From: Bacteroidales bacterium
Lineage (GTDB): Bacteria; Bacteroidota; Bacteroidia; Bacteroidales; M50B96
Length of the DNA: 64,000 nt
Direction: 5' to 3'
Assembly: GCA_021740905.1 (NCBI GenBank)
Contig: JAIOYV010000005.1
Location: 62,001 to 126,000, forward strand
Shown one piece after another: positions 1 through 64,000 of this stretch. The translations under genes were made by a program, and so were the position numbers. Positions within the stretch are counted from its first letter, which is position 1; each line of letters starts with the position of its first letter. Under the pieces are notes generated by a model. It saw only the letters and a program-made list of their open reading frames with translations. It did not search any database and was not told the origin of the DNA.

Positions 1-3000
1 GGTGCAATTTCTGGATGGGATGAGGTTGGCGATACCTGGATGTTTGTGGGAAATGATATAGATATAATGTTACTAGCCAACTTCTCCACTTCTGACACAT
101 TATTCACCATCGGTGATACTATCAATTTTTCCGATCTCTCAACAGGCAGCCCAACAAGCTGGCTTTGGGATTTTGGGGACGGAAGTACAGACACAACTCA
201 AAACCCGGAACACATCTACCAAGCAGCCGGGACTTATTCTGTTTCATTGGTTGTGTCTGATGGTACGAGTAGTGACACATTGGAGATGGTCGATTATGTT
301 TTTGTTGAAGATATTATTTACTCATTGCCTTTCTTTGAAAACTTTGAAGGGCAACCCACAAACTCTGGCTGGACAACCAGCCAGGCAACTGGCTCAGATG
401 GATGGGTTATGGCAGTTGAATATTATGGTGCCTATTGGTATCCAATACCGAGTTCAAATACTTCAATTGCAGCAACATCAAATGATGATCTTTGTTGTTG
501 TGATGCTAGCACAGATTTCCTAATTAGCCCTAAGTTGAATCTATCGGGTTATGGAAGTGTGGATTTATCTTTTGATTCTTTCTTTACAGGTGATTATGGA
601 TCAGAATGTTTTGTATATGTAAGTACTGATGGTACTTTAAACAACCTTCAATTAATTCAATCTATATCAATTCCTGTTAATCTTTCATGGAATAATATAA
701 CCATAAACCTGGATTCATATATTGATAGTATCATTCAATTAGTCTTTCACCACGACGATAATAGCATATCATGTGCCTCTGGATTTTCTATTGATAATAT
801 AAATATTACAGGGAGTATAGTTTCTCCTTCCTTATTGGTCTTGGCTAGCATTTCCGAAGTATCTTGTTTTGTAGGTTCAGATGGTTCAGCAGATTTTACT
901 ATTTCTGGAGGAACTTCTCCATACTCATTCATCTGGTCCAATGGAGAGACCACCGAAGATATTTCAGGTTTGGTAGCCGGAACATATTCGGTTACCGTGA
1001 ATGATGCCGGGACATTGGTTGTTGATACCAGTTTTACAATTTCAGAGCCAAGCGAAATTTTTGTTTCAGGGATTGTAGCTGATGTAAGTGTTTATGGTGG
1101 CAGCGATGGCAGTATTGATATTTCGGTATCTGGCGGAACACCTCCCTATTCCTTTTCCTGGTCGAACAATGCCACAACCGAAGACCTATTTGGCATTGCA
1201 GCAGGCGTTTATGATGTTGAAATTCTGGATGCCAACAGCTGCATGCTCACTGCAATTTATACATTAACCGAACCTATCGACACACTTCAAACAAATGGGA
1301 TTATTGCAAATGCAACCTGCAATTCCTTTTGCAACGGCTCCATCGACCTTACCATTTCAGGTGGCTTAACTCCTTACAATGTGCTTTGGTCGAATGGCGA
1401 AACCACCGAAGACCTGACCGATTTATGTGCAGGTAACTACGATGTAATTGTTACTGACGCAAGCCCAATCGTGGTCGATTCATTTAATTGGAATTTCGTT
1501 ATGCAACCTTACAGTCATGTTATTACTATCAATCAGAATGTTGTAACAGTCAATGGGATTCCTATTGCAAATGGAGATTATATAGGTGTCTTTTATTTGG
1601 ATGGTTCAAATTTGGTATGTGCTGGGTATGTTGAATGCCTAAATTCAATATTTGCAATAGTAGCATTTGGGGATGATAATTTAACACCACAAAAGGATGG
1701 ATTCTATGAAAATGATTCAATTTATTGGAAAGTATGGAAATCAAATCCGGGGGTTGAAATTGATATGGAACCCGGCTATTTTCCTCAGAACACTTTTCAA
1801 GGAATATTTATTAATGGTGGGCTTAGTGTGCTTGATACATTAACTGGAACTTTCAATCAAATCCTAGGTGTTTCAGATACAATTAGTTTCATTATCACAG
1901 AACCTGATGTAATTAGTTTGTCTGAAACAATTGACAATACAAGTACTTTTGGAAATAATGACGGGAGCATTGATATTTCTGTGACCGGTGGCACACCACC
2001 CTATTTCTTTTTATGGTCGAACAATGCCACAACCGAAGACCTGTTTGGTATTGCAGCAGGCAATTACGATGTTCAAATAACGGATGCAAACAGTTGTATA
2101 TTCAGTGCAACGTACACTGTGATCGAACCTTTCGACACGCTTCAGGCGAATGGGATTATTGCAAATACAACTTGTAATTCCGTATGCAACGGCTCCATCG
2201 ACCTTACCATTTCAGGTGGCTTAACACCTTACGATGTGCTTTGGTCGAATGGAGAAACCATCGAGGATATTTCAGGTTTATGCACCGGCACTTACGATGT
2301 TACCGTTTCTGATAATTCTGAGGGAACCCCACCCCCCTTCAATTGGGCTTATGTAAATACGGGTGTCAACCACACTGTGTTGGCCGATCCGGCTGTTGGT
2401 GTGTTTACAATAAATGGCCTTCCTTTGGATTCGGGCGATGTGATCGGGGCTTTCTACGATTCATCAGGCGTAAGTACCTGTGGTGGATACCTTGTTCTCG
2501 GAGGAACCAATACGGCAGTTACTGCCTGGGGGGCCGAGGCCGGAATAGATAATGGTTTTCAGGCTGGAGAAACATTTACCTGGAAAGTCTGGAGAATATC
2601 AGATGGTGCCACTGTGGATATGACAGCTACTTATCATCCTTCGTTTCCTTCGGGGACGAGTGGTACCTATGCCACAAATGGAATGTCGGGGATACTTACC
2701 TTGTCAGGGAGTTATACTCCTATAAGTGCTTCTTCGGTAAACCTTAGTTTTACACTACTTGAACCAGATTCGATTTCAGTGAGTGAAACACTATCGGATT
2801 ACTCCGGTTTTGGTGTTAGTGCGGTCGGAGCTTCCGATGGCTCAATAAATTTAACAGTTTCTGGCGGAACACCTCCCTATGCTTTTATATGGTCTAACTT
2901 TTCCACCGCTGAAGATTTATTGGGTGTTCCGGCAGGCTTGTATGATGTGCAAATTTTGGATGCCAACGGTTGTACGTTCATTTCAAGCTACACCTTGACC

Positions 3001-6000
3001 GAACCTTCCGGTGCAGTGCTTCAGGCAAGTGGGCTTGCAGAGAACGCATCGTGTTATAGTATGTGTGACGGCTCCATCGATCTAACAATTTCGGGTAGTC
3101 AAGTTCCATATTCTGTGTTGTGGTCGAATGGCGAAACCACCGAAGACCTGGCGAATTTATGTTCAGGCACCTATTCTGTGAGCATCGAAGAAGCCAATTC
3201 GGGAGCAGGGAGTTCAACCATGCCGTGGACATTCACCAATACGGGAGCCAACCATAATATATTTGTAGGGTTAGGAGTGGTTACCATTAATAATTCTCCC
3301 ATTGGAGTAGGTGATTACATTGGTGTTTTTTACGATTCAGCTGGTGTTATGGCATGTGGTGGTTATGTATTGTGGGAAGGAAACCCCAATGGAACAGCAG
3401 TTACAGTATGGGGTTCCGAAGCGGGAGCAGACAATGGATTTCAAACTGGCGAAGCATTTACTTGGAAAGTTTGGAAGGCCACAGACGGGGCAATTGTTGA
3501 TATGACCCCGGTATATATGACAATAGGTATGCCCAACCTGGGTACTTATGCCACATTGGGCTTGTCTGGCTTATCATCATTGACAGGAACCTACACACCA
3601 ACAACAGGAACAGGAACCACCCTAAACCTAAGTTTCAACATTACCCAACCCGATGATGCAAGCATATCAGCCATTGTTACCGATGCAAGCACATCAGGTG
3701 GCAGCGATGGGAGTATCGATATAACTGTTTCGGGGGGTACTCCGCCTTATACTTTCGTGTGGCCCAATAATGCTACAAGCGAGGACATATCGGGACTTGT
3801 AGCCGGGTTTTATAACCTGATTGTGTACGATGCCAACTCGTGTTATTATCTCGACACCTTCGAGGTAGCCCAACCTACCTGTATTTCCACTATGGAACTT
3901 ACCCCAGGGTTTTTAGATTTCGGGTCGCAAGAAGTTGCCCCAACACAGGATACTCTTTCCGCTTTGTTGATAAACACCGGAACCTGTACATTGACTATCG
4001 ATAGCCTATTTGGTCTGGAAGGGCCTTTTAGTTTGGATACCGCAGCCCTAAACCTGTCAGGTTTTTTTCCAAACCTGACAGGTGTAAGCATACCCCCCGG
4101 CGACACCATCCCAATCCCCGTTATCCTAAACCAGTATTACACGGCAGGGGCTTATACCGACACCCTAAATATTTTGAATGATGCTTCACTTCCTGCAAGC
4201 CTGAATAATGGATTGGTAGCACAATATATGTTTAGTGGAGGTGCACAAGACGGTTCTGACAATGGTTATCATGGAACAGTAAATGGTGCCACTCTTACAA
4301 ATGATAGATTTGGGAATTTAAACTCAGCCTATAGTTTTGATGGAAATGATTATATTTCAATTAGCTCCTCTTTCATTTTACATCAACCAATAGATGCTTC
4401 AATTTCATTTTGGATGAAAAAAGGAGCAGGATCGAATCAACAGCGAATTTTTTGGTCCAAACTAAATAATTCTGATAATAACAGATTTAATTGTTATACT
4501 GCTGGAACTGTTAATTCTAATATTGGTTTTAACATGGATTATCGGGAAGCTAATACATCAATTCATGGATTATGTTATGAGCAAGTTACCCCCGATTTAT
4601 GGCATCATATTGTGATTAATAGAATAGGTAACCTATATACTGTATACAGGGATAATGCATCGGTCAGTAGTATTTCTGATAACTTTCCTAACTTACCAAA
4701 TTCAATAGGTTGGATAATTGGAGGTCTTAGTCCGTACTCTTTTGAAGGAGTTTTGGATGACATCCGTATATACAATCGTGCACTTTTCGAAACAGAAATC
4801 CAAGCTCTCTATAACGAAGGGACTGGGGCGAATTCAATTGCCCAAATAATCGTCCACGCCCAGCTTACCGATTCCTGCGATATTAGTACAAATGTAAGTA
4901 TGACAGCTTGCGAATCCGATCAAATAATAATAGGAGGTATGCTTGCCGAGACCAGTGGAACATATTACGATACTTTAACGGCTGCCAATGGTTGCGACAG
5001 TGTGGTCATTGTCGACCTTACCATTTATCCAAACCCGGTGGTTGACCTGGGGCCGGATGTGAATTTGTGCCTGGGCAATTCCGTTGTATTGGATCCTGGT
5101 TATGGCTGGACATCCTATCTCTGGAGCACCGCCCAAACCACCCAGACCATCCTGGCATCGGAGCCTGGGGTTTATATTGTTGAAGTATTCGACATAAATG
5201 CATGTGGGGCTACCGACATCATCGAGGTGTTCAATAGTTCGTTCCCTACCCTTTCCTTATCAGGGATCGACAGTTTTTATTGCAACGAAACCCTGACCCC
5301 CACAGATACATTCTTCACCACTCCTTCAGGAGGCGTTTTGACAGGTGCCGGCTTATTGGGCAATGTCTTTTTTCCTTCATCTGTACAGGCAGGCCCGATC
5401 GTATTTACCTATTCCTACACCGATCAATATGGATGTTCGGATACCCTTGCAATAACGACCCAGGTGGGAACAGTGGTCAGCTTTGTTGGGCTTTTGCCTG
5501 AGTATTGTGCTGGCGACCCAGCCTCTTTGTTAATTCCAAGTCCTGTTGGTGGTTATTTTAGTGGAGATGGGATAATTGGCAATGAATTTATCCCCGACTC
5601 AGCCGGCACCGGCACTTACCCAATTTCTTATTACTTTACCGATACCATGGGCTGTGTAAACGAGGCCGGGCATACCGCCGTTGTTTACCCAACGCCTGGC
5701 GACCCGGTTGTGGCCGATGTGTATCAATGTGGCGTTGGCCCTGTCACATTCTCGGCAACAGGTGCGGCAGGAAACTTCCATTGGTACAACAGCCCCGCCG
5801 GGCCGATTGTCTATACCGGGGTCAATTTCACTACTCCATATCTTTCGGCCAGCGACACCTTCTGGGTGCAGTCGGCAAGCCAAACAATTTGTGAGGGAGA
5901 CTTGCTGCCTGTTGTGGCCACCATCGATACTTCCGAGGCACAGCTTACGTTGAGCGATTCCTGCCTCAACCTCCCAACGGTGATGCAGTACCTGAACAGC

Positions 6001-9000
6001 TCGATGAATTTCTCCGTTACCAATGCCGGTTGCGATGCACTTCAAATAAGCAGCATGTACACCACGGACCAGGCCTTCCAGTTGACAGGAACCGGCTTTG
6101 CCATCCCACACGGGGCAACCGAACAATTCATGGTCACTTTTGCACCTCAGCAAGCCGGTACCTACACCGACACAATCTTCATTCAGAATAATATTACCGA
6201 TACTTTTATTTGTTTGAATGCGGTTGCGCTGGATGCACCTGCAATGTCCGTAGGTCCTACTTTCTTAAATGCAAATCTAAACTGTGGTGGGATTTCCGCC
6301 GAGCAAATAGTCATTTATAACAATGGCCTGGGTTCTTTAGATTATCAGTTTAGCATCAGTTCATCGACCTGGATTTCTTCCCAATCGGTGAACGGTATGA
6401 TAGTGGGGAGTGATACCGATACCCTTGTGTTCGATATAAATTCGAGTGGGCTGAGTGCCGGGATTTACTCTGTCAATATTACGATCAGCTCAAACGACCC
6501 GCAAAACCCTGTGTCGATTATCCCGGTCACTTTAACGGTATCGGGCAATTCCGGTATTTCCTTATCGGCAGCTGCCCTTAATTTTGGATCTATCATGCAA
6601 TATACTTCTACAACGCAAAGCCTGTATATCGAAAACACAGGTTGCAATGTTTTAAATGTCAGCAATATTTCCAGTACAAATGCTGATTTCGCATCGGCCT
6701 ATTCTTCGCAGCTTGTCGGGCCATATAGCTCCGAATTGTTGACCATAACTTTTACTCCCAGCCTTCCGGGCCAGTACACCGATACCCTCCATATTTACAA
6801 CAATGCCGTTGATACCTTCGTGGTATTGTCAGGTTATGCTGATGGGGCACCCGTGATGGCTTATTCCACCACTACCCAAAGTTCAACTTTGATATCTTGC
6901 AACGATACCGATTCGATGGATTATTCATTTATGAACAATGGCCTTGGCGATTTAACCTATTCGGTGTCGAATATAGCCAGCCTACCATCTTGGGTCGTCT
7001 TGCAAAATACCTCGGGGACAATTGTGCCCGGCGATTCGGCCAACTTATCTTGTCTTGTCAATGCCGATGGATTATCATCCGGGACATACCAGGCGCAGAT
7101 CACTATGTCTTTCAACGATCCGATCACACCAAGCCTTACTCTGTTATGTAACATCGTAGTGGTGGGGTCTCCCGAAATTGCGATATCTGCCGACACCCTG
7201 TTGTTTGATACTACCATGCAATGGACGGGCGATTCTAAACTTCTTATTATTGATAACGATGGTTGTGCGCCACTTGAAATTACGGGAATTGTGAATAGTT
7301 TGAGCGAATTCGCACCAGCTTTAACCTCTCTTACAGTTCAACCTTTTGGACAATCCTACCTTGAGGTTTATTTCAACCCTGTGACTTCGGCTGCCACAAG
7401 CTTTTCCGACACTTTGCACCTGATTACAAATGCCGGAAATGTGGAGGTTAATTTACTTGCCGCATCAATCGGCGCACCTATAGTTTCAGTTAAACCCACT
7501 TCCATTATTTCAACGGTGGGCTGTATGGAAACTGCGACCGGGCAATTTACCATCTCCAATACAGGGACCAGCCCGTTGAACTTTGCGACCAGTATTTCAC
7601 CGGCACAGGTAACGGTGAACGGTACGGTTTGGCTATTGGCTTCAACGGCGACAACGATTGTTGGCCCTGGAGATTCAACCATAATAAACCTTGCTTTCAA
7701 TGCAACGGGGATCAATGTGGGCATGTACGAAACCCAAATCAGCATAGCAACCAACGACCCTCTGACTCCTGGTTTGTCGGTGCCAGTTTCGATGATTGTG
7801 ACTGGATTCCCCGAGATTGATGTGACACCCCTTGCGGTCGAATTCGATTCGGTGAACCTCAGCACAACAGCCAACAATTATGTATCGATTTATAATCTCG
7901 GTTGTGATACCCTGTTTTTAGATAGCATCCGTACTTCGATCCCTGAATTTACGCTTACCCAGCCATCGCTAAATTATATTTTGCCGGGTGATTATATCGA
8001 TGTGAATTTATGGTTTACCCCTACTTTGCTCACTCATTATTGGGGAACGCTCCAGGTTTATAACAACGATGTGTACCAGGAAGCGAGCTTGCACGGTTAT
8101 GGGTTGGGCGATCCAAATGTCACGGTTTCGGCCGATACTCTTTGGAACGAAGCCATAAACTGCAACGAGTTACATAGTAGCGATCTTATAATCCGAAACG
8201 AAGGCCAGGGAATATTGAATTTCTCGATAATCGAGCAATCAAACTATTTATCCCTTTCGACCACAAGTGGAACTTTGTTGGCGGGCGATACGGTGATTGT
8301 TACGGTCACTTTCAATGCCACCGATCTTCCTACAGGGACCCATTCGTATAACCTTACCATCAACACCAACGATTTGCTTACCCCCTATTTCTATATCGAT
8401 ACTGAATTTGAGGTATTGAACGCCAACACTATTTTTGTTGATCTGGGGAGCGATTCAACCACTTGCGCCATCCCGGTTGCTATTGATGCCGGGTTGTTCT
8501 CATCCTATAACTGGAGTACCGGGTCGGTAAGCCAAACAATTACAGCCTACTCAACGGGCGTGTATAGCGTAAGCGTAACCGATGCAAACGGCTGCCATTC
8601 CACCGATCAGGTTGAGATGACAATTCATCCGCTGCCCTCGGTAAGCTTTTCGGGTTTGGATGCGAGCTACTGCCTCGATATTTCATTCTATCCCTTAACA
8701 GGAAGCCCTGCCGGAGGCATCTTCTCAGGCAATGGGATTTCGGGCAACACCTTTGTACCTTATACGGCAGGTGTGGGCAATCACACCATCAATTATTCTT
8801 ATGTTGATGCGCATGGATGTGCCAATTCGGCCAACCAAACTACTTCTGTTATTCAATCAACGCCGGTAAGCATCATCGGCCTGGCTTCGGCATATTGTTT
8901 CAATGCTCAGATTGTAACTATTTCGGGCAGCCCATCGGGTGGTCAGTTAACTGGAGATGGTATTATTGGGAATACCTACAATCCAGCCTCGAACGGCCCT

Positions 9001-12000
9001 GGTATTTTCGATATCACCTATAATTATGATGATGGCCAATGTACCAATTCGATTGTTTACACAGTCGAGGTGGGTGATTCCATCAACCTTGATTATTCGG
9101 TTAGCGATATTAATTGCAATGGCGAAAACACGGGTGCTATCGACATTACTGTTTCGGGCGGTACAACGCCTTATGCCTACACCTGGGGTAACGGAAGCAC
9201 AAACGAAGACCAACAATTTATTCCTGCCGGGAATTATTCCCTCACCGTAAGCGACCAAACGGGATGTGCGGCTGCCGGGAATATCACGGTTACCGAAGCC
9301 GATGCCATCGCAACCACCCAGACCCTGACAAACCCACTTTGTCCTGGTTCTGCCAACGGTTCTATTTTATTGACCGTATCGGGCGGGGTGTCGCCATACT
9401 CCTTTAGTTGGGGCACGGGCGCGACAAGCCAATCGTTGGGCAGCCTGGCTTCTGGTTCTTATTCGCTTACCATTACCGATGCGGCTTCCTGTTCGATTAT
9501 GCGAAATTTCAACCTAAACGATCCTGCGGCAATGACGATCAATCCTACCATAACGCATGTGAATTGTTATGGGGCAAACGATGGAAGCATTTCTGTTGAG
9601 GTGTTTGGTGGTACCGGTGTTGTCAGCTATTTATGGTCGAATGGCGGAACAACTTCGGCGATAAACAATTTAGCTGCCGGAACGTATTCCCTTACTGTTA
9701 CCGATGCAAATGGATGTTCGACAAACGCTCAATACTTAGTTGACACACCATCAGCCATCGCTGTAAATGCAACGGTTACCGATGCTAATTATCCGGGAAT
9801 GGCAACTGGCGAGATTGTCCTTTCTGTGACAGGCGGAGTTGCGCCTTATGCTTATAGTTGGGACAATGGATCGACTATAAATCACCTGACATCGCTTCTT
9901 GCTGGGATTTATCCTGTCAATATTACCGATGCCAACAATTGTTCTTTTGTTGATAGCTTCCTAATAAGCGAACCCGCTACCTATCCTGAAATTGAAGTTC
10001 TGGCAACCAGCTTATCGGGTCACGCATATTGTGGCGAGGCTATTATTGATTCATTCCTGATAAGCAATACAGGCACCGATACATTGGAAGTCAGTATAGC
10101 TGAATCCTTGAACTGGTTCTTCGTGCCGGAACCCAATGTTTCAATAGCACCCGCACAGTCCCTTTGGGTCGAAATTAATTATGATGGTGGTTTTGCTTTT
10201 GGGACTCATTCTGGCAACATCGAAATCAACAGCAACGATTTAAACGCAACGCCCATAATCCTTCCTGTTGAATTATTGATTGAATGTGCCTTTTGTGATC
10301 TTTCTACTACTTCGCTTAATTTTGCTACCACTGTTGAAGGGTTTTCTGCAACTGATACTTTTATTCTGAAAAATATAGGGAACATGGATATGGATGTGTC
10401 GTCGATGACCACCACAGGAAACGCATTCATCATTACCACTCCCTTTACAGGCATCCTTTTGGCTGGAGCAAGTGTAAACATCACAGTTGCTTTTAGCCCG
10501 GCCAGTGATGGTAGTTTCTCCGGCTCCTTGAATATTTCGAGCAATAGCAATACCCCTTGTTCTGCCATTTCCTTATCAGGAATAGGCTTAGAGGCTATCC
10601 ATAGTTGGGAGTTGCTTTGCGGGGATCCCGATTTTGGTTTTACTGACATCAATACAGGAGGGGTTAGGCCATGTACGATTCATAATACAGGAACCTTGCC
10701 TGTTACCATTACCGATTGTGCGATTACCGATACAGCCTTTAGCCTGTCGCTTTGCAGCCTTACGGTGGCTCCCGGTGTTTATCAACCTGTCGATATTTAT
10801 TTCAACCCAACAGAGATTGCCCCTTATGCAGGGCAGGTTGGCTTTACCGATGCCACCGGGCTTACCTCTTATGTTTCGGTTTTTGGACAGGGATATTATC
10901 AATCGCAAGCCCCGGTTATTAGTTTCAGTACGGCGGCTAACTTTGGCGGCACTACTGGGGTATGGCCTACGATTGCTTCGTCGAGTACCTGGTTCCAGTA
11001 CGCCGTGGTTTACACCGATGCCGATAACAATCCACCTATGTTGGGCTACCCGAAATTGGGCATCGACAATAATTACGACACCGATTTTAGCGACCCAATG
11101 GACGAAATGATCAGCCTGGCCGAAGCCGATCCTACCGATCAGGATTATACCGATGGAAAGACCTACCTGCATTTTACCCAGTTGGGATTGGGCGATCATG
11201 GCTATCAGTTCTTTGCCTACGATTCGCTGGGGAATATGGCCACAAGTGCAAACACGGGCTATGTTTCCGATCCAACCGTGAGCAACGATCTCTTAGACCT
11301 GAGCATTTATGCCAACGATATTATTTTCTCGAACCCCTCGCCCGATGTGGGCGAACAGATTACCATAACGGCCAATATCCATAATTACACCGATTATCCA
11401 GGCAACAACGTAAAGGTATATTTTGTGATAGATAGTGTAATTGTGGACAGCCAAATGGTTTCAACTATTCAGCCGCAAACTTCGACCAGTGTTTCCATTC
11501 AGCATTATTTCAGCTATTGGGATTACTACCCGGTTAAAGTGTGGGTCGATCCATTGAATACAATCCAGGAAGACAACGAGTTGAATAATTTCGCCATCCG
11601 GCCCATTACCGTTGGGAATGTGCCGCTGCCACAGATTCTCTTTGTATCGACGGCCTTGTCGCCCAGCACGGTTAATGCTGGGACAGTTGCGAGCATCCAT
11701 TATTCAGGCCAGGTGCAGTATGATGCTCTGGCGGGCAACCAGCCTTGTGTGGGTGCTTTCATAACCATGACTAACCAGCAAACCGGGCAGGTATTCACCA
11801 CTCATTCGGTTTCGGGCGGGTATTTCAACATCTACTTCCCGGCACCGTATTCGGCAGGTACTTGTACCATTAATTCAACTGTTACTGATTACACCCTCAA
11901 TGGTCAATCGGGCAACGAATACCTGACCGTAACTCCGGTACTTGGTCAAGTAAATCTCAATCAATTTGTCGATCTTCGGATCACAAATTCGTGGTTGCAA

Positions 12001-15000
12001 TGGGGCAGTGGTTGTGCTGTTGAAGGAAGCCAAGTCAGCATAAATGGAAGCTTTACCAATCAGGGCAACCTCTCGGCAAGCAATTTCTTTGTGGTCTATT
12101 ATGTCGATAATGTGGCGACCGACAGCATTTTGGTCCCTTATCTTGGGGCAGGGCAAAGCATGGGCATCAGCAAAAGCATGACTTTGGTTGAAGGCACCCA
12201 TTCCTTTGCCGTTACGTTGGATGCAACAAACTCGGTGGCCGAATTGAATGAATCGAACAACTATGCCAGCAATTCGAAATACATTTATCCATCGGAGCCA
12301 GATCTTGCCCCCACCGATATTGTGTTTAGTGACAATTCGCCTTACATCGGCCAGACCATCAACATCGACTTTATTGTAAACAACCTGCAATGTGCCACTT
12401 CCGATACGGTAACAGCCCTGATCCTGGATGCAATTACCGGTGATGTGCTGGGTACTTTGGCTATAAATAGTGTTGGCGGCCTATCGCAAACCAGCGTTTC
12501 GATGAACCATAGTTTTGCCACGGCAGGGTTTAAGTTTATCAAAATTACTGTTGATAGTTATAATTCGCTGTTTGAAACCAACGAGTCCAATCAGGTAATG
12601 ACAAAGAGCCTGTATGTTGAACAATCGCTGCCCGAATTAAGCGCGTCGAACATCTCTGTGTCGAACATTGGTACTATGCCCGGCGATAACATGTTTGTTG
12701 TGGCAACCATCGCGAACACAGGCGATAGTGCAGCCCATGATTTTTATGTAAGCTTTGCGGTGGATGGCCAAAACATTGCCGATTCGGTTTGGATCGATAC
12801 CCTTTTGGCATACGATAGCCGGATAGTTGAATCGGGCTTGTTTACCCGCGACTCTTGCCCACAAACAGTTACTGTGGTGGCCGATGCAGGTGCTACTGTC
12901 TATGAACTGAACGAGGCGAACAACATTGCCAGCAGGGAATTGGGCTATGGTTTAAATGCCAAGAAATACTATATAACAAATAGTAGTTACAGCAGGCTAC
13001 AGGTCGATTTGGGATCTTCGTTAAATGCAAAGGCATATCTGAAAAACAACGGGGAGTTTACAAGCCAGCAGGTGCCGGTTTCCTATTTTGCCGATGGTGC
13101 CTATATCGGTACCGATGTTGTGCCCTTTGTAAGCCCAGGTGGACAGGTCTTGACCCATATCGATCATGAATTTCTGACACCCGGTAACCATGAGATTTTG
13201 GTGAAGGTGGACTTTATCCCACCCGATTCAATCTTCTTCTGCGAAAGCAACGAAGGCGACAACTCTCATGTTATATATGTGAAAGTGAAAGCACAATTGC
13301 CCGACCTGGTGGTTTATTCCGAGCATATATCGCCCAGTACCATCAATCCCGATCCAGGCGATGCAGTGGAAATCACCACATCGTTTTGGAATATTGGAAA
13401 TGTGGATGCAGGGCCATTTACGGTCGAGTTTTTCATAAACGATAATCCTTTGGGAAGCCCGGTACAGGTATCAGGGTTGTTGGCCCACGAAGATTCATCG
13501 GTACCATGCACTCAATTTTATATTCCCGATTCAGCTGGCGTTGATATTATCAAAGTTAAGTTGGATGCAGCCGATTTAGTGGATGAAGAAGAAGACTATG
13601 CCAACAACGTGGCCACAAGGGCACTGGTTGTAGGCCTTGCGCCCGATTTCACCTTTGAGCCTTTGTGCCTGAGTATGTCCAACCCAAATCCTAATCTGGG
13701 CGACTTTGTGTTGATCTACCCAAAAATTAGGAACGATGGTAGCGAAGCAGGATTGGCAACCGTGAACTTGTATTCGGTGATCGGTTTCGACACTACCTTT
13801 GTTGGGGCAACTTCGGTTTTCCTCGGCGCAAACTCTGGTCTAAGCAACCCGATATTTGTACAATGGACAGCCACAGCCACACTTGGTGAAATTTACATGG
13901 AGATTGTCGAGGTTACCCCACAGGAGTACAATCCGTACAACAATTCCTGTTCCTCTGGATTTGGGAACCTGCCACTTAATGTTTGGCTCACAACCCTTGA
14001 CTCGGCAGTTTGTCCAGGTGGGGCGGTCAGCCTTGTTGCACACACCGTTGATGGCACGGGCAACAATACCTATAGCTGGTGGGCCGGCACCACTCTAATC
14101 TATCAGGGACCCGATTCGGTATTGCTTGCTACCATTTCGGAGAACACGGTTTTTATTGTCGAAGTGACCGATGGCATCAGCACAGTTAGCGATACCATAG
14201 AACTGAATGTTCATCCAGAAATTGAATTTACGGTAGGAGCGGCCCAACCCTCTTGTTTTGGAACAAGCGATGGCTCTATTGATATTATACCCGCTTTGGG
14301 TGCCGGGTCTTTTACCTACGAATGGTCCAATGGCGAAACCAGCGAAGACCTGGCCAATTTGATGGCCGGAACCTATTCCTATACCCTGACAGATATCTAT
14401 ACCTGCCAAAGCATGGGGCAAGTCGAAGTTGTTGAACCAGCCGAACTAATGCTGAACGAGGATATATATTACCCCAATCAGCCAAATATTGCCGATGGTG
14501 CCATACTGTTGAATGTTTCGGGAGGTACTGCCCCGTACAATTATTTCTGGAGCAACTCGGAAACCACATCGTATATATATACATTGTCGGCGGCCATTTA
14601 TGCCGTTACTGTAAGCGACAATAATGCTTGCACAAGGGTTGACAGTTTCCAGATTGTATTCTACGATCAACAGCATATTCCTTTGCATACAGGCTGGAAC
14701 CTAATATCTACGTACCTGCAATTGGTCGATTCCAATGTAGTGGAAGTGTGTAGTGGGATCGTATCGAACCTTGCCCTTATGAAAGATGACGGCGGTTCTT
14801 CATACTGGCCATTTTTTGAAGTCGATCAGATTCATTATTTTGAATTGGGAGAGGGCTATCAGATGAAAATGAATGTTCTGGATACGCTCCACCTCATAGG
14901 CAACATTGCACCCGATCATTACCCTTTTCCAATTGATGCCGGTTGGAATATGATCGGCTATTTGCGCACAGACACTACAAATTGTGTAGATATGTTTAGT

Positions 15001-15810
15001 GCGGTTGCTAACTATATTATTCTGGTGAAAAATGAAGATGGACAAACCTATTGGCCTTTCTTTGCCCTTAACGGGATAGACGATATGTATCCCGGCAAAG
15101 GTTACCAGTTAAATGCTCTTTCGTCGTTCATGTTCTCCTATCCGCTACAGACATCCAGTCCTACCAAGTCAGATGTTCAGGTCAAGCACCCACAGCATTT
15201 CAAAAAGATCCAGCAAACTGGCAACAACATGACCCTCGGCCTAATGCTCGAAGGCCTCGATGCAAGGCCCGGCGATGAGATTGCTGTGTTCAGTACATCT
15301 GGATTGTTAGTTGGTGCAGGAGCGGTAAATGGCTCTTTCTCATCCATCGCAATATGGGGCAACGATGACCTGACCGATGAAGTAGACGGCCTGCTACCAG
15401 GCGAAGAATTTGAAATCAGAATTTGGGATTCCCAAACAGGGCAGGAGAGGAGCCTTGTGATTGACGAATGGATTGAAGGTGATGGCAGCTATGAAATAAA
15501 CAAGATTGCAGTAGCCGGAATTTCTAATTTCCAATTTCCAATTTCTGGCTTCGCTCTCTTCCAAAACACCCCCAACCCTTTTACCAACGAAACTGAATTC
15601 TCTTTCTATCTTCCACAAGATTGCAAGGTTGATTTTGATATCTTCAATATTGTAGGCGAAAAAGTGGCCGTTCTAATCTCGGAAGAAATGATGAAAGGCA
15701 AACACAGCCTTGTTTTCAACAGCCAAGACCTGGCGGCAGGTACTTACTATTACAGGCTGAAAACACCGGATTTTGAGGAAACAAAAAAGATGGTGGTGGT
15801 GAAAAGATAG
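1..15810 (+). CDS. Giant modular T9SS surface adhesin, SprB-repeat type (5' partial)
   Basis: Reading frame 1 is open from the first base, so the N-terminus lies outside; 5269 residues are visible. Modules in order (numbered from base 1, approximate): PKD 24-104 (WDFGDGS), jelly-roll/MAM-like 108-274, SprB repeat 280-350, three SprB-pair units 354-1220, SprB to 1294, an ASH domain split by a LamG domain 1295-1625, Ig-like 1626-1978, four ASH-BACON pairs 1979-2810, Ig-like to 3026, four SprB 3027-3325, BACON/ASH 3326-3635, about seven CARDB-like domains 3762-4660, two SprB 4741-4893, two GWN(L/M)I modules 4894-5057, a GDEIAVF module 5072-5170, and a type A T9SS sorting domain 5181-5269 (FQNTPNPF, ending MVVVKR). 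Such proteins are exported by T9SS and attached at the surface, where SprB relatives act in adhesion or gliding. Its exact role is inference. A hairpin but no T-run follows the stop. Confidence 0.9.
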   Translation, partial: GAISGWDEVGDTWMFVGNDIDIMLLANFSTSDTLFTIGDTINFSDLSTGSPTSWLWDFGDGSTDTTQNPEHIYQAAGTYSVSLVVSDGTSSDTLEMVDYVFVEDIIYSLPFFENFEGQPTNSGWTTSQATGSDGWVMAVEYYGAYWYPIPSSNTSIAATSNDDLCCCDASTDFLISPKLNLSGYGSVDLSFDSFFTGDYGSECFVYVSTDGTLNNLQLIQSISIPVNLSWNNITINLDSYIDSIIQLVFHHDDNSISCASGFSIDNINITGSIVSPSLLVLASISEVSCFVGSDGSADFTISGGTSPYSFIWSNGETTEDISGLVAGTYSVTVNDAGTLVVDTSFTISEPSEIFVSGIVADVSVYGGSDGSIDISVSGGTPPYSFSWSNNATTEDLFGIAAGVYDVEILDANSCMLTAIYTLTEPIDTLQTNGIIANATCNSFCNGSIDLTISGGLTPYNVLWSNGETTEDLTDLCAGNYDVIVTDASPIVVDSFNWNFVMQPYSHVITINQNVVTVNGIPIANGDYIGVFYLDGSNLVCAGYVECLNSIFAIVAFGDDNLTPQKDGFYENDSIYWKVWKSNPGVEIDMEPGYFPQNTFQGIFINGGLSVLDTLTGTFNQILGVSDTISFIITEPDVISLSETIDNTSTFGNNDGSIDISVTGGTPPYFFLWSNNATTEDLFGIAAGNYDVQITDANSCIFSATYTVIEPFDTLQANGIIANTTCNSVCNGSIDLTISGGLTPYDVLWSNGETIEDISGLCTGTYDVTVSDNSEGTPPPFNWAYVNTGVNHTVLADPAVGVFTINGLPLDSGDVIGAFYDSSGVSTCGGYLVLGGTNTAVTAWGAEAGIDNGFQAGETFTWKVWRISDGATVDMTATYHPSFPSGTSGTYATNGMSGILTLSGSYTPISASSVNLSFTLLEPDSISVSETLSDYSGFGVSAVGASDGSINLTVSGGTPPYAFIWSNFSTAEDLLGVPAGLYDVQILDANGCTFISSYTLTEPSGAVLQASGLAENASCYSMCDGSIDLTISGSQVPYSVLWSNGETTEDLANLCSGTYSVSIEEANSGAGSSTMPWTFTNTGANHNIFVGLGVVTINNSPIGVGDYIGVFYDSAGVMACGGYVLWEGNPNGTAVTVWGSEAGADNGFQTGEAFTWKVWKATDGAIVDMTPVYMTIGMPNLGTYATLGLSGLSSLTGTYTPTTGTGTTLNLSFNITQPDDASISAIVTDASTSGGSDGSIDITVSGGTPPYTFVWPNNATSEDISGLVAGFYNLIVYDANSCYYLDTFEVAQPTCISTMELTPGFLDFGSQEVAPTQDTLSALLINTGTCTLTIDSLFGLEGPFSLDTAALNLSGFFPNLTGVSIPPGDTIPIPVILNQYYTAGAYTDTLNILNDASLPASLNNGLVAQYMFSGGAQDGSDNGYHGTVNGATLTNDRFGNLNSAYSFDGNDYISISSSFILHQPIDASISFWMKKGAGSNQQRIFWSKLNNSDNNRFNCYTAGTVNSNIGFNMDYREANTSIHGLCYEQVTPDLWHHIVINRIGNLYTVYRDNASVSSISDNFPNLPNSIGWIIGGLSPYSFEGVLDDIRIYNRALFETEIQALYNEGTGANSIAQIIVHAQLTDSCDISTNVSMTACESDQIIIGGMLAETSGTYYDTLTAANGCDSVVIVDLTIYPNPVVDLGPDVNLCLGNSVVLDPGYGWTSYLWSTAQTTQTILASEPGVYIVEVFDINACGATDIIEVFNSSFPTLSLSGIDSFYCNETLTPTDTFFTTPSGGVLTGAGLLGNVFFPSSVQAGPIVFTYSYTDQYGCSDTLAITTQVGTVVSFVGLLPEYCAGDPASLLIPSPVGGYFSGDGIIGNEFIPDSAGTGTYPISYYFTDTMGCVNEAGHTAVVYPTPGDPVVADVYQCGVGPVTFSATGAAGNFHWYNSPAGPIVYTGVNFTTPYLSASDTFWVQSASQTICEGDLLPVVATIDTSEAQLTLSDSCLNLPTVMQYLNSSMNFSVTNAGCDALQISSMYTTDQAFQLTGTGFAIPHGATEQFMVTFAPQQAGTYTDTIFIQNNITDTFICLNAVALDAPAMSVGPTFLNANLNCGGISAEQIVIYNNGLGSLDYQFSISSSTWISSQSVNGMIVGSDTDTLVFDINSSGLSAGIYSVNITISSNDPQNPVSIIPVTLTVSGNSGISLSAAALNFGSIMQYTSTTQSLYIENTGCNVLNVSNISSTNADFASAYSSQLVGPYSSELLTITFTPSLPGQYTDTLHIYNNAVDTFVVLSGYADGAPVMAYSTTTQSSTLISCNDTDSMDYSFMNNGLGDLTYSVSNIASLPSWVVLQNTSGTIVPGDSANLSCLVNADGLSSGTYQAQITMSFNDPITPSLTLLCNIVVVGSPEIAISADTLLFDTTMQWTGDSKLLIIDNDGCAPLEITGIVNSLSEFAPALTSLTVQPFGQSYLEVYFNPVTSAATSFSDTLHLITNAGNVEVNLLAASIGAPIVSVKPTSIISTVGCMETATGQFTISNTGTSPLNFATSISPAQVTVNGTVWLLASTATTIVGPGDSTIINLAFNATGINVGMYETQISIATNDPLTPGLSVPVSMIVTGFPEIDVTPLAVEFDSVNLSTTANNYVSIYNLGCDTLFLDSIRTSIPEFTLTQPSLNYILPGDYIDVNLWFTPTLLTHYWGTLQVYNNDVYQEASLHGYGLGDPNVTVSADTLWNEAINCNELHSSDLIIRNEGQGILNFSIIEQSNYLSLSTTSGTLLAGDTVIVTVTFNATDLPTGTHSYNLTINTNDLLTPYFYIDTEFEVLNANTIFVDLGSDSTTCAIPVAIDAGLFSSYNWSTGSVSQTITAYSTGVYSVSVTDANGCHSTDQVEMTIHPLPSVSFSGLDASYCLDISFYPLTGSPAGGIFSGNGISGNTFVPYTAGVGNHTINYSYVDAHGCANSANQTTSVIQSTPVSIIGLASAYCFNAQIVTISGSPSGGQLTGDGIIGNTYNPASNGPGIFDITYNYDDGQCTNSIVYTVEVGDSINLDYSVSDINCNGENTGAIDITVSGGTTPYAYTWGNGSTNEDQQFIPAGNYSLTVSDQTGCAAAGNITVTEADAIATTQTLTNPLCPGSANGSILLTVSGGVSPYSFSWGTGATSQSLGSLASGSYSLTITDAASCSIMRNFNLNDPAAMTINPTITHVNCYGANDGSISVEVFGGTGVVSYLWSNGGTTSAINNLAAGTYSLTVTDANGCSTNAQYLVDTPSAIAVNATVTDANYPGMATGEIVLSVTGGVAPYAYSWDNGSTINHLTSLLAGIYPVNITDANNCSFVDSFLISEPATYPEIEVLATSLSGHAYCGEAIIDSFLISNTGTDTLEVSIAESLNWFFVPEPNVSIAPAQSLWVEINYDGGFAFGTHSGNIEINSNDLNATPIILPVELLIECAFCDLSTTSLNFATTVEGFSATDTFILKNIGNMDMDVSSMTTTGNAFIITTPFTGILLAGASVNITVAFSPASDGSFSGSLNISSNSNTPCSAISLSGIGLEAIHSWELLCGDPDFGFTDINTGGVRPCTIHNTGTLPVTITDCAITDTAFSLSLCSLTVAPGVYQPVDIYFNPTEIAPYAGQVGFTDATGLTSYVSVFGQGYYQSQAPVISFSTAANFGGTTGVWPTIASSSTWFQYAVVYTDADNNPPMLGYPKLGIDNNYDTDFSDPMDEMISLAEADPTDQDYTDGKTYLHFTQLGLGDHGYQFFAYDSLGNMATSANTGYVSDPTVSNDLLDLSIYANDIIFSNPSPDVGEQITITANIHNYTDYPGNNVKVYFVIDSVIVDSQMVSTIQPQTSTSVSIQHYFSYWDYYPVKVWVDPLNTIQEDNELNNFAIRPITVGNVPLPQILFVSTALSPSTVNAGTVASIHYSGQVQYDALAGNQPCVGAFITMTNQQTGQVFTTHSVSGGYFNIYFPAPYSAGTCTINSTVTDYTLNGQSGNEYLTVTPVLGQVNLNQFVDLRITNSWLQWGSGCAVEGSQVSINGSFTNQGNLSASNFFVVYYVDNVATDSILVPYLGAGQSMGISKSMTLVEGTHSFAVTLDATNSVAELNESNNYASNSKYIYPSEPDLAPTDIVFSDNSPYIGQTINIDFIVNNLQCATSDTVTALILDAITGDVLGTLAINSVGGLSQTSVSMNHSFATAGFKFIKITVDSYNSLFETNESNQVMTKSLYVEQSLPELSASNISVSNIGTMPGDNMFVVATIANTGDSAAHDFYVSFAVDGQNIADSVWIDTLLAYDSRIVESGLFTRDSCPQTVTVVADAGATVYELNEANNIASRELGYGLNAKKYYITNSSYSRLQVDLGSSLNAKAYLKNNGEFTSQQVPVSYFADGAYIGTDVVPFVSPGGQVLTHIDHEFLTPGNHEILVKVDFIPPDSIFFCESNEGDNSHVIYVKVKAQLPDLVVYSEHISPSTINPDPGDAVEITTSFWNIGNVDAGPFTVEFFINDNPLGSPVQVSGLLAHEDSSVPCTQFYIPDSAGVDIIKVKLDAADLVDEEEDYANNVATRALVVGLAPDFTFEPLCLSMSNPNPNLGDFVLIYPKIRNDGSEAGLATVNLYSVIGFDTTFVGATSVFLGANSGLSNPIFVQWTATATLGEIYMEIVEVTPQEYNPYNNSCSSGFGNLPLNVWLTTLDSAVCPGGAVSLVAHTVDGTGNNTYSWWAGTTLIYQGPDSVLLATISENTVFIVEVTDGISTVSDTIELNVHPEIEFTVGAAQPSCFGTSDGSIDIIPALGAGSFTYEWSNGETSEDLANLMAGTYSYTLTDIYTCQSMGQVEVVEPAELMLNEDIYYPNQPNIADGAILLNVSGGTAPYNYFWSNSETTSYIYTLSAAIYAVTVSDNNACTRVDSFQIVFYDQQHIPLHTGWNLISTYLQLVDSNVVEVCSGIVSNLALMKDDGGSSYWPFFEVDQIHYFELGEGYQMKMNVLDTLHLIGNIAPDHYPFPIDAGWNMIGYLRTDTTNCVDMFSAVANYIILVKNEDGQTYWPFFALNGIDDMYPGKGYQLNALSSFMFSYPLQTSSPTKSDVQVKHPQHFKKIQQTGNNMTLGLMLEGLDARPGDEIAVFSTSGLLVGAGAVNGSFSSIAIWGNDDLTDEVDGLLPGEEFEIRIWDSQTGQERSLVIDEWIEGDGSYEINKIAVAGISNFQFPISGFALFQNTPNPFTNETEFSFYLPQDCKVDFDIFNIVGEKVAVLISEEMMKGKHSLVFNSQDLAAGTYYYRLKTPDFEETKKMVVVKR
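1060..3660 (+). repeat. Three tandem ~860-bp units, each two SprB repeats with a nested module
   Basis: Within the giant gene, the pair 'GGTPPY SprB' plus 'NGSIDLTISGG SprB' occurs three times, starting near 1060, 1920 and 2770. Corresponding points (the codons for GSIDLTISGG near 1340, 2197 and 3073) are about 857 and 879 bases apart. Units 1 and 2 are nearly identical at DNA level over long stretches, for example around 1162 and 2019; unit 3 is more diverged. In each unit the second SprB is interrupted before its last strand by a module of about 130 residues. Confidence 0.8.
4052..4083. repeat. 13-bp perfect inverted repeat inside the adhesin coding sequence
   Basis: Arms 4052-4064 (acctgtcaggttt) and 4071-4083 (aaacctgacaggt) are exact reverse complements around a six-base loop. 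The region is translated as NLSGFFPNLTG inside an ASH domain. It has the same form as the intergenic palindrome at 35531-35564, so it looks like a dispersed palindrome caught in frame. Confidence 0.75.
5935..8430 (+). repeat. Four ~207-residue ASH-BACON super-repeats
   Basis: Four consecutive units of about 620 bases begin near 5935, 6556, 7171 and 7807. Each has an ASH-type half (L.FD/G..., N.GCD.L, FTP....YTDTL.I.NN) followed by a BACON-type half (NNGLG.L.YS, SGTI..GD, G.Y...I.I..NDP..P). The alternation is regular and conserved at protein level, but DNA identity between units is low, so the array is old. Confidence 0.7.
9080..9975 (+). repeat. Four tandem SprB repeats
   Basis: Four copies of about 74 residues follow each other, each with G...G.I.L.V.GG..PY.Y.W and AG.Y.L.(V/I)TDA..C. 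Unlike the copies near 1060-3660, none of them has an inserted module. Confidence 0.75.
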
Positions 15811-16139
15811 GGTGGATATTGGTAGCTTATGAAAAGTGTCGGTGTGACCCTGAATCACGTCGAGACCTGAATGTATAAAATCCTAGCGAGGGTTTCGCTC
15901 AAAGCGAAGCCCTCGCTGTATTTGGTTGCATTAAAAGTCGGGGCGCGAACAAAATGGGGCAGGCAGCGACTCAAGGTCGCACGCCGACTTTTAATGGATA
16001 GCTTGAATAATTCCCTATTTCCTTTTGCAACAGCGAAAACCCTTTCTTGTTTATAAGGAGGGTTTGGGCCTGTCCCGCCAAGCATGGGATAGATTAATGG
16101 AACAAGCAGCTCCACCATCCACCATTCACCATTTAAAAA

Positions 16140-16176
16140 TCAACATTCAACATTCAACATTCAACATTCAACATTC
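16140..16176. repeat. Five tandem copies of the 7-mer tcaacat
   Basis: The heptamer tcaacat is repeated five times without interruption. A looser version of the same words occurs near 55985-56100. No gene overlaps it. Confidence 0.85.
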
Positions 16177-16257
16177 CAGAAAACCTTTCCCCATGTTCCA
16201 CAACATATTTACGATTATTATTCTGGTTGAAGTTTTGTCGATAGGTGTTGAGAATAC

Positions 16258-16271
16258 AGACCGATCGGTCT
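16258..16271. promoter_or_regulatory. 14-bp perfect palindrome, possible TetR-family operator
   Basis: agaccgatcggtct is its own reverse complement and lies about 125 bases upstream of the 1950-residue protein gene. Its GACC...GGTC halves resemble operators of TetR-family repressors such as NemR. No TetR-type gene is visible in the window, so the regulator is unknown and the operator role is inference. Confidence 0.35.
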
Positions 16272-16395
16272 ATTTTGCAAGAGCCTTAAATTAAGTTGCA
16301 AGATCGGTGCAACCAAATAAATGATTTGGTATCTTAAAAATATGTATTTTTATACTTTGAGAGAAGCAATTTAACGTATCATTAATATTTTTACT

Positions 16396-19300
16396 ATGAA
16401 ACATTTTACTATTTGTATAAGAAGAAGTTACTTGACTGTAGCTGTTCTTTTTATGAGTATCCTTTTTTCTTCCCTTTGTGCCCAAAATCCTGTATTGGTA
16501 ATCGACCTGGATGGGAATACAAATTCGGGGCCGGCCATTCAAACCGCCGTTCAGAATAATTCCGTGGGGGTCGATTATGTGACCAGTTTCCCCACCACTC
16601 TAACCGGTTACTCAACAGTTTTTGTTTGCCTGGGGGTTTATAATAATAATGTAACGCTGTCAAGTACCCAGGGAACAAGCCTTGCCGCATTTCTAAACCA
16701 AGGCGGTAGTTTGTATATGGAAGGTGGCGATACCTGGGACTATGATCCTCCAACTGCTGTTCACCCTTATTTCAACATCAATGGCTTAGAGGATGGGAGT
16801 GCAAACCTGAATCAATTGATTGGGCAATCTGGCACCCTTTCGGAAGGTTTCAGTTTTACGTATACGGGCGATAACAGCTATATCGACCAATTTGAACCGA
16901 TTGCCCCTGCAATGACAATTTTTTCAAATATGCCAACCCTTTACGATTGTGCAGTTTCGTACAATGCCATGACTTATAAAACCATTGGTGCATCTTTCGA
17001 GTTTGGCGGCTTGCAGGACGATACAGTTACGGGTAACACAAAAGACGAATTGATGCACAAATATTTGCAATTCCTTTCTGTTATCGCTTCAACCAATTTT
17101 GATATTGGGATTGTCGAAGTCATAAGCCCTATCAATAACTTAAACGAGGGCGATACAATCCCTGTTGCAGTTGTATTGAAGAATTTTGGTAGCGATACGC
17201 TTTCCAATGCTACATTGGCCTTTGCAATCGATACAGGGGTCGCGGTAACTTTTGCCTGGAGTGGAAGCCTTTCGTTTAACGAAACCGATACTGTGACTAT
17301 CGGTGAATTGGTAATCCCATCTGCTACGTATGATCTTTGCGCATGGACCATTTATCCGGTTGATACGGTACTTGAAAACGACATGATTTGTGAATCATTG
17401 TCCATTAACCCTGCCCTTGATGCCGGTATCCTGGAAGTATATGAACCTACTGGCACATATATAGAAGGTAGCTTGGCTGATGTGATTGTGGAAATTAAAA
17501 ATTTTGGGATCGACAGCTTGTTTGCCATGGATGTCGCTTATTCTCTCAATGGTGCTACCAATGTCACCTTTGCATGGACGGGAGCTTTGGCCCCAGGCGA
17601 AACCGACTCGATTTCCTTAACCTCATTTACAGTGCCCCTTGGCATTTCTCAGCTTTGTGCTTTTACCTTGCTGAACGGCGACCAAGTACCTATGAACGAC
17701 AGTATGTGCGTAAACTTTTTTGGAAGCCCTACTCAAGACGCAGGGTTGATCGAAATTTATGAGCCATCGGGAAGCTATACAGAGGGCGATACAATTAATG
17801 TGGTCGTTGAAATTAAAAATTTTGGTGCCGATACATTATTCGCCATGGATGTTGCCTATTCGGTAAATGGTGGTTTAAACGTAACCCAGGCTTGGACAGG
17901 GACATTGGCCCCGGGCGGAATTGATGTTGTGCAGCTACCCATGTTGATAGCCCCACTGGGTGCTTCCCAAATATGTGCTTTTACTCAATTGATTGGCGAC
18001 CAGCAAACCGCCAACGACAGCCTGTGCAAGAATTTTTACGGAAACCCGGCCAACGATGCAGGCATGGTAGAAATCCTGTCGTTGCCCCAAATCTCGGGTG
18101 AATATAATGTGTATGCACGTATTGTGAATTCCGGTGTTGCAAACCTACTTGCTGTTGACCTCGAATGGACAATCAATTCCATGGCCCAGGACACTGTGGA
18201 ATGGACGGGGAACCTGGCAAGCAACGATATTTCTGATCTGATTTTATTAGGCTCTTACCTTTTCTCTGATACCACCTACAATATCAAGGTAAATACCTCG
18301 ATGCCTAATGGAGCGTCCGATATTTTCAATACAGATGATACTCTACAAACTGATATGGAATTCATTGCCTCGGCTTTAGTCGATACTTTCCCTTATTGCG
18401 AAAGTTTTGAAGGCGATCTTGGCAATTGGATCCAAAATACCTGGGACGATATGGATTGGTCATTCGATTCGATTGCTACTCCTACGCCAAGCACGGGACC
18501 GACATCAGCATATAACGGAACCTATTTCATATATACAGAAGCCACTCCTCAGCAAAACGGAGATGAGGCAGGCATCGAAGCCATGTTCGATTTGTCCACA
18601 TTTACCTATCCCGAAATTGCATTTAGCTACCACATGTATGGCAACCAAATGGGGTCGTTGCACGTGGATATATTCGATAGTATCTGGCACGAAGATGTTT
18701 GGGTAATGTCAGGAAACCAGGGTAATCAATGGTATCAGGCTAGTGTTCAAATTTATGAATTTGGGAATTTGGAAAATGTGGTAATCCGTTTCCGGGGAGT
18801 AAGGGGGAATGGTTCACGCAGCGATATGGCACTCGATAATTTCTGCATTACCGAGGGGATCGCTACTAATCTTTCCTTAAATTCTTTTATTGGTCCTTTA
18901 GCAATCTGTGCCACAGCTTCCGAATCTGTTTTTGTTGAAGTAGAAAACTTGGGGGGGAACACTCAAACTGATATTCCTTTTGTACTGGAAATTATTAATC
19001 CTTTAGGAACAACAACAACGCTCAATGATACTTTATGGGGTGATTTGATGTTTGGAGATATTGAAGAAATGCAGTTTTCTTTGGTTGATTTTTCATTGAC
19101 GGGAACATACATGCTGACTTGCTATTTTACATTGGCAGGCGATCAGGTCACAAGCAATGATACTTTGTCGATGCAACTCCAAAGCATCCAAACAATATCA
19201 TCGTTGCCATTTACGGATAGTCTCGAAACTGGTAATTCTTATTTCAAGTTGAATTTTAGCACCCTCTCTTTTGCTGAACACACAGGCGATACCTTGAACA

Positions 19301-22248
19301 GTTACCTACGTTTTACAGGTGGTGATGTAAATGCAGGTTGGTCGGGAAGTACTACAACAACCAATGCGCAAAATGCCTGGGAAGATAATGTTACCCATCA
19401 TTCAACAGCAACAACATGCAATATAGATGCGACCCAAATGAATGGGCTTACTTTAGAATTCGATCTCAAACAAACTGCATCCTTCCTTCTCTATAGCTGG
19501 TTTAGGGTACTGGTAAACGACACAGTGCAATTAAGTGATATCTTTGGAAATACGAATTTCAATCCAACTACAACCGTAAACGATAATTTCGAAACAAGGA
19601 TATTCAATCTGAATGCTTATGCTGGAACAAATTTCACCTTGACTTTCCAGGCAGCCTGTAAGTACGACAATACCTACAATCCGGGCGTTTATCCCGAAGG
19701 CGACCAAGCCTTGGTGGACAATATCAAGTTGTTCGAACCCCTAACCCTGGATGCCAGTGTGTTCAGTATTGTTGATCCCTCAGGCTCCTCATGTGGATCC
19801 ACTTCGCTACCCATAAATATTGTATTGGCCAATTATGGTTTGTCCGATATATTTAATATACCTGTGGAGGTTACCATAACATTCCCCGATAACTCGACCC
19901 AATTTTTATCGGCTGTATTTATGGATACAATCCAGACGGGCCAGATGGTTAACTACACGGTTGGGTCGGTCAATACTTCTACTATGCCTGGGAATTACGA
20001 GGTAACCGTTTCATCAGCATTGGTTGGCGATGGTGATCTTACGAACAATTCTCAAATGGCCAGTTTCCATGCAGTGGGCATGATCGATGCAATCCCTTTT
20101 GAAGAAATGTTCCCAACTGCGGGCACCGATTATTTTACAGTTACTGCGAACAGCTTGGCCTCGGCCTATTATTTCAATGATAATGGTGATACTGTACTAC
20201 GATTGGAAGGGAAAACAAATGCTAGTTGGACTGGAACTTCAGGTAATGTTACCCCCACAAATGCTTGGATCAATAATGTTGAGCATCAATCCAATGTAAA
20301 TACCTGTGGTGTCGATGCAAGTGGATATACGTTTCTGAACCTTGATATTGACTTCAGGCAAACTGGCATTACCAACATAACCGATTATTCCTGGTTCAGG
20401 GTGCTGGTAAACGACACTATCCAGTTGACTGATGTATTTGGCGAATCGAACTTTAACCCAACAAATGCACAAGGCGATCCTTATCAAATAGGGACATTCA
20501 GCCTAAACCAGTTTGCAGGGACACAATTTACCCTCACTCTTCAATCGTCCTGCAAATATGACTCTACCCTTACGGCAAGTGGAACAACCTGGGTTGAAGG
20601 AGATGCTGTTTATATCCGAAATATAAGAATATACGAACCACCACCGGTCGATATTTGGGTTACTGGTTTGATTGGTGTCCCAGATCCTTCATGCGGTTTG
20701 GGTGTTGCACCACTAACTGTCGAATTTACAAATAATGGGACTGATACAATCCCGGCGGGAACTGTTATTCCTTTTAATCTCGAATTTAACGGAGGAATTA
20801 CAATACTGGAGGGAATGACCCTTGCAAATGCACTAGCCTATAACGAAGCGTCTTCATATACCTTTAGTTTCCAGCCCGATTATTCAGCAGATGGTGAATA
20901 TGAAATAATTGTATGGTCTGCATTGACTGGCGATTTGACCTTTGTCAATGATACCGCAATGGCCTATACGAACAATATTCTCACTGTTGATAATTTCCCG
21001 TACGTCCAGGATTTTGAAAGCAACTCGGATGGTTGGGTTTCAGAAACCATCGCCGGCCTCGATGGCTGGGAACTTGGCGATCCTGAACAGACATTGCTTG
21101 ATACTGCACATAGTGGTATCAATGCCTGGATGACTGACTTAATTGGCGATTACCCAAGCAATGCCGAAATGCATCTGTATAGTCCTTGCTTCAATTTTAG
21201 TGGGATGCAAAATGTGTTGGTTTCGTTTTGGTTGAATTTTGATTCTGAAGTCGATTATGATGGGATGATCCTGGAAGGTTCGTCGGATGGGCTAGTTTGG
21301 AGTAAAGTGGGCTTGAACGATGCCAATTTTTATAATTCGAATAATAACGCTGCCGCGAATCCTGTTTTGGATGCTCCATGGTGGAGTGGTACACTCGGAG
21401 GCTGGACCAAAATTACAGGCACATTGAACGAATTTGCCGGGGAATCGGGAGTTCGCTTGCGTTTTAGGTTCAAAGCAGATAATGGTGTGAATTCCGAAGG
21501 TTTTGCCATGGACGATTTCTATGTCGATGAATTGTTTGCCTGCAACATTAGTGGTCAGAATGAGATTTGCGAAGGCGAATCGGTTGCTCTTCTGGTTGAT
21601 GCCAGTGGGGGCGAAGTACCTTATACCTATCAGTGGGTGCCCGCAACAGGATTATCAAACGCTGCCATTGCCGACCCTATGGCCAGCCCTGTTACAACAA
21701 CTACCTACAGTGTAATTGTTACCGATGCCTTGGGCGAACAGGCCGTTTCGGAGTTTACCATCACCGTAAATCCTGCACCTTATGTCGATTTAGGTGCTGA
21801 TATAATTGGCAACCCACCTTTTGTTTTAGATGCTGGTGTTGGTTTTACGTCCTATCTCTGGTCTAATCTCGAAACAGACCAGGCCATAGTAGTTTCTCAA
21901 ACGGGCCTATATTCCGTTACTGTGACAGATGCTGTTGGTTGCCAGGGATCGGATACCATTATTGTGACCATTTTGGGAATTAATGAGATGGCGACTGGAA
22001 GCGTGTCGATTTATCCAAACCCAACGGCAGGTATTTTCACTTGCTCATTCAACCTTACTTTAATCGAAGAGGCAAACTTGTTTGTCACCAATATATTAGG
22101 GGAGATAGTCCATGAGCAAATCCTACCAGGTGTTTCGTACAACCAGAAAATCAATCTTAATCTTTCCGAATTGGCAGAAGGCACATACCTATTATATTTA
22201 CGAAACGATCAAGTGAACCAGGTTCAGAAGTTGATCATTCAAAAATAA
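16396..22248 (+). CDS. T9SS-exported multidomain protein with amidotransferase-like N-terminus
   Basis: 1950 residues. A signal peptide (about 1-30, ending SLCAQ) is followed by a Rossmann/class I amidotransferase-like domain (about 31-232; VIDLDGN, VFVCLGVY, GGSLYMEGGDTWDYD) without an evident catalytic triad. Then come four CARDB-like domains (235-656; each opens DAGI.E(I/V) and contains EIKNFG or a variant), a jelly-roll/MAM-like domain (662-826), CARDB-like domains alternating with two long jelly-roll domains (about 827-1530; each has SWFRVLVNDT), a further MAM-like domain to about 1715, two Ig-like domains, and a type A T9SS sorting domain (about 1865-1950; SIYPNPTAG, ending KLIIQK). It is therefore expected on the cell surface or released. 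It is transcribed alone, with a strong terminator after it. Substrate or partner is unknown. Confidence 0.85.
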   Translation: MKHFTICIRRSYLTVAVLFMSILFSSLCAQNPVLVIDLDGNTNSGPAIQTAVQNNSVGVDYVTSFPTTLTGYSTVFVCLGVYNNNVTLSSTQGTSLAAFLNQGGSLYMEGGDTWDYDPPTAVHPYFNINGLEDGSANLNQLIGQSGTLSEGFSFTYTGDNSYIDQFEPIAPAMTIFSNMPTLYDCAVSYNAMTYKTIGASFEFGGLQDDTVTGNTKDELMHKYLQFLSVIASTNFDIGIVEVISPINNLNEGDTIPVAVVLKNFGSDTLSNATLAFAIDTGVAVTFAWSGSLSFNETDTVTIGELVIPSATYDLCAWTIYPVDTVLENDMICESLSINPALDAGILEVYEPTGTYIEGSLADVIVEIKNFGIDSLFAMDVAYSLNGATNVTFAWTGALAPGETDSISLTSFTVPLGISQLCAFTLLNGDQVPMNDSMCVNFFGSPTQDAGLIEIYEPSGSYTEGDTINVVVEIKNFGADTLFAMDVAYSVNGGLNVTQAWTGTLAPGGIDVVQLPMLIAPLGASQICAFTQLIGDQQTANDSLCKNFYGNPANDAGMVEILSLPQISGEYNVYARIVNSGVANLLAVDLEWTINSMAQDTVEWTGNLASNDISDLILLGSYLFSDTTYNIKVNTSMPNGASDIFNTDDTLQTDMEFIASALVDTFPYCESFEGDLGNWIQNTWDDMDWSFDSIATPTPSTGPTSAYNGTYFIYTEATPQQNGDEAGIEAMFDLSTFTYPEIAFSYHMYGNQMGSLHVDIFDSIWHEDVWVMSGNQGNQWYQASVQIYEFGNLENVVIRFRGVRGNGSRSDMALDNFCITEGIATNLSLNSFIGPLAICATASESVFVEVENLGGNTQTDIPFVLEIINPLGTTTTLNDTLWGDLMFGDIEEMQFSLVDFSLTGTYMLTCYFTLAGDQVTSNDTLSMQLQSIQTISSLPFTDSLETGNSYFKLNFSTLSFAEHTGDTLNSYLRFTGGDVNAGWSGSTTTTNAQNAWEDNVTHHSTATTCNIDATQMNGLTLEFDLKQTASFLLYSWFRVLVNDTVQLSDIFGNTNFNPTTTVNDNFETRIFNLNAYAGTNFTLTFQAACKYDNTYNPGVYPEGDQALVDNIKLFEPLTLDASVFSIVDPSGSSCGSTSLPINIVLANYGLSDIFNIPVEVTITFPDNSTQFLSAVFMDTIQTGQMVNYTVGSVNTSTMPGNYEVTVSSALVGDGDLTNNSQMASFHAVGMIDAIPFEEMFPTAGTDYFTVTANSLASAYYFNDNGDTVLRLEGKTNASWTGTSGNVTPTNAWINNVEHQSNVNTCGVDASGYTFLNLDIDFRQTGITNITDYSWFRVLVNDTIQLTDVFGESNFNPTNAQGDPYQIGTFSLNQFAGTQFTLTLQSSCKYDSTLTASGTTWVEGDAVYIRNIRIYEPPPVDIWVTGLIGVPDPSCGLGVAPLTVEFTNNGTDTIPAGTVIPFNLEFNGGITILEGMTLANALAYNEASSYTFSFQPDYSADGEYEIIVWSALTGDLTFVNDTAMAYTNNILTVDNFPYVQDFESNSDGWVSETIAGLDGWELGDPEQTLLDTAHSGINAWMTDLIGDYPSNAEMHLYSPCFNFSGMQNVLVSFWLNFDSEVDYDGMILEGSSDGLVWSKVGLNDANFYNSNNNAAANPVLDAPWWSGTLGGWTKITGTLNEFAGESGVRLRFRFKADNGVNSEGFAMDDFYVDELFACNISGQNEICEGESVALLVDASGGEVPYTYQWVPATGLSNAAIADPMASPVTTTTYSVIVTDALGEQAVSEFTITVNPAPYVDLGADIIGNPPFVLDAGVGFTSYLWSNLETDQAIVVSQTGLYSVTVTDAVGCQGSDTIIVTILGINEMATGSVSIYPNPTAGIFTCSFNLTLIEEANLFVTNILGEIVHEQILPGVSYNQKINLNLSELAEGTYLLYLRNDQVNQVQKLIIQK

Positions 22249-22273
22249 AGTTGTTTCATAGTGTTGGTACAAG

Positions 22274-22316
22274 GACCGGAATCCCTGATCAGAATCAGGG
22301 TTCCGGTCTTTTTTTT
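22274..22316 (+). terminator. Rho-independent terminator after the 1950-residue gene
   Basis: A 14-bp stem (22274-22288 with 22295-22308, one bulged base) is followed by eight Ts. It lies 26 bases after the stop codon. Confidence 0.9.
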
Positions 22317-22364
22317 ATACTTAAATAAAGCGTTTTTCGTTTTATCCTTCTGATTTTAAAAGGT

Positions 22365-23099
22365 ATGGTTCGAATAAGTTTACTCATTCTGTGTATTATT
22401 TTATTGCAGATGAAAATATCAGGTCAGGAAAAGATAAAAGTTTACCTTATTCCGGGGCAAGGTTCCGACAATAGGGTTTTTGAGAAAATTCAAATTGATC
22501 ATCATCAATTCGACACTGTTAATGTGAAATACATTTTACCTGAACGAAACGAGAAGATGCCCGATTATGCAGGTCGACTCATGCAACAAATCGATACATC
22601 TCATGAGTTTATTCTGATTGGGTATTCTTTGGGAGGGATGTTGGCCTCTGAAATTTCAACGCAATGTTCTCCAAAAATGACCATTCTTATTGCCAGTGCC
22701 AAATGCCGGAAAGAATTGCCTTTTCGTTACCGTTTCATGAAATATATTCCAATCTACAGGATAATCCCGGCGGGTGTGATAAAGGGAGGTGGCATTTTTA
22801 TCCAACCCAAGGTAGACCGAATCGATATGGAAATTCAAAAGTCATTTACAACAATGATAAAGGAGAAAGACCCAAAATTTCTAAAGCGGACAATACACAT
22901 GATTGCTACCTGGCCAACGCTTACGTATTCTGAGAAATGTATACATATACATGGGGAAAAAGATCACACACTCCCTATTCGAAATGTGAAGTATGATTAT
23001 GTGATTAAAGGGGCTACCCACAAGATGATCCTGACTGATGCTGAAGAAATCAATAAAATTCTGGATCACATACTCAATTTCCAGCCACATTCTCACTGA
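22365..23099 (+). CDS. Secreted alpha/beta-hydrolase fold protein
   Basis: 244 residues with an N-terminal signal peptide (about 1-21, ending ISGQ), so probably periplasmic or surface located. The fold markers are all present: an early strand and oxyanion turn (VYLIPGQGSDNRVF), the nucleophile elbow GYSLGG with Ser88, the acid in HGEKDHTLP (Asp200) and a late His (GATHK, His219). These would form a Ser-Asp-His triad of an esterase, lipase or thioesterase. The substrate cannot be told from sequence. It stands alone between the terminator at 22274 and a convergent minus-strand gene. ATG at 22365 is chosen because it directly gives the signal peptide. Confidence 0.75.
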   Translation: MVRISLLILCIILLQMKISGQEKIKVYLIPGQGSDNRVFEKIQIDHHQFDTVNVKYILPERNEKMPDYAGRLMQQIDTSHEFILIGYSLGGMLASEISTQCSPKMTILIASAKCRKELPFRYRFMKYIPIYRIIPAGVIKGGGIFIQPKVDRIDMEIQKSFTTMIKEKDPKFLKRTIHMIATWPTLTYSEKCIHIHGEKDHTLPIRNVKYDYVIKGATHKMILTDAEEINKILDHILNFQPHSH

Positions 23100-23163
23100 T
23101 TTGATCTGAGAGATTCGTTCTGAATGTTTTACTTGTAAAATTAGTCAAAAAGAGTAAAAAAGT

Positions 23164-23208
23164 CCAGTTTTGGCCGCTTATAAATATCTATATCCGACCA
23201 AAACTTGG
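23164..23208. repeat. Imperfect inverted repeat between convergent genes
   Basis: ccagttttggccg (23164-23176) and ccgaccaaaacttgg (23194-23208) are imperfect reverse complements in the gap between the hydrolase gene and the minus-strand gene at 23333. It could be a bidirectional terminator, but has no T-run. Confidence 0.35.
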
Positions 23209-23332
23209 GTGTCTTGATTCTTTAAATGGACGGATTTGCCTTGTCAAACGGTTGTGCATACCACCATTTGCCATCAATACGTAAAAGAAAATATTGTCAA
23301 TTTTATGGGCGAACTTTAATATTCATTTGATT

Positions 23333-25528
23333 TTACTTTTTTAAAACAACTTTCTTCTGAGTGAAACTATATACTTCTTCAAGAAATTCGATATATTTTG
23401 GCCATTCAGCTTTGTCAGCTGTTCGTGCCATATATTTTTTATCTACCTGCATAAGTATATTTTCACCATCGATAGTTGCAGAAGAACTAAATTCGAGTAA
23501 ATCATTCACAATGTTTATATTAAACTGATCTAAGCCTTCCATTTTGTAGCCTTCAGGTATTTTTAACTTTACAATATAAGAGGTTGACCAAGGATAATTG
23601 AGATAGATATTTGAGGTTCGTTCCAAATCCTCTTGTTCCAACTTTATTTGGTCGCCAATAAAACTTCCAAGATTAAGAATATAGTTCTGTCCGGCTTTAT
23701 TTATCAAATTCTCTACTGTATATTGTTCTTTATAAATTAGTTCAGCTTTGTTAGCAAATCGACCATCTGAAATAAGTTCAAAATTATCGTAGGATTTCAC
23801 TTCATAATCATCACTATAGAATTCTTTCATAAACTTGTACTTTTCCTCATTCCGTTCCTTTTCTTCTGCTTTCTTCATTCTTTCTTCTTCGGCTAAACGA
23901 CCTTTATTCCCTTTTTTCTTTTCATCTCCTTTATAATTCGGGTCATACTGTTTTTCATCCTCCTTAAAATAATCGACGTTCCACAGGGCAATCGAGGAGT
24001 AGTAATTTTTCTGATAACCAACATGTGTGTTCTGTCTATTGAAATTAATCAGATTAAATTCTTCATTTATGGTAGCATCGAATTCATATACACTTTTGTT
24101 TTGTTCAGGAGTATTTTCTTGTAGCACAACTTTCTTAAAAGAGACATCTTTATATTTGTTTGCCAGGTTCGCATCGAATTCGATAGCTTCGGAGCCCAGT
24201 AGCTGGTATGGGATGAAACCATGAGTAGTGAAGTTCGAAAAACTAAAAAAATATGTATCCTTTACTTTTACCCCTGTAATCAGTTCATCACGTAGCAATA
24301 CATCATCGAAGTTACCATACATCCGGTTAACGGCTATTACATATTTGCTGTGTATTTTTAAAGACCATAGTACTTTAATAAAAGTGTTTGTAAAGATGTG
24401 GTCAACAATGGGTAATTCTTCACCGTATAAATAGGCGTCCTTATATTTTTTTGAATATCCATTAAAGGTTTGATCGTAAAACAAGTACCTTAAATAGTAG
24501 TAAGCAATTTCTGCCTTTTTGGTTTCGCTTTTTAAATCCTTGTGATACTTTTTAATGTATTTGACTGCTTTGTCAAATTCCGAAATAAGGCCAGTTTGGA
24601 TTGGGATATGGGTTTGAATTGTTTTTAGTTTTACCTTGTCATTGATGAGGTCATTTTCAGTAACCAGCAAACTTGTTCTGTGCAACATAGATTTAGGTAC
24701 AAAATTCACTTGAAATTTAATTGAGGGTTCATCCAAATATTGATATTTCCAATACTCATATTTTATTTTATCGCGGAGTGAATCTTCAAAAACAAAAATG
24801 CTTCTCTTTCCAAAGATTTTTTCGTCGGTGTCAACCTTTGAGATTTCTTTAGCCCCATTGTAAGATCTAAAACTAACCTTAAAACTTCGCGATACATCAA
24901 ATTCATATTTTTGTTTCAGGATGGGATATTTGGTTGCTAGATTAAAAACTAAGGGCGTAAACGAAAATGTGCCCGACGCAGCATATTCACTCTTAACCGA
25001 AGAGTAATAATCAATGATATCCCCCTTCTCCAAGTTTGGGATGGCAATTTTTTTGTACTTAAAGAAATAATCTTGCTTGAAGTACTTTGGCACCTCGTTA
25101 TCAGCTATTTCGACGGCTTCAGACATGTCGATTACTACTTCGCTGCCATCCGCTTTTATCAGCTTGATTCCAACAAATTCTTCCTTCGACATGGAGTACC
25201 GATAAAAGAAAACGCTATAATCCTCAATTGCGCTGTTATCGTTAACTTTTATCCTTTTCCTCAGTGTTTCTACTTGTCCTACTCCAGCTTCTCCGAGGTA
25301 CTGATAGTATTTGTAATGGGATTTTTGACATAGGATAACGGCCGACTCATCTTTCCATTTTTCGGGTACTTCAGAAATTTGAAAGTCAGGGTCGTCATCA
25401 CCAAAGATCATTTCATTTTTCGATTGCATCTGTTTTTGTTTCCGCTTTTCAGCAACTTTTCCTTGCCCTATCAGGTTAAGGGAAACGAAAATTACGAGGA
25501 GAATTGTTGATAGTATTCTGTGTTTCAT
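23333..25528 (-). CDS. DUF3857-type secreted protein with degenerate transglutaminase core
   Basis: 731 residues with a signal peptide (about 1-22, ending NLIGQ). The N-terminal half resembles DUF3857 (IEDYSVFFYRYSM, IAIPNLEKGDIIDYYSS). The middle resembles a transglutaminase-like core (AEIAYYYLRYLFYD) but lacks the GDC nucleophile motif seen in the neighbouring paralogue. In its place is TFIKVLWSLKIHSKYVIAV, and no catalytic His or Asp is apparent. A lysine/glutamate-rich stretch (about residues 525-565) interrupts the C-terminal half. The gene starts 4 bases after the stop of the 643-residue paralogue, so the two are probably co-translated. I infer a non-catalytic partner of that protein, located in the periplasm or at the surface. 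The DNA is AT-rich compared with the adhesin genes. Confidence 0.7.
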   Translation of the reverse strand: MKHRILSTILLVIFVSLNLIGQGKVAEKRKQKQMQSKNEMIFGDDDPDFQISEVPEKWKDESAVILCQKSHYKYYQYLGEAGVGQVETLRKRIKVNDNSAIEDYSVFFYRYSMSKEEFVGIKLIKADGSEVVIDMSEAVEIADNEVPKYFKQDYFFKYKKIAIPNLEKGDIIDYYSSVKSEYAASGTFSFTPLVFNLATKYPILKQKYEFDVSRSFKVSFRSYNGAKEISKVDTDEKIFGKRSIFVFEDSLRDKIKYEYWKYQYLDEPSIKFQVNFVPKSMLHRTSLLVTENDLINDKVKLKTIQTHIPIQTGLISEFDKAVKYIKKYHKDLKSETKKAEIAYYYLRYLFYDQTFNGYSKKYKDAYLYGEELPIVDHIFTNTFIKVLWSLKIHSKYVIAVNRMYGNFDDVLLRDELITGVKVKDTYFFSFSNFTTHGFIPYQLLGSEAIEFDANLANKYKDVSFKKVVLQENTPEQNKSVYEFDATINEEFNLINFNRQNTHVGYQKNYYSSIALWNVDYFKEDEKQYDPNYKGDEKKKGNKGRLAEEERMKKAEEKERNEEKYKFMKEFYSDDYEVKSYDNFELISDGRFANKAELIYKEQYTVENLINKAGQNYILNLGSFIGDQIKLEQEDLERTSNIYLNYPWSTSYIVKLKIPEGYKMEGLDQFNINIVNDLLEFSSSATIDGENILMQVDKKYMARTADKAEWPKYIEFLEEVYSFTQKKVVLKK

Positions 25529-25532
25529 AGTT

Positions 25533-27464
25533 CTAGATCTTTATTAAAATTATTTGGTCGCGGTAGAATGTGTTGAGAAATTTTAAGGCCTCGTTCCAAT
25601 GCTTAATATTTTGTGCTTGTATCATTCCTTTCTTGATGATAATATGCTTTTCGTAGGTCAGTTTGTTTTCAGAAGGGTCAAAAGAGTACTTCAACGAAAA
25701 CTTAAATTCATCATTATCAATCAGTAATTCTTTTGGTATGTAGTTTACTGAATAATTTTCCGGAACCTTTATATGTACAAGCTTTGAACGATTAAATTTC
25801 AGATCAAAGTCGAGGTCGTTTACACGGTTTTCATTGGCATCGAGGTGAACATAATTCTTATGGTACTCAGCATTAAAGTACAGTTCTTTATCCAGCTCTG
25901 TAACCTGATTACTGATTTCAATATCATAAGTAAATACAGTTGGCTTATTCCGATTTTCCATTCCAATGGATACAATGTTGGCAACAGCAACATTTCGGTT
26001 CGACCCTCCAATTTCATTAGCCATTTCCTTTTCTATGTCCAATTTCGAAACGTAATAAAATTGGTTGAATAAAATGGTCTTTTCTTCTCCAGTGTATTCC
26101 CTTACTCCGGTACCTACGAGCTTATTGTCTTTTAGCTCCAAGTTAAGGGTAGTGGTAAGTTTGTTGTGATCAAAGTCAAATTCTGGTATCGTATCAATTG
26201 TAAAACTTTCACCATTAGAAACCAGTACATCTTGCCCCTGGATCCGGTGTGCGTAATCCCCCAAGGGGATCCCTTTTTCAGTGGCATCTAAGAAATATTT
26301 ATTTCCATTGTGGTAGAGTGTTGATATCATGTGGTTGTCGACAGCCAACGATGGTATGGAGTAATCATAAGGTAAATTGCGGGTACCAATCCAAGTCAAA
26401 TGGGCATCGAAACCTGCCAGCTTCAACATTTCGCAGGTAAGGTTGGCCATTCCTTTACAGTCACCATATTTCTTATTATAAACATCCTGAGCGTTAGCTG
26501 GTTTATAGCCCATAATTCCGTCTTCATAAGCAAGATATTTAATGTTATCCTGCACCCAATAGAAAATGTTCTCGATTTTCTCAAGATCGGAGGTAGCAGA
26601 AGAACAAAGTTCGGTCACTTTACCTTTAAAATCTTCCGTTTTGTTATCCATATCTTTTAGTAGCGATTTGTACCAGGCATACAAATCTGAGACATCGTTT
26701 AGTAGCTTAACTGATTGTTCATTATAATTCACATTCTTTGATACCAGGATAATGTGAGGGAGTGTAATGGTAGGGGCAGATGCGAGTTTGTCGTCCTCAA
26801 CAGGTTTTATATCAATTAGCTTATAAGAGATTATCCGGTTATTCTTCTTGTCAAGTGTCTCAGTTTTCTTAATATTGAAATTCTTGAAGTTAATCTCAAC
26901 TAATTCAACGTCCAACCATTCAGGAACCATAAATTCAATAACTTTCTCCTTTATAGGATACATGTTGTGGAACGAGGCTCGCGGTAGATATTTTACATCG
27001 TAGAACTCTTTATAATACCGGTATGTGTTTTTGTCTCCAATTCTTGAAAAAGGTATTTCAAAGACTACCTGGTTCAAGCCATCATAAAATGTACCTGCTG
27101 TATTATAAGTGGTCTTTTTCGCGTAAATTGAAATTGGTTTGTTTTTGTAATCGGATCCACTTATTCGCAAAACTTCAGTTTGGTCATCATAAATTATCCT
27201 TTTCTCAAATGGCCCACTCAATTCTTTCAGACAAAGTATACTTTCCTCCTCCTCAAGTATGGCGCTTACCTCTTCAGTTTTCTTGTTGTATTCAAAAGAA
27301 TATCGAGATGAAGATAAGAGGGAAGCAACACGTTGCTCGGGGTAGGTTTCTTTAATCTTTTCGGCTGTTTCAATGTCATCGGGATTAACCTTGTTTAGCT
27401 GGCTATAAACATTGGATTGGATTAAGGAACACCAAAGAAGCACTAAAATTATAATATTTTTCAT
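25533..27464 (-). CDS. DUF3857 and transglutaminase-like domain secreted protein
   Basis: 643 residues with a signal peptide (about 1-21, ending VYSQ). A DUF3857-type beta-rich domain precedes a transglutaminase-like core with an apparently intact triad: Cys336 in YGDCKGMANL, His378 in VDNHMI and Asp393 in FLDATEKG. The conserved NIKYLAYEDGIMGYKP stretch lies just before it. A further beta domain (DUF3858-like) follows. This family is common in Bacteroidota and is thought to act on proteins outside the cytoplasm, as a protease or cross-linker; the substrate is unknown. The gene is the middle one of a cluster: the barrel protein gene ends 27 bases upstream and the degenerate paralogue begins 4 bases downstream. 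Confidence 0.8.
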   Translation of the reverse strand: MKNIIILVLLWCSLIQSNVYSQLNKVNPDDIETAEKIKETYPEQRVASLLSSSRYSFEYNKKTEEVSAILEEEESILCLKELSGPFEKRIIYDDQTEVLRISGSDYKNKPISIYAKKTTYNTAGTFYDGLNQVVFEIPFSRIGDKNTYRYYKEFYDVKYLPRASFHNMYPIKEKVIEFMVPEWLDVELVEINFKNFNIKKTETLDKKNNRIISYKLIDIKPVEDDKLASAPTITLPHIILVSKNVNYNEQSVKLLNDVSDLYAWYKSLLKDMDNKTEDFKGKVTELCSSATSDLEKIENIFYWVQDNIKYLAYEDGIMGYKPANAQDVYNKKYGDCKGMANLTCEMLKLAGFDAHLTWIGTRNLPYDYSIPSLAVDNHMISTLYHNGNKYFLDATEKGIPLGDYAHRIQGQDVLVSNGESFTIDTIPEFDFDHNKLTTTLNLELKDNKLVGTGVREYTGEEKTILFNQFYYVSKLDIEKEMANEIGGSNRNVAVANIVSIGMENRNKPTVFTYDIEISNQVTELDKELYFNAEYHKNYVHLDANENRVNDLDFDLKFNRSKLVHIKVPENYSVNYIPKELLIDNDEFKFSLKYSFDPSENKLTYEKHIIIKKGMIQAQNIKHWNEALKFLNTFYRDQIILIKI

Positions 27465-27491
27465 CCCGATCCTATTACTATTGAAAGGTAG

Positions 27492-28187
27492 TTAGTAGTT
27501 TATGAAATACCCCCAGTTAACCTGTATTGACATGGGTTTTCTGGCATCCGTATCATCAATTACTAATGAGAAGTCGTTGGAGCCAAATCCATATTTTAAG
27601 GAAACTTCCATCAGTTTGTTTTTTTTTGTCCACCACCTTAAACCTCCAATAATCATGGGTTGTGTCCATACTGTAATGGGTTTCTCAGCTCCGGGTATAT
27701 TATCGGGCTCGAAAAGTTCGTCCGAACTTAGAAGATGTATTTTTGTAAACTCATAGCCAACTCCAACAAAGCCACCTAAATTACCTAGTGAATTATATGT
27801 AGAGCCTGCACCCATGTTAAAAGAAATAAACCCAGGTATATTGATACTTCCAATTCCTGCCTCTGATATTGTGATACCAATGCTAGGATTGGCATTTATA
27901 CCAATACTCATATTGTCAGAAAGATCGAAAATATTGATCCTTGCATTATACGAATAATTAACAATGGCATGATCGACCATGTTTTCGAATTCGTACTTAT
28001 TAGTATATATTTTGTCACCTGTAATTGGGTCGTAAGATATATTTTGAGAATAACCGGAAATGTAGGCAGGACTTACTGTATACTCGGTAAATGCACCAAA
28101 CTTAAAGCTTTGATAAAATCGGCTGTCCTGTGAGTAAGAACATAACGAAATTGAAATGATGAGTAGAAAAAGTAGATTTTTTGTCAT
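27492..28187 (-). CDS. Outer-membrane beta-barrel protein, function unknown
   Basis: 231 residues from ATG at 28187, chosen because it begins directly with a signal peptide (MTKNLLFLLIISISLCSYSQ); an upstream in-frame start at 28220 would put 11 polar residues before it. The mature part has alternating, aromatic-ended strands typical of small outer-membrane barrels and ends in aromatic residues (NWGYFINY). GGFVGVGYEF, IIGGLRWW and VSLKYGFGSND are typical barrel strands. It is the first gene of a three-gene minus-strand cluster with the two transglutaminase-like proteins. No specific family was recognised. Confidence 0.6.
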   Translation of the reverse strand: MTKNLLFLLIISISLCSYSQDSRFYQSFKFGAFTEYTVSPAYISGYSQNISYDPITGDKIYTNKYEFENMVDHAIVNYSYNARINIFDLSDNMSIGINANPSIGITISEAGIGSINIPGFISFNMGAGSTYNSLGNLGGFVGVGYEFTKIHLLSSDELFEPDNIPGAEKPITVWTQPMIIGGLRWWTKKNKLMEVSLKYGFGSNDFSLVIDDTDARKPMSIQVNWGYFINY

Positions 28188-28401
28188 TGTTGTGCTTTTT
28201 GTAATTGATATTGGAAACAAAAATAGGGTAAAAAATATTCACTCTATTTATCATACCAGTTATTAAAAGTAATTCTAAATAACACCTTCTTTCAGTATGA
28301 TGAATTGAAGTGATATGATGTTAGGCTTTCTTCGAAAGATGTTTGTGTCTCCGCTACTTAATTGGTTTTGTGTTAGAGATACATTTAAGTTTTGTCTAAC
28401 A

Positions 28402-28430
28402 TAAAAAAAGGCCCCAAACAGGAGCCTTTT
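28402..28430 (-). terminator. Rho-independent terminator after the cDPGS-like gene
   Basis: On the minus strand aaaaggctcc pairs with ggggcctttt (one G-T pair that forms only in the minus-strand RNA), followed by a T-run. It lies about 22 bases downstream of the stop at 28453. Confidence 0.85.
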
Positions 28431-28452
28431 CATATATTGAAGGATACAAATC

Positions 28453-29790
28453 CTATAAATTGTGCTTTTTGCAGAAGTCGGTAAGAACGCCATCCAAATT
28501 AGGAAGACCAATTTCCTGAAGATCATAATATACCCTGGTGTTGGGTTTCTTTATGTTTACAATTCGGTTCAGATCAATAGGAGTACCGATGATAACTGAA
28601 TCGCAATCGGAATTGTTGATTGTGGTTTCAAGATCTTTTAGCTGTTCTGGGCTATATCCCATGGCTGGCAATAAAGTACCAATGTTAGGATAAATCCTAT
28701 ATGTCTCTGCTAATTTACCAACTGCGAATGGACGTGCATCAACTAATTCGGCAGCACCAAATTTTTGGGCAGCAATAATACCTGCACCTAATTTCATTTC
28801 GCCGTGGGTAAGGGTTGGGCCGTCTTCAACAACCAAAACTCTTTTTCCTCTGATAATTTCAGGGTTGTCTACTTTAATTGGAGAAGCACCATCAATCACA
28901 ATAGCAGTAGGGTTTACCTTGGCAATACTCTCGCGAACTACCTGGATCCCTTCTGGAGAAGCTGAATCCATCTTGTTGATCACGATAGCATCGGCAATGC
29001 GCATATTCACTTCGCCAGGATAGTAAGTTAATTCGTGACCTGGACGATGTGGGTCGGCAACAGTAATGGTAAGGTCTGGCTTATAGAATGGGAAGTCGTT
29101 GTTTCCACCATCCCAAAGGATCACATCACAACCATCAGGATCTTTTTCGGCAGCGCGAACGATTGCTTCATAATCGACACCTGCATAAATTACGTTTCCA
29201 CGCACTACGTGTGGTTCGTACTCTTCCATTTCTTCCACTGTGCACTTGTGCATTTCGAGGTCGGAAACTTTAGCAAAACGTTGTACTTTCTGTGCATTCA
29301 AATCGCCATAAGGCATTGGGTGACGAATAGCAACTACTTTCAAACCCTTGGCCATTAAATATTCAATAACCTTACGCGAAGTTTGCGATTTACCGCAGCC
29401 TGTGCGGGTTGCAACTACAGCAACAACTGGTTTGGTGCTTTTCACCATGGTGTCGCCAGGGCCTAATAACATGAAGTTTGCACCGGCAGCATTAACCACC
29501 GAGCTAACATTCATCACCCGATTGTAAGGAACATCGCTGTAAGAAAATACACAATCATCAACATTATGCTCTTTGATCAATTTCACCAAGTCAGCTTCAG
29601 CATAAATAGGGATACCCTGTGGATATAATTCTCCAGCCAATTCCTTTGGGTACTTACGACCATCAATATCAGGTATCTGGGCAGCAGTAAAAGCAACTAC
29701 ATTGTATGCCTCGTTTCCTCTAAAGTAAGTGTTGAAATTGTGGAAATCCCTTCCAGCAGCTCCGATAATAACGACATTTTTCTTCGCCAT
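28453..29790 (-). CDS. Cyclic 2,3-diphosphoglycerate synthetase-like P-loop protein
   Basis: 445 residues, cytosolic. A Rossmann-like N-terminal domain (VVIIGAAGRDFHNFN) is followed by a P-loop NTPase domain with Walker A TRTGCGKSQTS (Lys134, Ser135), a Walker B-like ILWDGGNNDFP and a base-recognition-like VINKMD. The layout matches the family annotated as cyclic 2,3-diphosphoglycerate synthetase, first known from thermophilic archaea where the product is a thermoprotectant. Bacterial members are widespread and their real reaction is uncertain, so the substrate is an inference from family name only. It is a single-gene unit with its own terminator and an unusually good ribosome-binding site. 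Confidence 0.65.
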   Translation of the reverse strand: MAKKNVVIIGAAGRDFHNFNTYFRGNEAYNVVAFTAAQIPDIDGRKYPKELAGELYPQGIPIYAEADLVKLIKEHNVDDCVFSYSDVPYNRVMNVSSVVNAAGANFMLLGPGDTMVKSTKPVVAVVATRTGCGKSQTSRKVIEYLMAKGLKVVAIRHPMPYGDLNAQKVQRFAKVSDLEMHKCTVEEMEEYEPHVVRGNVIYAGVDYEAIVRAAEKDPDGCDVILWDGGNNDFPFYKPDLTITVADPHRPGHELTYYPGEVNMRIADAIVINKMDSASPEGIQVVRESIAKVNPTAIVIDGASPIKVDNPEIIRGKRVLVVEDGPTLTHGEMKLGAGIIAAQKFGAAELVDARPFAVGKLAETYRIYPNIGTLLPAMGYSPEQLKDLETTINNSDCDSVIIGTPIDLNRIVNIKKPNTRVYYDLQEIGLPNLDGVLTDFCKKHNL

Positions 29791-29797
29791 AATTCGT

Positions 29798-29804
29798 TCT
29801 CCTT
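29798..29804 (-). promoter_or_regulatory. Strong Shine-Dalgarno site of the cDPGS-like gene
   Basis: The minus strand reads aaggaga seven bases before the ATG at 29790. Most other genes here lack such a site, as is usual in Bacteroidota, so this gene is probably translated strongly. It also fixes the start codon. Confidence 0.7.
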
Positions 29805-30070
29805 TTTTTATTTATTTAGTGTTCAATAATTTAGAATTTTCGTTCGGCAAATATACATTTTTAAGTTTTACCATAGAAATAAAATGGCCTACACTCAGTA
29901 ACTAAGGGACTACTTGTAAAATGCAGATTTATAGTAATATGTTGAGTGATGTGTGGAATATATGTTTAAAATCATGTTTTTAGTTATACTTCGGAGATTT
30001 CGATTCGCTAAATTTCGATTGAGGATGGAAGTGGTACTTACCGACAACTATTTCAAGACTGGAAGCTCGA

Positions 30071-30982
30071 TTAATTGCTATAATTTATCTGATAATCAAC
30101 TAAATCAAAATCATTAGTATAGATTGAGTCTTCAGCTGATCTGTGTTCTTTACGAATTAGGCCAATGTTTTTCGCATAATATGTTTTTTCATACCGCCAC
30201 AAATCTTCAAAGGAAGATCCCGTTGCACCGCCTCCCTGTTCCATTATTATTACATTTTCATATAGTTGATTCCCTATTTCGATGGATGTATCAATAGCAA
30301 TTGCTTTTATTAACTCCATATCCACTCTCTCATCAAAACTATTATGAAATATTTGATCTATCAAAGTCGAGACTAATACAATTTCATGGTTAAAGGCCCA
30401 ATTATAGTTTAAGTATTTATCGTTAATAATTGGCCGGCAATCTAATACCGGAAGGTAAATAGAATCGATTGGGTAAATAATTCCAGTTAGAGATAGAGAA
30501 TAATCAACCCAATATGTTTTTGATATGTATGGAAATTTTTGGATCATATTGCAGAATACTGTATCACCATTGCTATAAATCCAATACGAATTTGGATATG
30601 CTGCAATATATGGGCTGGTGTTAATAGTATCATGGCTCGCAACAAATATTGAATCAGCAATTATTTCATTTAATGAATCAGAGATAATTACTTTATAATA
30701 TCCGGTTGAGATATTACTGAGTGTTGATTCGTTCGAAAGTTCAATAAAAGATGTATTGAATGAAGTTATCAAATACCAACTAAAACTGTAAGGTTTTATT
30801 CCACCATTTACTATGGCTTCAACAGAGCCATTTTGTTCACCAAATTCAGTAGGGCGGATATAATTACACTTAACTTGAAATTTCTCGATTTCAGGTATTG
30901 GAGGAACCTCTTCTACTATGTTTTTGTCTTTGCTACATGAAACAAGAAGGAATACAAATATTAGGAATGCCAGTTTATACAT
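30071..30982 (-). CDS. Lipoprotein with one SprB-like repeat
   Basis: 303 residues. The signal peptide ends in a lipobox (LLVSC, Cys16) followed by SKDKN, which resembles the charged lipoprotein export signal of Bacteroidota, so the protein is probably an outer-membrane and possibly surface-exposed lipoprotein. Residues about 35-115 form a single SprB-like repeat (NGSVEAIVNGGIKPYSFSW, then TGYYKVIISDSLNE). The remaining 190 residues match no family I recognise. It stands alone, divergent from acpH, and has a gap of about 280 bases without recognisable features on its 3' side. The DNA is AT-rich. Confidence 0.65.
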   Translation of the reverse strand: MYKLAFLIFVFLLVSCSKDKNIVEEVPPIPEIEKFQVKCNYIRPTEFGEQNGSVEAIVNGGIKPYSFSWYLITSFNTSFIELSNESTLSNISTGYYKVIISDSLNEIIADSIFVASHDTINTSPYIAAYPNSYWIYSNGDTVFCNMIQKFPYISKTYWVDYSLSLTGIIYPIDSIYLPVLDCRPIINDKYLNYNWAFNHEIVLVSTLIDQIFHNSFDERVDMELIKAIAIDTSIEIGNQLYENVIIMEQGGGATGSSFEDLWRYEKTYYAKNIGLIRKEHRSAEDSIYTNDFDLVDYQINYSN

Positions 30983-31047
30983 TGCTTTTTAAGATTAATT
31001 GAATTTCATGCAAATTTAAAGGAAAAAATAACAACTTCAAAATTCAC

Positions 31048-31055
31048 TACTTTTG
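31048..31055 (+). promoter_or_regulatory. -7 promoter element TAnnTTTG before acpH
   Basis: tacttttg matches the Bacteroidota -7 consensus and lies 16 bases before the ATG, implying a very short leader. No clear -33 TTTG was found at the right distance. Confidence 0.4.
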
Positions 31056-31071
31056 CCATCAAATTGTACAA

Positions 31072-31662
31072 ATGAACTTTCTAGCTCATCTATATCTTTC
31101 AGGTTCCGACGATGAAATTAAAACCGGAAATTTTATTGCCGATGCGGTAAAAGGCAGGCTGAACGGCAGGTTCTCGCCTGGCATTCAGCAAGGGATTCAG
31201 CTGCACAGAGCCATTGATACTTTCACCGACACACATCCGGTTGTAACGAAAAGTAAGCTTCGATTGAGGGAGAGCTATGGAAAACATGCCGGGATTGTGA
31301 TAGATATTTTCTACGATCATTTTTTATCGATCGATTGGGAACGGTATTCCCAAACCAAGCTTTCCGATTTTATTCATGAGAGCTATTTTATGCTGATCCA
31401 GAAATTTTTGCTGATGCCTTTTCGGGTGCAAAAATACTTTCCCTTTTTGGTGGTGAACAACTGGCTTGAAAAATATAGCCGTGCCGAAGGGATCGAGCAA
31501 GTCCTTACTGGGATGGCCAGATACCGGGCTTTACCTGCAAAAGTACCTGAGGCCATGCAGATTTTCAATTCGGAATATGAGGCTTTCAGGAATGAGTTCA
31601 CTTTATTTTTTCCTGAGTTGATAAGGATGGTGGAGGAGGACTTTGGGGTTGAGTTTGGATGA
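31072..31662 (+). CDS. acpH: Acyl carrier protein phosphodiesterase
   Basis: 196 residues, close to the usual length of the family (DUF479, AcpH). The family removes the 4'-phosphopantetheine arm from holo-acyl carrier protein in the cytosol. Diagnostic stretches are MNFLAHLYLS at the N-terminus, GNFIAD, the HD-like motif LHRAIDTFTDTHP and DIFYDHFLSIDW. The start is fixed by MNFLAHL, which is where the family normally begins. It is a single gene, with a promoter element immediately upstream and nifJ 233 bases downstream under its own promoter. Confidence 0.85.
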   Translation: MNFLAHLYLSGSDDEIKTGNFIADAVKGRLNGRFSPGIQQGIQLHRAIDTFTDTHPVVTKSKLRLRESYGKHAGIVIDIFYDHFLSIDWERYSQTKLSDFIHESYFMLIQKFLLMPFRVQKYFPFLVVNNWLEKYSRAEGIEQVLTGMARYRALPAKVPEAMQIFNSEYEAFRNEFTLFFPELIRMVEEDFGVEFG

Positions 31663-31831
31663 CCCACTGGGATTTAGCTACCCGAGCTGGTTATCCACAC
31701 ACCGCATGTTAATAGCCCTCCAACTCGCCGTAACTCCCTGGCTCTAAACCCCTCTTATTTGAAATGAAAATGAATTAGCGGCATTGATGTAATTTATTGA
31801 CCCTTGTCAATGTTAAATATGGCAATTGTCG

Positions 31832-31839
31832 TAATTTTG
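31832..31839 (+). promoter_or_regulatory. -7 promoter element TAnnTTTG before nifJ
   Basis: taattttg matches the Bacteroidota -7 consensus, 56 bases before the nifJ ATG. The corresponding -33 element is not clear. Confidence 0.45.
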
Positions 31840-31895
31840 TGGCCGTTTTTTGAGTGTAAAACTGATGTAAATTAATTCATAAAATTATAACCAAA

Positions 31896-34800
31896 ATGGC
31901 TGATAAAAAGAAATTTGTTACCTGCGATGGTAATTATGCCGCCTCCTACGTCGCGTATATGTTTAGCGAAGTAGCTTGTATTTATCCTATTACCCCGTCT
32001 TCCAACATGGCCGAGAATATTGATGAATGGGCCGCCAATGGAAAGAAAAATATTTTCGGAGAAACTGTTCATGTCGAGGAGATGCAATCGGAAGGGGGTG
32101 CCTCTGGTGCTGTTCACGGTGCCTTGCAATCAGGAGCTTTAACATCTACCTACACTGCTTCTCAAGGATTATTATTGATGATCCCGAATATGTACAAAAT
32201 GTCGGGCGAGTTGCTCCCCGCTGTTTTTCACGTGAGTGCCCGTAGCCTTGCAGCTCAGGCACTGTCTATCTTTGGCGATCATTCTGATGTGATGTCTGCG
32301 CGCCAGACCGGCTTTGCCATGTTGGCCACCGGCAGTGTTCAGCAAGTAATGGACTTGGCTCCAATAGCTCACTTGGCTGCTATCAAATCAAGGATACCGT
32401 TCCTGCATTTCTTCGATGGCTTCCGTACTTCACATGAAATTCAGAAAGTAGAAGCTGCCAACCAGGACGAACTGGTGAAATTGTTGGACATGAAAGCTCT
32501 TCAGGCTTTCCGCGACCATGCTCTTAACCCAAACACACCTGTTACCAGAGGTACTGCACAGAATCCTGATATCTATTTCCAGGCTCGTGAAGCTGCCAAC
32601 AAATTCTACGATCCAATCCCTGATATGGTAGAGGATTATATGCAGAAGATTCAAAAAATAACAGGACGCGAGTACCATCCATTTACCTATTATGGTTCGC
32701 CCGATGCCGAAAATATCATTGTGGCTATGACTTCTGTTACCGAAACCATTAAAGAAGTGATTGATTGGAAATTGGCCAAAGGCGAAAAAGTGGGTCTGGT
32801 TACCTGTCATCTTTATCGTCCATTTTCGGCTAAATATTTCTTCAAAGTTTGCCCCGACACCGTAAAGAAAATTGCTGTTCTCGACCGTACCAAAGAGATC
32901 GGTGCCAATGGTGAGCCCTTGTACCTCGACGTGCGCGATATTTTCTACGATCGTGATGTGAAACCGATTATTGTTGGAGGCCGCTATGGTTTATCTTCAA
33001 AAGATACGATCCCTTCACACATCGAGGCTGTTTATGCTAATCTTTCATTAGACGAGCCAAAGAATGGTTTTACAGTGGGTATTAACGACGATGTTCAGAA
33101 AATTTCATTGCCTATTGGCGAAGATATTTCAGTGGCCCCAAAGGGAATGTACGAAGCTAAATTCTACGGATTAGGTTCGGACGGTACAGTAGGTGCAAAC
33201 AAGAACTCCATCAAAATTATTGGTGATTCGACCGATAAGTATGCCCAGGCTTACTTTGCGTATGATTCAAAGAAATCGGGTGGTATCACAACTTCCCACC
33301 TTCGTTTTGGCGATCACCCAATTCTTTCAACCTATCTCGTAAATTACCCCGATTTTGTGGCCTGTCACGTACCCTCTTATCTTGATAAGTATGATATGTT
33401 GAAAGGTCTTAAGAAAGGAGGTACCTTCCTGCTGAACAGTATCTGGGATGCCGACGAGACAGTGGAACATCTGCCAAATCACATGAAAAAGTACATGGCA
33501 GACAAAAATATTAAGTTCTACATTATCAATGCAACCAAAATTGCCGACGAGATTGGATTAGGAAACCGTACTAATACAATCATGCAGTCGGCCTTCTTTA
33601 AAGTAGCCGAAGTTATTCCTTACAAGAATGCAGTGGCCGAAATGAAAAAGGCGATTGTGAAATCGTATGGTATGAAAGGCGAGAAGATTGTCGACATGAA
33701 CAATGCAGCTGTTGATGCAGGCGATCAGGTCGTAGCTGTTGAAGTAAAAGCTGAATGGTCGAATTTAAAGACTGAAAAAGTTAGCGATAATCGCAACATC
33801 CCAGCTTTCATCCGCGATGTGGTCGAGCCTATCAATGCAATGAAAGGAGATGATCTTCCTGTAAGCGCATTCAATGGACGTGAAGATGGAAGTTTACCTG
33901 CCGGTACTGCTGCTTTCGAAAAAAGAGGTATTGCTGTTACTGTTCCTGAATGGATTTCAGCGAACTGTATCCAATGTAATCAATGTTCTTTGGTATGCCC
34001 TCATGCTGCCATACGTCCATTCTTGGTCACTGAATCGGAGAAAGCAAATGCTCCTGAAGGAACTGCCACTATTACCGCTATTCCAAAGCCATTAGGCGAG
34101 TATCAATTCCGTATGCAGGTTTCGGTTTTGGATTGTACAGGTTGTGGCAACTGTGCCGATGTATGTCCTTCAAAAGAAAAGTCGCTTGTAATGAAGCCGC
34201 TCGAAACTCAATTGGAAGAAGCCGCCCGTTGGGATTATTTTGATAAAAATGTTTCTTACAAAGACGAATTGGTTGACAAATTTAAGACTATTAAAAATTC
34301 ACAGTTTGCCCAGCCTTTGTTTGAGTTCTCCGGAGCTTGTGCCGGTTGTGGCGAGACTCCATATATCAAAACCATCACTCAATTGTATGGCGAGCGTATG
34401 ATGGTTGCCAATGCAACCGGTTGTTCATCTATCTATGGTGGTTCAGCACCTTCAACTCCTTATTGTGCCAACAAGAAATCGGGCCAAGGTCCAGCATGGG
34501 CTAACTCACTGTTCGAGGACAACGCAGAATATGGTTTTGGAATGTTGACTGGTATTAACAAGCTACGTGCCCGCCTCGAAAAAATAATGAAGGCCGAATT
34601 GAACAATGGTATCAAAGCGGAAACCAAAGAAGCTTTTAATTTCTGGTTGGAGAATAAAGAAAACGGTGATACCACCGACATAGCCAGCGATAAAGTTGTA
34701 GCTGCCCTTAAAAATGAGAAGGGTGATTTTGTTAACGAGATCATGAACCTCAAACAGTACCTTAGCAAGAAATCGGTTTGGATTTTTGGTGGCGACGGTT

Positions 34801-35435
34801 GGGCTTATGATATTGGATACGGTGGATTAGACCATGTTCTCGCATCTGGACAAAACGTAAATGTATTGGTGATGGATACCGAGGTTTACTCAAATACCGG
34901 AGGCCAATCATCGAAAGCTACACCGGTAGGTGCTGTGGCTAAGTTTGCCGCTTCGGGCAAGAAAATCCGTAAAAAAGACCTTGGCGCAATGGCTATGACT
35001 TATGGTTATGTGTACGTTGCCCAAGTGGCAATGGGATCAAGCCAGAGCCAATATTTCAAAGCAATAAAAGAAGCCGAAGCCTATCCAGGACCATCCTTGG
35101 TAATTGCCTATGCCCCTTGTATCGCACATGGTTTACGTGCAGGAATGGGCAAAACCCAGGAAGAATCCAACTTAGCTGTGAAGAGTGGATATTGGCATCT
35201 GTATCGCTTCAACCCACAATTGGAGGCTGAAGGCAAGAACCCATTCACCCTCGACTCGAAAGAGCCTGATTGGACATCCTTCCAAAGCTTCCTGAAAGGC
35301 GAAGTACGCTACACCTCATTGATGAAATCTTTCCCAAGAGAGGCAACAGAATTATTTCAGGAAGCCGAGAAGAATGCCAAGTGGCGCTACAATAGCTACA
35401 AGCGCATGGCTGCTATGGATTATTCGGAAGAATAG
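31896..35435 (+). CDS. nifJ: Pyruvate:ferredoxin (flavodoxin) oxidoreductase, single-chain
   Basis: 1179 residues, the normal length for the fused homodimeric enzyme, which oxidises pyruvate and CoA to acetyl-CoA and CO2 and reduces ferredoxin or flavodoxin in the cytosol. The N-terminal domain has the YPITPSS motif near residue 29. Two 4Fe-4S motifs follow: CIQCNQCSLVCP (about 691) and CTGCGNCADVCP (about 747). The thiamine diphosphate domain has CAGCGETPY (about 816), GDGWAYDIGYGG (about 967) and the late cysteine in APCIAHGL (about 1074). All expected cofactor ligands are present. It is monocistronic with a terminator after it. Its presence points to anaerobic or low-oxygen metabolism. Confidence 0.95.
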   Translation: MADKKKFVTCDGNYAASYVAYMFSEVACIYPITPSSNMAENIDEWAANGKKNIFGETVHVEEMQSEGGASGAVHGALQSGALTSTYTASQGLLLMIPNMYKMSGELLPAVFHVSARSLAAQALSIFGDHSDVMSARQTGFAMLATGSVQQVMDLAPIAHLAAIKSRIPFLHFFDGFRTSHEIQKVEAANQDELVKLLDMKALQAFRDHALNPNTPVTRGTAQNPDIYFQAREAANKFYDPIPDMVEDYMQKIQKITGREYHPFTYYGSPDAENIIVAMTSVTETIKEVIDWKLAKGEKVGLVTCHLYRPFSAKYFFKVCPDTVKKIAVLDRTKEIGANGEPLYLDVRDIFYDRDVKPIIVGGRYGLSSKDTIPSHIEAVYANLSLDEPKNGFTVGINDDVQKISLPIGEDISVAPKGMYEAKFYGLGSDGTVGANKNSIKIIGDSTDKYAQAYFAYDSKKSGGITTSHLRFGDHPILSTYLVNYPDFVACHVPSYLDKYDMLKGLKKGGTFLLNSIWDADETVEHLPNHMKKYMADKNIKFYIINATKIADEIGLGNRTNTIMQSAFFKVAEVIPYKNAVAEMKKAIVKSYGMKGEKIVDMNNAAVDAGDQVVAVEVKAEWSNLKTEKVSDNRNIPAFIRDVVEPINAMKGDDLPVSAFNGREDGSLPAGTAAFEKRGIAVTVPEWISANCIQCNQCSLVCPHAAIRPFLVTESEKANAPEGTATITAIPKPLGEYQFRMQVSVLDCTGCGNCADVCPSKEKSLVMKPLETQLEEAARWDYFDKNVSYKDELVDKFKTIKNSQFAQPLFEFSGACAGCGETPYIKTITQLYGERMMVANATGCSSIYGGSAPSTPYCANKKSGQGPAWANSLFEDNAEYGFGMLTGINKLRARLEKIMKAELNNGIKAETKEAFNFWLENKENGDTTDIASDKVVAALKNEKGDFVNEIMNLKQYLSKKSVWIFGGDGWAYDIGYGGLDHVLASGQNVNVLVMDTEVYSNTGGQSSKATPVGAVAKFAASGKKIRKKDLGAMAMTYGYVYVAQVAMGSSQSQYFKAIKEAEAYPGPSLVIAYAPCIAHGLRAGMGKTQEESNLAVKSGYWHLYRFNPQLEAEGKNPFTLDSKEPDWTSFQSFLKGEVRYTSLMKSFPREATELFQEAEKNAKWRYNSYKRMAAMDYSEE

Positions 35436-35491
35436 AAATTAATTTGATTATTCGGAGTGCGATTTTAAGTCGCAGCCTAAATTATAGATAT

Positions 35492-35521
35492 AAAAGCGGG
35501 GTCGGGAGGCTCCGCTTTTTT
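35492..35521 (+). terminator. Rho-independent terminator after nifJ
   Basis: aaaagcgg (35492-35499) pairs with ccgctttt (35512-35519) and the T-run continues to 35521. Confidence 0.75.
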
Positions 35522-35530
35522 ATAGTTCCC

Positions 35531-35564
35531 GAGACCTTGGAGGTTTTTAAACCTCCAAGGTCTC
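35531..35564. repeat. 34-bp near-perfect palindrome between nifJ and cca
   Basis: Two 16-base arms (35531-35546 and 35549-35564, outer bases gagaccttgg) are exact reverse complements around a two-base loop. It sits between convergent genes, so it may help end transcription on both strands. Its core acctnnnaggttt form matches the palindrome inside the adhesin gene at 4052-4083. Confidence 0.85.
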
Positions 35565-35580
35565 TTTCGTTTCCCACAAC

Positions 35581-36990
35581 CTACTTCACCGGCACCAACC
35601 CAATTTCTTCCCCTTTCACCAGCATAAACTGATATGCCTCGTCGAAGTTATTGTGAATGATACCATCCAATATGGCTTCTTTGATCGCATCTTTGATTAC
35701 GCCGACCGGGCGGCTGGGTGGGATCCCAAAAATTTCCATGATCAACTCCCCGGTTACGGGGGGCTGGAAATTTCGCACTGTATCCTTCTCTTCAATCTCT
35801 TTTAGCTTTTGCCGTACCAGTTGAAAATTCTGAAGGTAACGAACTACTTTTGTCTGGTTCTTTGAAGTGATATCAGCTTCGGCCAGGATCATCAGGTCGT
35901 CGATATCGTCGCCTGCATCAAAAAGCAAACGCCTGATGGCAGAGTCGGTAACAATGTCTTCGGCAAGCACAATGGGGCGCAAGTGGAGGAGTACCATCTT
36001 CTGCACATATTTCATTTTTTCGTTGAGGGGCAATTTCAACTTTTTAAATATGCGAGGGACCATTTTTGCTCCCAGAAATTCGTGCCCGTGAAAAGTCCAT
36101 CCAATGCCGGGTTGAAACCTTTTGGTGGGAGGTTTGGCAATGTCGTGCAATAGTGCCGACCATCGAAGCCATAATTTATCGGTTGTCCGGCAAATATTAT
36201 CGACCACTTCAAGAGTGTGATAAAAATTGTCTTTGTGCCTCATCCCGTCTTGTTCGTCTACCCCTTTCAGGGCAGCAAATTCGGGAAAGATTATCAGTAG
36301 CAGCCCTGTCATTTCAAGTAATTTAAAACCGACCGAGGGCTTGTCGCACATCATAATTTTGTGCAGCTCTTCGACTATCCGCTCGTTCGATACAATCTTG
36401 ATCCGCTCGGCGTTGTCTTTTATCGATTGCAATGTTTCGGGCACTATCGTAAATTTTAGTTGAGAGGCGAATCGGATTGCACGGATCATTCGGAGAGGAT
36501 CGTCTGAAAAAGTGGTGTCAGGATTCAATGGGGTTCGAAGGATACCAGCTTCCAGGTCCTTCATGCCATCGAAAGGGTCGACCAGTTCGCCGAAATGTTC
36601 GCGGCGCAAATCGAAGGCCATGGCATTGATAGTGAAATCGCGCCTGTTTTGGTCGTCCTCCAGGGTCCCTTCTTCGATAATGGGCTTACGCGAATCACGT
36701 TGGTACGATTCTTTACGTGCCCCAACAAATTCAATCTCTACATCCTGATGGTGGATCATGGCTGTACCAAAATTTTTAAATACTGTGACTTGAACTTTAG
36801 GGCCGATTTTCCTGGCCACCTTTTCTGCAAGTTCGATCCCATTGCCTATCACAAGTATGTCAATATCTTTCTTTGGCCGGTTTAGAAATACATCGCGTAC
36901 ATATCCCCCAATCACATAAGCCTCTTGCCCTGATTCGAGAACCAAGTCTGATATTATTTGAAAAACCGGATGGTCTAATTTATTCTTCAT
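35581..36990 (-). CDS. cca: CCA tRNA nucleotidyltransferase with HD domain
   Basis: 469 residues of the class II nucleotidyltransferase family, which adds or repairs the 3'-CCA end of tRNA from CTP and ATP. The N-terminal catalytic domain has VIGGYVRD, the metal-binding DIDILV, RRDFTINAMAFDL and DDPLRMIRAIRFA. The C-terminal part carries an HD phosphohydrolase domain (HTLEVVDN, LLHDIAKPPT, HGHEFLGA). The family is closely related to poly(A) polymerase; length, HD domain and being the only copy here favour the CCA enzyme. ATG at 36990 gives the normal N-terminus. It is convergent with nifJ. Confidence 0.9.
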   Translation of the reverse strand: MKNKLDHPVFQIISDLVLESGQEAYVIGGYVRDVFLNRPKKDIDILVIGNGIELAEKVARKIGPKVQVTVFKNFGTAMIHHQDVEIEFVGARKESYQRDSRKPIIEEGTLEDDQNRRDFTINAMAFDLRREHFGELVDPFDGMKDLEAGILRTPLNPDTTFSDDPLRMIRAIRFASQLKFTIVPETLQSIKDNAERIKIVSNERIVEELHKIMMCDKPSVGFKLLEMTGLLLIIFPEFAALKGVDEQDGMRHKDNFYHTLEVVDNICRTTDKLWLRWSALLHDIAKPPTKRFQPGIGWTFHGHEFLGAKMVPRIFKKLKLPLNEKMKYVQKMVLLHLRPIVLAEDIVTDSAIRRLLFDAGDDIDDLMILAEADITSKNQTKVVRYLQNFQLVRQKLKEIEEKDTVRNFQPPVTGELIMEIFGIPPSRPVGVIKDAIKEAILDGIIHNNFDEAYQFMLVKGEEIGLVPVK

Positions 36991-37424
36991 CTAAAACATT
37001 AAAATATTTGCCTCAACAAGCTGCCATGTCAATTGTTTCAATTTTAAGATATGACCAACTGTCGGAAATTCATTAAAATCATGTTAAAAATATGACAAGG
37101 CTTTCTAAAATGGTGACAAAATTACAATTTATTACGCATCTGGACGTATGAATGGCTGAGAAATGGCTATAGGTAAATTATTCATGAAAGGGAACATAAG
37201 AAAGGTAGGTGATGGAGTCTTGGATGGAAGGGTATTTGCCCTGTGTCCCCCAATACTCCATTACTCCAAATCTTTTGCTCGTTCTCAGGAATTAGCAATA
37301 ACTGGATGAAGGCTTAATTTTCCAGCCATTTTGCCATCGAACTTTTTTGGTATGGTAATTGAAAGGTTCGACATATATAGATAATTAGATATATTAATTT
37401 TTGAATCATATAAAGAATAAAAAA
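36991..37424. other. Divergent gap between cca and thioredoxin; nothing recognised
   Basis: 434 bases, AT-rich, that must contain promoters for both flanking genes. I see no gene, palindrome or tandem repeat in it. A TA-rich stretch with taatttttg near 37398 is close to the -7 consensus but has one extra base. Confidence 0.4.
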
Positions 37425-37793
37425 ATGGCATTAGAGCATTTAACAAAAGAAACTTTTAAAGAGAAAGTGTTCAATTTCGAAGCAAACAAAGAATGGAAAT
37501 ACGAAGGCAATGTGCCCTGTTTGATAGATTTCTATGCAGATTGGTGTGGACCATGTAAAATGGTAGCCCCCGTTCTTGAAGAACTTCAGAATGAATATGG
37601 CGAAAGCATCGTAATTTATAAGGTGAATACAGAAGTTGAGCGCGAATTAGCAGGTTTATTTGGTGTTCAAAGTATCCCTTCCTTGTTGTTCGTTCCTTCC
37701 GAAGGACAACCACAAATGGCTATGGGGGCACTTCCAAAAGACACTTTCAAGAAAGCAATCGGTGATGTTCTCAAGGTAGAATATCCGAATTAA
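37425..37793 (+). CDS. trxA: Thioredoxin, cytosolic
   Basis: 122 residues from ATG at 37425 (MALEHLTKETFKEKVF); an in-frame ATG at 37401 would add eight mostly polar residues and seems less likely. It has the canonical WCGPC site (Cys41, Cys44) and the cis-proline stretch QSIPSLLF. No signal peptide, so it should act as a general disulfide reductase in the cytosol. A terminator follows the stop. The gene 267 bases downstream encodes an exported version of the same protein with a different active site, which shows duplication followed by relocation. Confidence 0.88.
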   Translation: MALEHLTKETFKEKVFNFEANKEWKYEGNVPCLIDFYADWCGPCKMVAPVLEELQNEYGESIVIYKVNTEVERELAGLFGVQSIPSLLFVPSEGQPQMAMGALPKDTFKKAIGDVLKVEYPN

Positions 37794-37815
37794 GATATTG
37801 GTTAGGTTTGGTTTT

Positions 37816-37856
37816 CTAAGGCGGGGAGACATCCTGTTGAACCGCCTTAGTTTTTC
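37816..37856 (+). terminator. Rho-independent terminator after thioredoxin
   Basis: ctaaggcgg (37816-37824) pairs with ccgccttag (37842-37850), followed by five Ts. Confidence 0.85.
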
Positions 37857-37865
37857 AGTGAAACT

Positions 37866-37938
37866 CAGATTTCAAAAGCGAAGCGAATTGAAATCTGTAA
37901 GTTGAACTGATCCCGATAGCGAAGCGTATCGGGATCAG
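37866..37938. repeat. Two adjacent palindromes with GCGAAGC loops
   Basis: Arms cagatttcaa (37866-37875) and ttgaaatctg (37888-37897) enclose aaagcgaagcgaa. Arms ctgatcccgata (37907-37918) and tatcgggatcag (37927-37938) enclose gcgaagcg. A third aaagcgaagc occurs near 37952 and another in the hairpin at 15885-15917. d(GCGAAGC) is known to fold as an exceptionally stable mini-hairpin. Confidence 0.75.
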
Positions 37939-38060
37939 GAGCTCACAATCAAAAGCGAAGCCTTTCAGAATTGAACCAAAACACCGATATTTGCATCAAA
38001 AAAAATTAAGCCTCGGCAATGTGTTTCGAGGTAGTTTATTAAATCATAAAAAATAAGATC

Positions 38061-38516
38061 ATGAAAAATGTACTCTTCACAATAGTTTTAGGCCTTTTAG
38101 GAACAGGTCTTTTTGCACAGGAAAGCCTATTGGCCGATAATTTAGGGGCAAATGGAAACGACATTGTCCAACTTACCACCAAAACATTTAAAGAAAAAGT
38201 GTTCGATTACGAAGCCAGTACCGAGTGGAAATACAAAGGCGAATTACCCGCCATTGTCGATTTTTATGCTGACTGGTGCAAGCCCTGCAAAATAATTGCC
38301 CCTATCCTTGAAGAATTGGCCAAAGAATACAAAGGCAAAATCATCATCTACAAAGTAAACGTTGACAACGAAAAAGAACTGGCCGGTGCTTTCCAGACAC
38401 AAAGTATCCCTTCCATACTTTTCATCCCCAAAGAAGGGCAACCCCAAATGGCCAAAGGCGCACTGCCAAAGGAAACTTTTGTGAAGGCTATCAATGAGGT
38501 TTTGAAAGTTAAGTAG
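38061..38516 (+). CDS. Exported thioredoxin with WCKPC active site
   Basis: 151 residues. A signal peptide (about 1-20, ending GLFAQ) and a short linker precede a thioredoxin domain closely matching the cytosolic protein encoded upstream (shared TFKEKVF, DFYADWC, QSIPS, EGQPQMA, GALPK). The active site is WCKPC (Cys73, Cys76) rather than WCGPC, which usually changes redox potential. The protein probably reduces or forms disulfides in the periplasm; the direction is inference. Signal peptide class I or a lipid anchor cannot be separated with certainty, but there is no lipobox cysteine. A small cctcg/cgagg hairpin lies in its leader. Confidence 0.82.
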   Translation: MKNVLFTIVLGLLGTGLFAQESLLADNLGANGNDIVQLTTKTFKEKVFDYEASTEWKYKGELPAIVDFYADWCKPCKIIAPILEELAKEYKGKIIIYKVNVDNEKELAGAFQTQSIPSILFIPKEGQPQMAKGALPKETFVKAINEVLKVK

Positions 38517-38518
38517 GT

Positions 38519-39038
38519 TAGTTCCACCAACACTGAAGCTTCGGTGCAAGAAAAGTTGAGAAAGTATTTGAGGTAAGTAGGTAAGTAGAGTGAAAAACTT
38601 CCGAAAACAACTTGGCTATTGTCTGATACCGAATATAATCCGCTATATCCCCCTGGGGCAAAGTTTCCCTCGTTCTCCATTGTGGTGATATAGTTTGCAT
38701 GACTACTAAATTCTTGTCCAGTTGAAGTCTTCCAGATTTTCGACTTTATAGGCTCGCTGTTAGCAAAGCCATTGTTCAGGCGCATCGTTTGCAAGTATTG
38801 AAATCTGGTTGCCTGTCCATTGCCCATAACCGCCACAGGCAAGCCCGCCTCCGTTTACATCGTAAAACACCCCGAGGTAATCGCCCACTGAAACTTGCAC
38901 CCCGTCGATGGTTACAGGAATTGTACCCTGCATAAGGATGGTGTGTGTAGTTCCGGTATTGGTGTATGTCCAGGAAATCTGAGAATAGCTTAAACCGGCT
39001 GAAACCATCACCAACAAAAGGAAAGTAATCTTTTTCAT
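38519..39038 (-). pseudogene. Frameshifted relic of a secreted protein with the GDxIGxF module
   Basis: From ATG at 39038 the frame encodes a signal peptide (MKKITFLLLVMVSAGLSYSQ) and then the module also found in the giant adhesin (WTYTNTGTTHTI, VSVGDYLGVFYDVNGGG, ACGGY). The frame stops at 38760 after DAPEQWLC. From about 38777 the next frame continues the match (NNGFANSEPIKSKIW, then GGYSGLYSVS to about 38614). A one-base loss or two-base gain therefore breaks the gene. After about 38614 the homology fades, there is no T9SS domain, and the frame runs without stop into the antisense of the exported thioredoxin gene, so the 3' end is truncated too. Confidence 0.7.
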
Positions 39039-39215
39039 AGCAAAAATTGATTTAGTAGAGAATGGGTTCGTTATGCCATGTAAAAGTAAAGAAAATAAAT
39101 TGAAGGGTGATTGGGTTTTCAGGAAAAAAGATGCAAGATAGAGTTCTCCTATCAAAAAGAATATTGTAGAAACATGATTTCAGGAAATGATGAGGTGTTT
39201 CAGATGTATAATGCC

Positions 39216-39304
39216 GAGACGCAAGCCTTGCGTCTCTACGATCTGAATTAATAAACTGCCTGAGAGCAATTCGTTCTTTGGTAGAGACGCAAGGTTTGCG
39301 TCTC
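39216..39304. repeat. Two GAGACGCAA palindromes
   Basis: gagacgcaa/ttgcgtctc arms of nine bases with three-base loops occur at 39216-39236 and 39284-39304. The same arm sequence, with gagacgcga variants, is found at 55895-55967, so this is a dispersed family. No gene overlaps them. Confidence 0.85.
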
Positions 39305-39323
39305 AAAAAGATATTCAATGCCC

Positions 39324-42300
39324 TTACTCCATCAAAATCTTCCCTTTAAAAACCGAACCTGTTTTGTCCTGGATATCGATAAGGTAAATCCCCGCTGGTA
39401 GCAAGTTTCGGTACAGCACAATTTTATTTTCCTGCCGGGATGTCTTGGGTGCAATCCTTTCGCCGAGCAAATTGTACAAGAATAACTCATATTGATTTTC
39501 ATCCTGGAAAGGGATTTCAATATTGATCATATCCTGCATGGGTTGTGGATAAATCTTGATGAATTGACTGCCGGAATCCATATCAAACCCTGTCAATACA
39601 ATGCTTACAAGATGGCAATAGGCTGTACTTGTACCAATCGAGTTGCTTGCGGTAAGGCAAACATTAAAATTGCCCGTAACAGGATAAATCATAGTAGGGT
39701 GCTGGTCGGTGCTGGTTTGTCCGTTGAAATCGAAATCCCAGAACCAATTATTCGGCCCATAGGTACTCAAATCGTGGAATTCCACAATGGTGTCGTCCTG
39801 AATCTGATAACTGAAATTGGCCACGGGAGGCAGATAACTTGTGATCATAACAGGCCAGCATATTGTGTCGCTGCCGAGGTAATTGCTTACGGTAAGGCAC
39901 ACATTAAAAGTATCGTTGGTTGAAAACGTGTAAGCCGGGTTTTTTTCAGTGGAAGTATTTCCCTGATCGTCGAAATCCCAAAGATATGATTGCGGGTAAC
40001 CTACCGATTGATCGATAAAAAACACCACTGGCTGGGTTACATTGTTATAGCTAAAATAGGCCGTCGGAAAATCATAAGCCAAAATCTCCACAGTTTGGCA
40101 AATTGTGTCGCTTCCCAATGAATTGGATGCAATAAGGCAAACATTAAAAGTTCCATTCTGAGGAAAGATATGGATTGGTGATGGCGAAGTATTTACCGGG
40201 GTCCCATCGCCAAAATCCCAATGCCAGGATGTGGCGGCATTGATTAGGGAGTCTGTCGATTGATCGATAAATTGAAGCTTTGGTCCATCCACAACCGAAT
40301 AACTAAAACCGGCTGTTGGTGGTAAATAACTATTAATCACAACCTGATTGCAATATTGATCGGAACCATACTGGTTGTTCACTGTAAGGCAAACATTGTA
40401 TATCCCGTTGGCCGTAAACAAATGCAGTGGATTGGAAGCAATACTGGAAGCCCCATTGTTATCAAAATCCCAATACCAGTTTTCGGGCGTGTTGATAATC
40501 TCACTGGACGATTCATCGAAAAACTGAATCCAGGGCGACAAGCTCAGATTGTAGCTAAAAGCTGCATCAGGGGCAGTATAATCAGTAATAATGATGTCCT
40601 GGCAAAGCGTGTCGCTTCCTGCGTTATTTTGCACTGTAAGGCATACATGGAATGTATCGTTGTGCGAAAAAGTGTGCATGGGGTTCAGGTAATTCCAGGT
40701 AGCCCCGTTATCGTCGAAATCCCAGTGCCAGGTCAAGGGAAAATTCAGGCTCGAATCGACAAATAAAATTTCAGGAGAATAGGTGGTAAGGTAACTAAAA
40801 ACGGCCACCGGAGCCTGCACATTCTGAATAGAAACAAACTGGCAGCTGGTATTGGTTGTAATCCCATTGTCCACCGTGAGGCAAACATTATAGGTCCCGT
40901 TTTGGGTAAAGGCATGGCTTGGGTTTTGGTCTGTGCTGATAATCCCGGCATCGTCAAAGTCCCAATGCCAGGCAATGGGAGAATTGAGTGACAGATCGGT
41001 GAAAGAAACCGATGGGTCGTTGATCGTATCATAACTAAAATTGGAAATGGGCGCGCCAGTAATGGCCGAAGTTATAGCCCGGAAATGGTAATCGTCGCCA
41101 TCCAAATTCCAAGCCCCAAAAGCCTGTATATAGGTACGGTTGCCTACCCCGGGGGTAGTTTGGCCCACATGCACATCGCCAAGCGGGGCTTTTATCCCGA
41201 CAAAAATATCGCCTGAAATACCCACAAGGGAATCGGAATAAGGGCGTAAGTCGATACGGGTCATTTTGTGGGGTTCGGCGGCATTGGCGGCTGGTGTGAT
41301 GTAGAATGGGACGATCATGTCGGCACCCGGGTTCCCGGCCGAATCGGCTGCCCACACATGCACTTCCATATCGGCATTGGGGTTGTTTGAATCAACATAA
41401 TTGCGGATCAAGGCCGTAACCAGGTTGGTTGTTCCATTGAGGGAAATTTTGACTGCAGCCCCTGTCTCGAAGGTCGAAAAGGGGCTTATTGTGCCCACAA
41501 AGCTAACAATGGCATTGTCGTATTTAATGTAATTTCCTGCTACATATCGAAATGTGTCGCTTATTGCTGAATTGAAATTTGTCGACAAATCCTGAGCTGT
41601 GATTTGATAATCAACCCAGGCTCCGGGGCTTACGTTGGGTATTTCGAAGAGCCAGTTGTTGCCCGAATAATTGATCCCGTTAACTGTAGACTGCAATACA
41701 TTGTCGACCCGGTAGCTCAAATAAGCATAGTTAACTCCGCTTATATCGACAATCTCGGCCAATACCTGATGTTCGTATAGCGAGCCTTCGTAGTGAGGGA
41801 GAGGATAGTGCACAATCAGGGGTGGTGTATTGTCTTCGGTATAGCTCATTATCATGAAATCGTCGATGTTCATCCCATCAAAATTGAGCGCAGCATCGGA
41901 CACGAATTTAAAGCGGCACCGTACATCGCTGCTGCCCACAAAACCTCCAAGTGAGTACGTGTATTTCCACCAGGCAGAATCCCCGTGAAACGCATCGATG
42001 GTAACCCAGGTTTGGCCCCCATTGCTTGAGGCCTGAAAATACATATAGTCGAAACCATATTCGATGGAAAAGGTGGCCGCAAAAAGTGCCTCCGCATCTA
42101 AAGCCGTGCTCAGGTCAATTGATGTGTCCATTGTGGCAGTCATGGTGGTTTGGTCGGGGTAGTTGCCATTGGGGCTTTCCGACATGGCCCACAAACCGGT
42201 AAAGGCCGTGCTGCTCAGTCCCCATGTTCCGGTGTAAGTCCAGTTGCCCAGGCCACTTTCAAAATCGTCGTAAAACAAAATGTTTTGGGAATTGCCTGCC

Positions 42301-42344
42301 AATGTATAAGCCAGGATGACAATCAGGAGTAGTATTTTTCTCAT
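39324..42344 (-). CDS. T9SS-exported protein with six PKD domains
   Basis: 1006 residues. A signal peptide (about 1-19, ending GNSQ) is followed by a MAM/jelly-roll-like domain (about 20-168; FYDDFESGLGNW, NIDDFMI), a beta-rich region to about 430, then six tandem PKD domains (about 431-915). Each PKD has a W.WDF(D/G) core and NVCL or HVCL. Every copy also carries a second cysteine near its last strand, suggesting a disulfide in each domain. The C-terminal 85 residues are a type A T9SS sorting domain (IYPQPMQDMINIEIP, LLPAGIYLIDI, ending GKILME). Expected at the cell surface; PKD arrays are usually spacers or binding modules. No enzymatic domain was recognised. It is transcribed alone. Confidence 0.85.
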   Translation of the reverse strand: MRKILLLIVILAYTLAGNSQNILFYDDFESGLGNWTYTGTWGLSSTAFTGLWAMSESPNGNYPDQTTMTATMDTSIDLSTALDAEALFAATFSIEYGFDYMYFQASSNGGQTWVTIDAFHGDSAWWKYTYSLGGFVGSSDVRCRFKFVSDAALNFDGMNIDDFMIMSYTEDNTPPLIVHYPLPHYEGSLYEHQVLAEIVDISGVNYAYLSYRVDNVLQSTVNGINYSGNNWLFEIPNVSPGAWVDYQITAQDLSTNFNSAISDTFRYVAGNYIKYDNAIVSFVGTISPFSTFETGAAVKISLNGTTNLVTALIRNYVDSNNPNADMEVHVWAADSAGNPGADMIVPFYITPAANAAEPHKMTRIDLRPYSDSLVGISGDIFVGIKAPLGDVHVGQTTPGVGNRTYIQAFGAWNLDGDDYHFRAITSAITGAPISNFSYDTINDPSVSFTDLSLNSPIAWHWDFDDAGIISTDQNPSHAFTQNGTYNVCLTVDNGITTNTSCQFVSIQNVQAPVAVFSYLTTYSPEILFVDSSLNFPLTWHWDFDDNGATWNYLNPMHTFSHNDTFHVCLTVQNNAGSDTLCQDIIITDYTAPDAAFSYNLSLSPWIQFFDESSSEIINTPENWYWDFDNNGASSIASNPLHLFTANGIYNVCLTVNNQYGSDQYCNQVVINSYLPPTAGFSYSVVDGPKLQFIDQSTDSLINAATSWHWDFGDGTPVNTSPSPIHIFPQNGTFNVCLIASNSLGSDTICQTVEILAYDFPTAYFSYNNVTQPVVFFIDQSVGYPQSYLWDFDDQGNTSTEKNPAYTFSTNDTFNVCLTVSNYLGSDTICWPVMITSYLPPVANFSYQIQDDTIVEFHDLSTYGPNNWFWDFDFNGQTSTDQHPTMIYPVTGNFNVCLTASNSIGTSTAYCHLVSIVLTGFDMDSGSQFIKIYPQPMQDMINIEIPFQDENQYELFLYNLLGERIAPKTSRQENKIVLYRNLLPAGIYLIDIQDKTGSVFKGKILME

Positions 42345-42711
42345 TTCTTTATAACTTAAATCCGTTTCAACATAACAAGGACGAACCTGAAAATGTTGAG
42401 TATAAATATAGTGGTTTTGAGTGATATTGCAAATGGGGTGGGTTTGAGCAAAAAAAACACCGCAAAGGAGCGGAGGTGCGAAGAAAAATGAATGAGCCTG
42501 ATTGGAAAAGCTGTCGGGTGGATCTTTTAGGTAACGATAGTCAAGTAGATTGTCAGAGATTCCTCACTTAGTTCGGAAAGTCCTTCGTGTATGAAAAAAG
42601 TGGGGGATATGTTTTCTGCCAAAGGAACATTGAATAGTAATGAAACAGCGATTTCCTTACTATTTTCCTCATTCAATCTTCTCTTTTGTGATTTTCATTA
42701 CCATGTATCTT
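42345..42711. other. 367-base gap, nothing recognised
   Basis: The gap between the L,D-transpeptidase gene and the PKD protein gene holds no convincing reading frame, palindrome or tandem repeat. It should contain the promoter of the minus-strand PKD gene. Confidence 0.4.
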
Positions 42712-43230
42712 CTATTCTCGAATTTCAATCGCTGTTCCAATTTCAATAATATCATATATCTCATCAATGTCTTTATTTGTGACAGCGATACAGCCTGCTG
42801 TCCAATCTAATAGTAAATGAAGCCTGCTAATCCAGCCAAGTCCATTTTTTAGTCCATGTATTTTTATTTGTCCACCTGGACTTTTACCAATTGACTTGGC
42901 ATGTTCAATATCTTTCTCGTTAGGATAAGAAATCCCAAGGTTTTTATAATATCCACTATTAGGATTTTTATCATTAATGAAATAAAACCCTTCTGGAGTT
43001 TTTTTGTCCCCTTCAAATTCTTTATGTCCAAGTGGGTTTCGTCCAAGTGAAATTTTGTATGACTTAATAATTTTTTCACCAGAATAGAGATACAATTTTC
43101 GTTTGCTCTTTTCAACTAAAATCTTGTCAATATGTACTGTTTTATCTATTGGCCTATCAATATGACAAAAGCCTAAAAATACTACTGCAGCAATCAATAG
43201 AATTAATAATAAGATTAGTTTTGTTTTCAA
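42712..43230 (-). CDS. L,D-transpeptidase (YkuD/ErfK family), membrane-anchored
   Basis: 172 residues. An uncleaved-looking N-terminal hydrophobic segment (about 4-21) precedes a YkuD domain with the catalytic pattern IHG (His125) and TAGCIAVTN (Cys147). The family cross-links peptidoglycan peptides or links proteins to them in the periplasm, using a catalytic cysteine. The start codon appears to be TTG at 43230 with ggggaaa upstream; no ATG exists before the conserved region. It lies 23 bases after the barrel protein gene and is probably co-transcribed with it. Confidence 0.82.
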   Translation of the reverse strand: MKTKLILLLILLIAAVVFLGFCHIDRPIDKTVHIDKILVEKSKRKLYLYSGEKIIKSYKISLGRNPLGHKEFEGDKKTPEGFYFINDKNPNSGYYKNLGISYPNEKDIEHAKSIGKSPGGQIKIHGLKNGLGWISRLHLLLDWTAGCIAVTNKDIDEIYDIIEIGTAIEIRE

Positions 43231-43253
43231 TTGTATATTTTCCCCAATTACTA

Positions 43254-44636
43254 TTAATAATTCAACGGAATCTGCAAGCCCACATACGGAAATATCTGCT
43301 TGTCGATTTCAATATTGCCTTCCTCGTTGGGGATGAAAGACCATTTATAATCGACCCCGGCGACCAGGAAAGGGTATATTTTATAGGCTATGCGGACATT
43401 TGCCTGCGATTTCTCGTCCAGTGCAAATGCCTCTGAAAAGTCCGTAATACCTTCACGGAAATATCGCCCGCTCACAATAATCCGGGGAATCAATCTGGGA
43501 ATATCGAGGCTAAGAAATAGCCTGGCGGGATGGTGTTCGCTTACATTGTCGGGCAAAAGAACACCCCCTCCCACAATTATTTGGTTTATCAGGTCGGCAG
43601 CCAGGCTGGCATAAATCCCTTGCGACGCGCTGGTGACAGGCAACGAGGAAATTTTGGCATCTTTGTTAATTTCATAACCAACATCGAAAAACTGGGGAAT
43701 AAAATAATCGCCATGCCAATACCGTTCAATCCGGGCAGTAAGTTCAAAAATATTCAGGATAAAGTTCATCCGGGCGGCAGACCCTACGCTAAAGCCACTG
43801 CCCGACTTATAAGCCAGGGCCAGTTTGGTTTCTTCGTCGCCCCAATCATCCTGAAATATGGGAGAATTCTCCTTTACCTTCATCAACATCCCAAATTGGG
43901 TATATACAGTCCAATCAATAAACCCCGTGTTCAACAAAAATGCGCCAGCATCCAACGCCCAGGCATTCATTCCATATTCCAGGGTATTATTTGTTGCGGT
44001 TTCTCCGAGGGGGGAGGTCTGATCCCTGTCGGTCACGAAACTGGTTCCAAACTCAATGGTTTTTACGATCGGGATATGGGTGTCGCCAAAAGGCCGATAG
44101 TAAGGCCGTAGGCCAAGCAGGGTAAAGCTTTCGGAGTTGAAATCAGAATAAATGCCTTCGAGCCCGATTTTGTTTTTGATCAGAAAGTCGAAGCTAAGGC
44201 CAATTTTGCGTTTTTCGTACGAAATGGAATTGGAATAACTGCTCAACAACATTCCAAAACCGAGGTACTCTCCCTGTAAACTGCCCACTTTTAAATAGAT
44301 TGGGTCTTTCTTTTTACGGCCCCAGCGCACATAGTTTATCAGACGAAGATAACCGGGACCATCTTCAAATTCTTCGGTGCGGAGTTCGCCATCTTCGGCG
44401 TTGAATAACAAGGGCACGTCTAACCCAAAACCCAATTTCCCAAATGTAAGCTCGGGCTGAAAGCGAAGTCCCACGTAGGACTTATCGTTTATTTGGGTAT
44501 AACCAAAGTTGGTGTTTATAGATTTTGGATTATCGAAATAGCTAAGCCCCGAATTGGCAATCCCGGCAGGGGATTGGGCGAAAATCTGAAAAACGGATCC
44601 AATAAAAATCAGGAAAAGGAAAAATGTCTTTTTCAT
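43254..44636 (-). CDS. Outer-membrane beta-barrel protein, function unknown
   Basis: 460 residues with a signal peptide (about 1-20, ending FQIFAQ). The rest is a run of amphipathic strands with aromatic ends (YVGLRFQPELTFG, RIAYKIYPFLVAGVDYKW), ending FPYVGLQIPLNY, as in large outer-membrane barrels. No plug, TonB box or known family motif was recognised. It is followed at 23 bases by the L,D-transpeptidase gene, suggesting a link to envelope construction, which is inference. Confidence 0.65.
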   Translation of the reverse strand: MKKTFFLFLIFIGSVFQIFAQSPAGIANSGLSYFDNPKSINTNFGYTQINDKSYVGLRFQPELTFGKLGFGLDVPLLFNAEDGELRTEEFEDGPGYLRLINYVRWGRKKKDPIYLKVGSLQGEYLGFGMLLSSYSNSISYEKRKIGLSFDFLIKNKIGLEGIYSDFNSESFTLLGLRPYYRPFGDTHIPIVKTIEFGTSFVTDRDQTSPLGETATNNTLEYGMNAWALDAGAFLLNTGFIDWTVYTQFGMLMKVKENSPIFQDDWGDEETKLALAYKSGSGFSVGSAARMNFILNIFELTARIERYWHGDYFIPQFFDVGYEINKDAKISSLPVTSASQGIYASLAADLINQIIVGGGVLLPDNVSEHHPARLFLSLDIPRLIPRIIVSGRYFREGITDFSEAFALDEKSQANVRIAYKIYPFLVAGVDYKWSFIPNEEGNIEIDKQIFPYVGLQIPLNY

Positions 44637-44960
44637 TTTGTCGATACATTAGGTTCAACTGGTAATCATTGTCCAAAGATAAAAAAATGTTTCGTGTTTC
44701 GAGTTTCGGGTTCAGGCCCTATGAAAGGGGTCGAGACGCGATTAATCACCTCTTTACGATTGTTCTCCCTGCATTGAATGGAACAAGTGTTGGTGCGACT
44801 CGCAGTCATACCGATACTGCCAGACCCAAAACCCCACCCATCGCAAAAGCTACGGATGGCGAAACCTGAAACCCGAAACCAATTTTCACCATACTCGCGT
44901 ATTTGAAATATTAATATGTAATTTTGTCGGCTTGATTTTAAAATTTGAGTAAGGGATAAG
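44637..44960. other. 324-base gap bounded by inverted GTTTCG-rich repeats; no gene
   Basis: gtttcgagtttcgggttcagg (near 44693-44714) and cctgaaacccgaaac (near 44866-44880) are imperfect reverse complements about 150 bases apart, and the stretch between includes half of a gagacgcg palindrome (near 44732). A 66-codon reading frame here has no protein-like features. The trkA promoter lies at its right end. Confidence 0.5.
44919..44926 (+). promoter_or_regulatory. -7 promoter element TAnnTTTG before trkA
   Basis: taattttg is an exact match to the Bacteroidota -7 consensus, 34 bases before the trkA ATG. The nearest upstream TTTG (44902) is too close to be a standard -33 element. Confidence 0.45.
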
Positions 44961-46301
44961 ATGAAGATAATTCTTGCCGGGGCTGGGGCAGTGGGTACGC
45001 ACCTGGCCAAAATGTTGTCGAACGAAAACCATGACATTGTGGTAATCGACCCTGATGTGGAAAATCTGAATTATATCAATTCACATTTCGATATTATGAC
45101 CATTACCGGGTCGGCTGCATCCATCGAAACCCTATTGGAGGCCGGGGTGCGCAAGACAGATTTGTTTGTGGCTGTTACACCTACCCAGGAAATGAACATC
45201 ACGGCCTGCATCCTCAGCAAAAAACTGGGGGCCAAAAAAACCATTTCCCGCATCGACAACCCCGAATATCTTTTCCCACACAATAAAAAGTATTTTATCG
45301 AATTGGGGGTCGATTCGTTAATCTATCCCGAAAAACTTGCCGGCGACGAAGTAATCAACCTGCTGAATCAAACCGGGACAACCGAAATCGTAAATTTCTC
45401 GCAAGGGATGCTTTCGCTGTATGTGATAAAGCTCGACGAAAACGCACCCGTGCTGAACAAAACCCTTCTGGAAGCTTCGAAAACGGGTATGGGATTTAAT
45501 TACAGGGCTGTGGCAATTTCTCGAAAGGGACAAACCATTATCCCCCGAGGGCATGATGTTTTCATGGTAAACGACCTGGTGCACGTAATTACCAACCAAT
45601 CGGGCATACCCACCCTAATGGAATATTCCGGAAAAGAAAAATATGCCATCAAAAACTTGATGATCCTCGGTGGCAGCCGCATTGGGAAACGGGTTGCCAA
45701 AAAGCTTCAGGGGCAATTCAACATTAAACTTATTGAAATTGACCGCGACCGGAGCTTCGAAGCATCCGATATTTTGCACAACACCCTCGTAATTAATGGC
45801 GATGGCCGCAATATAGACTTGCTGCTGGAAGAGGGGATCAAGAAAATGGATGCCTTTATTGCCGTGACCGAAAATTCCGAGACCAACATTTTATCGTGCC
45901 TGGCAGCCAAGCAATTTGGCGTAAAAAAGACCATTGCCGAAATCGAAAATATCGACTATATCGATCTGGCCGAAAACATTGGTATCGACACCATCATCAA
46001 TAAAAAGCTTGTTGCGGCAAGCCATATTTATGCGTTTACGATGAGTGCGGATGTGCAGTCGATAAAATGCCTCACAGGTACCGATGCCGATGTGGTGGAA
46101 CTTATCGTGAAACCCGGCTCTAAAGTGACCAAGCATCTGGTTAAAGACCTGAATTTTCCGCAAGGTGCTTTGATTGGAGGTGTTGTGCGCGACAACGAAG
46201 CTTTTATTGTACAGGGAAGTACACAGATTATTGCCAACGACACGGTGGTTATTTTTGCAGTTCCGGCGGCTATTCATAAAGTTGAAAAATTTTTCACATA
46301 G
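44961..46301 (+). CDS. trkA: Trk potassium uptake system regulatory subunit TrkA
   Basis: 446 residues with two tandem RCK units, each an NAD-binding Rossmann domain plus a C-terminal TrkA_C domain. The first has GAGAVGTHLAKML and the acidic strand end VVIDPD; the second has LGGSRIGKRVAKKL and IEIDRD. This is the full-length, duplicated form. TrkA is a cytosolic ring that binds nucleotide and gates the TrkH channel, whose gene begins three bases after the stop. The pair therefore forms one operon for potassium uptake. Confidence 0.95.
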   Translation: MKIILAGAGAVGTHLAKMLSNENHDIVVIDPDVENLNYINSHFDIMTITGSAASIETLLEAGVRKTDLFVAVTPTQEMNITACILSKKLGAKKTISRIDNPEYLFPHNKKYFIELGVDSLIYPEKLAGDEVINLLNQTGTTEIVNFSQGMLSLYVIKLDENAPVLNKTLLEASKTGMGFNYRAVAISRKGQTIIPRGHDVFMVNDLVHVITNQSGIPTLMEYSGKEKYAIKNLMILGGSRIGKRVAKKLQGQFNIKLIEIDRDRSFEASDILHNTLVINGDGRNIDLLLEEGIKKMDAFIAVTENSETNILSCLAAKQFGVKKTIAEIENIDYIDLAENIGIDTIINKKLVAASHIYAFTMSADVQSIKCLTGTDADVVELIVKPGSKVTKHLVKDLNFPQGALIGGVVRDNEAFIVQGSTQIIANDTVVIFAVPAAIHKVEKFFT

Positions 46302-46304
46302 GCT

Positions 46305-47753
46305 ATGGTGAATTTTGGGATCATCTTTCGGGTTTTGGGTTCGTTGCTGGTGTTGGAAGGGATTTTCATGGCAACCTGTCTGCCTGTTTCGTACTATTAC
46401 GATGGATATGGTTTTCTTCCTTTGTTAGTATCGGCTTTGTTCACTTTTATACTTGGCGTGATCACCCAAATTGCAACTCGAAAGGTCGACAAATCGCTGG
46501 GCAAGCGCGAAGGCTATATTATTGTAAGCCTGGTTTGGGTGATTTTCTCGCTTTTCGGTGCTTTGCCCTTTGTTGTAAGCGGTGCCATCCCTTCGTTTAC
46601 AGATGCTTATTTCGAAACCATGTCGGGATTCACCACAACAGGGGCATCCATTTTAAACGATATTGAAGCCATGCCCAAAGGCTTGCTTTTCTGGCGTAGT
46701 ATGACCCAATGGTTGGGCGGTATGGGAATTATTGTATTGTCCATTGCCATCCTTCCGATTTTAGGGATTGGGGGGATGCAGCTTTTTGCGGCAGAAGTGC
46801 CCGGCCCAACCCCCGACAAACTTCACCCGCGAATAAAGGAAACCGCCAAGCGTTTGTGGATTATTTACCTTTTGTTTACCATCGCTGAAACCATTTTGCT
46901 CATGTTCGGCGGAATGGGCCTTTTCGATGCGGTGAATCATTCGTTCACCACAATGGCCACAGGAGGATATTCAACCAAACAGGCCAGCATTGCAGCCTGG
47001 GATTCGACTTACATCCATTATGTGATTACCGTATTTATGTTTATTGCCGGGACCAATTTTACCCTTTCATATTTTGCCATGCACTTTAAATTTGCAAAGG
47101 TTTGGCAAAACGAGGAGTTCCGTTATTATCTTGGCTTTGTGGTTTCATTCTCTATTTTGATAGCGATAGTTTTAAGTCTTTTCCATGATCAAAGTTTTGA
47201 TATTGCCTTTCGCGACAGCCTATTTCAAGTTGTGTCCATTATGACAACCACGGGTTTTGTTACTGCCGATTATCTAAGTTGGTTGCCCTTTGTCGGTGTA
47301 GTCATGTTTATGTTGATGTTTTTTGGCGGGTCGGCAGGCTCGACAGGCGGTGGCATGAAAATAGTCCGGGTGGTGATGCTCCTAAAAAACAGTGTCCTCG
47401 AACTTCGGCGGTTGGTCCACCCCAATGCAATAATTCCGGTACGACTAAATAAAAGGGCAGTCCCCCCAACTATTGTAACCAATGTGTTGGCCTTTGTAGT
47501 ATTCTATATGCTGATTACTACTTTTAGTACCATTATTATGTCGATGATGGGTTACGAGCTGGATACTTCGGTTGGGGCAGTTGCAGCTACACTTGGAAAT
47601 ATCGGCCCCGGGATTGGCAAGGTTGGACCGATGGATAATTTTGCCCACATCCCCACCTTTGGCAAATGGTTTTTATCTTTCCTGATGTTGCTCGGGAGGC
47701 TCGAACTATTTACCGTACTAATTTTATTTAGCCCGAGTTTTTGGAGGAAGTAG
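46305..47753 (+). CDS. trkH: Trk potassium uptake channel TrkH
   Basis: 482 residues, about ten membrane segments arranged as four M1-P-M2 repeats. The four filter regions are visible: SGFTTTGAS, TTMATGGYS, MTTTGFVTAD and LGNIGPGIGKVG, each with the conserved glycine. The mid-membrane loop GGSAGSTGGGMKI, which controls gating in this family, is intact. It is the inner-membrane partner of TrkA, encoded immediately upstream, and lets potassium in using the membrane potential. Confidence 0.95.
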   Translation: MVNFGIIFRVLGSLLVLEGIFMATCLPVSYYYDGYGFLPLLVSALFTFILGVITQIATRKVDKSLGKREGYIIVSLVWVIFSLFGALPFVVSGAIPSFTDAYFETMSGFTTTGASILNDIEAMPKGLLFWRSMTQWLGGMGIIVLSIAILPILGIGGMQLFAAEVPGPTPDKLHPRIKETAKRLWIIYLLFTIAETILLMFGGMGLFDAVNHSFTTMATGGYSTKQASIAAWDSTYIHYVITVFMFIAGTNFTLSYFAMHFKFAKVWQNEEFRYYLGFVVSFSILIAIVLSLFHDQSFDIAFRDSLFQVVSIMTTTGFVTADYLSWLPFVGVVMFMLMFFGGSAGSTGGGMKIVRVVMLLKNSVLELRRLVHPNAIIPVRLNKRAVPPTIVTNVLAFVVFYMLITTFSTIIMSMMGYELDTSVGAVAATLGNIGPGIGKVGPMDNFAHIPTFGKWFLSFLMLLGRLELFTVLILFSPSFWRK

Positions 47754-47851
47754 GGCTGGTTGCTTGTTGCTAGATGCTTGTTGCTTGGTTGCTGGGTTTT
47801 CTACTTTCGTAGAAGGTAAATGGCGATGGAATTTGTAAGAATGAAAAACCG

Positions 47852-47899
47852 GCACTTCATTGAAGTGCAATAGAACCAGATGGATTCACCTCCAAGGTG
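47852..47899. repeat. Two small palindromes downstream of trkH
   Basis: gcacttca-t-tgaagtgc (47852-47868) and cacct-cca-aggtg (47887-47899) each form a tight hairpin. They resemble the hairpin-headed units in the element at 49590-50227. No T-run follows, so they are more likely dispersed repeats than terminators. The preceding bases (about 47755-47800) are rich in ttgcttgttgct words. Confidence 0.6.
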
Positions 47900-47988
47900 T
47901 TGTTGATATGATGGCTATTCTAAGTGGTTTATAGATGATTTATACGTTTAATATTTTTCACGCCTTTCCGCGTAAATCTGGGACCCAA

Positions 47989-49524
47989 TCATTTTACTGC
48001 TGAGACGGCCCAGTCAGGGAATTCATTTACATTGATATCAAAAACAAACGCCCCCCAATAATACATCAGTAAAGTGGCAAGAATCACAGCGATGATGTTC
48101 AGGATAAAACCAGTTTTTACCATGTCCTTTATTTGTAGATGACCTGTGCCAAAAACAATGGCATTTGGGGGTGTGGCAACTGGTAGCATGAAAGCCAGCG
48201 ATGCTGCCAGGGTTGCGGGGATCATCAACAACAAGGGGTTTAATTTTATGCTAATGGCTAAACCTGCCAGTATGGGAAGTATCATTTCTGTAGTTGCTGT
48301 GTTGGAGGTTAGCTCGGTCAATAACGACATGCTTCCCACAATCCCCAGGGTCAACATTTTTGGAGAAATGGATGCCAATGCAGCCAATTGCTCACCGAAC
48401 CATAGCGAAAGCCCCGACTCGACAAAAGCCTTGGCCAATGCAAAGCCACCTCCAAAAAGAATAACAATATGCCAGGGGATTTTGGCTGCAGTTTCCCAGT
48501 TCATCAAACGCTCTTTTTTTATCGATTTTGAAGGAATGATAAATAGGAGTGAGGCTATAGCAATGGCCACCGTACCATCGTTAATATAAGATGGTGTATT
48601 GAACAAACCTGCCCAGCCAGGAATTTTCAAAGTGCCAAAATCGAAGCCTGTACGAAATATCCAAAGCAATGCCAGTATTACAAATAGCATCAGGATAATC
48701 TTTTCTTCCAAGCCCATCCTGCCAAGCCGGATATATTCTTCCTTTATGCTTGTATGATTGAAGTTTTCCCACTTTTTTTTTGGTTTGTAGAGAAAATAAA
48801 GGAGCATCCAACAGGCAGAAAAAATGAGTAGGGTTACCGGTATCGCAAAAATAAACCAATCAGAAAATGATATTTCGGGGGCAGCCGGGAAAATGATTCC
48901 GATTATCCGGGCAAACGAAAGATTTGGAGGTGTGCCCACCAATGTTGCAATTCCACCGATCGAAGCAGAATAGGCAATGCCCAACAATAATCCAATAGAA
49001 TATTTCCCAATGTCTTTCTTCTCCAGACTTTCTTCTAACTTCAGGATTACCGACAAGGCAATAGGTACCATCATCATGGCAGTGGCAGTATTCGACATCC
49101 ACATGGAGAGAAAGGCTGTTGCCAGCATAAACCCAAACAATATCCTTCCCGGGCTTACACCGATCATTAAAAGGATGCTCAGGGCTATTCGTTTATGTAG
49201 GTTCCATCGTTGCATGGCGAGGGCCATCATAAAACCTCCGATAAACAAAAAGATGAGATGGTTGAAATACATGGCCGAGATGGTTTTTCCATCAACAACA
49301 CCCAAAAGGGGGAATAATGCCACGGGCAACATCGCCGTAGCTGCCAGGGGAATGGCCTCGGTAACCCACCAGATGGCCATCAACAATGCTACAGCAAAAC
49401 AATTGGTTATTGCAGGCTTGCCTGGTTCGAGATCAACAAAAAGGATTATTATCAGGGAAATTATTGGGGCAACAATCAGGGCAATGCGTTTGGTCGTGCT
49501 ATCATTTTCTGATGAATTCTCCAT
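47989..49524 (-). CDS. DASS/SLC13-family sodium:dicarboxylate or sulfate symporter
   Basis: 511 residues with about 11-12 membrane segments. The two signature SNT motifs of the family are present in the two halves: MWMSNTATAMMMVP (about residue 140) and LTSNTATTEMILP (about 405). They contribute to sodium and carboxylate binding. Between the halves, a polar loop (FLYKPKKKWENF) fits the known topology. The family imports succinate, fumarate, citrate or sulfate; the exact substrate cannot be assigned, though the dicarboxylate branch is plausible. It stands alone. Confidence 0.85.
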   Translation of the reverse strand: MENSSENDSTTKRIALIVAPIISLIIILFVDLEPGKPAITNCFAVALLMAIWWVTEAIPLAATAMLPVALFPLLGVVDGKTISAMYFNHLIFLFIGGFMMALAMQRWNLHKRIALSILLMIGVSPGRILFGFMLATAFLSMWMSNTATAMMMVPIALSVILKLEESLEKKDIGKYSIGLLLGIAYSASIGGIATLVGTPPNLSFARIIGIIFPAAPEISFSDWFIFAIPVTLLIFSACWMLLYFLYKPKKKWENFNHTSIKEEYIRLGRMGLEEKIILMLFVILALLWIFRTGFDFGTLKIPGWAGLFNTPSYINDGTVAIAIASLLFIIPSKSIKKERLMNWETAAKIPWHIVILFGGGFALAKAFVESGLSLWFGEQLAALASISPKMLTLGIVGSMSLLTELTSNTATTEMILPILAGLAISIKLNPLLLMIPATLAASLAFMLPVATPPNAIVFGTGHLQIKDMVKTGFILNIIAVILATLLMYYWGAFVFDINVNEFPDWAVSAVK

Positions 49525-49589
49525 TCCGTATCATTATTGATGATGCGTAAAAGTAATTAAGAAAGGGCAAGAATCAAAGGAAATGTTGA

Positions 49590-49732
49590 GTCATTCAATA
49601 GTCATTTGCGTCGCGTCATTCAATAGTCATTTGCTTCGCGTCATTCAATGGTCATTTGCTTTGCGTCATTCAATGGTCATTTGCTTTGCGTCATTCAATG
49701 GTCATTTGCTTCGCGTCATTCAATAGTCATTA
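49590..49732. repeat. 25-bp tandem repeat, five full copies and one partial
   Basis: The unit gtcattcaat-agtcatttgc-ttcgc repeats at 49590, 49615, 49640, 49665 and 49690, with a partial sixth copy at 49715. Copies differ at only a few bases. Degenerate copies of the reverse complement occur at 50107-50227, so this array is the left flank of a larger inverted element. Confidence 0.9.
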
Positions 49733-50073
49733 TACTTCAAACGGGATAAATTTCCGCATCTCATCACATCTATCAAACCATACTGTCGCCTTAACGAGGC
49801 TTGGTAAACTTACTCCTTTTTAATTGCTACAATACTGCCGTTCCTGATGGAACTCTACTCAATTATTAAATATTCGATAGGCCTCGGAGAGGCGATAGTA
49901 TGGTAGAAACAATAAAGATAAAGACCACATAGCCTCGGAGAGGCGACAGTATGGTAGAAAAGTAGCAAGAAATTTCATGCACCTAAAACTTTCAGAAGTT
50001 TTGATTATTACCACCTTTTTATCAACCGATTGAATTTTGTCCTATTTCAGAAATTTATCCCGTTTTCAGTATA
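49731..50073. repeat. 24-bp inverted repeat enclosing four hairpin-headed units
   Basis: Bases 49731-49754 and 50050-50073 are reverse complements at 22 of 24 positions (shared core acgggataaatttc). Between them lie four short units, each a small hairpin followed by a tail close to agtat-ggtag-aa: minus strand at 49775-49800 and 49822-49853, plus strand at 49881-49909 and 49932-49960. Two have the head gcctcggagaggc. No reading frame of note is present. Confidence 0.8.
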
Positions 50074-50106
50074 AATAACTAATAGTTGATTTTGAGAAAC
50101 AAAAAA

Positions 50107-50227
50107 ATGACGTGCGAAGCACAAATGACTATACATGATGGATCAGTTTAATGACGCGCATAGCGCAAATGACAGCGAAGCAAGTGACGCACGAAGTGCA
50201 AATGACAGGGAAGCAAATGACGCAAAG
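50107..50227. repeat. Degenerate inverted copies of the 25-bp array
   Basis: Words such as gcgaagcacaaatgactat and aatgacgc-gcaaatgac repeat here in the opposite orientation to the array at 49590-49732. The last copy abuts the stop codon of the thioredoxin-like gene at 50228. A plus-strand reading frame through this stretch is only a translation of the repeats. Confidence 0.75.
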
Positions 50228-50560
50228 CTACTCAAACATCATGTTATAAGTGCGGCCCATTTCATGTTCCAATTCGCCAAGCCCAATGTTACGGCTTTTG
50301 CGGATGTATTCTCTACCATCGAAAAATACAAGTAAGGTTGGGACAGCAAAAATCCTTTCCTGGCCAGCCAGCTCTGGTAGCTCTTTTGTGTTTATATAAT
50401 ACATTCCGGTCTTTGGAAAATCCTTGGTCAACAATTCTTCGATCTTAGGTTTCAGAACTTTGCACACATTGCATTCTTCGTGCGAGAAATAAAAGAGTGC
50501 TGATTCCTTCCCTGTTTTTATTTGTTGAAATTCTTCTATTGAGGTGATTGTTTGAATCAT
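50228..50560 (-). CDS. Small thioredoxin-like protein with CNVC site
   Basis: 110 residues, a thioredoxin fold without signal peptide, so cytosolic. The redox motif is HEECNVCKVLKP (Cys30, Cys33), unlike the WCGPC of true thioredoxins, and the cis-proline is in FAVPTLLVF. Such proteins are often annotated as thioredoxin family reductases of unknown target. It starts six bases after ispF and is probably co-transcribed with it. The repeat array at 50107-50227 begins immediately after its stop codon, so its transcript runs into the inverted element. Confidence 0.78.
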   Translation of the reverse strand: MIQTITSIEEFQQIKTGKESALFYFSHEECNVCKVLKPKIEELLTKDFPKTGMYYINTKELPELAGQERIFAVPTLLVFFDGREYIRKSRNIGLGELEHEMGRTYNMMFE

Positions 50561-50566
50561 GACTGG

Positions 50567-51058
50567 CTACTCTTCTATCTTTTCAATTAATACTACTGCT
50601 GATGCAGCAATTCCTTCTTCTCTTCCAACAAAACCAAGTTTTTCTGTGGTAGTGGCTTTTATGGAAAGCTCATCCTCCGAAATATCCATAGTCCTGCTCA
50701 GTCTTTTTATCATGTCGGGGATGGCATTTTTTATTTTGGGTGTTTGCAGTTCGATAGTGGAATCGATATTTCCGATCTTCCATCCATTATCTAATAACAG
50801 GGTTATAGTTCTTTCTAAGAGGATGCGACTGTCGATATTTTTAAATTTTGGCGATGTGTCGGAAAAATGGTAACCAATATCGCGAAGGTTGGCAGCTCCA
50901 AGCAAAGCATCGCAGATAGCATGGATCAACACATCGCCATCCGAATGGGCCACAGTGCCTTTGGAGTGCTCAAACTCAACCCCTCCCAGAATTAGTTTTT
51001 CACCTTCATCTAAACGGTGCACATCGTAACCATATCCAACCCTTATTTTCATTTTCAT
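50567..51058 (-). CDS. ispF: 2-C-methyl-D-erythritol 2,4-cyclodiphosphate synthase
   Basis: 163 residues, the normal length. IspF closes the cyclic diphosphate in the non-mevalonate isoprenoid pathway in the cytosol and works as a trimer. The metal ligands are visible: YDVH (Asp12, His14) and LIHA (His46). Further family stretches are AHSDGDVLIHAICDALLG, DIGYHFSDTSP and ATTTEKLGFVGREEGIA. There is a second ATG two codons downstream; either start is acceptable. It lies between porV, from which it is separated by a terminator, and the small thioredoxin-like gene, six bases on. Confidence 0.95.
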   Translation of the reverse strand: MKMKIRVGYGYDVHRLDEGEKLILGGVEFEHSKGTVAHSDGDVLIHAICDALLGAANLRDIGYHFSDTSPKFKNIDSRILLERTITLLLDNGWKIGNIDSTIELQTPKIKNAIPDMIKRLSRTMDISEDELSIKATTTEKLGFVGREEGIAASAVVLIEKIEE

Positions 51059-51065
51059 TATAAAT

Positions 51066-51096
51066 TAAAAAAGCAGCATACCCAAGGCATACTGCT
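51066..51096 (-). terminator. Rho-independent terminator after porV
   Basis: On the minus strand agcagtatgcc pairs with ggtatgctgct (two G-T pairs) around a three-base loop, followed by six Ts. It lies in the 60-base gap between porV and ispF. Confidence 0.75.
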
Positions 51097-51118
51097 CTTC
51101 GCAAATATTTTTTTTAAA

Positions 51119-52330
51119 TTAATTTGAACTTACTTTTGATTTGGAAACATTGCTTTGCTGAGAGAATCCTGCGAAATCGAAATTCAAGGTAAAGCGCAAT
51201 GTGTTTTCCAGTGGATTTCGTTGCGAAACTGGTACCAAATAAGAGAAATCAAGCCCAAATACATTTAATTTCAATCCCATGCCAACGGTGAAAAACTTCC
51301 GGTTTCCTTTGGTATTGGCTTCGTGGAAATAGCCGGCACGCAAAGCAAACTGCTTGGCATACCAATATTCGGCACCAAACGACAGGTTGATCTCTTTTAT
51401 TTCTTCTTTATAACCGCCCGGGGCATCGTAAAACGATTGAAAAATTCCGGTTGCAGTAGCGACATCAGGGTTTTTTCCGGCTATGATAGTATCAGTACCC
51501 TGAATATATTGTGGTTGGGTCGGGACAAGTAGTTTATTCACGTCGAACATCACGGCCAGGCTATTGTACTCGTCGATTTCGGTGGTAAGGCAAACCCCTA
51601 ATTTTAAGTTGGCCGGGATAAAATCTTTGTCGGCATTTTCGGTGTACGATATTTTTGAGCCAAGATTCGATGCGTTGGCACCAAAAGCAAATGTCGCATC
51701 TTTTTTAAACACTTCAAGTTTGTTTTGGTAATAAATCGAAATATCGGATGAAACAGCATGTCCTGGATGGGATTGAACACCCTGGACATATTGGCCTCCT
51801 GTTAAGTTCGAATAGATATAGCGAAGGGCAATCGATCCTGACAAATTCCGTGACAACAGCCTTGAATAGGCTACATCAACTGCAAATTCGTTTGGGTTGA
51901 AATTTCCAATGGTACTTCCGTTGATATCTGTAAATGTAATGCTCCCAAGAGAAAAATAGCGTAAAGATCCGGATACTACCTGGTTCTTTCTGATACGCTT
52001 ATAACCTGTAAGGTACAAGAGGTTAATATCGTCGATAAGGTTTCGTAGCCAGGGTGTGTACGAAATGGCCACTCCCATATCCTGATCAATAAAAGCATAT
52101 TTGGCCGGGTTGTAGTGCATTGAGTTTTCGTCGGGCGAAGCCGCTACTCCTGCATCACCCATTCCACCACCTCTGGAATCGGGGGCTATCATCAAAAATG
52201 GAACAGCGGTAGTAATTGTATTTACTTGTTCTTCATATTTTCCATAAGATGTTTGCTGATTTTGTCCAATTAAATTGAAACTGATCCCCAATCCTATAAT
52301 GAGTAATCCTACTTTTAAATTCCTTAGCAT
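51119..52330 (-). CDS. porV: T9SS outer-membrane protein PorV
   Basis: 403 residues with a signal peptide (about 1-22, ending NLIGQ). It belongs to the FadL-like barrel family; the strongly conserved N-terminal stretch is present (PFLMIAPDSRGGGMGDAGVA, SMHYNPAKYAF, ISYTPWLRNL, DINLLYLTGY). PorV shuttles cargo from the SprA translocon to the PorU attachment complex at the outer membrane, recognising C-terminal sorting domains like those on three proteins in this window. In many relatives porU is next to porV; here it is not in the window. The gene is monocistronic or leaks into ispF past a terminator. Confidence 0.92.
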   Translation of the reverse strand: MLRNLKVGLLIIGLGISFNLIGQNQQTSYGKYEEQVNTITTAVPFLMIAPDSRGGGMGDAGVAASPDENSMHYNPAKYAFIDQDMGVAISYTPWLRNLIDDINLLYLTGYKRIRKNQVVSGSLRYFSLGSITFTDINGSTIGNFNPNEFAVDVAYSRLLSRNLSGSIALRYIYSNLTGGQYVQGVQSHPGHAVSSDISIYYQNKLEVFKKDATFAFGANASNLGSKISYTENADKDFIPANLKLGVCLTTEIDEYNSLAVMFDVNKLLVPTQPQYIQGTDTIIAGKNPDVATATGIFQSFYDAPGGYKEEIKEINLSFGAEYWYAKQFALRAGYFHEANTKGNRKFFTVGMGLKLNVFGLDFSYLVPVSQRNPLENTLRFTLNFDFAGFSQQSNVSKSKVSSN

Positions 52331-52814
52331 TTTAGTTTAAGTTGTTTTTAATAAGCCACAAATATAATTGTTTTATGAAACTCTCATTTATTCCTTTTAT
52401 TATTTTCAATTTGAAATAAATGCAAAAGTCTAATTTTCTGCTTCCTACAATGGAAAATAAACATCTGTCCATGTCATCTTCTTGCAGGGTAAACCGATAC
52501 ACCTACCACCCTATGTGGGCTCCGCTTTATTTCCTGATCCAGATATCTTGTAACTTTCATAGTTAATTGATTTACTAATTCAACTCTAGTAACCGTTTTT
52601 CGCCTTTAATGTTCTTGATTTCTGAAATTTCTTGATTCATCATCAAAATATTATTTTATTTCCTGATTTATTAGGCAATGGATTATTAGATCACTACATT
52701 CTCTTTGAGTTAATCTCATTGTAAAATATCCAGAACAAGTCGCACAAATTGTAACTTGTAAATCTGTGAATTTGTGGCATTGTGAATTTGTTGAAATTAG
52801 ATTAGCGATAATCA
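52331..52814. other. 484-base gap, no gene recognised
   Basis: The stretch between the GT2 gene and porV is AT-rich and holds only short reading frames. Near 52720-52800 there are repeated words of the type gtgaatttgtgg/ttgtaacttgtaaat, common low-complexity spacer sequence in this phylum. It should include the porV promoter. Confidence 0.4.
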
Positions 52815-53570
52815 TTAATTTTTCTTTGGCTTCCTGAAAATTTTGAATTTGGCCACACCAATTTTCTGCAAAAAGTATGAGAATGAAGTCCAAAGAACCC
52901 CTAAACCATAAATGGATGATCGTTTAAAGTTGATGGAAGATGCCTCCTCGAAATATTTGGTAGGGCAGGTAACCTCAGCAATTTCGTAGCCGGCATAAAA
53001 GATCTGCGCCAGCATCTGGTTGTCGAAAACAAAATCGTCGGAGTTCACATTGTAGTCGATAGCTTCGAGCACTTCCCGTGTAAAAGCACGATAGCCCGTG
53101 TGATATTCCGAAAGCTTCTGGCGCATCAGGTTATTTTGCGTCCAGGTAAGCATACGGTTGAAAATATATTTGTAAACCGGCATACCCCCTTTCAGTGCGC
53201 CCCGCCCCAATATCCGTGAGGCAGTAACAACATGATACACTTCGTTGGCCAACATGTACGACATGGAATGGATCAACTTGGGTGTGTATTGATAATCGGG
53301 ATGTACCATTATAACAATGTCGGCCCCAATTTCGAGGGCTTTGTTGTAGCACGATTTCTGGTTGCCACCGTATCCTTTGTTCACGTTGTGTTTTATCACA
53401 TGGTTGATGCCCAGCTGGTGGGCTTTCTCAACGGTATTGTCACGGCTAAGGTCATCCACCAGGATCACTTCATCAACAATATCGAATGGTATTTCTTGGT
53501 ATGTCTTTTCGAGGGTCGATGCCGCATTGTAGGCAGGCATTACGACAACTATTTTTTTAGTACCTATCAC
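52815..53570 (-). CDS. Family 2 glycosyltransferase
   Basis: 251 residues from GTG at 53570, which has aggaaa just upstream. The frame also extends to a TTG at 53642, overlapping the previous gene by 47 bases, but that adds residues without similarity to the family. The GT-A fold markers are present: VVVMPAYNAAS, the nucleotide-binding ILVDDLSRDNT, NKGYGGNQKSCYNKAL and a DxD-like HPDYQY. It transfers a sugar from a nucleotide or dolichol/undecaprenyl phosphate donor. There is no long C-terminal membrane region, so it is probably peripheral. It follows a TMTC-like membrane protein in the same operon, which suggests protein or lipid glycosylation. Confidence 0.85.
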   Translation of the reverse strand: MIGTKKIVVVMPAYNAASTLEKTYQEIPFDIVDEVILVDDLSRDNTVEKAHQLGINHVIKHNVNKGYGGNQKSCYNKALEIGADIVIMVHPDYQYTPKLIHSMSYMLANEVYHVVTASRILGRGALKGGMPVYKYIFNRMLTWTQNNLMRQKLSEYHTGYRAFTREVLEAIDYNVNSDDFVFDNQMLAQIFYAGYEIAEVTCPTKYFEEASSINFKRSSIYGLGVLWTSFSYFLQKIGVAKFKIFRKPKKN

Positions 53571-53595
53571 TTTCCTGTGTGCTTTATATTCAAAA

Positions 53596-55647
53596 TTATT
53601 TAATCTGTTTGTATTTAGGGTCCCATTCGGCGGCCTTTGCAAAGTATTCTTTTGCCTTTGCTTCGTCGCCCATGTTCCTGTAATTTACCCCAATGTTCAC
53701 ATACGTTTGTGCATCGCTGGGGTCGATGGCCAGTGCTTTTTTCGACATCTCGATCGACTTTTCAAAATTTTTGGTAAAGCCATAAGCAACACCGAGATCC
53801 TTATACGCCTCGATACCCTGTGGGTTACTCAGAATGGCTTTCTCCAGGTATTCAACAGCCTTGGGAAGGTTTTGCAGGTCTTTCCCATAAATGCTTCCTA
53901 TGGAATACAATACCTGATAATGCTTGGGGTTGATATCGTACAACTTCTGAAAAAAAGTAAGTTTGGCTTTGGGGTCACCCAGTTCGTTGTAAATGGCATT
54001 GCAAAATTGCATCACCTTGGGGTTGGTCGAATTTAGCTTGAAAGCATGGATTAACTGACTGTCGACCTCCACCATATTTTTACTATGCTTGAAGTGGCAA
54101 ACGGCCAAATCAAGGTGCACATCGAAATATTGTGGGTGGACTTCAACCGCTTTGCTGAAATGCTGAATGGCCAACTTCCAATATTTATCCTGCTCGCCAG
54201 GATCCAGGGCAGCCTCGGCTTTTTCGCGGTACAGTGCTGCAACTGCGGCATTTCCCTTGGCACTTTCGGTCGATGTATAGGCATCGGTTGTAAATAGTGT
54301 GTAATCATCGACCCAGGCAGTGTTCCTCGAAATCGATTTTCCTGAATACAGAAGTAGCACAACGACTAAAATTCCTGTAAGCACATTGGCAAAGGTTTTT
54401 TGGTTTTTTATCAAAAGGGGTAATTTTTCGATCAAAAGCCAGGCTATGATCAAACAAAAACCGATGGATGAAATAAAGATAAAACGCTCGTTCATAAACG
54501 TGCCCACCGGGAAAACAAGGTTGGATACCACCGACAGCGTAGCAATAAAAAAGATGATGCTAAACGAAACCAGGCTTTTTTTCCTGAATGTGATCAGGGC
54601 GTAAATCCCTAATGCCACATAGACAAGCAGTGAACCCCAGGCACGAATATCGCCCCAGCCAATAATTGGGATTTGCTTGGGGTAATAATCATAAGTAAGA
54701 GGGTGTGGGAAGAAGAGCAATTTTATATACAGTCCGAGGGTATAAAATATGGTAGCAAATTTCTCACTTTCACTCGCTCCAAGAAAAGGGTTGTTCATCA
54801 ATTCCTGGGCAACAGGTGCAGTAAAACTGCCAAGTATAGCCTGTCGGATTACCAAAAATATAATAGTGGCGACTAACAGTGGAATGAAGATAATCAGGTT
54901 GTCTTTAAGTTTATGATCGGTGAAAAAGAATATAGCGAGTGGAATTACTGCCAAAAATGTAATTGCATTCTCTTTGGATAAAAGTGCCAGGAAAAATGCA
55001 ACAAAACTGTATAAAAGATATCTCCTTTCTTTACTGAAAACCAGATATTTCTTTTCTTTCACATCAAGGTATTTCAGCGTGTACCAAAGCGCAATGAGCG
55101 ATCCAAGCAAAGTCATTATTTCGTCCCTTCCCTTAATGTTTGCCACAACCTCGGTATGCACCGGGTGCGCCATAAACAAAAGGGTGGCGACAAAGGGAAT
55201 GGAGAAATACCATTTTATAGCGTTGAAACGGGCCAGCAAATAGGTGAGAATTTTAAACAAGATTATCCCCGTTAAGGCATACAGTAAAATATTTAGGAAG
55301 TGGCTGAAGCCGGGTTTCATCCCAAACATCTGGTATTCGATGGCGAAAGTGACCACCGATAAAGGCCGGTATCTTCCTCCCGCTACCAGGTTTTTCTTTT
55401 TCCCGAAGAAACCCACAAAGGTGTCGTTGCTTAAAATATCGCCAATACCGGCAACGCCTTGTTTCGCAAATTCATTTTTCTTGATGACAATCGAATCGTC
55501 GAGGGCATAGTCGTACCACATTGTTTGGCCGTATAGGAGAAAGGCCATGATAAGGATGACGCCATAAGCATAACGGGTCTCTGTTTTCCTTCGTACCTCG
55601 GCGGGGTTCACTTTCATCTTCCCCTTCACTTTTTTGCTTTGCTTCAT
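53596..55647 (-). CDS. TMTC-like membrane protein: GT-C fold plus TPR repeats
   Basis: 683 residues from ATG at 55647; a GTG at 55686 would add 13 residues. About 11-12 membrane segments fill the N-terminal 470 residues. The first periplasmic loop has DYALDDSIVI and GRYRPLSVVTFAIEY, followed by AHPVHTEVVANIKGRDEI, the pattern of TMTC-type and related GT-C O-mannosyltransferases, where the early acidic pair is the catalytic site. Four to five TPR repeats occupy about residues 490-683 (YKDLGVAYGFTKNFEKSIEM, QTYVNIGVNYRNMG). The product may glycosylate exported proteins using a lipid-linked sugar. The GT2 gene follows directly and may make that donor. Function is inferred from architecture. Confidence 0.72.
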   Translation of the reverse strand: MKQSKKVKGKMKVNPAEVRRKTETRYAYGVILIMAFLLYGQTMWYDYALDDSIVIKKNEFAKQGVAGIGDILSNDTFVGFFGKKKNLVAGGRYRPLSVVTFAIEYQMFGMKPGFSHFLNILLYALTGIILFKILTYLLARFNAIKWYFSIPFVATLLFMAHPVHTEVVANIKGRDEIMTLLGSLIALWYTLKYLDVKEKKYLVFSKERRYLLYSFVAFFLALLSKENAITFLAVIPLAIFFFTDHKLKDNLIIFIPLLVATIIFLVIRQAILGSFTAPVAQELMNNPFLGASESEKFATIFYTLGLYIKLLFFPHPLTYDYYPKQIPIIGWGDIRAWGSLLVYVALGIYALITFRKKSLVSFSIIFFIATLSVVSNLVFPVGTFMNERFIFISSIGFCLIIAWLLIEKLPLLIKNQKTFANVLTGILVVVLLLYSGKSISRNTAWVDDYTLFTTDAYTSTESAKGNAAVAALYREKAEAALDPGEQDKYWKLAIQHFSKAVEVHPQYFDVHLDLAVCHFKHSKNMVEVDSQLIHAFKLNSTNPKVMQFCNAIYNELGDPKAKLTFFQKLYDINPKHYQVLYSIGSIYGKDLQNLPKAVEYLEKAILSNPQGIEAYKDLGVAYGFTKNFEKSIEMSKKALAIDPSDAQTYVNIGVNYRNMGDEAKAKEYFAKAAEWDPKYKQIK

Positions 55648-56169
55648 CCTTTCGTATATTTTTATTGAAGTGAACAATAGATGCACTTCAGCATAAAAAA
55701 TAAGCCACAGTTTTACCCTGCATAATTAAAAGCTTCAAAAATAATAAAATCGTTCAGAGCATTTATGTAGGATGTGGAAAAATGTGAAAATAGTCGTTTC
55801 AGGCCTCAGGCCTCAGTCGGTAATCTCCAGTCTGCAGACCAACAACCCAGCAACCAGTCCGTAGTATTCAGTCCACAATATTCTGTCGATAGTTGTAGAG
55901 ACGCGATTTATCGCGTCTTTTGCTGATTCTAAATATACTATTTAGACGCGATAAATTGCGTCTCTACCAACTAAATATCCAATATCGAACATTCAACATC
56001 CAATACTGAATGAGGAAGTACTTTTTCAAAGTTCTTCAATATTTCTCATTCAATATTTTTCATTCAATATTCATTATTGAATGTTCGATGTTCGATATTT
56101 TTATATTTCTGATTATTGAACCAGCCAGCACCCTATTCAGCACCCAGCACCCAGAAACTGCCAACTTAC
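55648..56169. other. 522-base repeat-rich gap without genes
   Basis: Between the TMTC-like gene and the methyltransferase gene lie two gagacgc palindromes (55895-55967) and inverted low-complexity words built from aatatcgaacattcaac (55981-56000 and reversed near 56078-56100). Short reading frames here follow the repeats and do not look like proteins. Confidence 0.6.
55895..55967. repeat. Paired GAGACGCG palindromes forming a larger inverted repeat
   Basis: agacgcgat-tt-atcgcgtct forms a hairpin at 55899-55918, and agacgc/gcgtct a second one at 55944-55963. The outer ten bases gtagagacgc (55895-55904) and gcgtctctac (55958-55967) are exact reverse complements, so both hairpins sit inside one larger stem. 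Same family as 39216-39304. Confidence 0.85.
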
Positions 56170-56907
56170 CTATCGTCCCTCTACATCCAACACCTTTGTA
56201 TTTTTCCGTATCACCAAAAGAACAAGAAAAACCACAATCCCAAAAGCCAAAGCATACATCCAGAAAGGCGTGAGGGTAAATTTTTCAGCATAAAAATAGT
56301 TTTTCAAGAAGTCGATGGCCGAAAAAGAAATGATGGTATTCAGAAAGGCATGAGATTCACGCTTCAATACATTCTTCACTGAAAATGAAAGTCTCGATTT
56401 TTTCCATTGCCCCAGTGCCGGAAAAAAGGCAGGGGTAATCAATGACCACTTTATATAGCTTTCGTTGTATTTTTTGCGGAGGAACATTTCTTCGGCAAAC
56501 ATGATGCGTTCGTAATACAAGGCAAACAAAATCACCAATAGGGCAATTAGCCAGGGGATGCCTGAATACAAGATGATCCCGAACCACATTAGAAAATTAC
56601 CGAGGTACAGAGGGTGGCGCACTACAGAATAAATACCAGTGGTGTTTAGTTCGTCGGCTATTTGGTGCGAGGTGTTTTTACCCGATGTCCCTTTGGGCAC
56701 CGTGCCAATAGTAATAATCCGGACCATAAAACCCAACATGGATACCACAAAACAGCTAATGATCCAATATATATTGGTGTAGGTGAAGATTTCGTCGCGC
56801 TCGAAAAACAGGGCTGCCACAAATATGATAAACATAGCAAGGGGCAGCCACGACCGGTATTTGAACAACCAATTTCCTGTGCGTGTAAAATCTTCTATCA
56901 AAGCCAT
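56170..56907 (-). CDS. Isoprenylcysteine carboxyl methyltransferase (ICMT)-like membrane methyltransferase
   Basis: 245 residues with about six membrane segments. The conserved C-terminal core is present: GIYSVVRHPLYLGNFLMWFG, then FALYYERIMFAEEMFLRKKY and a short YIKWSLITPAFFP. In the ICMT/phospholipid methyltransferase superfamily these segments bind S-adenosylmethionine at the inner membrane. Bacterial members methylate unknown substrates, perhaps lipids or small molecules, since prenylated proteins are absent. It stands alone and diverges from the UPF0316 gene, with 83 bases between the two start codons. Confidence 0.8.
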   Translation of the reverse strand: MALIEDFTRTGNWLFKYRSWLPLAMFIIFVAALFFERDEIFTYTNIYWIISCFVVSMLGFMVRIITIGTVPKGTSGKNTSHQIADELNTTGIYSVVRHPLYLGNFLMWFGIILYSGIPWLIALLVILFALYYERIMFAEEMFLRKKYNESYIKWSLITPAFFPALGQWKKSRLSFSVKNVLKRESHAFLNTIISFSAIDFLKNYFYAEKFTLTPFWMYALAFGIVVFLVLLVIRKNTKVLDVEGR

Positions 56908-56990
56908 AAAAACATGATTTAATTTAGGCTGCCAAAAGTACGATTTTATGTGGAATGGATTAATTTCGCGGCCAATTAAATTTTGTAAAA

Positions 56991-57590
56991 ATGGAATTAT
57001 TAGGATTTATTTCGGCTGATTCGTGGTGGTTTACGTGGGTGATATTACCGCTCTTAATTTTTCTGGCCCGTATTTCGGATCAAACCATTGGCACTTTGCG
57101 GCTTATTTTTGTGTCGAAAGGATTTAAGACACTGGCTCCGGTCTTAGGTTTTTTCGAGTCGATTATTTGGTTGCTGGCTGTAAGCCAGATTATGCAACAC
57201 TTAGATAATGCCATATGCTTTATTACGTATGGAGGTGGTTTTGCTATGGGGAACTACATTGGAATCCTTCTCGAAGAAAAATTGTCGATAGGCAAAGTGA
57301 TCGTGCGTATAATCCCCAAACACGACACCTCCGAACTAACCAAGTTTATGAACGAAAACGGTTTTGGGCACACCCGCCTCTTGGCCGAAGGAAGTACCGG
57401 CCCTGTCAACGTGATCATTTCCATAATCGACCGCAAAGACTTGAAAAACCTGGTAGATATTATCAATCGGTTCAACCCCAATGCTTTTTATTCTGTTGAA
57501 GATGTAAAAGCTGTGAAGGAAGGGGTTTTTAGAGGGGGCACCCGTAAAAGATTTTTTAAGCAGTTGGGTGGGGTGAAGAAGGTGAAGTAA
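56991..57590 (+). CDS. UPF0316 membrane protein (DUF5698-DUF2179)
   Basis: 199 residues. Three membrane segments fill the first 95 residues (DUF5698; ARISDQTIGTLRLIFVSKG is characteristic), followed by a cytosolic DUF2179 domain (about 105-180) with alpha-beta pattern (TKFMNENGFGHTRLLAEGS, VNVIISIIDRKDL). DUF2179-type domains may bind small ligands; no function is established. The last 49 residues (about 57442-57590) are closely matched by a relic at 59073-59225 on the far side of the next gene, so a second copy once existed here. Confidence 0.85.
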   Translation: MELLGFISADSWWFTWVILPLLIFLARISDQTIGTLRLIFVSKGFKTLAPVLGFFESIIWLLAVSQIMQHLDNAICFITYGGGFAMGNYIGILLEEKLSIGKVIVRIIPKHDTSELTKFMNENGFGHTRLLAEGSTGPVNVIISIIDRKDLKNLVDIINRFNPNAFYSVEDVKAVKEGVFRGGTRKRFFKQLGGVKKVK

Positions 57591-57670
57591 GGGATGACGA
57601 AATCATTATTGTTTGCTGGAAATAATTCTCTTGTTATCCAATCAGTGATAATCCAGACTTAATAGAACAC

Positions 57671-58891
57671 CTAAAATATCCTTAATCCAAAAATGATGGA
57701 ATAAGCAGAATAGTCGGAATGCCAAGAAATATGTTCACCTAAAATTTCGCGGTTCGATCCTACTCTTAATTCTATACTATATCTATCGTTATAGCCATAT
57801 CCTAACCCCAAAATAAAATTGGGGCGGGAGCTAATTTCCAGGTCCATGAGATCTTTTCGTTCAGCCGTAATACTTGAATTCAAATTAAAGTCAAGAACGA
57901 AAGCCCCATTTATAAATAGCCTGGATCTTTCGCTTAAAAAGAAATTATGCCTTACTCCAACAGGGACTTCGATTGATTTATAATCTACTTCCACATTGGT
58001 CTTTTTGATAATCGAATATACCTGAGTGTAAGTTATTTCCCGTTCAGCCTTAAAATATTGATAGGTGGGTTCAATAAAAATAATCCATCTATTTTTATTG
58101 TAAGGAAGAATATATTCAAGTTCAACTCCAAACCTGAAATTCTGATTGCTCCCAAAATCAATGTATTTTATGCTGGAAGAAGAATTCTGAATGGATAAAG
58201 AAGAAAAGCCAAACCCCGGTTTTATGCTTACATTGGTTGATTTCCGTTTTGTCGGTTCTGCATAATTTACCAAATCTGATTTTGCGCATTTATTGTATTT
58301 GATGAATATACCTACCAAATCACTTTTCGTGTATCTGATCTTCAGTATTTCATCGATGTCGATATTTTTACATTTCAAATGTTCCCTAAGTTGTTGTTTA
58401 TAAGTGTTGTTCTCTTTAATATAGATTTTATTGTCAAGATAGGTCTTGAATACTAATTGCTCAATTTCAGTACTATCCACATTAAAAAAATACCGATTTA
58501 AATTGCTTTCCGTATACGTGTAAAGATTGGCTTTTCCCTGTATTAATTGCTGGAGAAACAGGGTTTCTTCATTGAATTCGGGATCCCTATTTTCTTTTAA
58601 GGTGCTGATATTTTTGACAGAGCGATCAATTTTTACCAGAGCCCTCTTGTATTTTAAAAGTTCGCCGACACCAAATTCCTTTACCTTTACAATGGAAACA
58701 TCGTGAGGTTCTGAACCTTCTGCCAGTTTATATTCAAACCCCGTAGGATTATCTTTCCAATCCACATTCTTAATGAAACACTCAACCCTTTCGTTGTCAT
58801 TTGTAATGAAATAGCCCTTTTCAAAATTGATTTGGGAATAGCAAATGGTGCTAAGTAGGATTGCTGAAATTAGCAGTAGCTGTTGTTTCAT
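57671..58891 (-). CDS. Outer-membrane barrel protein, function unknown
   Basis: 406 residues with a signal peptide (about 1-19, ending CYSQ). The N-terminal half (YFITNDNERVECFIKNVDW, a small beta domain and a helical stretch) resembles the pre-barrel region of many Bacteroidota proteins. The C-terminal half is a beta-barrel of the outer-membrane protein beta-barrel type (FRFGVELEYILPY, FLSERSRLFINGAFVLDF, PNFILGLGYG) ending YSIIFGLRIF. It is transcribed opposite to its neighbours and sits exactly between the UPF0316 gene and the relic of its second copy. The DNA is more AT-rich than the UPF0316 gene, consistent with insertion, which is inference. Confidence 0.65.
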   Translation of the reverse strand: MKQQLLLISAILLSTICYSQINFEKGYFITNDNERVECFIKNVDWKDNPTGFEYKLAEGSEPHDVSIVKVKEFGVGELLKYKRALVKIDRSVKNISTLKENRDPEFNEETLFLQQLIQGKANLYTYTESNLNRYFFNVDSTEIEQLVFKTYLDNKIYIKENNTYKQQLREHLKCKNIDIDEILKIRYTKSDLVGIFIKYNKCAKSDLVNYAEPTKRKSTNVSIKPGFGFSSLSIQNSSSSIKYIDFGSNQNFRFGVELEYILPYNKNRWIIFIEPTYQYFKAEREITYTQVYSIIKKTNVEVDYKSIEVPVGVRHNFFLSERSRLFINGAFVLDFNLNSSITAERKDLMDLEISSRPNFILGLGYGYNDRYSIELRVGSNREILGEHISWHSDYSAYSIIFGLRIF

Positions 58892-59072
58892 TGCAAACTT
58901 GAATTGAGTAAGAAATTGTTTTTAAGCTTGAAATCAAAAGTTTTTTTAGAACTATTAATTTCAAGTTTCTTCAATTGCAAATGTACCATAATTTTTTGCT
59001 CAAGTGCTTATTTTTTCAAAAGGTGTGGGGAATGAATCACAATTTATTTTATCATCTCTACCATAGACTTGA

Positions 59073-59225
59073 AGATATAAAAAACTGGCAGACATCATCA
59101 ACCGTTTCAACCCCAATGCGTTTTATTCGATCGAAGAGGTGAAAGCCGTGAAGGAAGGGGTTTTTCGGGAAGGCACACGGAAAAACTATTTCCGGCAATT
59201 GGTTGGTGTGAAAAAGGTGAAGTGA
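59073..59225 (+). pseudogene. C-terminal relic of a second UPF0316 gene
   Basis: A frame preceded by a stop encodes 50 residues (ADIINRFNPNAFYS, VKAVKEGVFREGTRKNYF, ending VGVKKVK and a stop). It matches the last 49 residues of the UPF0316 protein at 56991-57590, with the stop in the same place. Many third-codon bases differ while the protein is conserved, so the two copies diverged under selection before this one lost its 5' part. No start codon or upstream portion of the gene is present. Confidence 0.85.
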
Positions 59226-59466
59226 CTTTTAAATGCGAACAGGGTAAAAGGCTCAAAGCTTTAATTGGAGATTTCTAAAATAACATTGTAAACCCCGATT
59301 TACTTTTTGCAAATTTTTCATAGTCAATCGAATCCATTATTCGTTGAGCCAGGTATTGCTTTCTTAATAGTTTAAGCTTATCCCACATAATTTGGCTTTT
59401 TACAAAGGTATAGAAAAATCAAGTGTGAACAGAAGTTATAACTATTTTTGTTTCTTTACAACTTAC
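59226..59466. other. Gap upstream of the propeller kinase; nothing recognised
   Basis: Together with 58892-59072 this leaves about 420 non-coding bases around the UPF0316 relic. The frame of the kinase runs back to a TTG at 59392, but that extension has no signal-peptide features and I treat it as non-coding. No palindrome or repeat was seen. Confidence 0.4.
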
Positions 59467-62400
59467 ATGAGAATTGTATTTTACATACTTATGCTATTTG
59501 TTGCATTCTTTGCAACTGCCCCACTTTGCTCACAAACCGGCATTTCCAATATTAGATTTGAAAACTTAGATGTTTCGTATGGCCTGTCGAATAATACAGT
59601 AAATGAAATTCTCCAGGATAAATATGGCTTTATCTGGCTGGCTACCGATGATGGATTAAACAGGTATGATGGCTATGATATTGAAGTTTTCAGATACAAC
59701 CCAAACGACAGTTTATCGATAGGTGGAAATTATTTTAATGCCAGGCGCATAGTCAAATGTAAGAATGGGGATATTCTTGCCCATCCTAATAATAGTTTGG
59801 ACAGTTATTATTTTTACGATTTCATCAGTGGTTTTATTCCTTGGCATAAATATTTGAATTTTAGTATTTTTGATAAAATTGAGTATAGAGATTCTCTCAA
59901 TTCAAATTTATTACTCGATTTTTACTTCGATAAGCCAAACGACCTTTTGTACATAGTAGATCAAAATGGATTTTATGACCATCCCTTTTTTCTTAGAGAT
60001 TTGAACAAAAATTTTATCCTGACAGGTAATTCACTATTGACCTTGCTTTATAATGATTTATTTATCATTAATTTGGATACTAAATTGGTAGAGAAACAGA
60101 AATCTTTTCCTGAAGATGTTTCATTTTTCTATAACATTGACACAACTAGTTTTTGGATAAGAGGCACTACTGATTTGTTTCAATACAACCTTGAATCAGG
60201 AGAGACACGAGTTGTTGTCGATAACCTATCTTCTTACTGTCTACCCTATCAAGATAGCCATAATAGGCTATGGGTGGTCACACAAGAAGAAGATGCTCCA
60301 ACAAATATCGTCATTATCAATCCAAAAGGTTTCGCAAAGACAATTGACCTATCGGGATATGGTTCGGGAAACGATTTTCGGATAAATGCTCTTTCCCCAA
60401 TCGATGGTGAATTATGGGCCTCTTCAACGAATAATGGATACCTTGTTTTTAATCAAAACGACAGTATTATTGGGCACATTGTAAGAGATGGGGCAAACCC
60501 CAACAGTTTGCCCGATAATTCTGTACGAAAAATATTCGCGGACAAGGACAAAAACTTATGGGTTCCAACCGAGCAAAATGGTGTGGGGCTATCGGTTCCC
60601 AACCGTTTTACGAATATAACCACCAAAACCAAATCTCCCTATCGCCTTGGTTCCAACGATGTGCATGGGATGTATTTCGATAGTAAAAGCAATACCCTAT
60701 GGGCGGGGAGCCACGGTGATGGAATTTCACAAATCGACCTATCGGGAAACAAATCCAGCCTACACCTGCAAGAGTATGGATTGGACTTACAAGTGGCCAC
60801 AATTTTCGTGGAATCCGACAGTACCCTTTTGATAGGATCGTTTTATAAAGGTATTCACAATGGCATATCCAGGTACAATTATCGTTCGAAACACCTGCAA
60901 ACACTCTATTCCATAAAGGCACAAGGCCTAAACGACCTATATATTCGAACTATTATTCGCGATAGCAAAGGCAATATCTGGTTTTGCTCAATGGGAGCTT
61001 TGATTAAGATGGACTCACAAGGGATTTTTACTGAACATTATCTTAGCGATTCCACAAACGACAACAACTGTAATCTGATTTTTACGATTATTGAATCTGT
61101 CGATGGGACTTATTTCGTAGGCACAGAGGCAGGCATAATTAATTTCAACCAAAGCTATTCTATATTGAAAGAATATGATTGTGAGCGGGGGGTAGAAAAT
61201 AAGCTGACGAACAAAACCATCTTTTGCCTTTACGAAGATGAATCGGGAAACCTATGGGCAGGAACATTTGGGGGCGGGCTTCAAAAAATCGATTTAAAAA
61301 CCGATTCGATAAAATCCTACAACTCATCGCACGGCCTGTGCAACGATGCCATTTATGGGATTATAGAAGATAGCAATGGCTTGCTTTGGCTTTCGACCAA
61401 CAATGGCCTTAGTTGCTTCGACCCTTTAAAAGAAACTTTTAGAAATTTCAGCACCAAAGATGGGCTGGTGTACGATGCTTTTAATTTCGGGGCATATTGT
61501 GCTGACACAAATGGGAACATATACATGGGCACACACGAAGGGCTTACGTGGTTTCACCCCGATTCGGCACTAAAAACAAAACCCGTTGGGCAGATCGTAA
61601 TCAAGAAAATTGAGATACATGGAACGGGACGGACGTATAATTTCCCCGATTCGACCGAAACAATCGAAATCGCTTACCTCACCGAAAATCTTTTGTCGGT
61701 CGATTATGTGTGCCCCGAGTTTGCAAATACCGATAACATCCATTACTCTTATCGTATTGATGACTTGAGTGATGATTGGATCGACCTTGGGCATCAACTT
61801 CAATTGGTACTCTCGGGGCTTCCTTATGGGATCCATAAAATAAAGTTTAAAGCCACAAAAGTTCCCGACGAATGGAACAGCAGTTTCACAAGCATCACCA
61901 TTTTTATTAAACCACCCTTTTGGGACACTCTATGGTTTAGGCTTGGTGTCGTTGCCATTGTTCTATTTATTTTTCTTGCCATACTCTGGAACCGGGATCG
62001 AAATACCAAACGTGTTAGTGCCCTCCGTACACAACTTGCGCACGATTTACACGATGAAATTGGGTCAAACATAAGTAGTATAAACCTGATTGGACAACGA
62101 ATGATTCGCTACAATGAGAAAGATGAAAAGACCGAAAAACTCCCGGGCGATATTGTTTTATTGAGCAATAGAACCATAGAGTCCATGAGAGACATTATCT
62201 GGTTTATGAAGCCAGAAAACGACAGTACTGAAAAAATCAGGATAAGGCTAATCGACTATATAGCCAGGACTTTAGGTGAATTGGATTACGAACTGAATCT
62301 GGATGCTGAATTTTTTCAAAGGGATGTGGCTCCCGGAATCATTCGAAACGTATTCTTAATTATAAAAGAGTTGGTAAACAATATTGCCAAACATGCGCAG

Positions 62401-62604
62401 GCAAGCCAGGCCAAGGTAATTGTGAAACGATCGGGCAACAAGGTACATATTGTGGTAAGCGACAATGGGAAAGGGCTTGAAAAATTGCATGAAGGGACCG
62501 GTATGAGCAGTCTTCGAAAAAGAACAAAGGAAATAGGTGGGACTCTAAATATTGATACCAAACCAGGGCAAGGCACAACAATATCATTACATACAACTAT
62601 TTAA
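59467..62604 (+). CDS. Sensor histidine kinase with two-component regulator propeller
   Basis: 1045 residues from ATG at 59467, which starts a signal peptide (ending APLCSQ). The periplasmic part is a double beta-propeller of Reg_prop repeats (FIWLATDDGLNRYDGYDIE, LWAGSHGDGIS, NLWAGTFGGGLQKID, LLWLSTNNGLSCF), followed by a Y_Y_Y domain (about 742-813), one membrane segment (about 818-843), a HisKA_3 dimerisation domain with HDLHDEIGSNISS (His862) and a HATPase_c domain (ELVNNIAKHA, SDNGKGLE, GTGMSSLRKR). It resembles the hybrid two-component systems of Bacteroidota but has no receiver or AraC output. The NarL-type regulator one base downstream takes that role. The ligand is unknown; HTCS relatives sense glycans. 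Confidence 0.92.
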   Translation: MRIVFYILMLFVAFFATAPLCSQTGISNIRFENLDVSYGLSNNTVNEILQDKYGFIWLATDDGLNRYDGYDIEVFRYNPNDSLSIGGNYFNARRIVKCKNGDILAHPNNSLDSYYFYDFISGFIPWHKYLNFSIFDKIEYRDSLNSNLLLDFYFDKPNDLLYIVDQNGFYDHPFFLRDLNKNFILTGNSLLTLLYNDLFIINLDTKLVEKQKSFPEDVSFFYNIDTTSFWIRGTTDLFQYNLESGETRVVVDNLSSYCLPYQDSHNRLWVVTQEEDAPTNIVIINPKGFAKTIDLSGYGSGNDFRINALSPIDGELWASSTNNGYLVFNQNDSIIGHIVRDGANPNSLPDNSVRKIFADKDKNLWVPTEQNGVGLSVPNRFTNITTKTKSPYRLGSNDVHGMYFDSKSNTLWAGSHGDGISQIDLSGNKSSLHLQEYGLDLQVATIFVESDSTLLIGSFYKGIHNGISRYNYRSKHLQTLYSIKAQGLNDLYIRTIIRDSKGNIWFCSMGALIKMDSQGIFTEHYLSDSTNDNNCNLIFTIIESVDGTYFVGTEAGIINFNQSYSILKEYDCERGVENKLTNKTIFCLYEDESGNLWAGTFGGGLQKIDLKTDSIKSYNSSHGLCNDAIYGIIEDSNGLLWLSTNNGLSCFDPLKETFRNFSTKDGLVYDAFNFGAYCADTNGNIYMGTHEGLTWFHPDSALKTKPVGQIVIKKIEIHGTGRTYNFPDSTETIEIAYLTENLLSVDYVCPEFANTDNIHYSYRIDDLSDDWIDLGHQLQLVLSGLPYGIHKIKFKATKVPDEWNSSFTSITIFIKPPFWDTLWFRLGVVAIVLFIFLAILWNRDRNTKRVSALRTQLAHDLHDEIGSNISSINLIGQRMIRYNEKDEKTEKLPGDIVLLSNRTIESMRDIIWFMKPENDSTEKIRIRLIDYIARTLGELDYELNLDAEFFQRDVAPGIIRNVFLIIKELVNNIAKHAQASQAKVIVKRSGNKVHIVVSDNGKGLEKLHEGTGMSSLRKRTKEIGGTLNIDTKPGQGTTISLHTTI

Positions 62605-62605
62605 C

Positions 62606-63235
62606 ATGAAGACAAGTACCATAATCATTGAAGACAATGTAGAATACTGCAATGAGATTATTGAAAAATTGCGACTAATCGAGAATGTGCAAGTTCTTGG
62701 TTGTTTTCATTCCCTCGAAGATGCACTGGCTTTTCTCGACCGGGGGCAAACAGCAGATTTCTTTTTGGTCGATATTGGCTTGCCTGGGATGGACGGGATA
62801 TCCGGTATTGGGGAAATCCTTATGCGCAACCCGGAAACAAAAATTGCCATGCTCACCATTTTCGATGACAAGGAGCTTGTTTTCAATGCTCTTAAAAACG
62901 GGGCTTGTGGCTATCTTTTAAAAGGCGAATCGGAGGGCCGCTTTCAGAAAGCTATTGAGGAAATCGTTTCTGGAGGAGGGTTTTTCACTCCCTCAATAGC
63001 ACAGATGGTACTCAAATTTTTCAGGAAGAAACCATTTTCGAAACATAAAATAACCAAAAGGGAAAAGGAAATATTGCAACTAATGTCCGACGGGCTTGCA
63101 AAAAAACAAATCTCCGACCGTCTATTTATTTCCTACAGCACCGTTGACAGCCACGTAAAGAACATTTACAAAAAGCTTCATGTAAACTGCGGGGTGCAAG
63201 CAGTGATGAAGGCCAATGAGGAAGGATTGATATAA
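62606..63235 (+). CDS. NarL/LuxR-family response regulator
   Basis: 209 residues from ATG at 62606, one base after the kinase stop codon, so the two are translationally coupled. The receiver has the acidic pair ED (9-10), phospho-acceptor Asp56 in LVDIGLPGMDG, Thr84 and Lys106 (YLLKGE). The C-terminal GerE-type helix-turn-helix is complete (TKREKEILQLMSDGLAKKQI, STVDSHVKNIYKKL). It should be phosphorylated by the propeller kinase and bind DNA. A terminator follows. A separate gene 170 bases downstream encodes a near copy of its DNA-binding domain. Confidence 0.93.
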   Translation: MKTSTIIIEDNVEYCNEIIEKLRLIENVQVLGCFHSLEDALAFLDRGQTADFFLVDIGLPGMDGISGIGEILMRNPETKIAMLTIFDDKELVFNALKNGACGYLLKGESEGRFQKAIEEIVSGGGFFTPSIAQMVLKFFRKKPFSKHKITKREKEILQLMSDGLAKKQISDRLFISYSTVDSHVKNIYKKLHVNCGVQAVMKANEEGLI

Positions 63236-63260
63236 TTCTTTCCTGATTATTGATAAACGA

Positions 63261-63286
63261 AAAATCCCGTGTTTACGGGATTTTTT
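63261..63286 (+). terminator. Rho-independent terminator after the response regulator
   Basis: aaaatcccgt pairs with acgggatttt around a gttt loop, followed by further Ts. It separates the kinase-regulator operon from the small helix-turn-helix gene. Confidence 0.9.
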
Positions 63287-63406
63287 GTTTATCACGGCTT
63301 GTTTAGTTTTAGAGCCATAAAAGGAGAAGCAATTAGCATACGGGTACAAATGAGAAGACTATTAAAAAAACTGTTCCAGATTTGACAAGCAATTGAAATA
63401 CCGGTT

Positions 63407-63604
63407 ATGAATAATCCAATCACCCAAAGGGAAGTCGAAGTGCTGTTATTGGTGTCGGAAGGCAATACCAAAAAGCAAATCTCCGAAAAACTGAATATTA
63501 CTTATCACACGGTTGATTCTCATGTGAAAAATATTTATGCCAAACTCCAGGTCAATTGCGTGGCACAGGCGGTAATGAAAGCAATGAAAGAGGGATTGAT
63601 ATAA
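63407..63604 (+). CDS. Stand-alone LuxR-type helix-turn-helix protein
   Basis: 65 residues consisting only of a GerE-type DNA-binding domain (TQREVEVLLLVSEGNTKKQI, HTVDSHVKNIYAKL). By eye about 42 of 62 residues match the output domain of the response regulator encoded just upstream, with no gaps. An in-frame stop eight codons before the ATG excludes a longer form, and no receiver remnant is visible between the genes. It may be a functional small regulator, like GerE, competing with or assisting the full regulator, or a surviving fragment of a duplicated gene. The conserved core and intact frame favour function. A secreted protein gene starts 90 bases later. Confidence 0.7.
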   Translation: MNNPITQREVEVLLLVSEGNTKKQISEKLNITYHTVDSHVKNIYAKLQVNCVAQAVMKAMKEGLI

Positions 63605-63694
63605 AAACTGAAATAGAGAGAAGGGAAGTCTATAAATTACAACAGAAAGAAACGGAAATACTCAACACTAAATATTTGAAGAAAATTTTACGCT

Positions 63695-64000
63695 ATGAAA
63701 AACAAAACTATTCTATTCATTCTGCTATTTGCCCTTATTGGCAAAATTGGCTATTCGCAGGGCATTGGTATTGAGCCAAACACAAACATCATGGTACTTG
63801 AGGGCACAACCCTTGATGTAGCTGAAGGTTATCTGGTGATAAAATCGGATGCCACGGGCGATGCTTCCTTGCTGGACTACGGCACTGTTACTTATAGCGG
63901 AGGAGGCGAAGCTAAAGTTGACCGCTTTTTAACTGCCGGGCAATGGCATCTGGTCTCATCCCCGGTAACCAGCATTACGGTTGCTCCTTTTGCCGGGAAT
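63695..64000 (+). CDS. Secreted protein, probable T9SS cargo (3' partial)
   Basis: 102 codons are visible and the frame is still open at the window edge. ATG at 63695 starts a signal peptide (MKNKTILFILLFALIGKIGY, then SQ). The mature start (VLEGTTLDVAEGYLVIKSD, DRFLTAGQWHLVSSPV) resembles large T9SS-exported proteins that carry a 'GQWHLVSSP' module, related to the GWNLIS modules near 14690 of the giant adhesin. The sorting domain would lie outside the window. The small helix-turn-helix gene ends 90 bases upstream, so this gene could be its target or partner. Confidence 0.7.
   Translation, partial: MKNKTILFILLFALIGKIGYSQGIGIEPNTNIMVLEGTTLDVAEGYLVIKSDATGDASLLDYGTVTYSGGGEAKVDRFLTAGQWHLVSSPVTSITVAPFAGN

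Follow-up and report, generated by a model that had tools for sequence, protein, structure and literature searches.

Three split SprB repeats in a giant type IX protein

The window, by which we mean the whole 64,000-nucleotide stretch of DNA analysed here, opens inside a giant reading frame that codes for a type IX cargo protein. The Pfam matches of this frame comprise Kelch, PKD, SprB, Laminin_G_3, HYDIN-type Ig, CARDB and Por_Secre_tail. Its SprB repeats are genuine, as family PF13573 reaches 221 bits over window positions 1–4200 in 8 stretches (cut-off 28 bits), and the split repeat at 3007–3651 passes the same cut-off on its own with 30.6 bits. The C-terminus is a type IX sorting domain (PF18962, 30.1 bits against a cut-off of 27; TIGR04183, 33.8 bits against a cut-off of 23), and no RTX family was found in the Pfam scan of this frame. 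A GvpL/GvpF match around positions 3604–3759 (24.1 bits, cut-off 23.6) overlaps SprB sequence and was taken as chance.

The initial annotation had noticed that three SprB repeats of this protein are each split by a segment with shared motifs, and every motif that it listed is found in its place, the repeats running from 1276 to 1905, 2131 to 2766 and 3007 to 3651. The inserted segment, which had been put at about 130 residues, is indeed common to all three, but the domain itself takes up only about 120 residues; the two linkers that flank it, each roughly 10–20 residues long and rich in G/S/T/P/N, come in addition. We call this ~120-residue domain, which splits SprB repeats before their last strand, N. 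Its limits in the window were set by an HMM iterated over the window's own genome. The features are as follows:

1..15810, + strand: giant type IX cargo reading frame, the last 5269 amino acids of a 6331-aa open frame begun before the window
1051..1275, + strand: plain SprB repeat, the first of the two in unit 1
1276..1461, + strand: portion of split SprB repeat 1 that precedes the insert, CNSFCNGSIDL ... LCAGNYDVIVTDA
1489..1842, + strand: first N domain (N1), HMM i-E 1.8e-38
1882..1905, + strand: last strand of split SprB repeat 1, ISFIITEP
1906..2130, + strand: plain SprB repeat, the first of the two in unit 2
2131..2316, + strand: portion of split SprB repeat 2 that precedes the insert
2344..2703, + strand: second N domain (N2), HMM i-E 3.9e-42
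2743..2766, + strand: last strand of split SprB repeat 2, LSFTLLEP
2767..3006, + strand: plain SprB repeat, the first of the two in unit 3
3007..3195, + strand: portion of split SprB repeat 3 that precedes the insert
3226..3582, + strand: third N domain (N3), HMM i-E 3.9e-44, query for both structure predictions
3628..3651, + strand: last strand of split SprB repeat 3, LSFNITQP (residues 205–212 of the model)
3652..3876, + strand: plain SprB repeat downstream of the three units
14656..15204, + strand: 'GWNLISTY' double repeat of the C-terminal module, without a Pfam family
15205..15522, + strand: C-terminal-type N domain (N'), HMM i-E 9.3e-27
15571..15798, + strand: type IX secretion C-terminal sorting domain (PF18962 / TIGR04183)
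38624..38978, − strand: broken stand-alone N in two frames, the frame change lying within N; a signal-peptide-like start lies upstream, at about 39040

The last N entries bear out two further observations of the initial annotation, that the same module recurs near the adhesin C-terminus and in a broken stand-alone gene. The C-terminal N' is a divergent relative of N (hhalign probability 99.7%, E 1e-26).

Sequence relatives and conserved residues of N

The initial annotation knew of no named family for the inserted domain, and our searches agree. The three window copies match no Pfam or NCBIfam family above cut-off, and when 99 aligned N members were compared with the same libraries only SprB, the host part, recurred, all others being single weak matches. 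No relatives of N were found in PHROGs or in viral contigs, and a sequence search of PDB chains gave nothing convincing for N; the SprB half alone has matches there, to phage decoration and neck proteins. Nor did the library of papers searched contain any account of domains nested within SprB repeats, and both N and its SprB/type IX split form appear to be new to description.

Since nested and free N domains conserve the same residues (W5, H14, GD33-34, G37, F39, C48, G50, G75, E80, W84 and S118), N can be regarded as portable, and the sharing of these key residues suggests one function in all settings. Cys48 is nearly invariant and has no conserved partner cysteine.

Predicted structure of the split repeat

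The AF2 model of the split repeat, built from 99 alignment rows, has a pLDDT of 93.5, with N at residues 82–194 and the SprB strands at residues 6–62 and 205–212; its pTM of 0.73 leaves the relative orientation of N and SprB unfixed. VIA-align recognises residues 1..215 as one Ig/PKD-like domain with ~70–76 aligned residues while skipping N, and the two SprB halves therefore complete one fold. When predicted alone, N is compact and all-beta with eight strands (pLDDT 96.8, pTM 0.90). The structure prediction that the initial annotation had proposed as a check thus speaks for its reading: N is predicted to be a separate, compact domain outside a complete Ig-like SprB repeat.

No match was obtained at E ≤ 0.001 by Foldseek in the PDB and viral libraries. 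The best structural match for N is to residues 38–166 of 5ek8, the N-terminal beta domain region of a cyanobacterial 9R-lipoxygenase (Z 7.5 over 110 residues, the next match having Z 5.8), but with a deviation of 4.0 Å and 10% identity it falls in the chance range. The Foldseek rows for transthyretin, CTLA-4 and pilin were set aside as ordinary beta-sandwich likenesses.

Nesting recurs at one point of the SprB repeat

Under a strict rule that uses HMM geometry only, 41 nested N copies are present in 22 ORFs, all at one SprB point; a looser rule gives 59 copies, some of them doubtful. In the nested copies the SprB model mostly breaks at position ~59–66 of 75, and the last strand follows after N. 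Scoring the rejoined SprB halves with an SprB HMM proved unusable, as local alignment is disrupted by the linkers, and a test for the last-strand motif was used instead. In the tails behind the 41 nested N domains, a last-strand-plus-Pro motif scores a median of 15.4 bits, compared with 0.9 bits for shuffled tails, and 36 of the 41 lie above the 95th percentile of their own shuffled tails, just as expected from the earlier remark that the SprB strand resumes after the insert. Behind other N copies, the last-strand motif is found in 8/48, 4/20 and 4/50 tails.

A single protein can hold up to six split SprB–N arrangements, and many proteins encoded in one genome have them. A second SprB insertion loop, at positions ~38–44, holds four N copies (two in L126, one each in L048 and L072), again with the rest of the repeat after them. 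At L138, an unrelated segment of ~190 amino acids shares one SprB interruption with N at the same split point; this partner insert has no Pfam match. On a tree of the SprB halves (58 columns), nesting requires 33 changes compared with 50 after shuffling, a result with which single and multiple insertion are not told apart.

The split repeats also differ from plain ones in their cysteines. The interrupted loop is where ordinary SprB has its DANGC cysteine, and split repeats often do without it. An LC.G motif is carried by 27 of 63 split repeats versus 25 of 611 plain ones (odds ratio 17.6, Fisher p 4e-17), and the contrast holds within the same proteins (p 1e-15), both p-values being optimistic as the repeats are related to one another. 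A C...C motif near the repeat start is present only alongside LC.G (36 versus 0). It is a reasonable guess that a putative alternative disulfide staples the opened SprB repeat.

Unit duplication and probable exchange of N

The three window units are contiguous, each consisting of a plain SprB repeat followed by a split one. The split frames are 56–77% identical among themselves and at most 48% identical to plain repeats. As judged from these sequences, the three window copies are a duplicated two-repeat unit (SprB plus SprB–N) and not three insertions, since the split frames are closer to each other than to the plain repeats. The earlier view of a domain that repeatedly inserts into one loop is consequently not right for the window itself.

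The duplicated frames and their N domains do not share one pattern of similarity. Between units 1 and 2, the DNA of the split frame is 84% identical, and up to 97% within 60 bases, and the identity falls to 33–47% from the border of the linker and N; N1 and N2 are 47% identical in DNA and 30% in protein. N1 is 30–36% identical to N2 and N3 and is closer to N domains of other proteins. A single clade for N1–N3 is rejected (p-AU 0.02), while a clade of N1 and N2, in a tighter test, is not significantly rejected (p-AU 0.11). Among 56 nested copies, pairwise identities correlate at 0.45 between the two halves of N and at 0.10–0.24 between frame and N, and the gap in correlation (within-N minus frame–N) is 0.28 with a 95% interval of 0.11–0.43. 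The histories of frame and N are thus partly decoupled among nested copies. We infer that N was probably swapped between frames by recombination, with faster evolution of N as the alternative; the decoupling is what one would expect if the module can be exchanged in a socket that displays it.

Spread and settings of N

A profile search (E ≤ 1e-8) detected 135 N copies in the window's genome (6.5 Mb), and profile searches of three other genomes of the same family gave 46, 36 and 23 copies. The regions of the window's own genome that were examined hold 140 N domains in 65 ORFs on many contigs, and with such a spread an assembly contamination is unlikely. In a sample of the phylum, for which up to 11 candidates per genome were scored, N is present in 27 of 395 genomes including the window's own, the others having from at least 1 to at least 6 copies each. 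Among the named N loci are those of Ignavibacteria, Cloacimonadota, Saprospiraceae, Flavobacteriales and one Myxococcales MAG.

Four settings of N recur: nested in SprB, as the first domain past a signal peptide, in tandem, and in a C-terminal module. Nested copies of the clear kind are found in the window's genome, JAPLDU, JAGYLP and JAIPAR. Tandem arrays of 3–5 N occur at L121, L132 and L170, the longest being the five of L121. The C-terminal module has the order N, ~187 amino acids with GWS/STY motifs, N' and sorting domain; further families of the phylum have it as well (L177, L179, L180 and L182), and in the window's own genome 27 copies of N precede the GWS repeat. The N' domains, which the tree gathers into nearly one clade with 2 changes, usually lie directly upstream of the sorting domain. 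Several other N proteins also end in a type IX sorting domain. From the loci sampled, N looks like an older and wider domain, with nesting as a derived use.

A candidate exchangeable side knob

Our best explanation, to which we give somewhat better than an even chance, is that N is a portable, extracellular ~120-residue beta-sandwich-like domain of type IX cargo, which this bacterial family mounts on SprB repeats as an exchangeable, ligand-binding side knob. The chain would exit the Ig-like SprB repeat past its second-last strand and run through a flexible G/S/T/P/N-rich linker, N would fold, and a second linker would lead back for the SprB fold to be finished. N would then project sideways from a long surface filament whose stalk stays unbroken. 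Its most probable role would be adhesion, through a ligand carried by surfaces, particles or other cells, with many knobs per stalk providing avidity; the socket would be retained while the knob is swapped between proteins through recombination. Surface display of N and avidity from its multiple copies are plausible on this anatomy. The split-domain arrangement is that of RTX adhesins, and ligand binding is therefore our leading hypothesis for the type IX N by analogy. That N also comes first in some proteins, forms tandem arrays and adjoins the C-terminal module, which would suit a structural or anchoring part too, was counted against a binding knob.

The initial annotation had proposed a display position on a stalk. 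As read from the architecture, this is well supported for the nested copies by the recurrent SprB point, the second loop, the other insert at L138 and the partial reassortment, but it does not extend to the copies that come first, in tandem or in the C-terminal module; its interpretation is partly supported and appears largely right in kind. A wider proposal, which we offer tentatively and consider slightly less than an even bet, is that of a plug-in display in which specialised SprB sockets would carry an undescribed binding domain. This domain would be shuffled among roughly a dozen giant adhesins in each genome, and has expanded to ~135 copies in one; the system would have evolved independently, as the type IX equivalent of the RTX display.

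N could instead be a structural stalk or spacer module that thickens, spaces or cross-links filaments (N to N), SprB nesting being one tolerated position. The arrays of N and its many different positions are consistent with this, as is a uniformly conserved core without an obviously variable face, and the unpartnered Cys48 could link molecules. However, a stalk part needs neither a flexible double linker nor a split host repeat; N keeps entering SprB at one point, the host fold being finished behind it, and N is partly reassorted against its frame. We regard a spacer as unlikely. A role in secretion or anchoring at the protein end, with a basic function in the C-terminal module and nested copies as by-products of abundance, seems more doubtful still. 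Many copies of N are thousands of residues away from the C-terminus or open the protein, and of the sorting domains found in the window's genome, at least 150 in number, most belong to ORFs without a listed N, even though the near-single clade of N' before the sorting domain, the 27 copies of N upstream of the GWS repeat and the presence of this module in other families of the phylum, which may make it the older setting, point towards such a role. A PLAT/C2-like lipid- or membrane-binding domain is very improbable, for although the top structural match, 5ek8 residues 38–166, is a region that we take to be PLAT-like, Z values of 7–8 are typical of models lacking a clear relative and Foldseek gives it E 0.017 and TM 0.36.

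With the side knob as the preferred reading, a large domain family of Bacteroidota surface proteins that is missing from curated databases gains a testable role. If the split-domain rule holds for type IX proteins, interrupted repeats would reveal the binding modules of giant SprB-type proteins, and the sharp border between frame and module makes the exchange of knobs among adhesins directly testable.

Comparison with known systems

The host repeats resemble those of the Flavobacterium gliding adhesin SprB (PF13573), as they score above the family cut-off. Unlike ordinary SprB, the split form has a further domain set into it, and LC.G and C...C often replace the cysteine of the interrupted loop. 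The Aureispira grappling-hook protein GhpA (9flw, 9flv, 9fly) is likewise a giant Bacteroidota protein, with Ig-like domains that resemble the SprB half (Z 6.4–7.5); this likeness covers the host fold only, which is a very common one, and no PDB chain matches N in sequence.

The closest parallel in anatomy is with the RTX adhesins, in which ligand-binding domains have been recognised by their budding from split Ig-like domains and are projected off the stalk axis (PMC12077191). As in AhLap and FrhA (PMC12077191, PMC10865825), a separate domain buds from an Ig-like host within a giant repetitive adhesin, the chain returns to complete the host fold, and the sockets are used by different modules. 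N is a different domain from the modules of AhLap and FrhA, and its proteins are type IX with the SprB repeat as host, whereas RTX adhesins use type I secretion and have RTX repeats. The point of entry also differs, being before the last strand in split SprB and after the first strand in one detailed AhLap case. Ligand binding is demonstrated for one AhLap module, and one RTX adhesin split-domain module binds fucosylated glycans (PMC12077191); for N, binding is suggested by analogy. Split-domain display is therefore already known from RTX adhesins, and it is the SprB/type IX form that appears to be new.

A conserved cysteine and further insertions in SprB

The cysteine at residue 48 of N, the ~120-residue predicted β-domain (numbered as in the third window copy), is ~96% conserved across N domains. 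It is usually the sole cysteine of the exported domain; 49 of the 59 nested copies carry exactly one.

A different SprB loop, past the W-S strand (model positions ~38–44), hosts N at loci L126, L048 and L072/L174, the L126 copies being placed as follows:

L126, aa 4624: N at the alternative SprB loop
L126, aa 5271: N at the alternative SprB loop

At locus L138 (677–1294), an insert of a second kind (~190 aa), for which Pfam gave no match, shares one split SprB repeat with N.

Broken N genes

Two N genes of the window's own genome (G000) are interrupted:

Window 38624–38978, minus strand: stand-alone signal-peptide-plus-N gene, frame change within N
G000, contig C128, 121572–121946: second broken N, in-frame TAG

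Beside the former lies a pair of 19-base near-perfect palindromes, AGACGCAAGGCTTGCGTCT (window 39217–39235 and 39285–39303). Four strand-matches were observed, against 0.01 expected by chance, and the palindromes look like an intergenic repeat element.

Type IX machinery and cargo

This one genome encodes two full-length PorU-type sortases, both above the NF033707 cut-off, and its type IX sorting domains number 150 or more. These sortases, a neighbouring cargo protein and a C-terminal region of the giant cargo ORF are located as follows:

Contig C48, 7997–11263: PorU-type sortase 1
Contig C65, 19559–22819: PorU-type sortase 2
Window 16396–22245: type IX cargo with MAM domains, 1950 aa
Window 14656–15204: GWN..STY double repeat, flanked by SprB and N′ (the divergent C-terminal-type copy of N)

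At locus L143 (3693–5405), N and DUF4842 are combined in one lipoprotein-like protein, in which a type IX sorting domain was not found. Dozens of type IX proteins, some of them outside the window's bacterial family, also carry the GWN..STY region, which has no Pfam family, with N on one side of it and N′ on the other.

Follow-up and report, generated by a model that had tools for sequence, protein, structure and literature searches.

The symmetrical, gene-free stretch of about 640 bases at positions 49590–50227 of the window (the whole 64,000-nucleotide piece of Bacteroidales DNA that was analysed) very probably consists of three independent repeat families nested in one intergenic region. These are a convergent tandem array of GTCATT boxes, a 343 bp MITE of an IS630-type transposon located in the central spacer of this array, and four hairpin-tail units carried inside the MITE. 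A puzzling symmetrical stretch is resolved in this way into three tractable pieces, and since the parts recur separately, its description as one 640-base element is wrong.

Organisation of the intergenic region

The stretch is located between a sodium:sulfate-symporter gene (ORF 47989–49524) and a thioredoxin-like gene (ORF 50228–50560), which run in the same direction, both on the minus strand in the ORF listing. The layout described in the initial annotation was checked against the window sequence and is present at 49590–50227. There is no ORF inside, the right end abuts the stop codon of the thioredoxin-like gene at 50228, and a clean 25 bp array at the left is answered by inverted, degenerate copies at the right. 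Between these, a 24 bp inverted repeat (49731–49754 versus 50050–50073, 22 of 24 bases identical; 25 nt and 92% by an alternative repeat detection) encloses four hairpin-tail units, two in each direction.

From left to right, the left arm of the convergent array (49590–49731, plus strand), defined by TRF, box order and step lengths, is followed by the MITE (49731–50073, plus strand), which begins and ends with TA and was delimited from its genomic copies and their sharp ends. Its left terminal inverted repeat, TATACTTCAAACGGGATAAATTTC, starts with the TA target (49731–49754, plus strand; termini alignment). The hairpin-tail units U1 (49777–49800) and U2 (49827–49853) are on the minus strand, while U3 (49881–49908) and U4 (49932–49959, 51 bp past U3) are on the plus strand. 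The right terminal repeat (50050–50073) reads TATACTGAAAACGGGATAAATTTC on the minus strand. It is followed by what is left of the original central spacer of the array (50074–50105, neither strand; the 374 bp centre minus the 343 bp MITE gives 31 bp) and by the right arm (50106–50227, minus strand), which is degenerate, contains small hairpins and stops where the thioredoxin-like gene has its stop codon.

When the 345-nt core was folded as DNA, a z-score of −8.5 was obtained, with none of 100 shuffles as good; folding of the whole minus strand as RNA gave −11.7, with none of 20 shuffles as good. The cruciform potential of the stretch is therefore real on paper, as a predicted folding. No Rfam family matched in the window at the gathering threshold, and a structured RNA of a known family was dropped as a candidate on that account.

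The 343 bp core and its copies

In the contigs of the same genome, the 345-base core was located at 27 places. Fourteen of these are within contigs, ten of them covering 300 or more of the 345 bp, and 13 are cut at contig ends, as expected for near-identical copies, which break assemblies. The best four other copies are 93–96% identical to the core. The edges of the copies are sharp and coincide with the terminal repeats, not with the hairpin-tail units. Among 58 termini from the core and related elements, the 24 bp end shows conservation that starts at TATAC and continues inwards, and a TA start, or nearly so, is present at 55; the outside flank is random, save for a pyrimidine before the TA (T in 39 and C in 9 of 53).

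The terminal repeats are common to elements with quite different interiors, of 127–578 bp. In the same genome, elements of 578 bp (C107), 558 bp (C79), 190 bp (C118) and twice 131 bp (C52 and C141) have these ends and another interior. An ORF of 90 amino acids, similar in both, is present in the TIR-ended element of loci L045 (1244–1801, G000:C79) and L050 (1–429, G000:C36). The core is present in several copies, is short and has no transposase gene inside; the segment 49731–50073 is an IS630-derived MITE, an element of a common type that has unusual cargo and is located in an unusual host repeat. None of three same-family genomes has the MITE, and no true empty site was found. The core had no match in 50,697 phage records and the whole stretch none in 72,556 plasmid records, and a phage or plasmid origin was dropped for this reason. 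The terminal repeat, searched as an exact pattern, is absent from IMG/VR.

IS630 transposase partner

The autonomous partner of the MITE is an IS630 transposon, as revealed by the linkage of its ends to IS630 genes. The same terminal repeats enclose intact transposase ORFs, free of inner stops, in the related genomes G085 (L071, 746–1959) and G049 (L069, 723–1933), where each end differs at one to three of the specified bases. The G049 protein is an IS630 family transposase (NCBIfam NF033545, 187 bits versus a cut-off of 100), and the Pfam domain DDE_3 is found in both proteins. In the genome of the window, an intact cognate IS630 transposase was not found among the 160 contigs of the assembly, only remnants: C112, which is cut by a contig end, and C107 (L044, 2162–2739), an internally deleted copy that keeps, between its ends, matches to residues 1–95 and 299–350 of the IS630 protein. 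Having retained its two terminal repeats along with the beginning and the end of the transposase gene, C107 represents an intermediate toward a MITE.

The transposase fragment was matched in only 4 of the 393 genomes of the order, including that of the window. In named genomes the search with this fragment gave 40 pattern stretches and no relative, so a scan by terminal-repeat pattern was used instead. Named stretches with an exact match to the end number 75, all from Bacteroidota by title except one labelled Eubacterium. Their paired ends are mostly 131–393 bp apart, with 153 bp the commonest distance, and transposase homology was found near the end in 4 of the 75. The exception, L108 (DETV01000110.1), labelled Eubacterium sp. 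UBA3279, has the terminal repeat and may be a mislabelled bin, a contamination or a transfer.

Convergent GTCATT-box arrays

The left array (49590–49731) has a period of 25 with 5.7 copies and 95% matches (TRF). Each 25 bp unit is made up of an 11 bp step (GTCATTCAATR) and a 14 bp step (GTCATTTGCTTCGC) of the GTCATT box; with up to three mismatches allowed, the array core was matched 5 times versus 0.00 expected. In the right arm, the reverse boxes (AATGAC) are located at 50106–50221, in units such as TGACGCGCATAGCGCAAATGACA, so that the box order across the array is >>>>>>>>>>>><<<<<<. Further short tandem repeats are present in the window at 16123–16176 (CATTCAA, 7.7 copies) and 56035–56071 (a 14 bp unit, 2.6 copies).

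Triple boxes occur in 62 of the 393 genomes of the order, with a backwards control that is usually, though not in all genomes, zero. Among the matches listed, 53 loci were sampled; 46 clusters with five boxes or more came from 45 of these, and the other eight had none. All 22 two-armed arrays among the loci listed are convergent (17 in the genome of the window and five in four other genomes), 24 arrays are one-armed and none points outwards. The convergent-array loci examined were L167–L178, L227–L231, L245 and L247–L252, plus that of the window (49590–49731 and 50106–50227). The centres of the 16 other arrays of the same genome measure 1–88 bp, while that of the window measures 374 bp, that is, 31 bp plus the MITE.

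At 12 loci, the outer gene is transcribed towards the array in 14 of 24 arms. This is no clear relation, and the idea of an element of gene 3′ ends was dropped. The right arm contains a hairpin that resembles a terminator and has a run of T (50123–50111), on the same strand as the thioredoxin-like gene. Together with the intergenic position between co-directional genes, it would fit an insertion kept because its hairpins terminate transcripts or stabilise mRNA between the thioredoxin-like and symporter genes. We consider this unlikely: the terminator-like hairpin belongs to the array and not to the MITE, and no conserved gene context for the MITE was found. The reading that we favour, tentatively, is that the arrays may be a directional repeat that would bind a protein or affect transcripts and expand by slippage. 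In the available portions of the openly licensed literature nothing relevant was found on GTCATT repeats in Bacteroidetes, and within the openly licensed literature searched the inward-pointing arrays appear to be new. They occur in many genomes of the order.

Hairpin-tail units and Y1 transposase genes

Each hairpin-tail unit consists of a stem followed, on its 3′ side, by the tail GACAGTATGGTAGAA. With up to two mismatches, the unit is found in 19 of the 393 genomes of the order. When contexts were collected by their tail alone, 102 distinct ones were obtained. A stem that pairs perfectly over 5 bp or more is present in 64 of these, versus a mean of 0.9 in shuffles, and missing from the other 38. 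The stems have ten different sequences, which indicates compensatory variation of a real hairpin. An exact hairpin-tail core is also present, once, in an IMG/VR contig (L267, 12864–12881).

Within the pairs of the MITE the tails are spaced by 51 and about 52 bp, and free unit pairs in this and other genomes are 49–54 bp apart. Among the 14 of the 27 copies of the MITE that were aligned, one, C69, is without one 51 bp unit module, so units can be gained or lost on their own. The genome G049 has many terminal repeats and no strict hairpin-tail unit; the terminal repeat was sought in a minority of the unit-bearing genomes. The hairpin-tail units are a repeat separate from the MITE that carries them.

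Y1 (HuH) transposase genes were searched in nine genomes, seven with units (including that of the window) and two, G015 and G049, with the terminal repeat, none of them chosen for Y1 genes. Thirty of the 44 matches were turned into loci and examined. At eight of these, hairpin-tail units adjoin the gene on one side or, often, on both, and frequently as pairs 51–52 bp apart; the other 22 are without units. The initial annotation had suggested looking for a Y1-type REP transposase, and Y1 genes with adjoining units are indeed present in related genomes. In the six unit-bearing genomes besides that of the window, chosen only for their units, 6 of the 39 listed units (of 40 counted) are within 500 bp of a Y1 gene, versus 0.066 expected, an expectation that takes no account of units and Y1 genes both crowding into intergenic DNA.

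All eight unit-flanked loci fall within a single region of the Y1 protein tree (15 rows, support 83/87), in which six of the eight cluster as a separate group (support 86/84). A motif search found Q--HH in all 30 Y1 proteins, which bear the Y---Q--HH signature of subclass 1.2, known from Bacteroidetes and Cyanobacteria, a class assigned by motif and not by reference tree. At three loci (L187, 1264–2197; L202, 1105–2046; L200, 1271–2190), a Y1 gene with the subclass 1.2 signature has units on both sides in direct pairs 51–52 bp apart, and in L187 a 145 bp direct repeat with 98% identity brackets the gene. Six or more array boxes were found at none of the 30 loci.

In the genome of the window, none of the three Y1 loci examined has units nearby. 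The Y1 partner of the units is thus absent there or unassembled, and the units may now spread in this genome chiefly as cargo of the MITE. The units may have a role as Y1 substrates.

The bordering of Y1 genes in relatives, together with the missing module of C69, could also mean that the core is mainly of Y1/IS200 type, with the hairpin-tail units as mobile ends and the terminal repeats incidental. We consider this highly improbable, as the copies stop sharply at the terminal repeats and not at the units, and the same ends bound both the differing interiors of 127–578 bp and IS630 genes. The description of the units as REP-like holds in that they flank Y1 genes in relatives, but fails in their structure, which has no 5′ GT[AG]G foot, and in the protein signature, which is Q--HH and not Y---NP. 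On these two grounds a canonical GTAG REP was rejected.

Independence and nesting of the three families

The overall symmetry of the stretch and its strong predicted folding are what one integrated 640-base regulatory or structural element, a large cruciform or protein-binding centre working as a unit, would present. That explanation is extremely improbable. At 25 of the 27 places of the MITE, at most one array box is found within 600 bp (copies at contig ends show one flank only), the exceptions being the window and C94. Conversely, 16 of the 17 two-armed arrays examined in the same genome, those with centres of 1–88 bp, have no MITE between their arms. The units also occur apart from the other parts: genomes G075, G131, G142 and G228 have hairpin-tail units and no triple array box, and G049, as described above, has many MITE ends and no strict unit. 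The initial annotation had seen here one large symmetrical element, a claim it would have given up if its parts occurred independently; they do, and the complete arrangement was seen once, although each part is symmetrical in itself. The single 640-base element was rejected, because MITE and arrays occur apart.

IS630-type elements duplicate TA at their target. When the two flanks of the MITE are joined with one TA, AATAGTCATTAAATAAC results, in which an intact GTCATT box is restored; joined with none, the box is broken. This is suggestive of a TA-targeted insertion, although it is not proof. A duplication of the TA, which would be expected at such an insertion, is not readable from the ends alone, since TA ends look alike either way. 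A solo TIR-like stretch (C26; L173, 1021–1039) is present in the centre of another convergent array. As a landing in an array centre is unlikely by chance, this second case is a hint that IS630-type elements may prefer array centres as target.

The stretch could thus have arisen in the following order. A convergent GTCATT-box array would already have filled the intergenic gap when an IS630-type MITE, presumably moved in trans by a DDE transposase recognising TATACnnnnAACGGGATAAATTTC ends, inserted at a TA within the short central spacer of the array. The MITE would have brought along as cargo two oppositely directed hairpin-tail pairs, with about 51 bp between the units of a pair. These units are part of a different system and in relatives border genes for Y1 (HuH) single-strand transposases with the subclass 1.2 signature.

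A further, joint reading is that the units are cognate substrates of subclass 1.2 Y1 transposases and that the inward arrays are a distinct class of directional element; we put it forward tentatively, as possible rather than probable. If it is true, subclass 1.2 is REPtron-like after all, its units can spread riding in an IS630 MITE, and the GTCATT arrays are perhaps bound by protein and are not ordinary minisatellites. The GACAGTATGGTAGAA tail and covarying hairpin mark a part of the Y1 tree reported to be without such repeats, and the units give subclass 1.2 a testable DNA substrate. A DDE-type MITE carrying HuH-type repeats would offer the substrates of single-strand transposons a way to multiply.

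Comparison with known systems

Two things look new here, namely the association between the units and Y1 genes that bear the subclass 1.2 signature, and arrays whose arms point inwards. The former appears to be new within the available portions of the openly licensed literature, including PMC8266576. No paper on IS630-type MITEs in Bacteroidetes was found in the openly licensed literature. The nesting of small repeats has a precedent in pneumococcus, and the combination of a MITE with a tandem repeat is known from Porphyromonas, as far as the available portions of the respective papers describe them (PMC3049150, PMC4596501).

The 343 bp MITE most resembles in its ends the RUP element of Streptococcus pneumoniae, described in the portions available as a MITE of IS630-Spn1 that has TA at its ends and terminal repeats like those of IS630, and for which mobilisation in trans was proposed (PMC2229807). 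However, RUP is 107 bp long and has no internal motifs reported in those portions (PMC2229807), whereas the element described here is 343 bp long and contains two inverted pairs of units. According to the excerpted text, the RUP, BOX and SPRITE repeats of pneumococcus are found inserted within each other (PMC3049150). The BrickBuilt element of Porphyromonas gingivalis is, in the accessible part of its description, a Bacteroidota MITE tied to a minisatellite, and thus likewise combines a MITE with a tandem repeat in this phylum; its repeat is inside the MITE and its ends are like those of ISPg1 and ISPg9 (PMC4596501), while in our case the array is outside, would be older, and the ends are of IS630 type.

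The array steps contain GCGTCATT, a similarity to the CGTC REPs, to which they were compared by description and not by consensus. In the sections available, these are intergenic repeats with a CGTC tag and a stem of 8–9 bp, without a dedicated transposase, found in Bacteroidetes among others, and clusters of them are rare (PMC3733652), unlike the long, strictly inward runs of our arrays.

The hairpin-tail units share with REPtrons the presence of small dispersed hairpins that border a Y1 gene and also occur elsewhere in the genome. In the account of PMC6006769, as far as available, the REPs of TnpA_REP/RAYT have 5′ GT[AG]G at the foot of the hairpin and a class 2 protein with Y---NP, whereas here such a foot is absent, conservation is in a tail on the 3′ side of the hairpin, and the proteins contain Q--HH. 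Subclass 1.2 of TnpA_Y1, which is marked by Y---Q--HH and occurs in Bacteroidetes, matches our proteins in both respects; the same portions tabulate it without REP and with terminal hairpins generally absent, a tendency and not a rule (PMC6006769), while in our loci 8 of the 30 genes have hairpin-tail units adjoining them.
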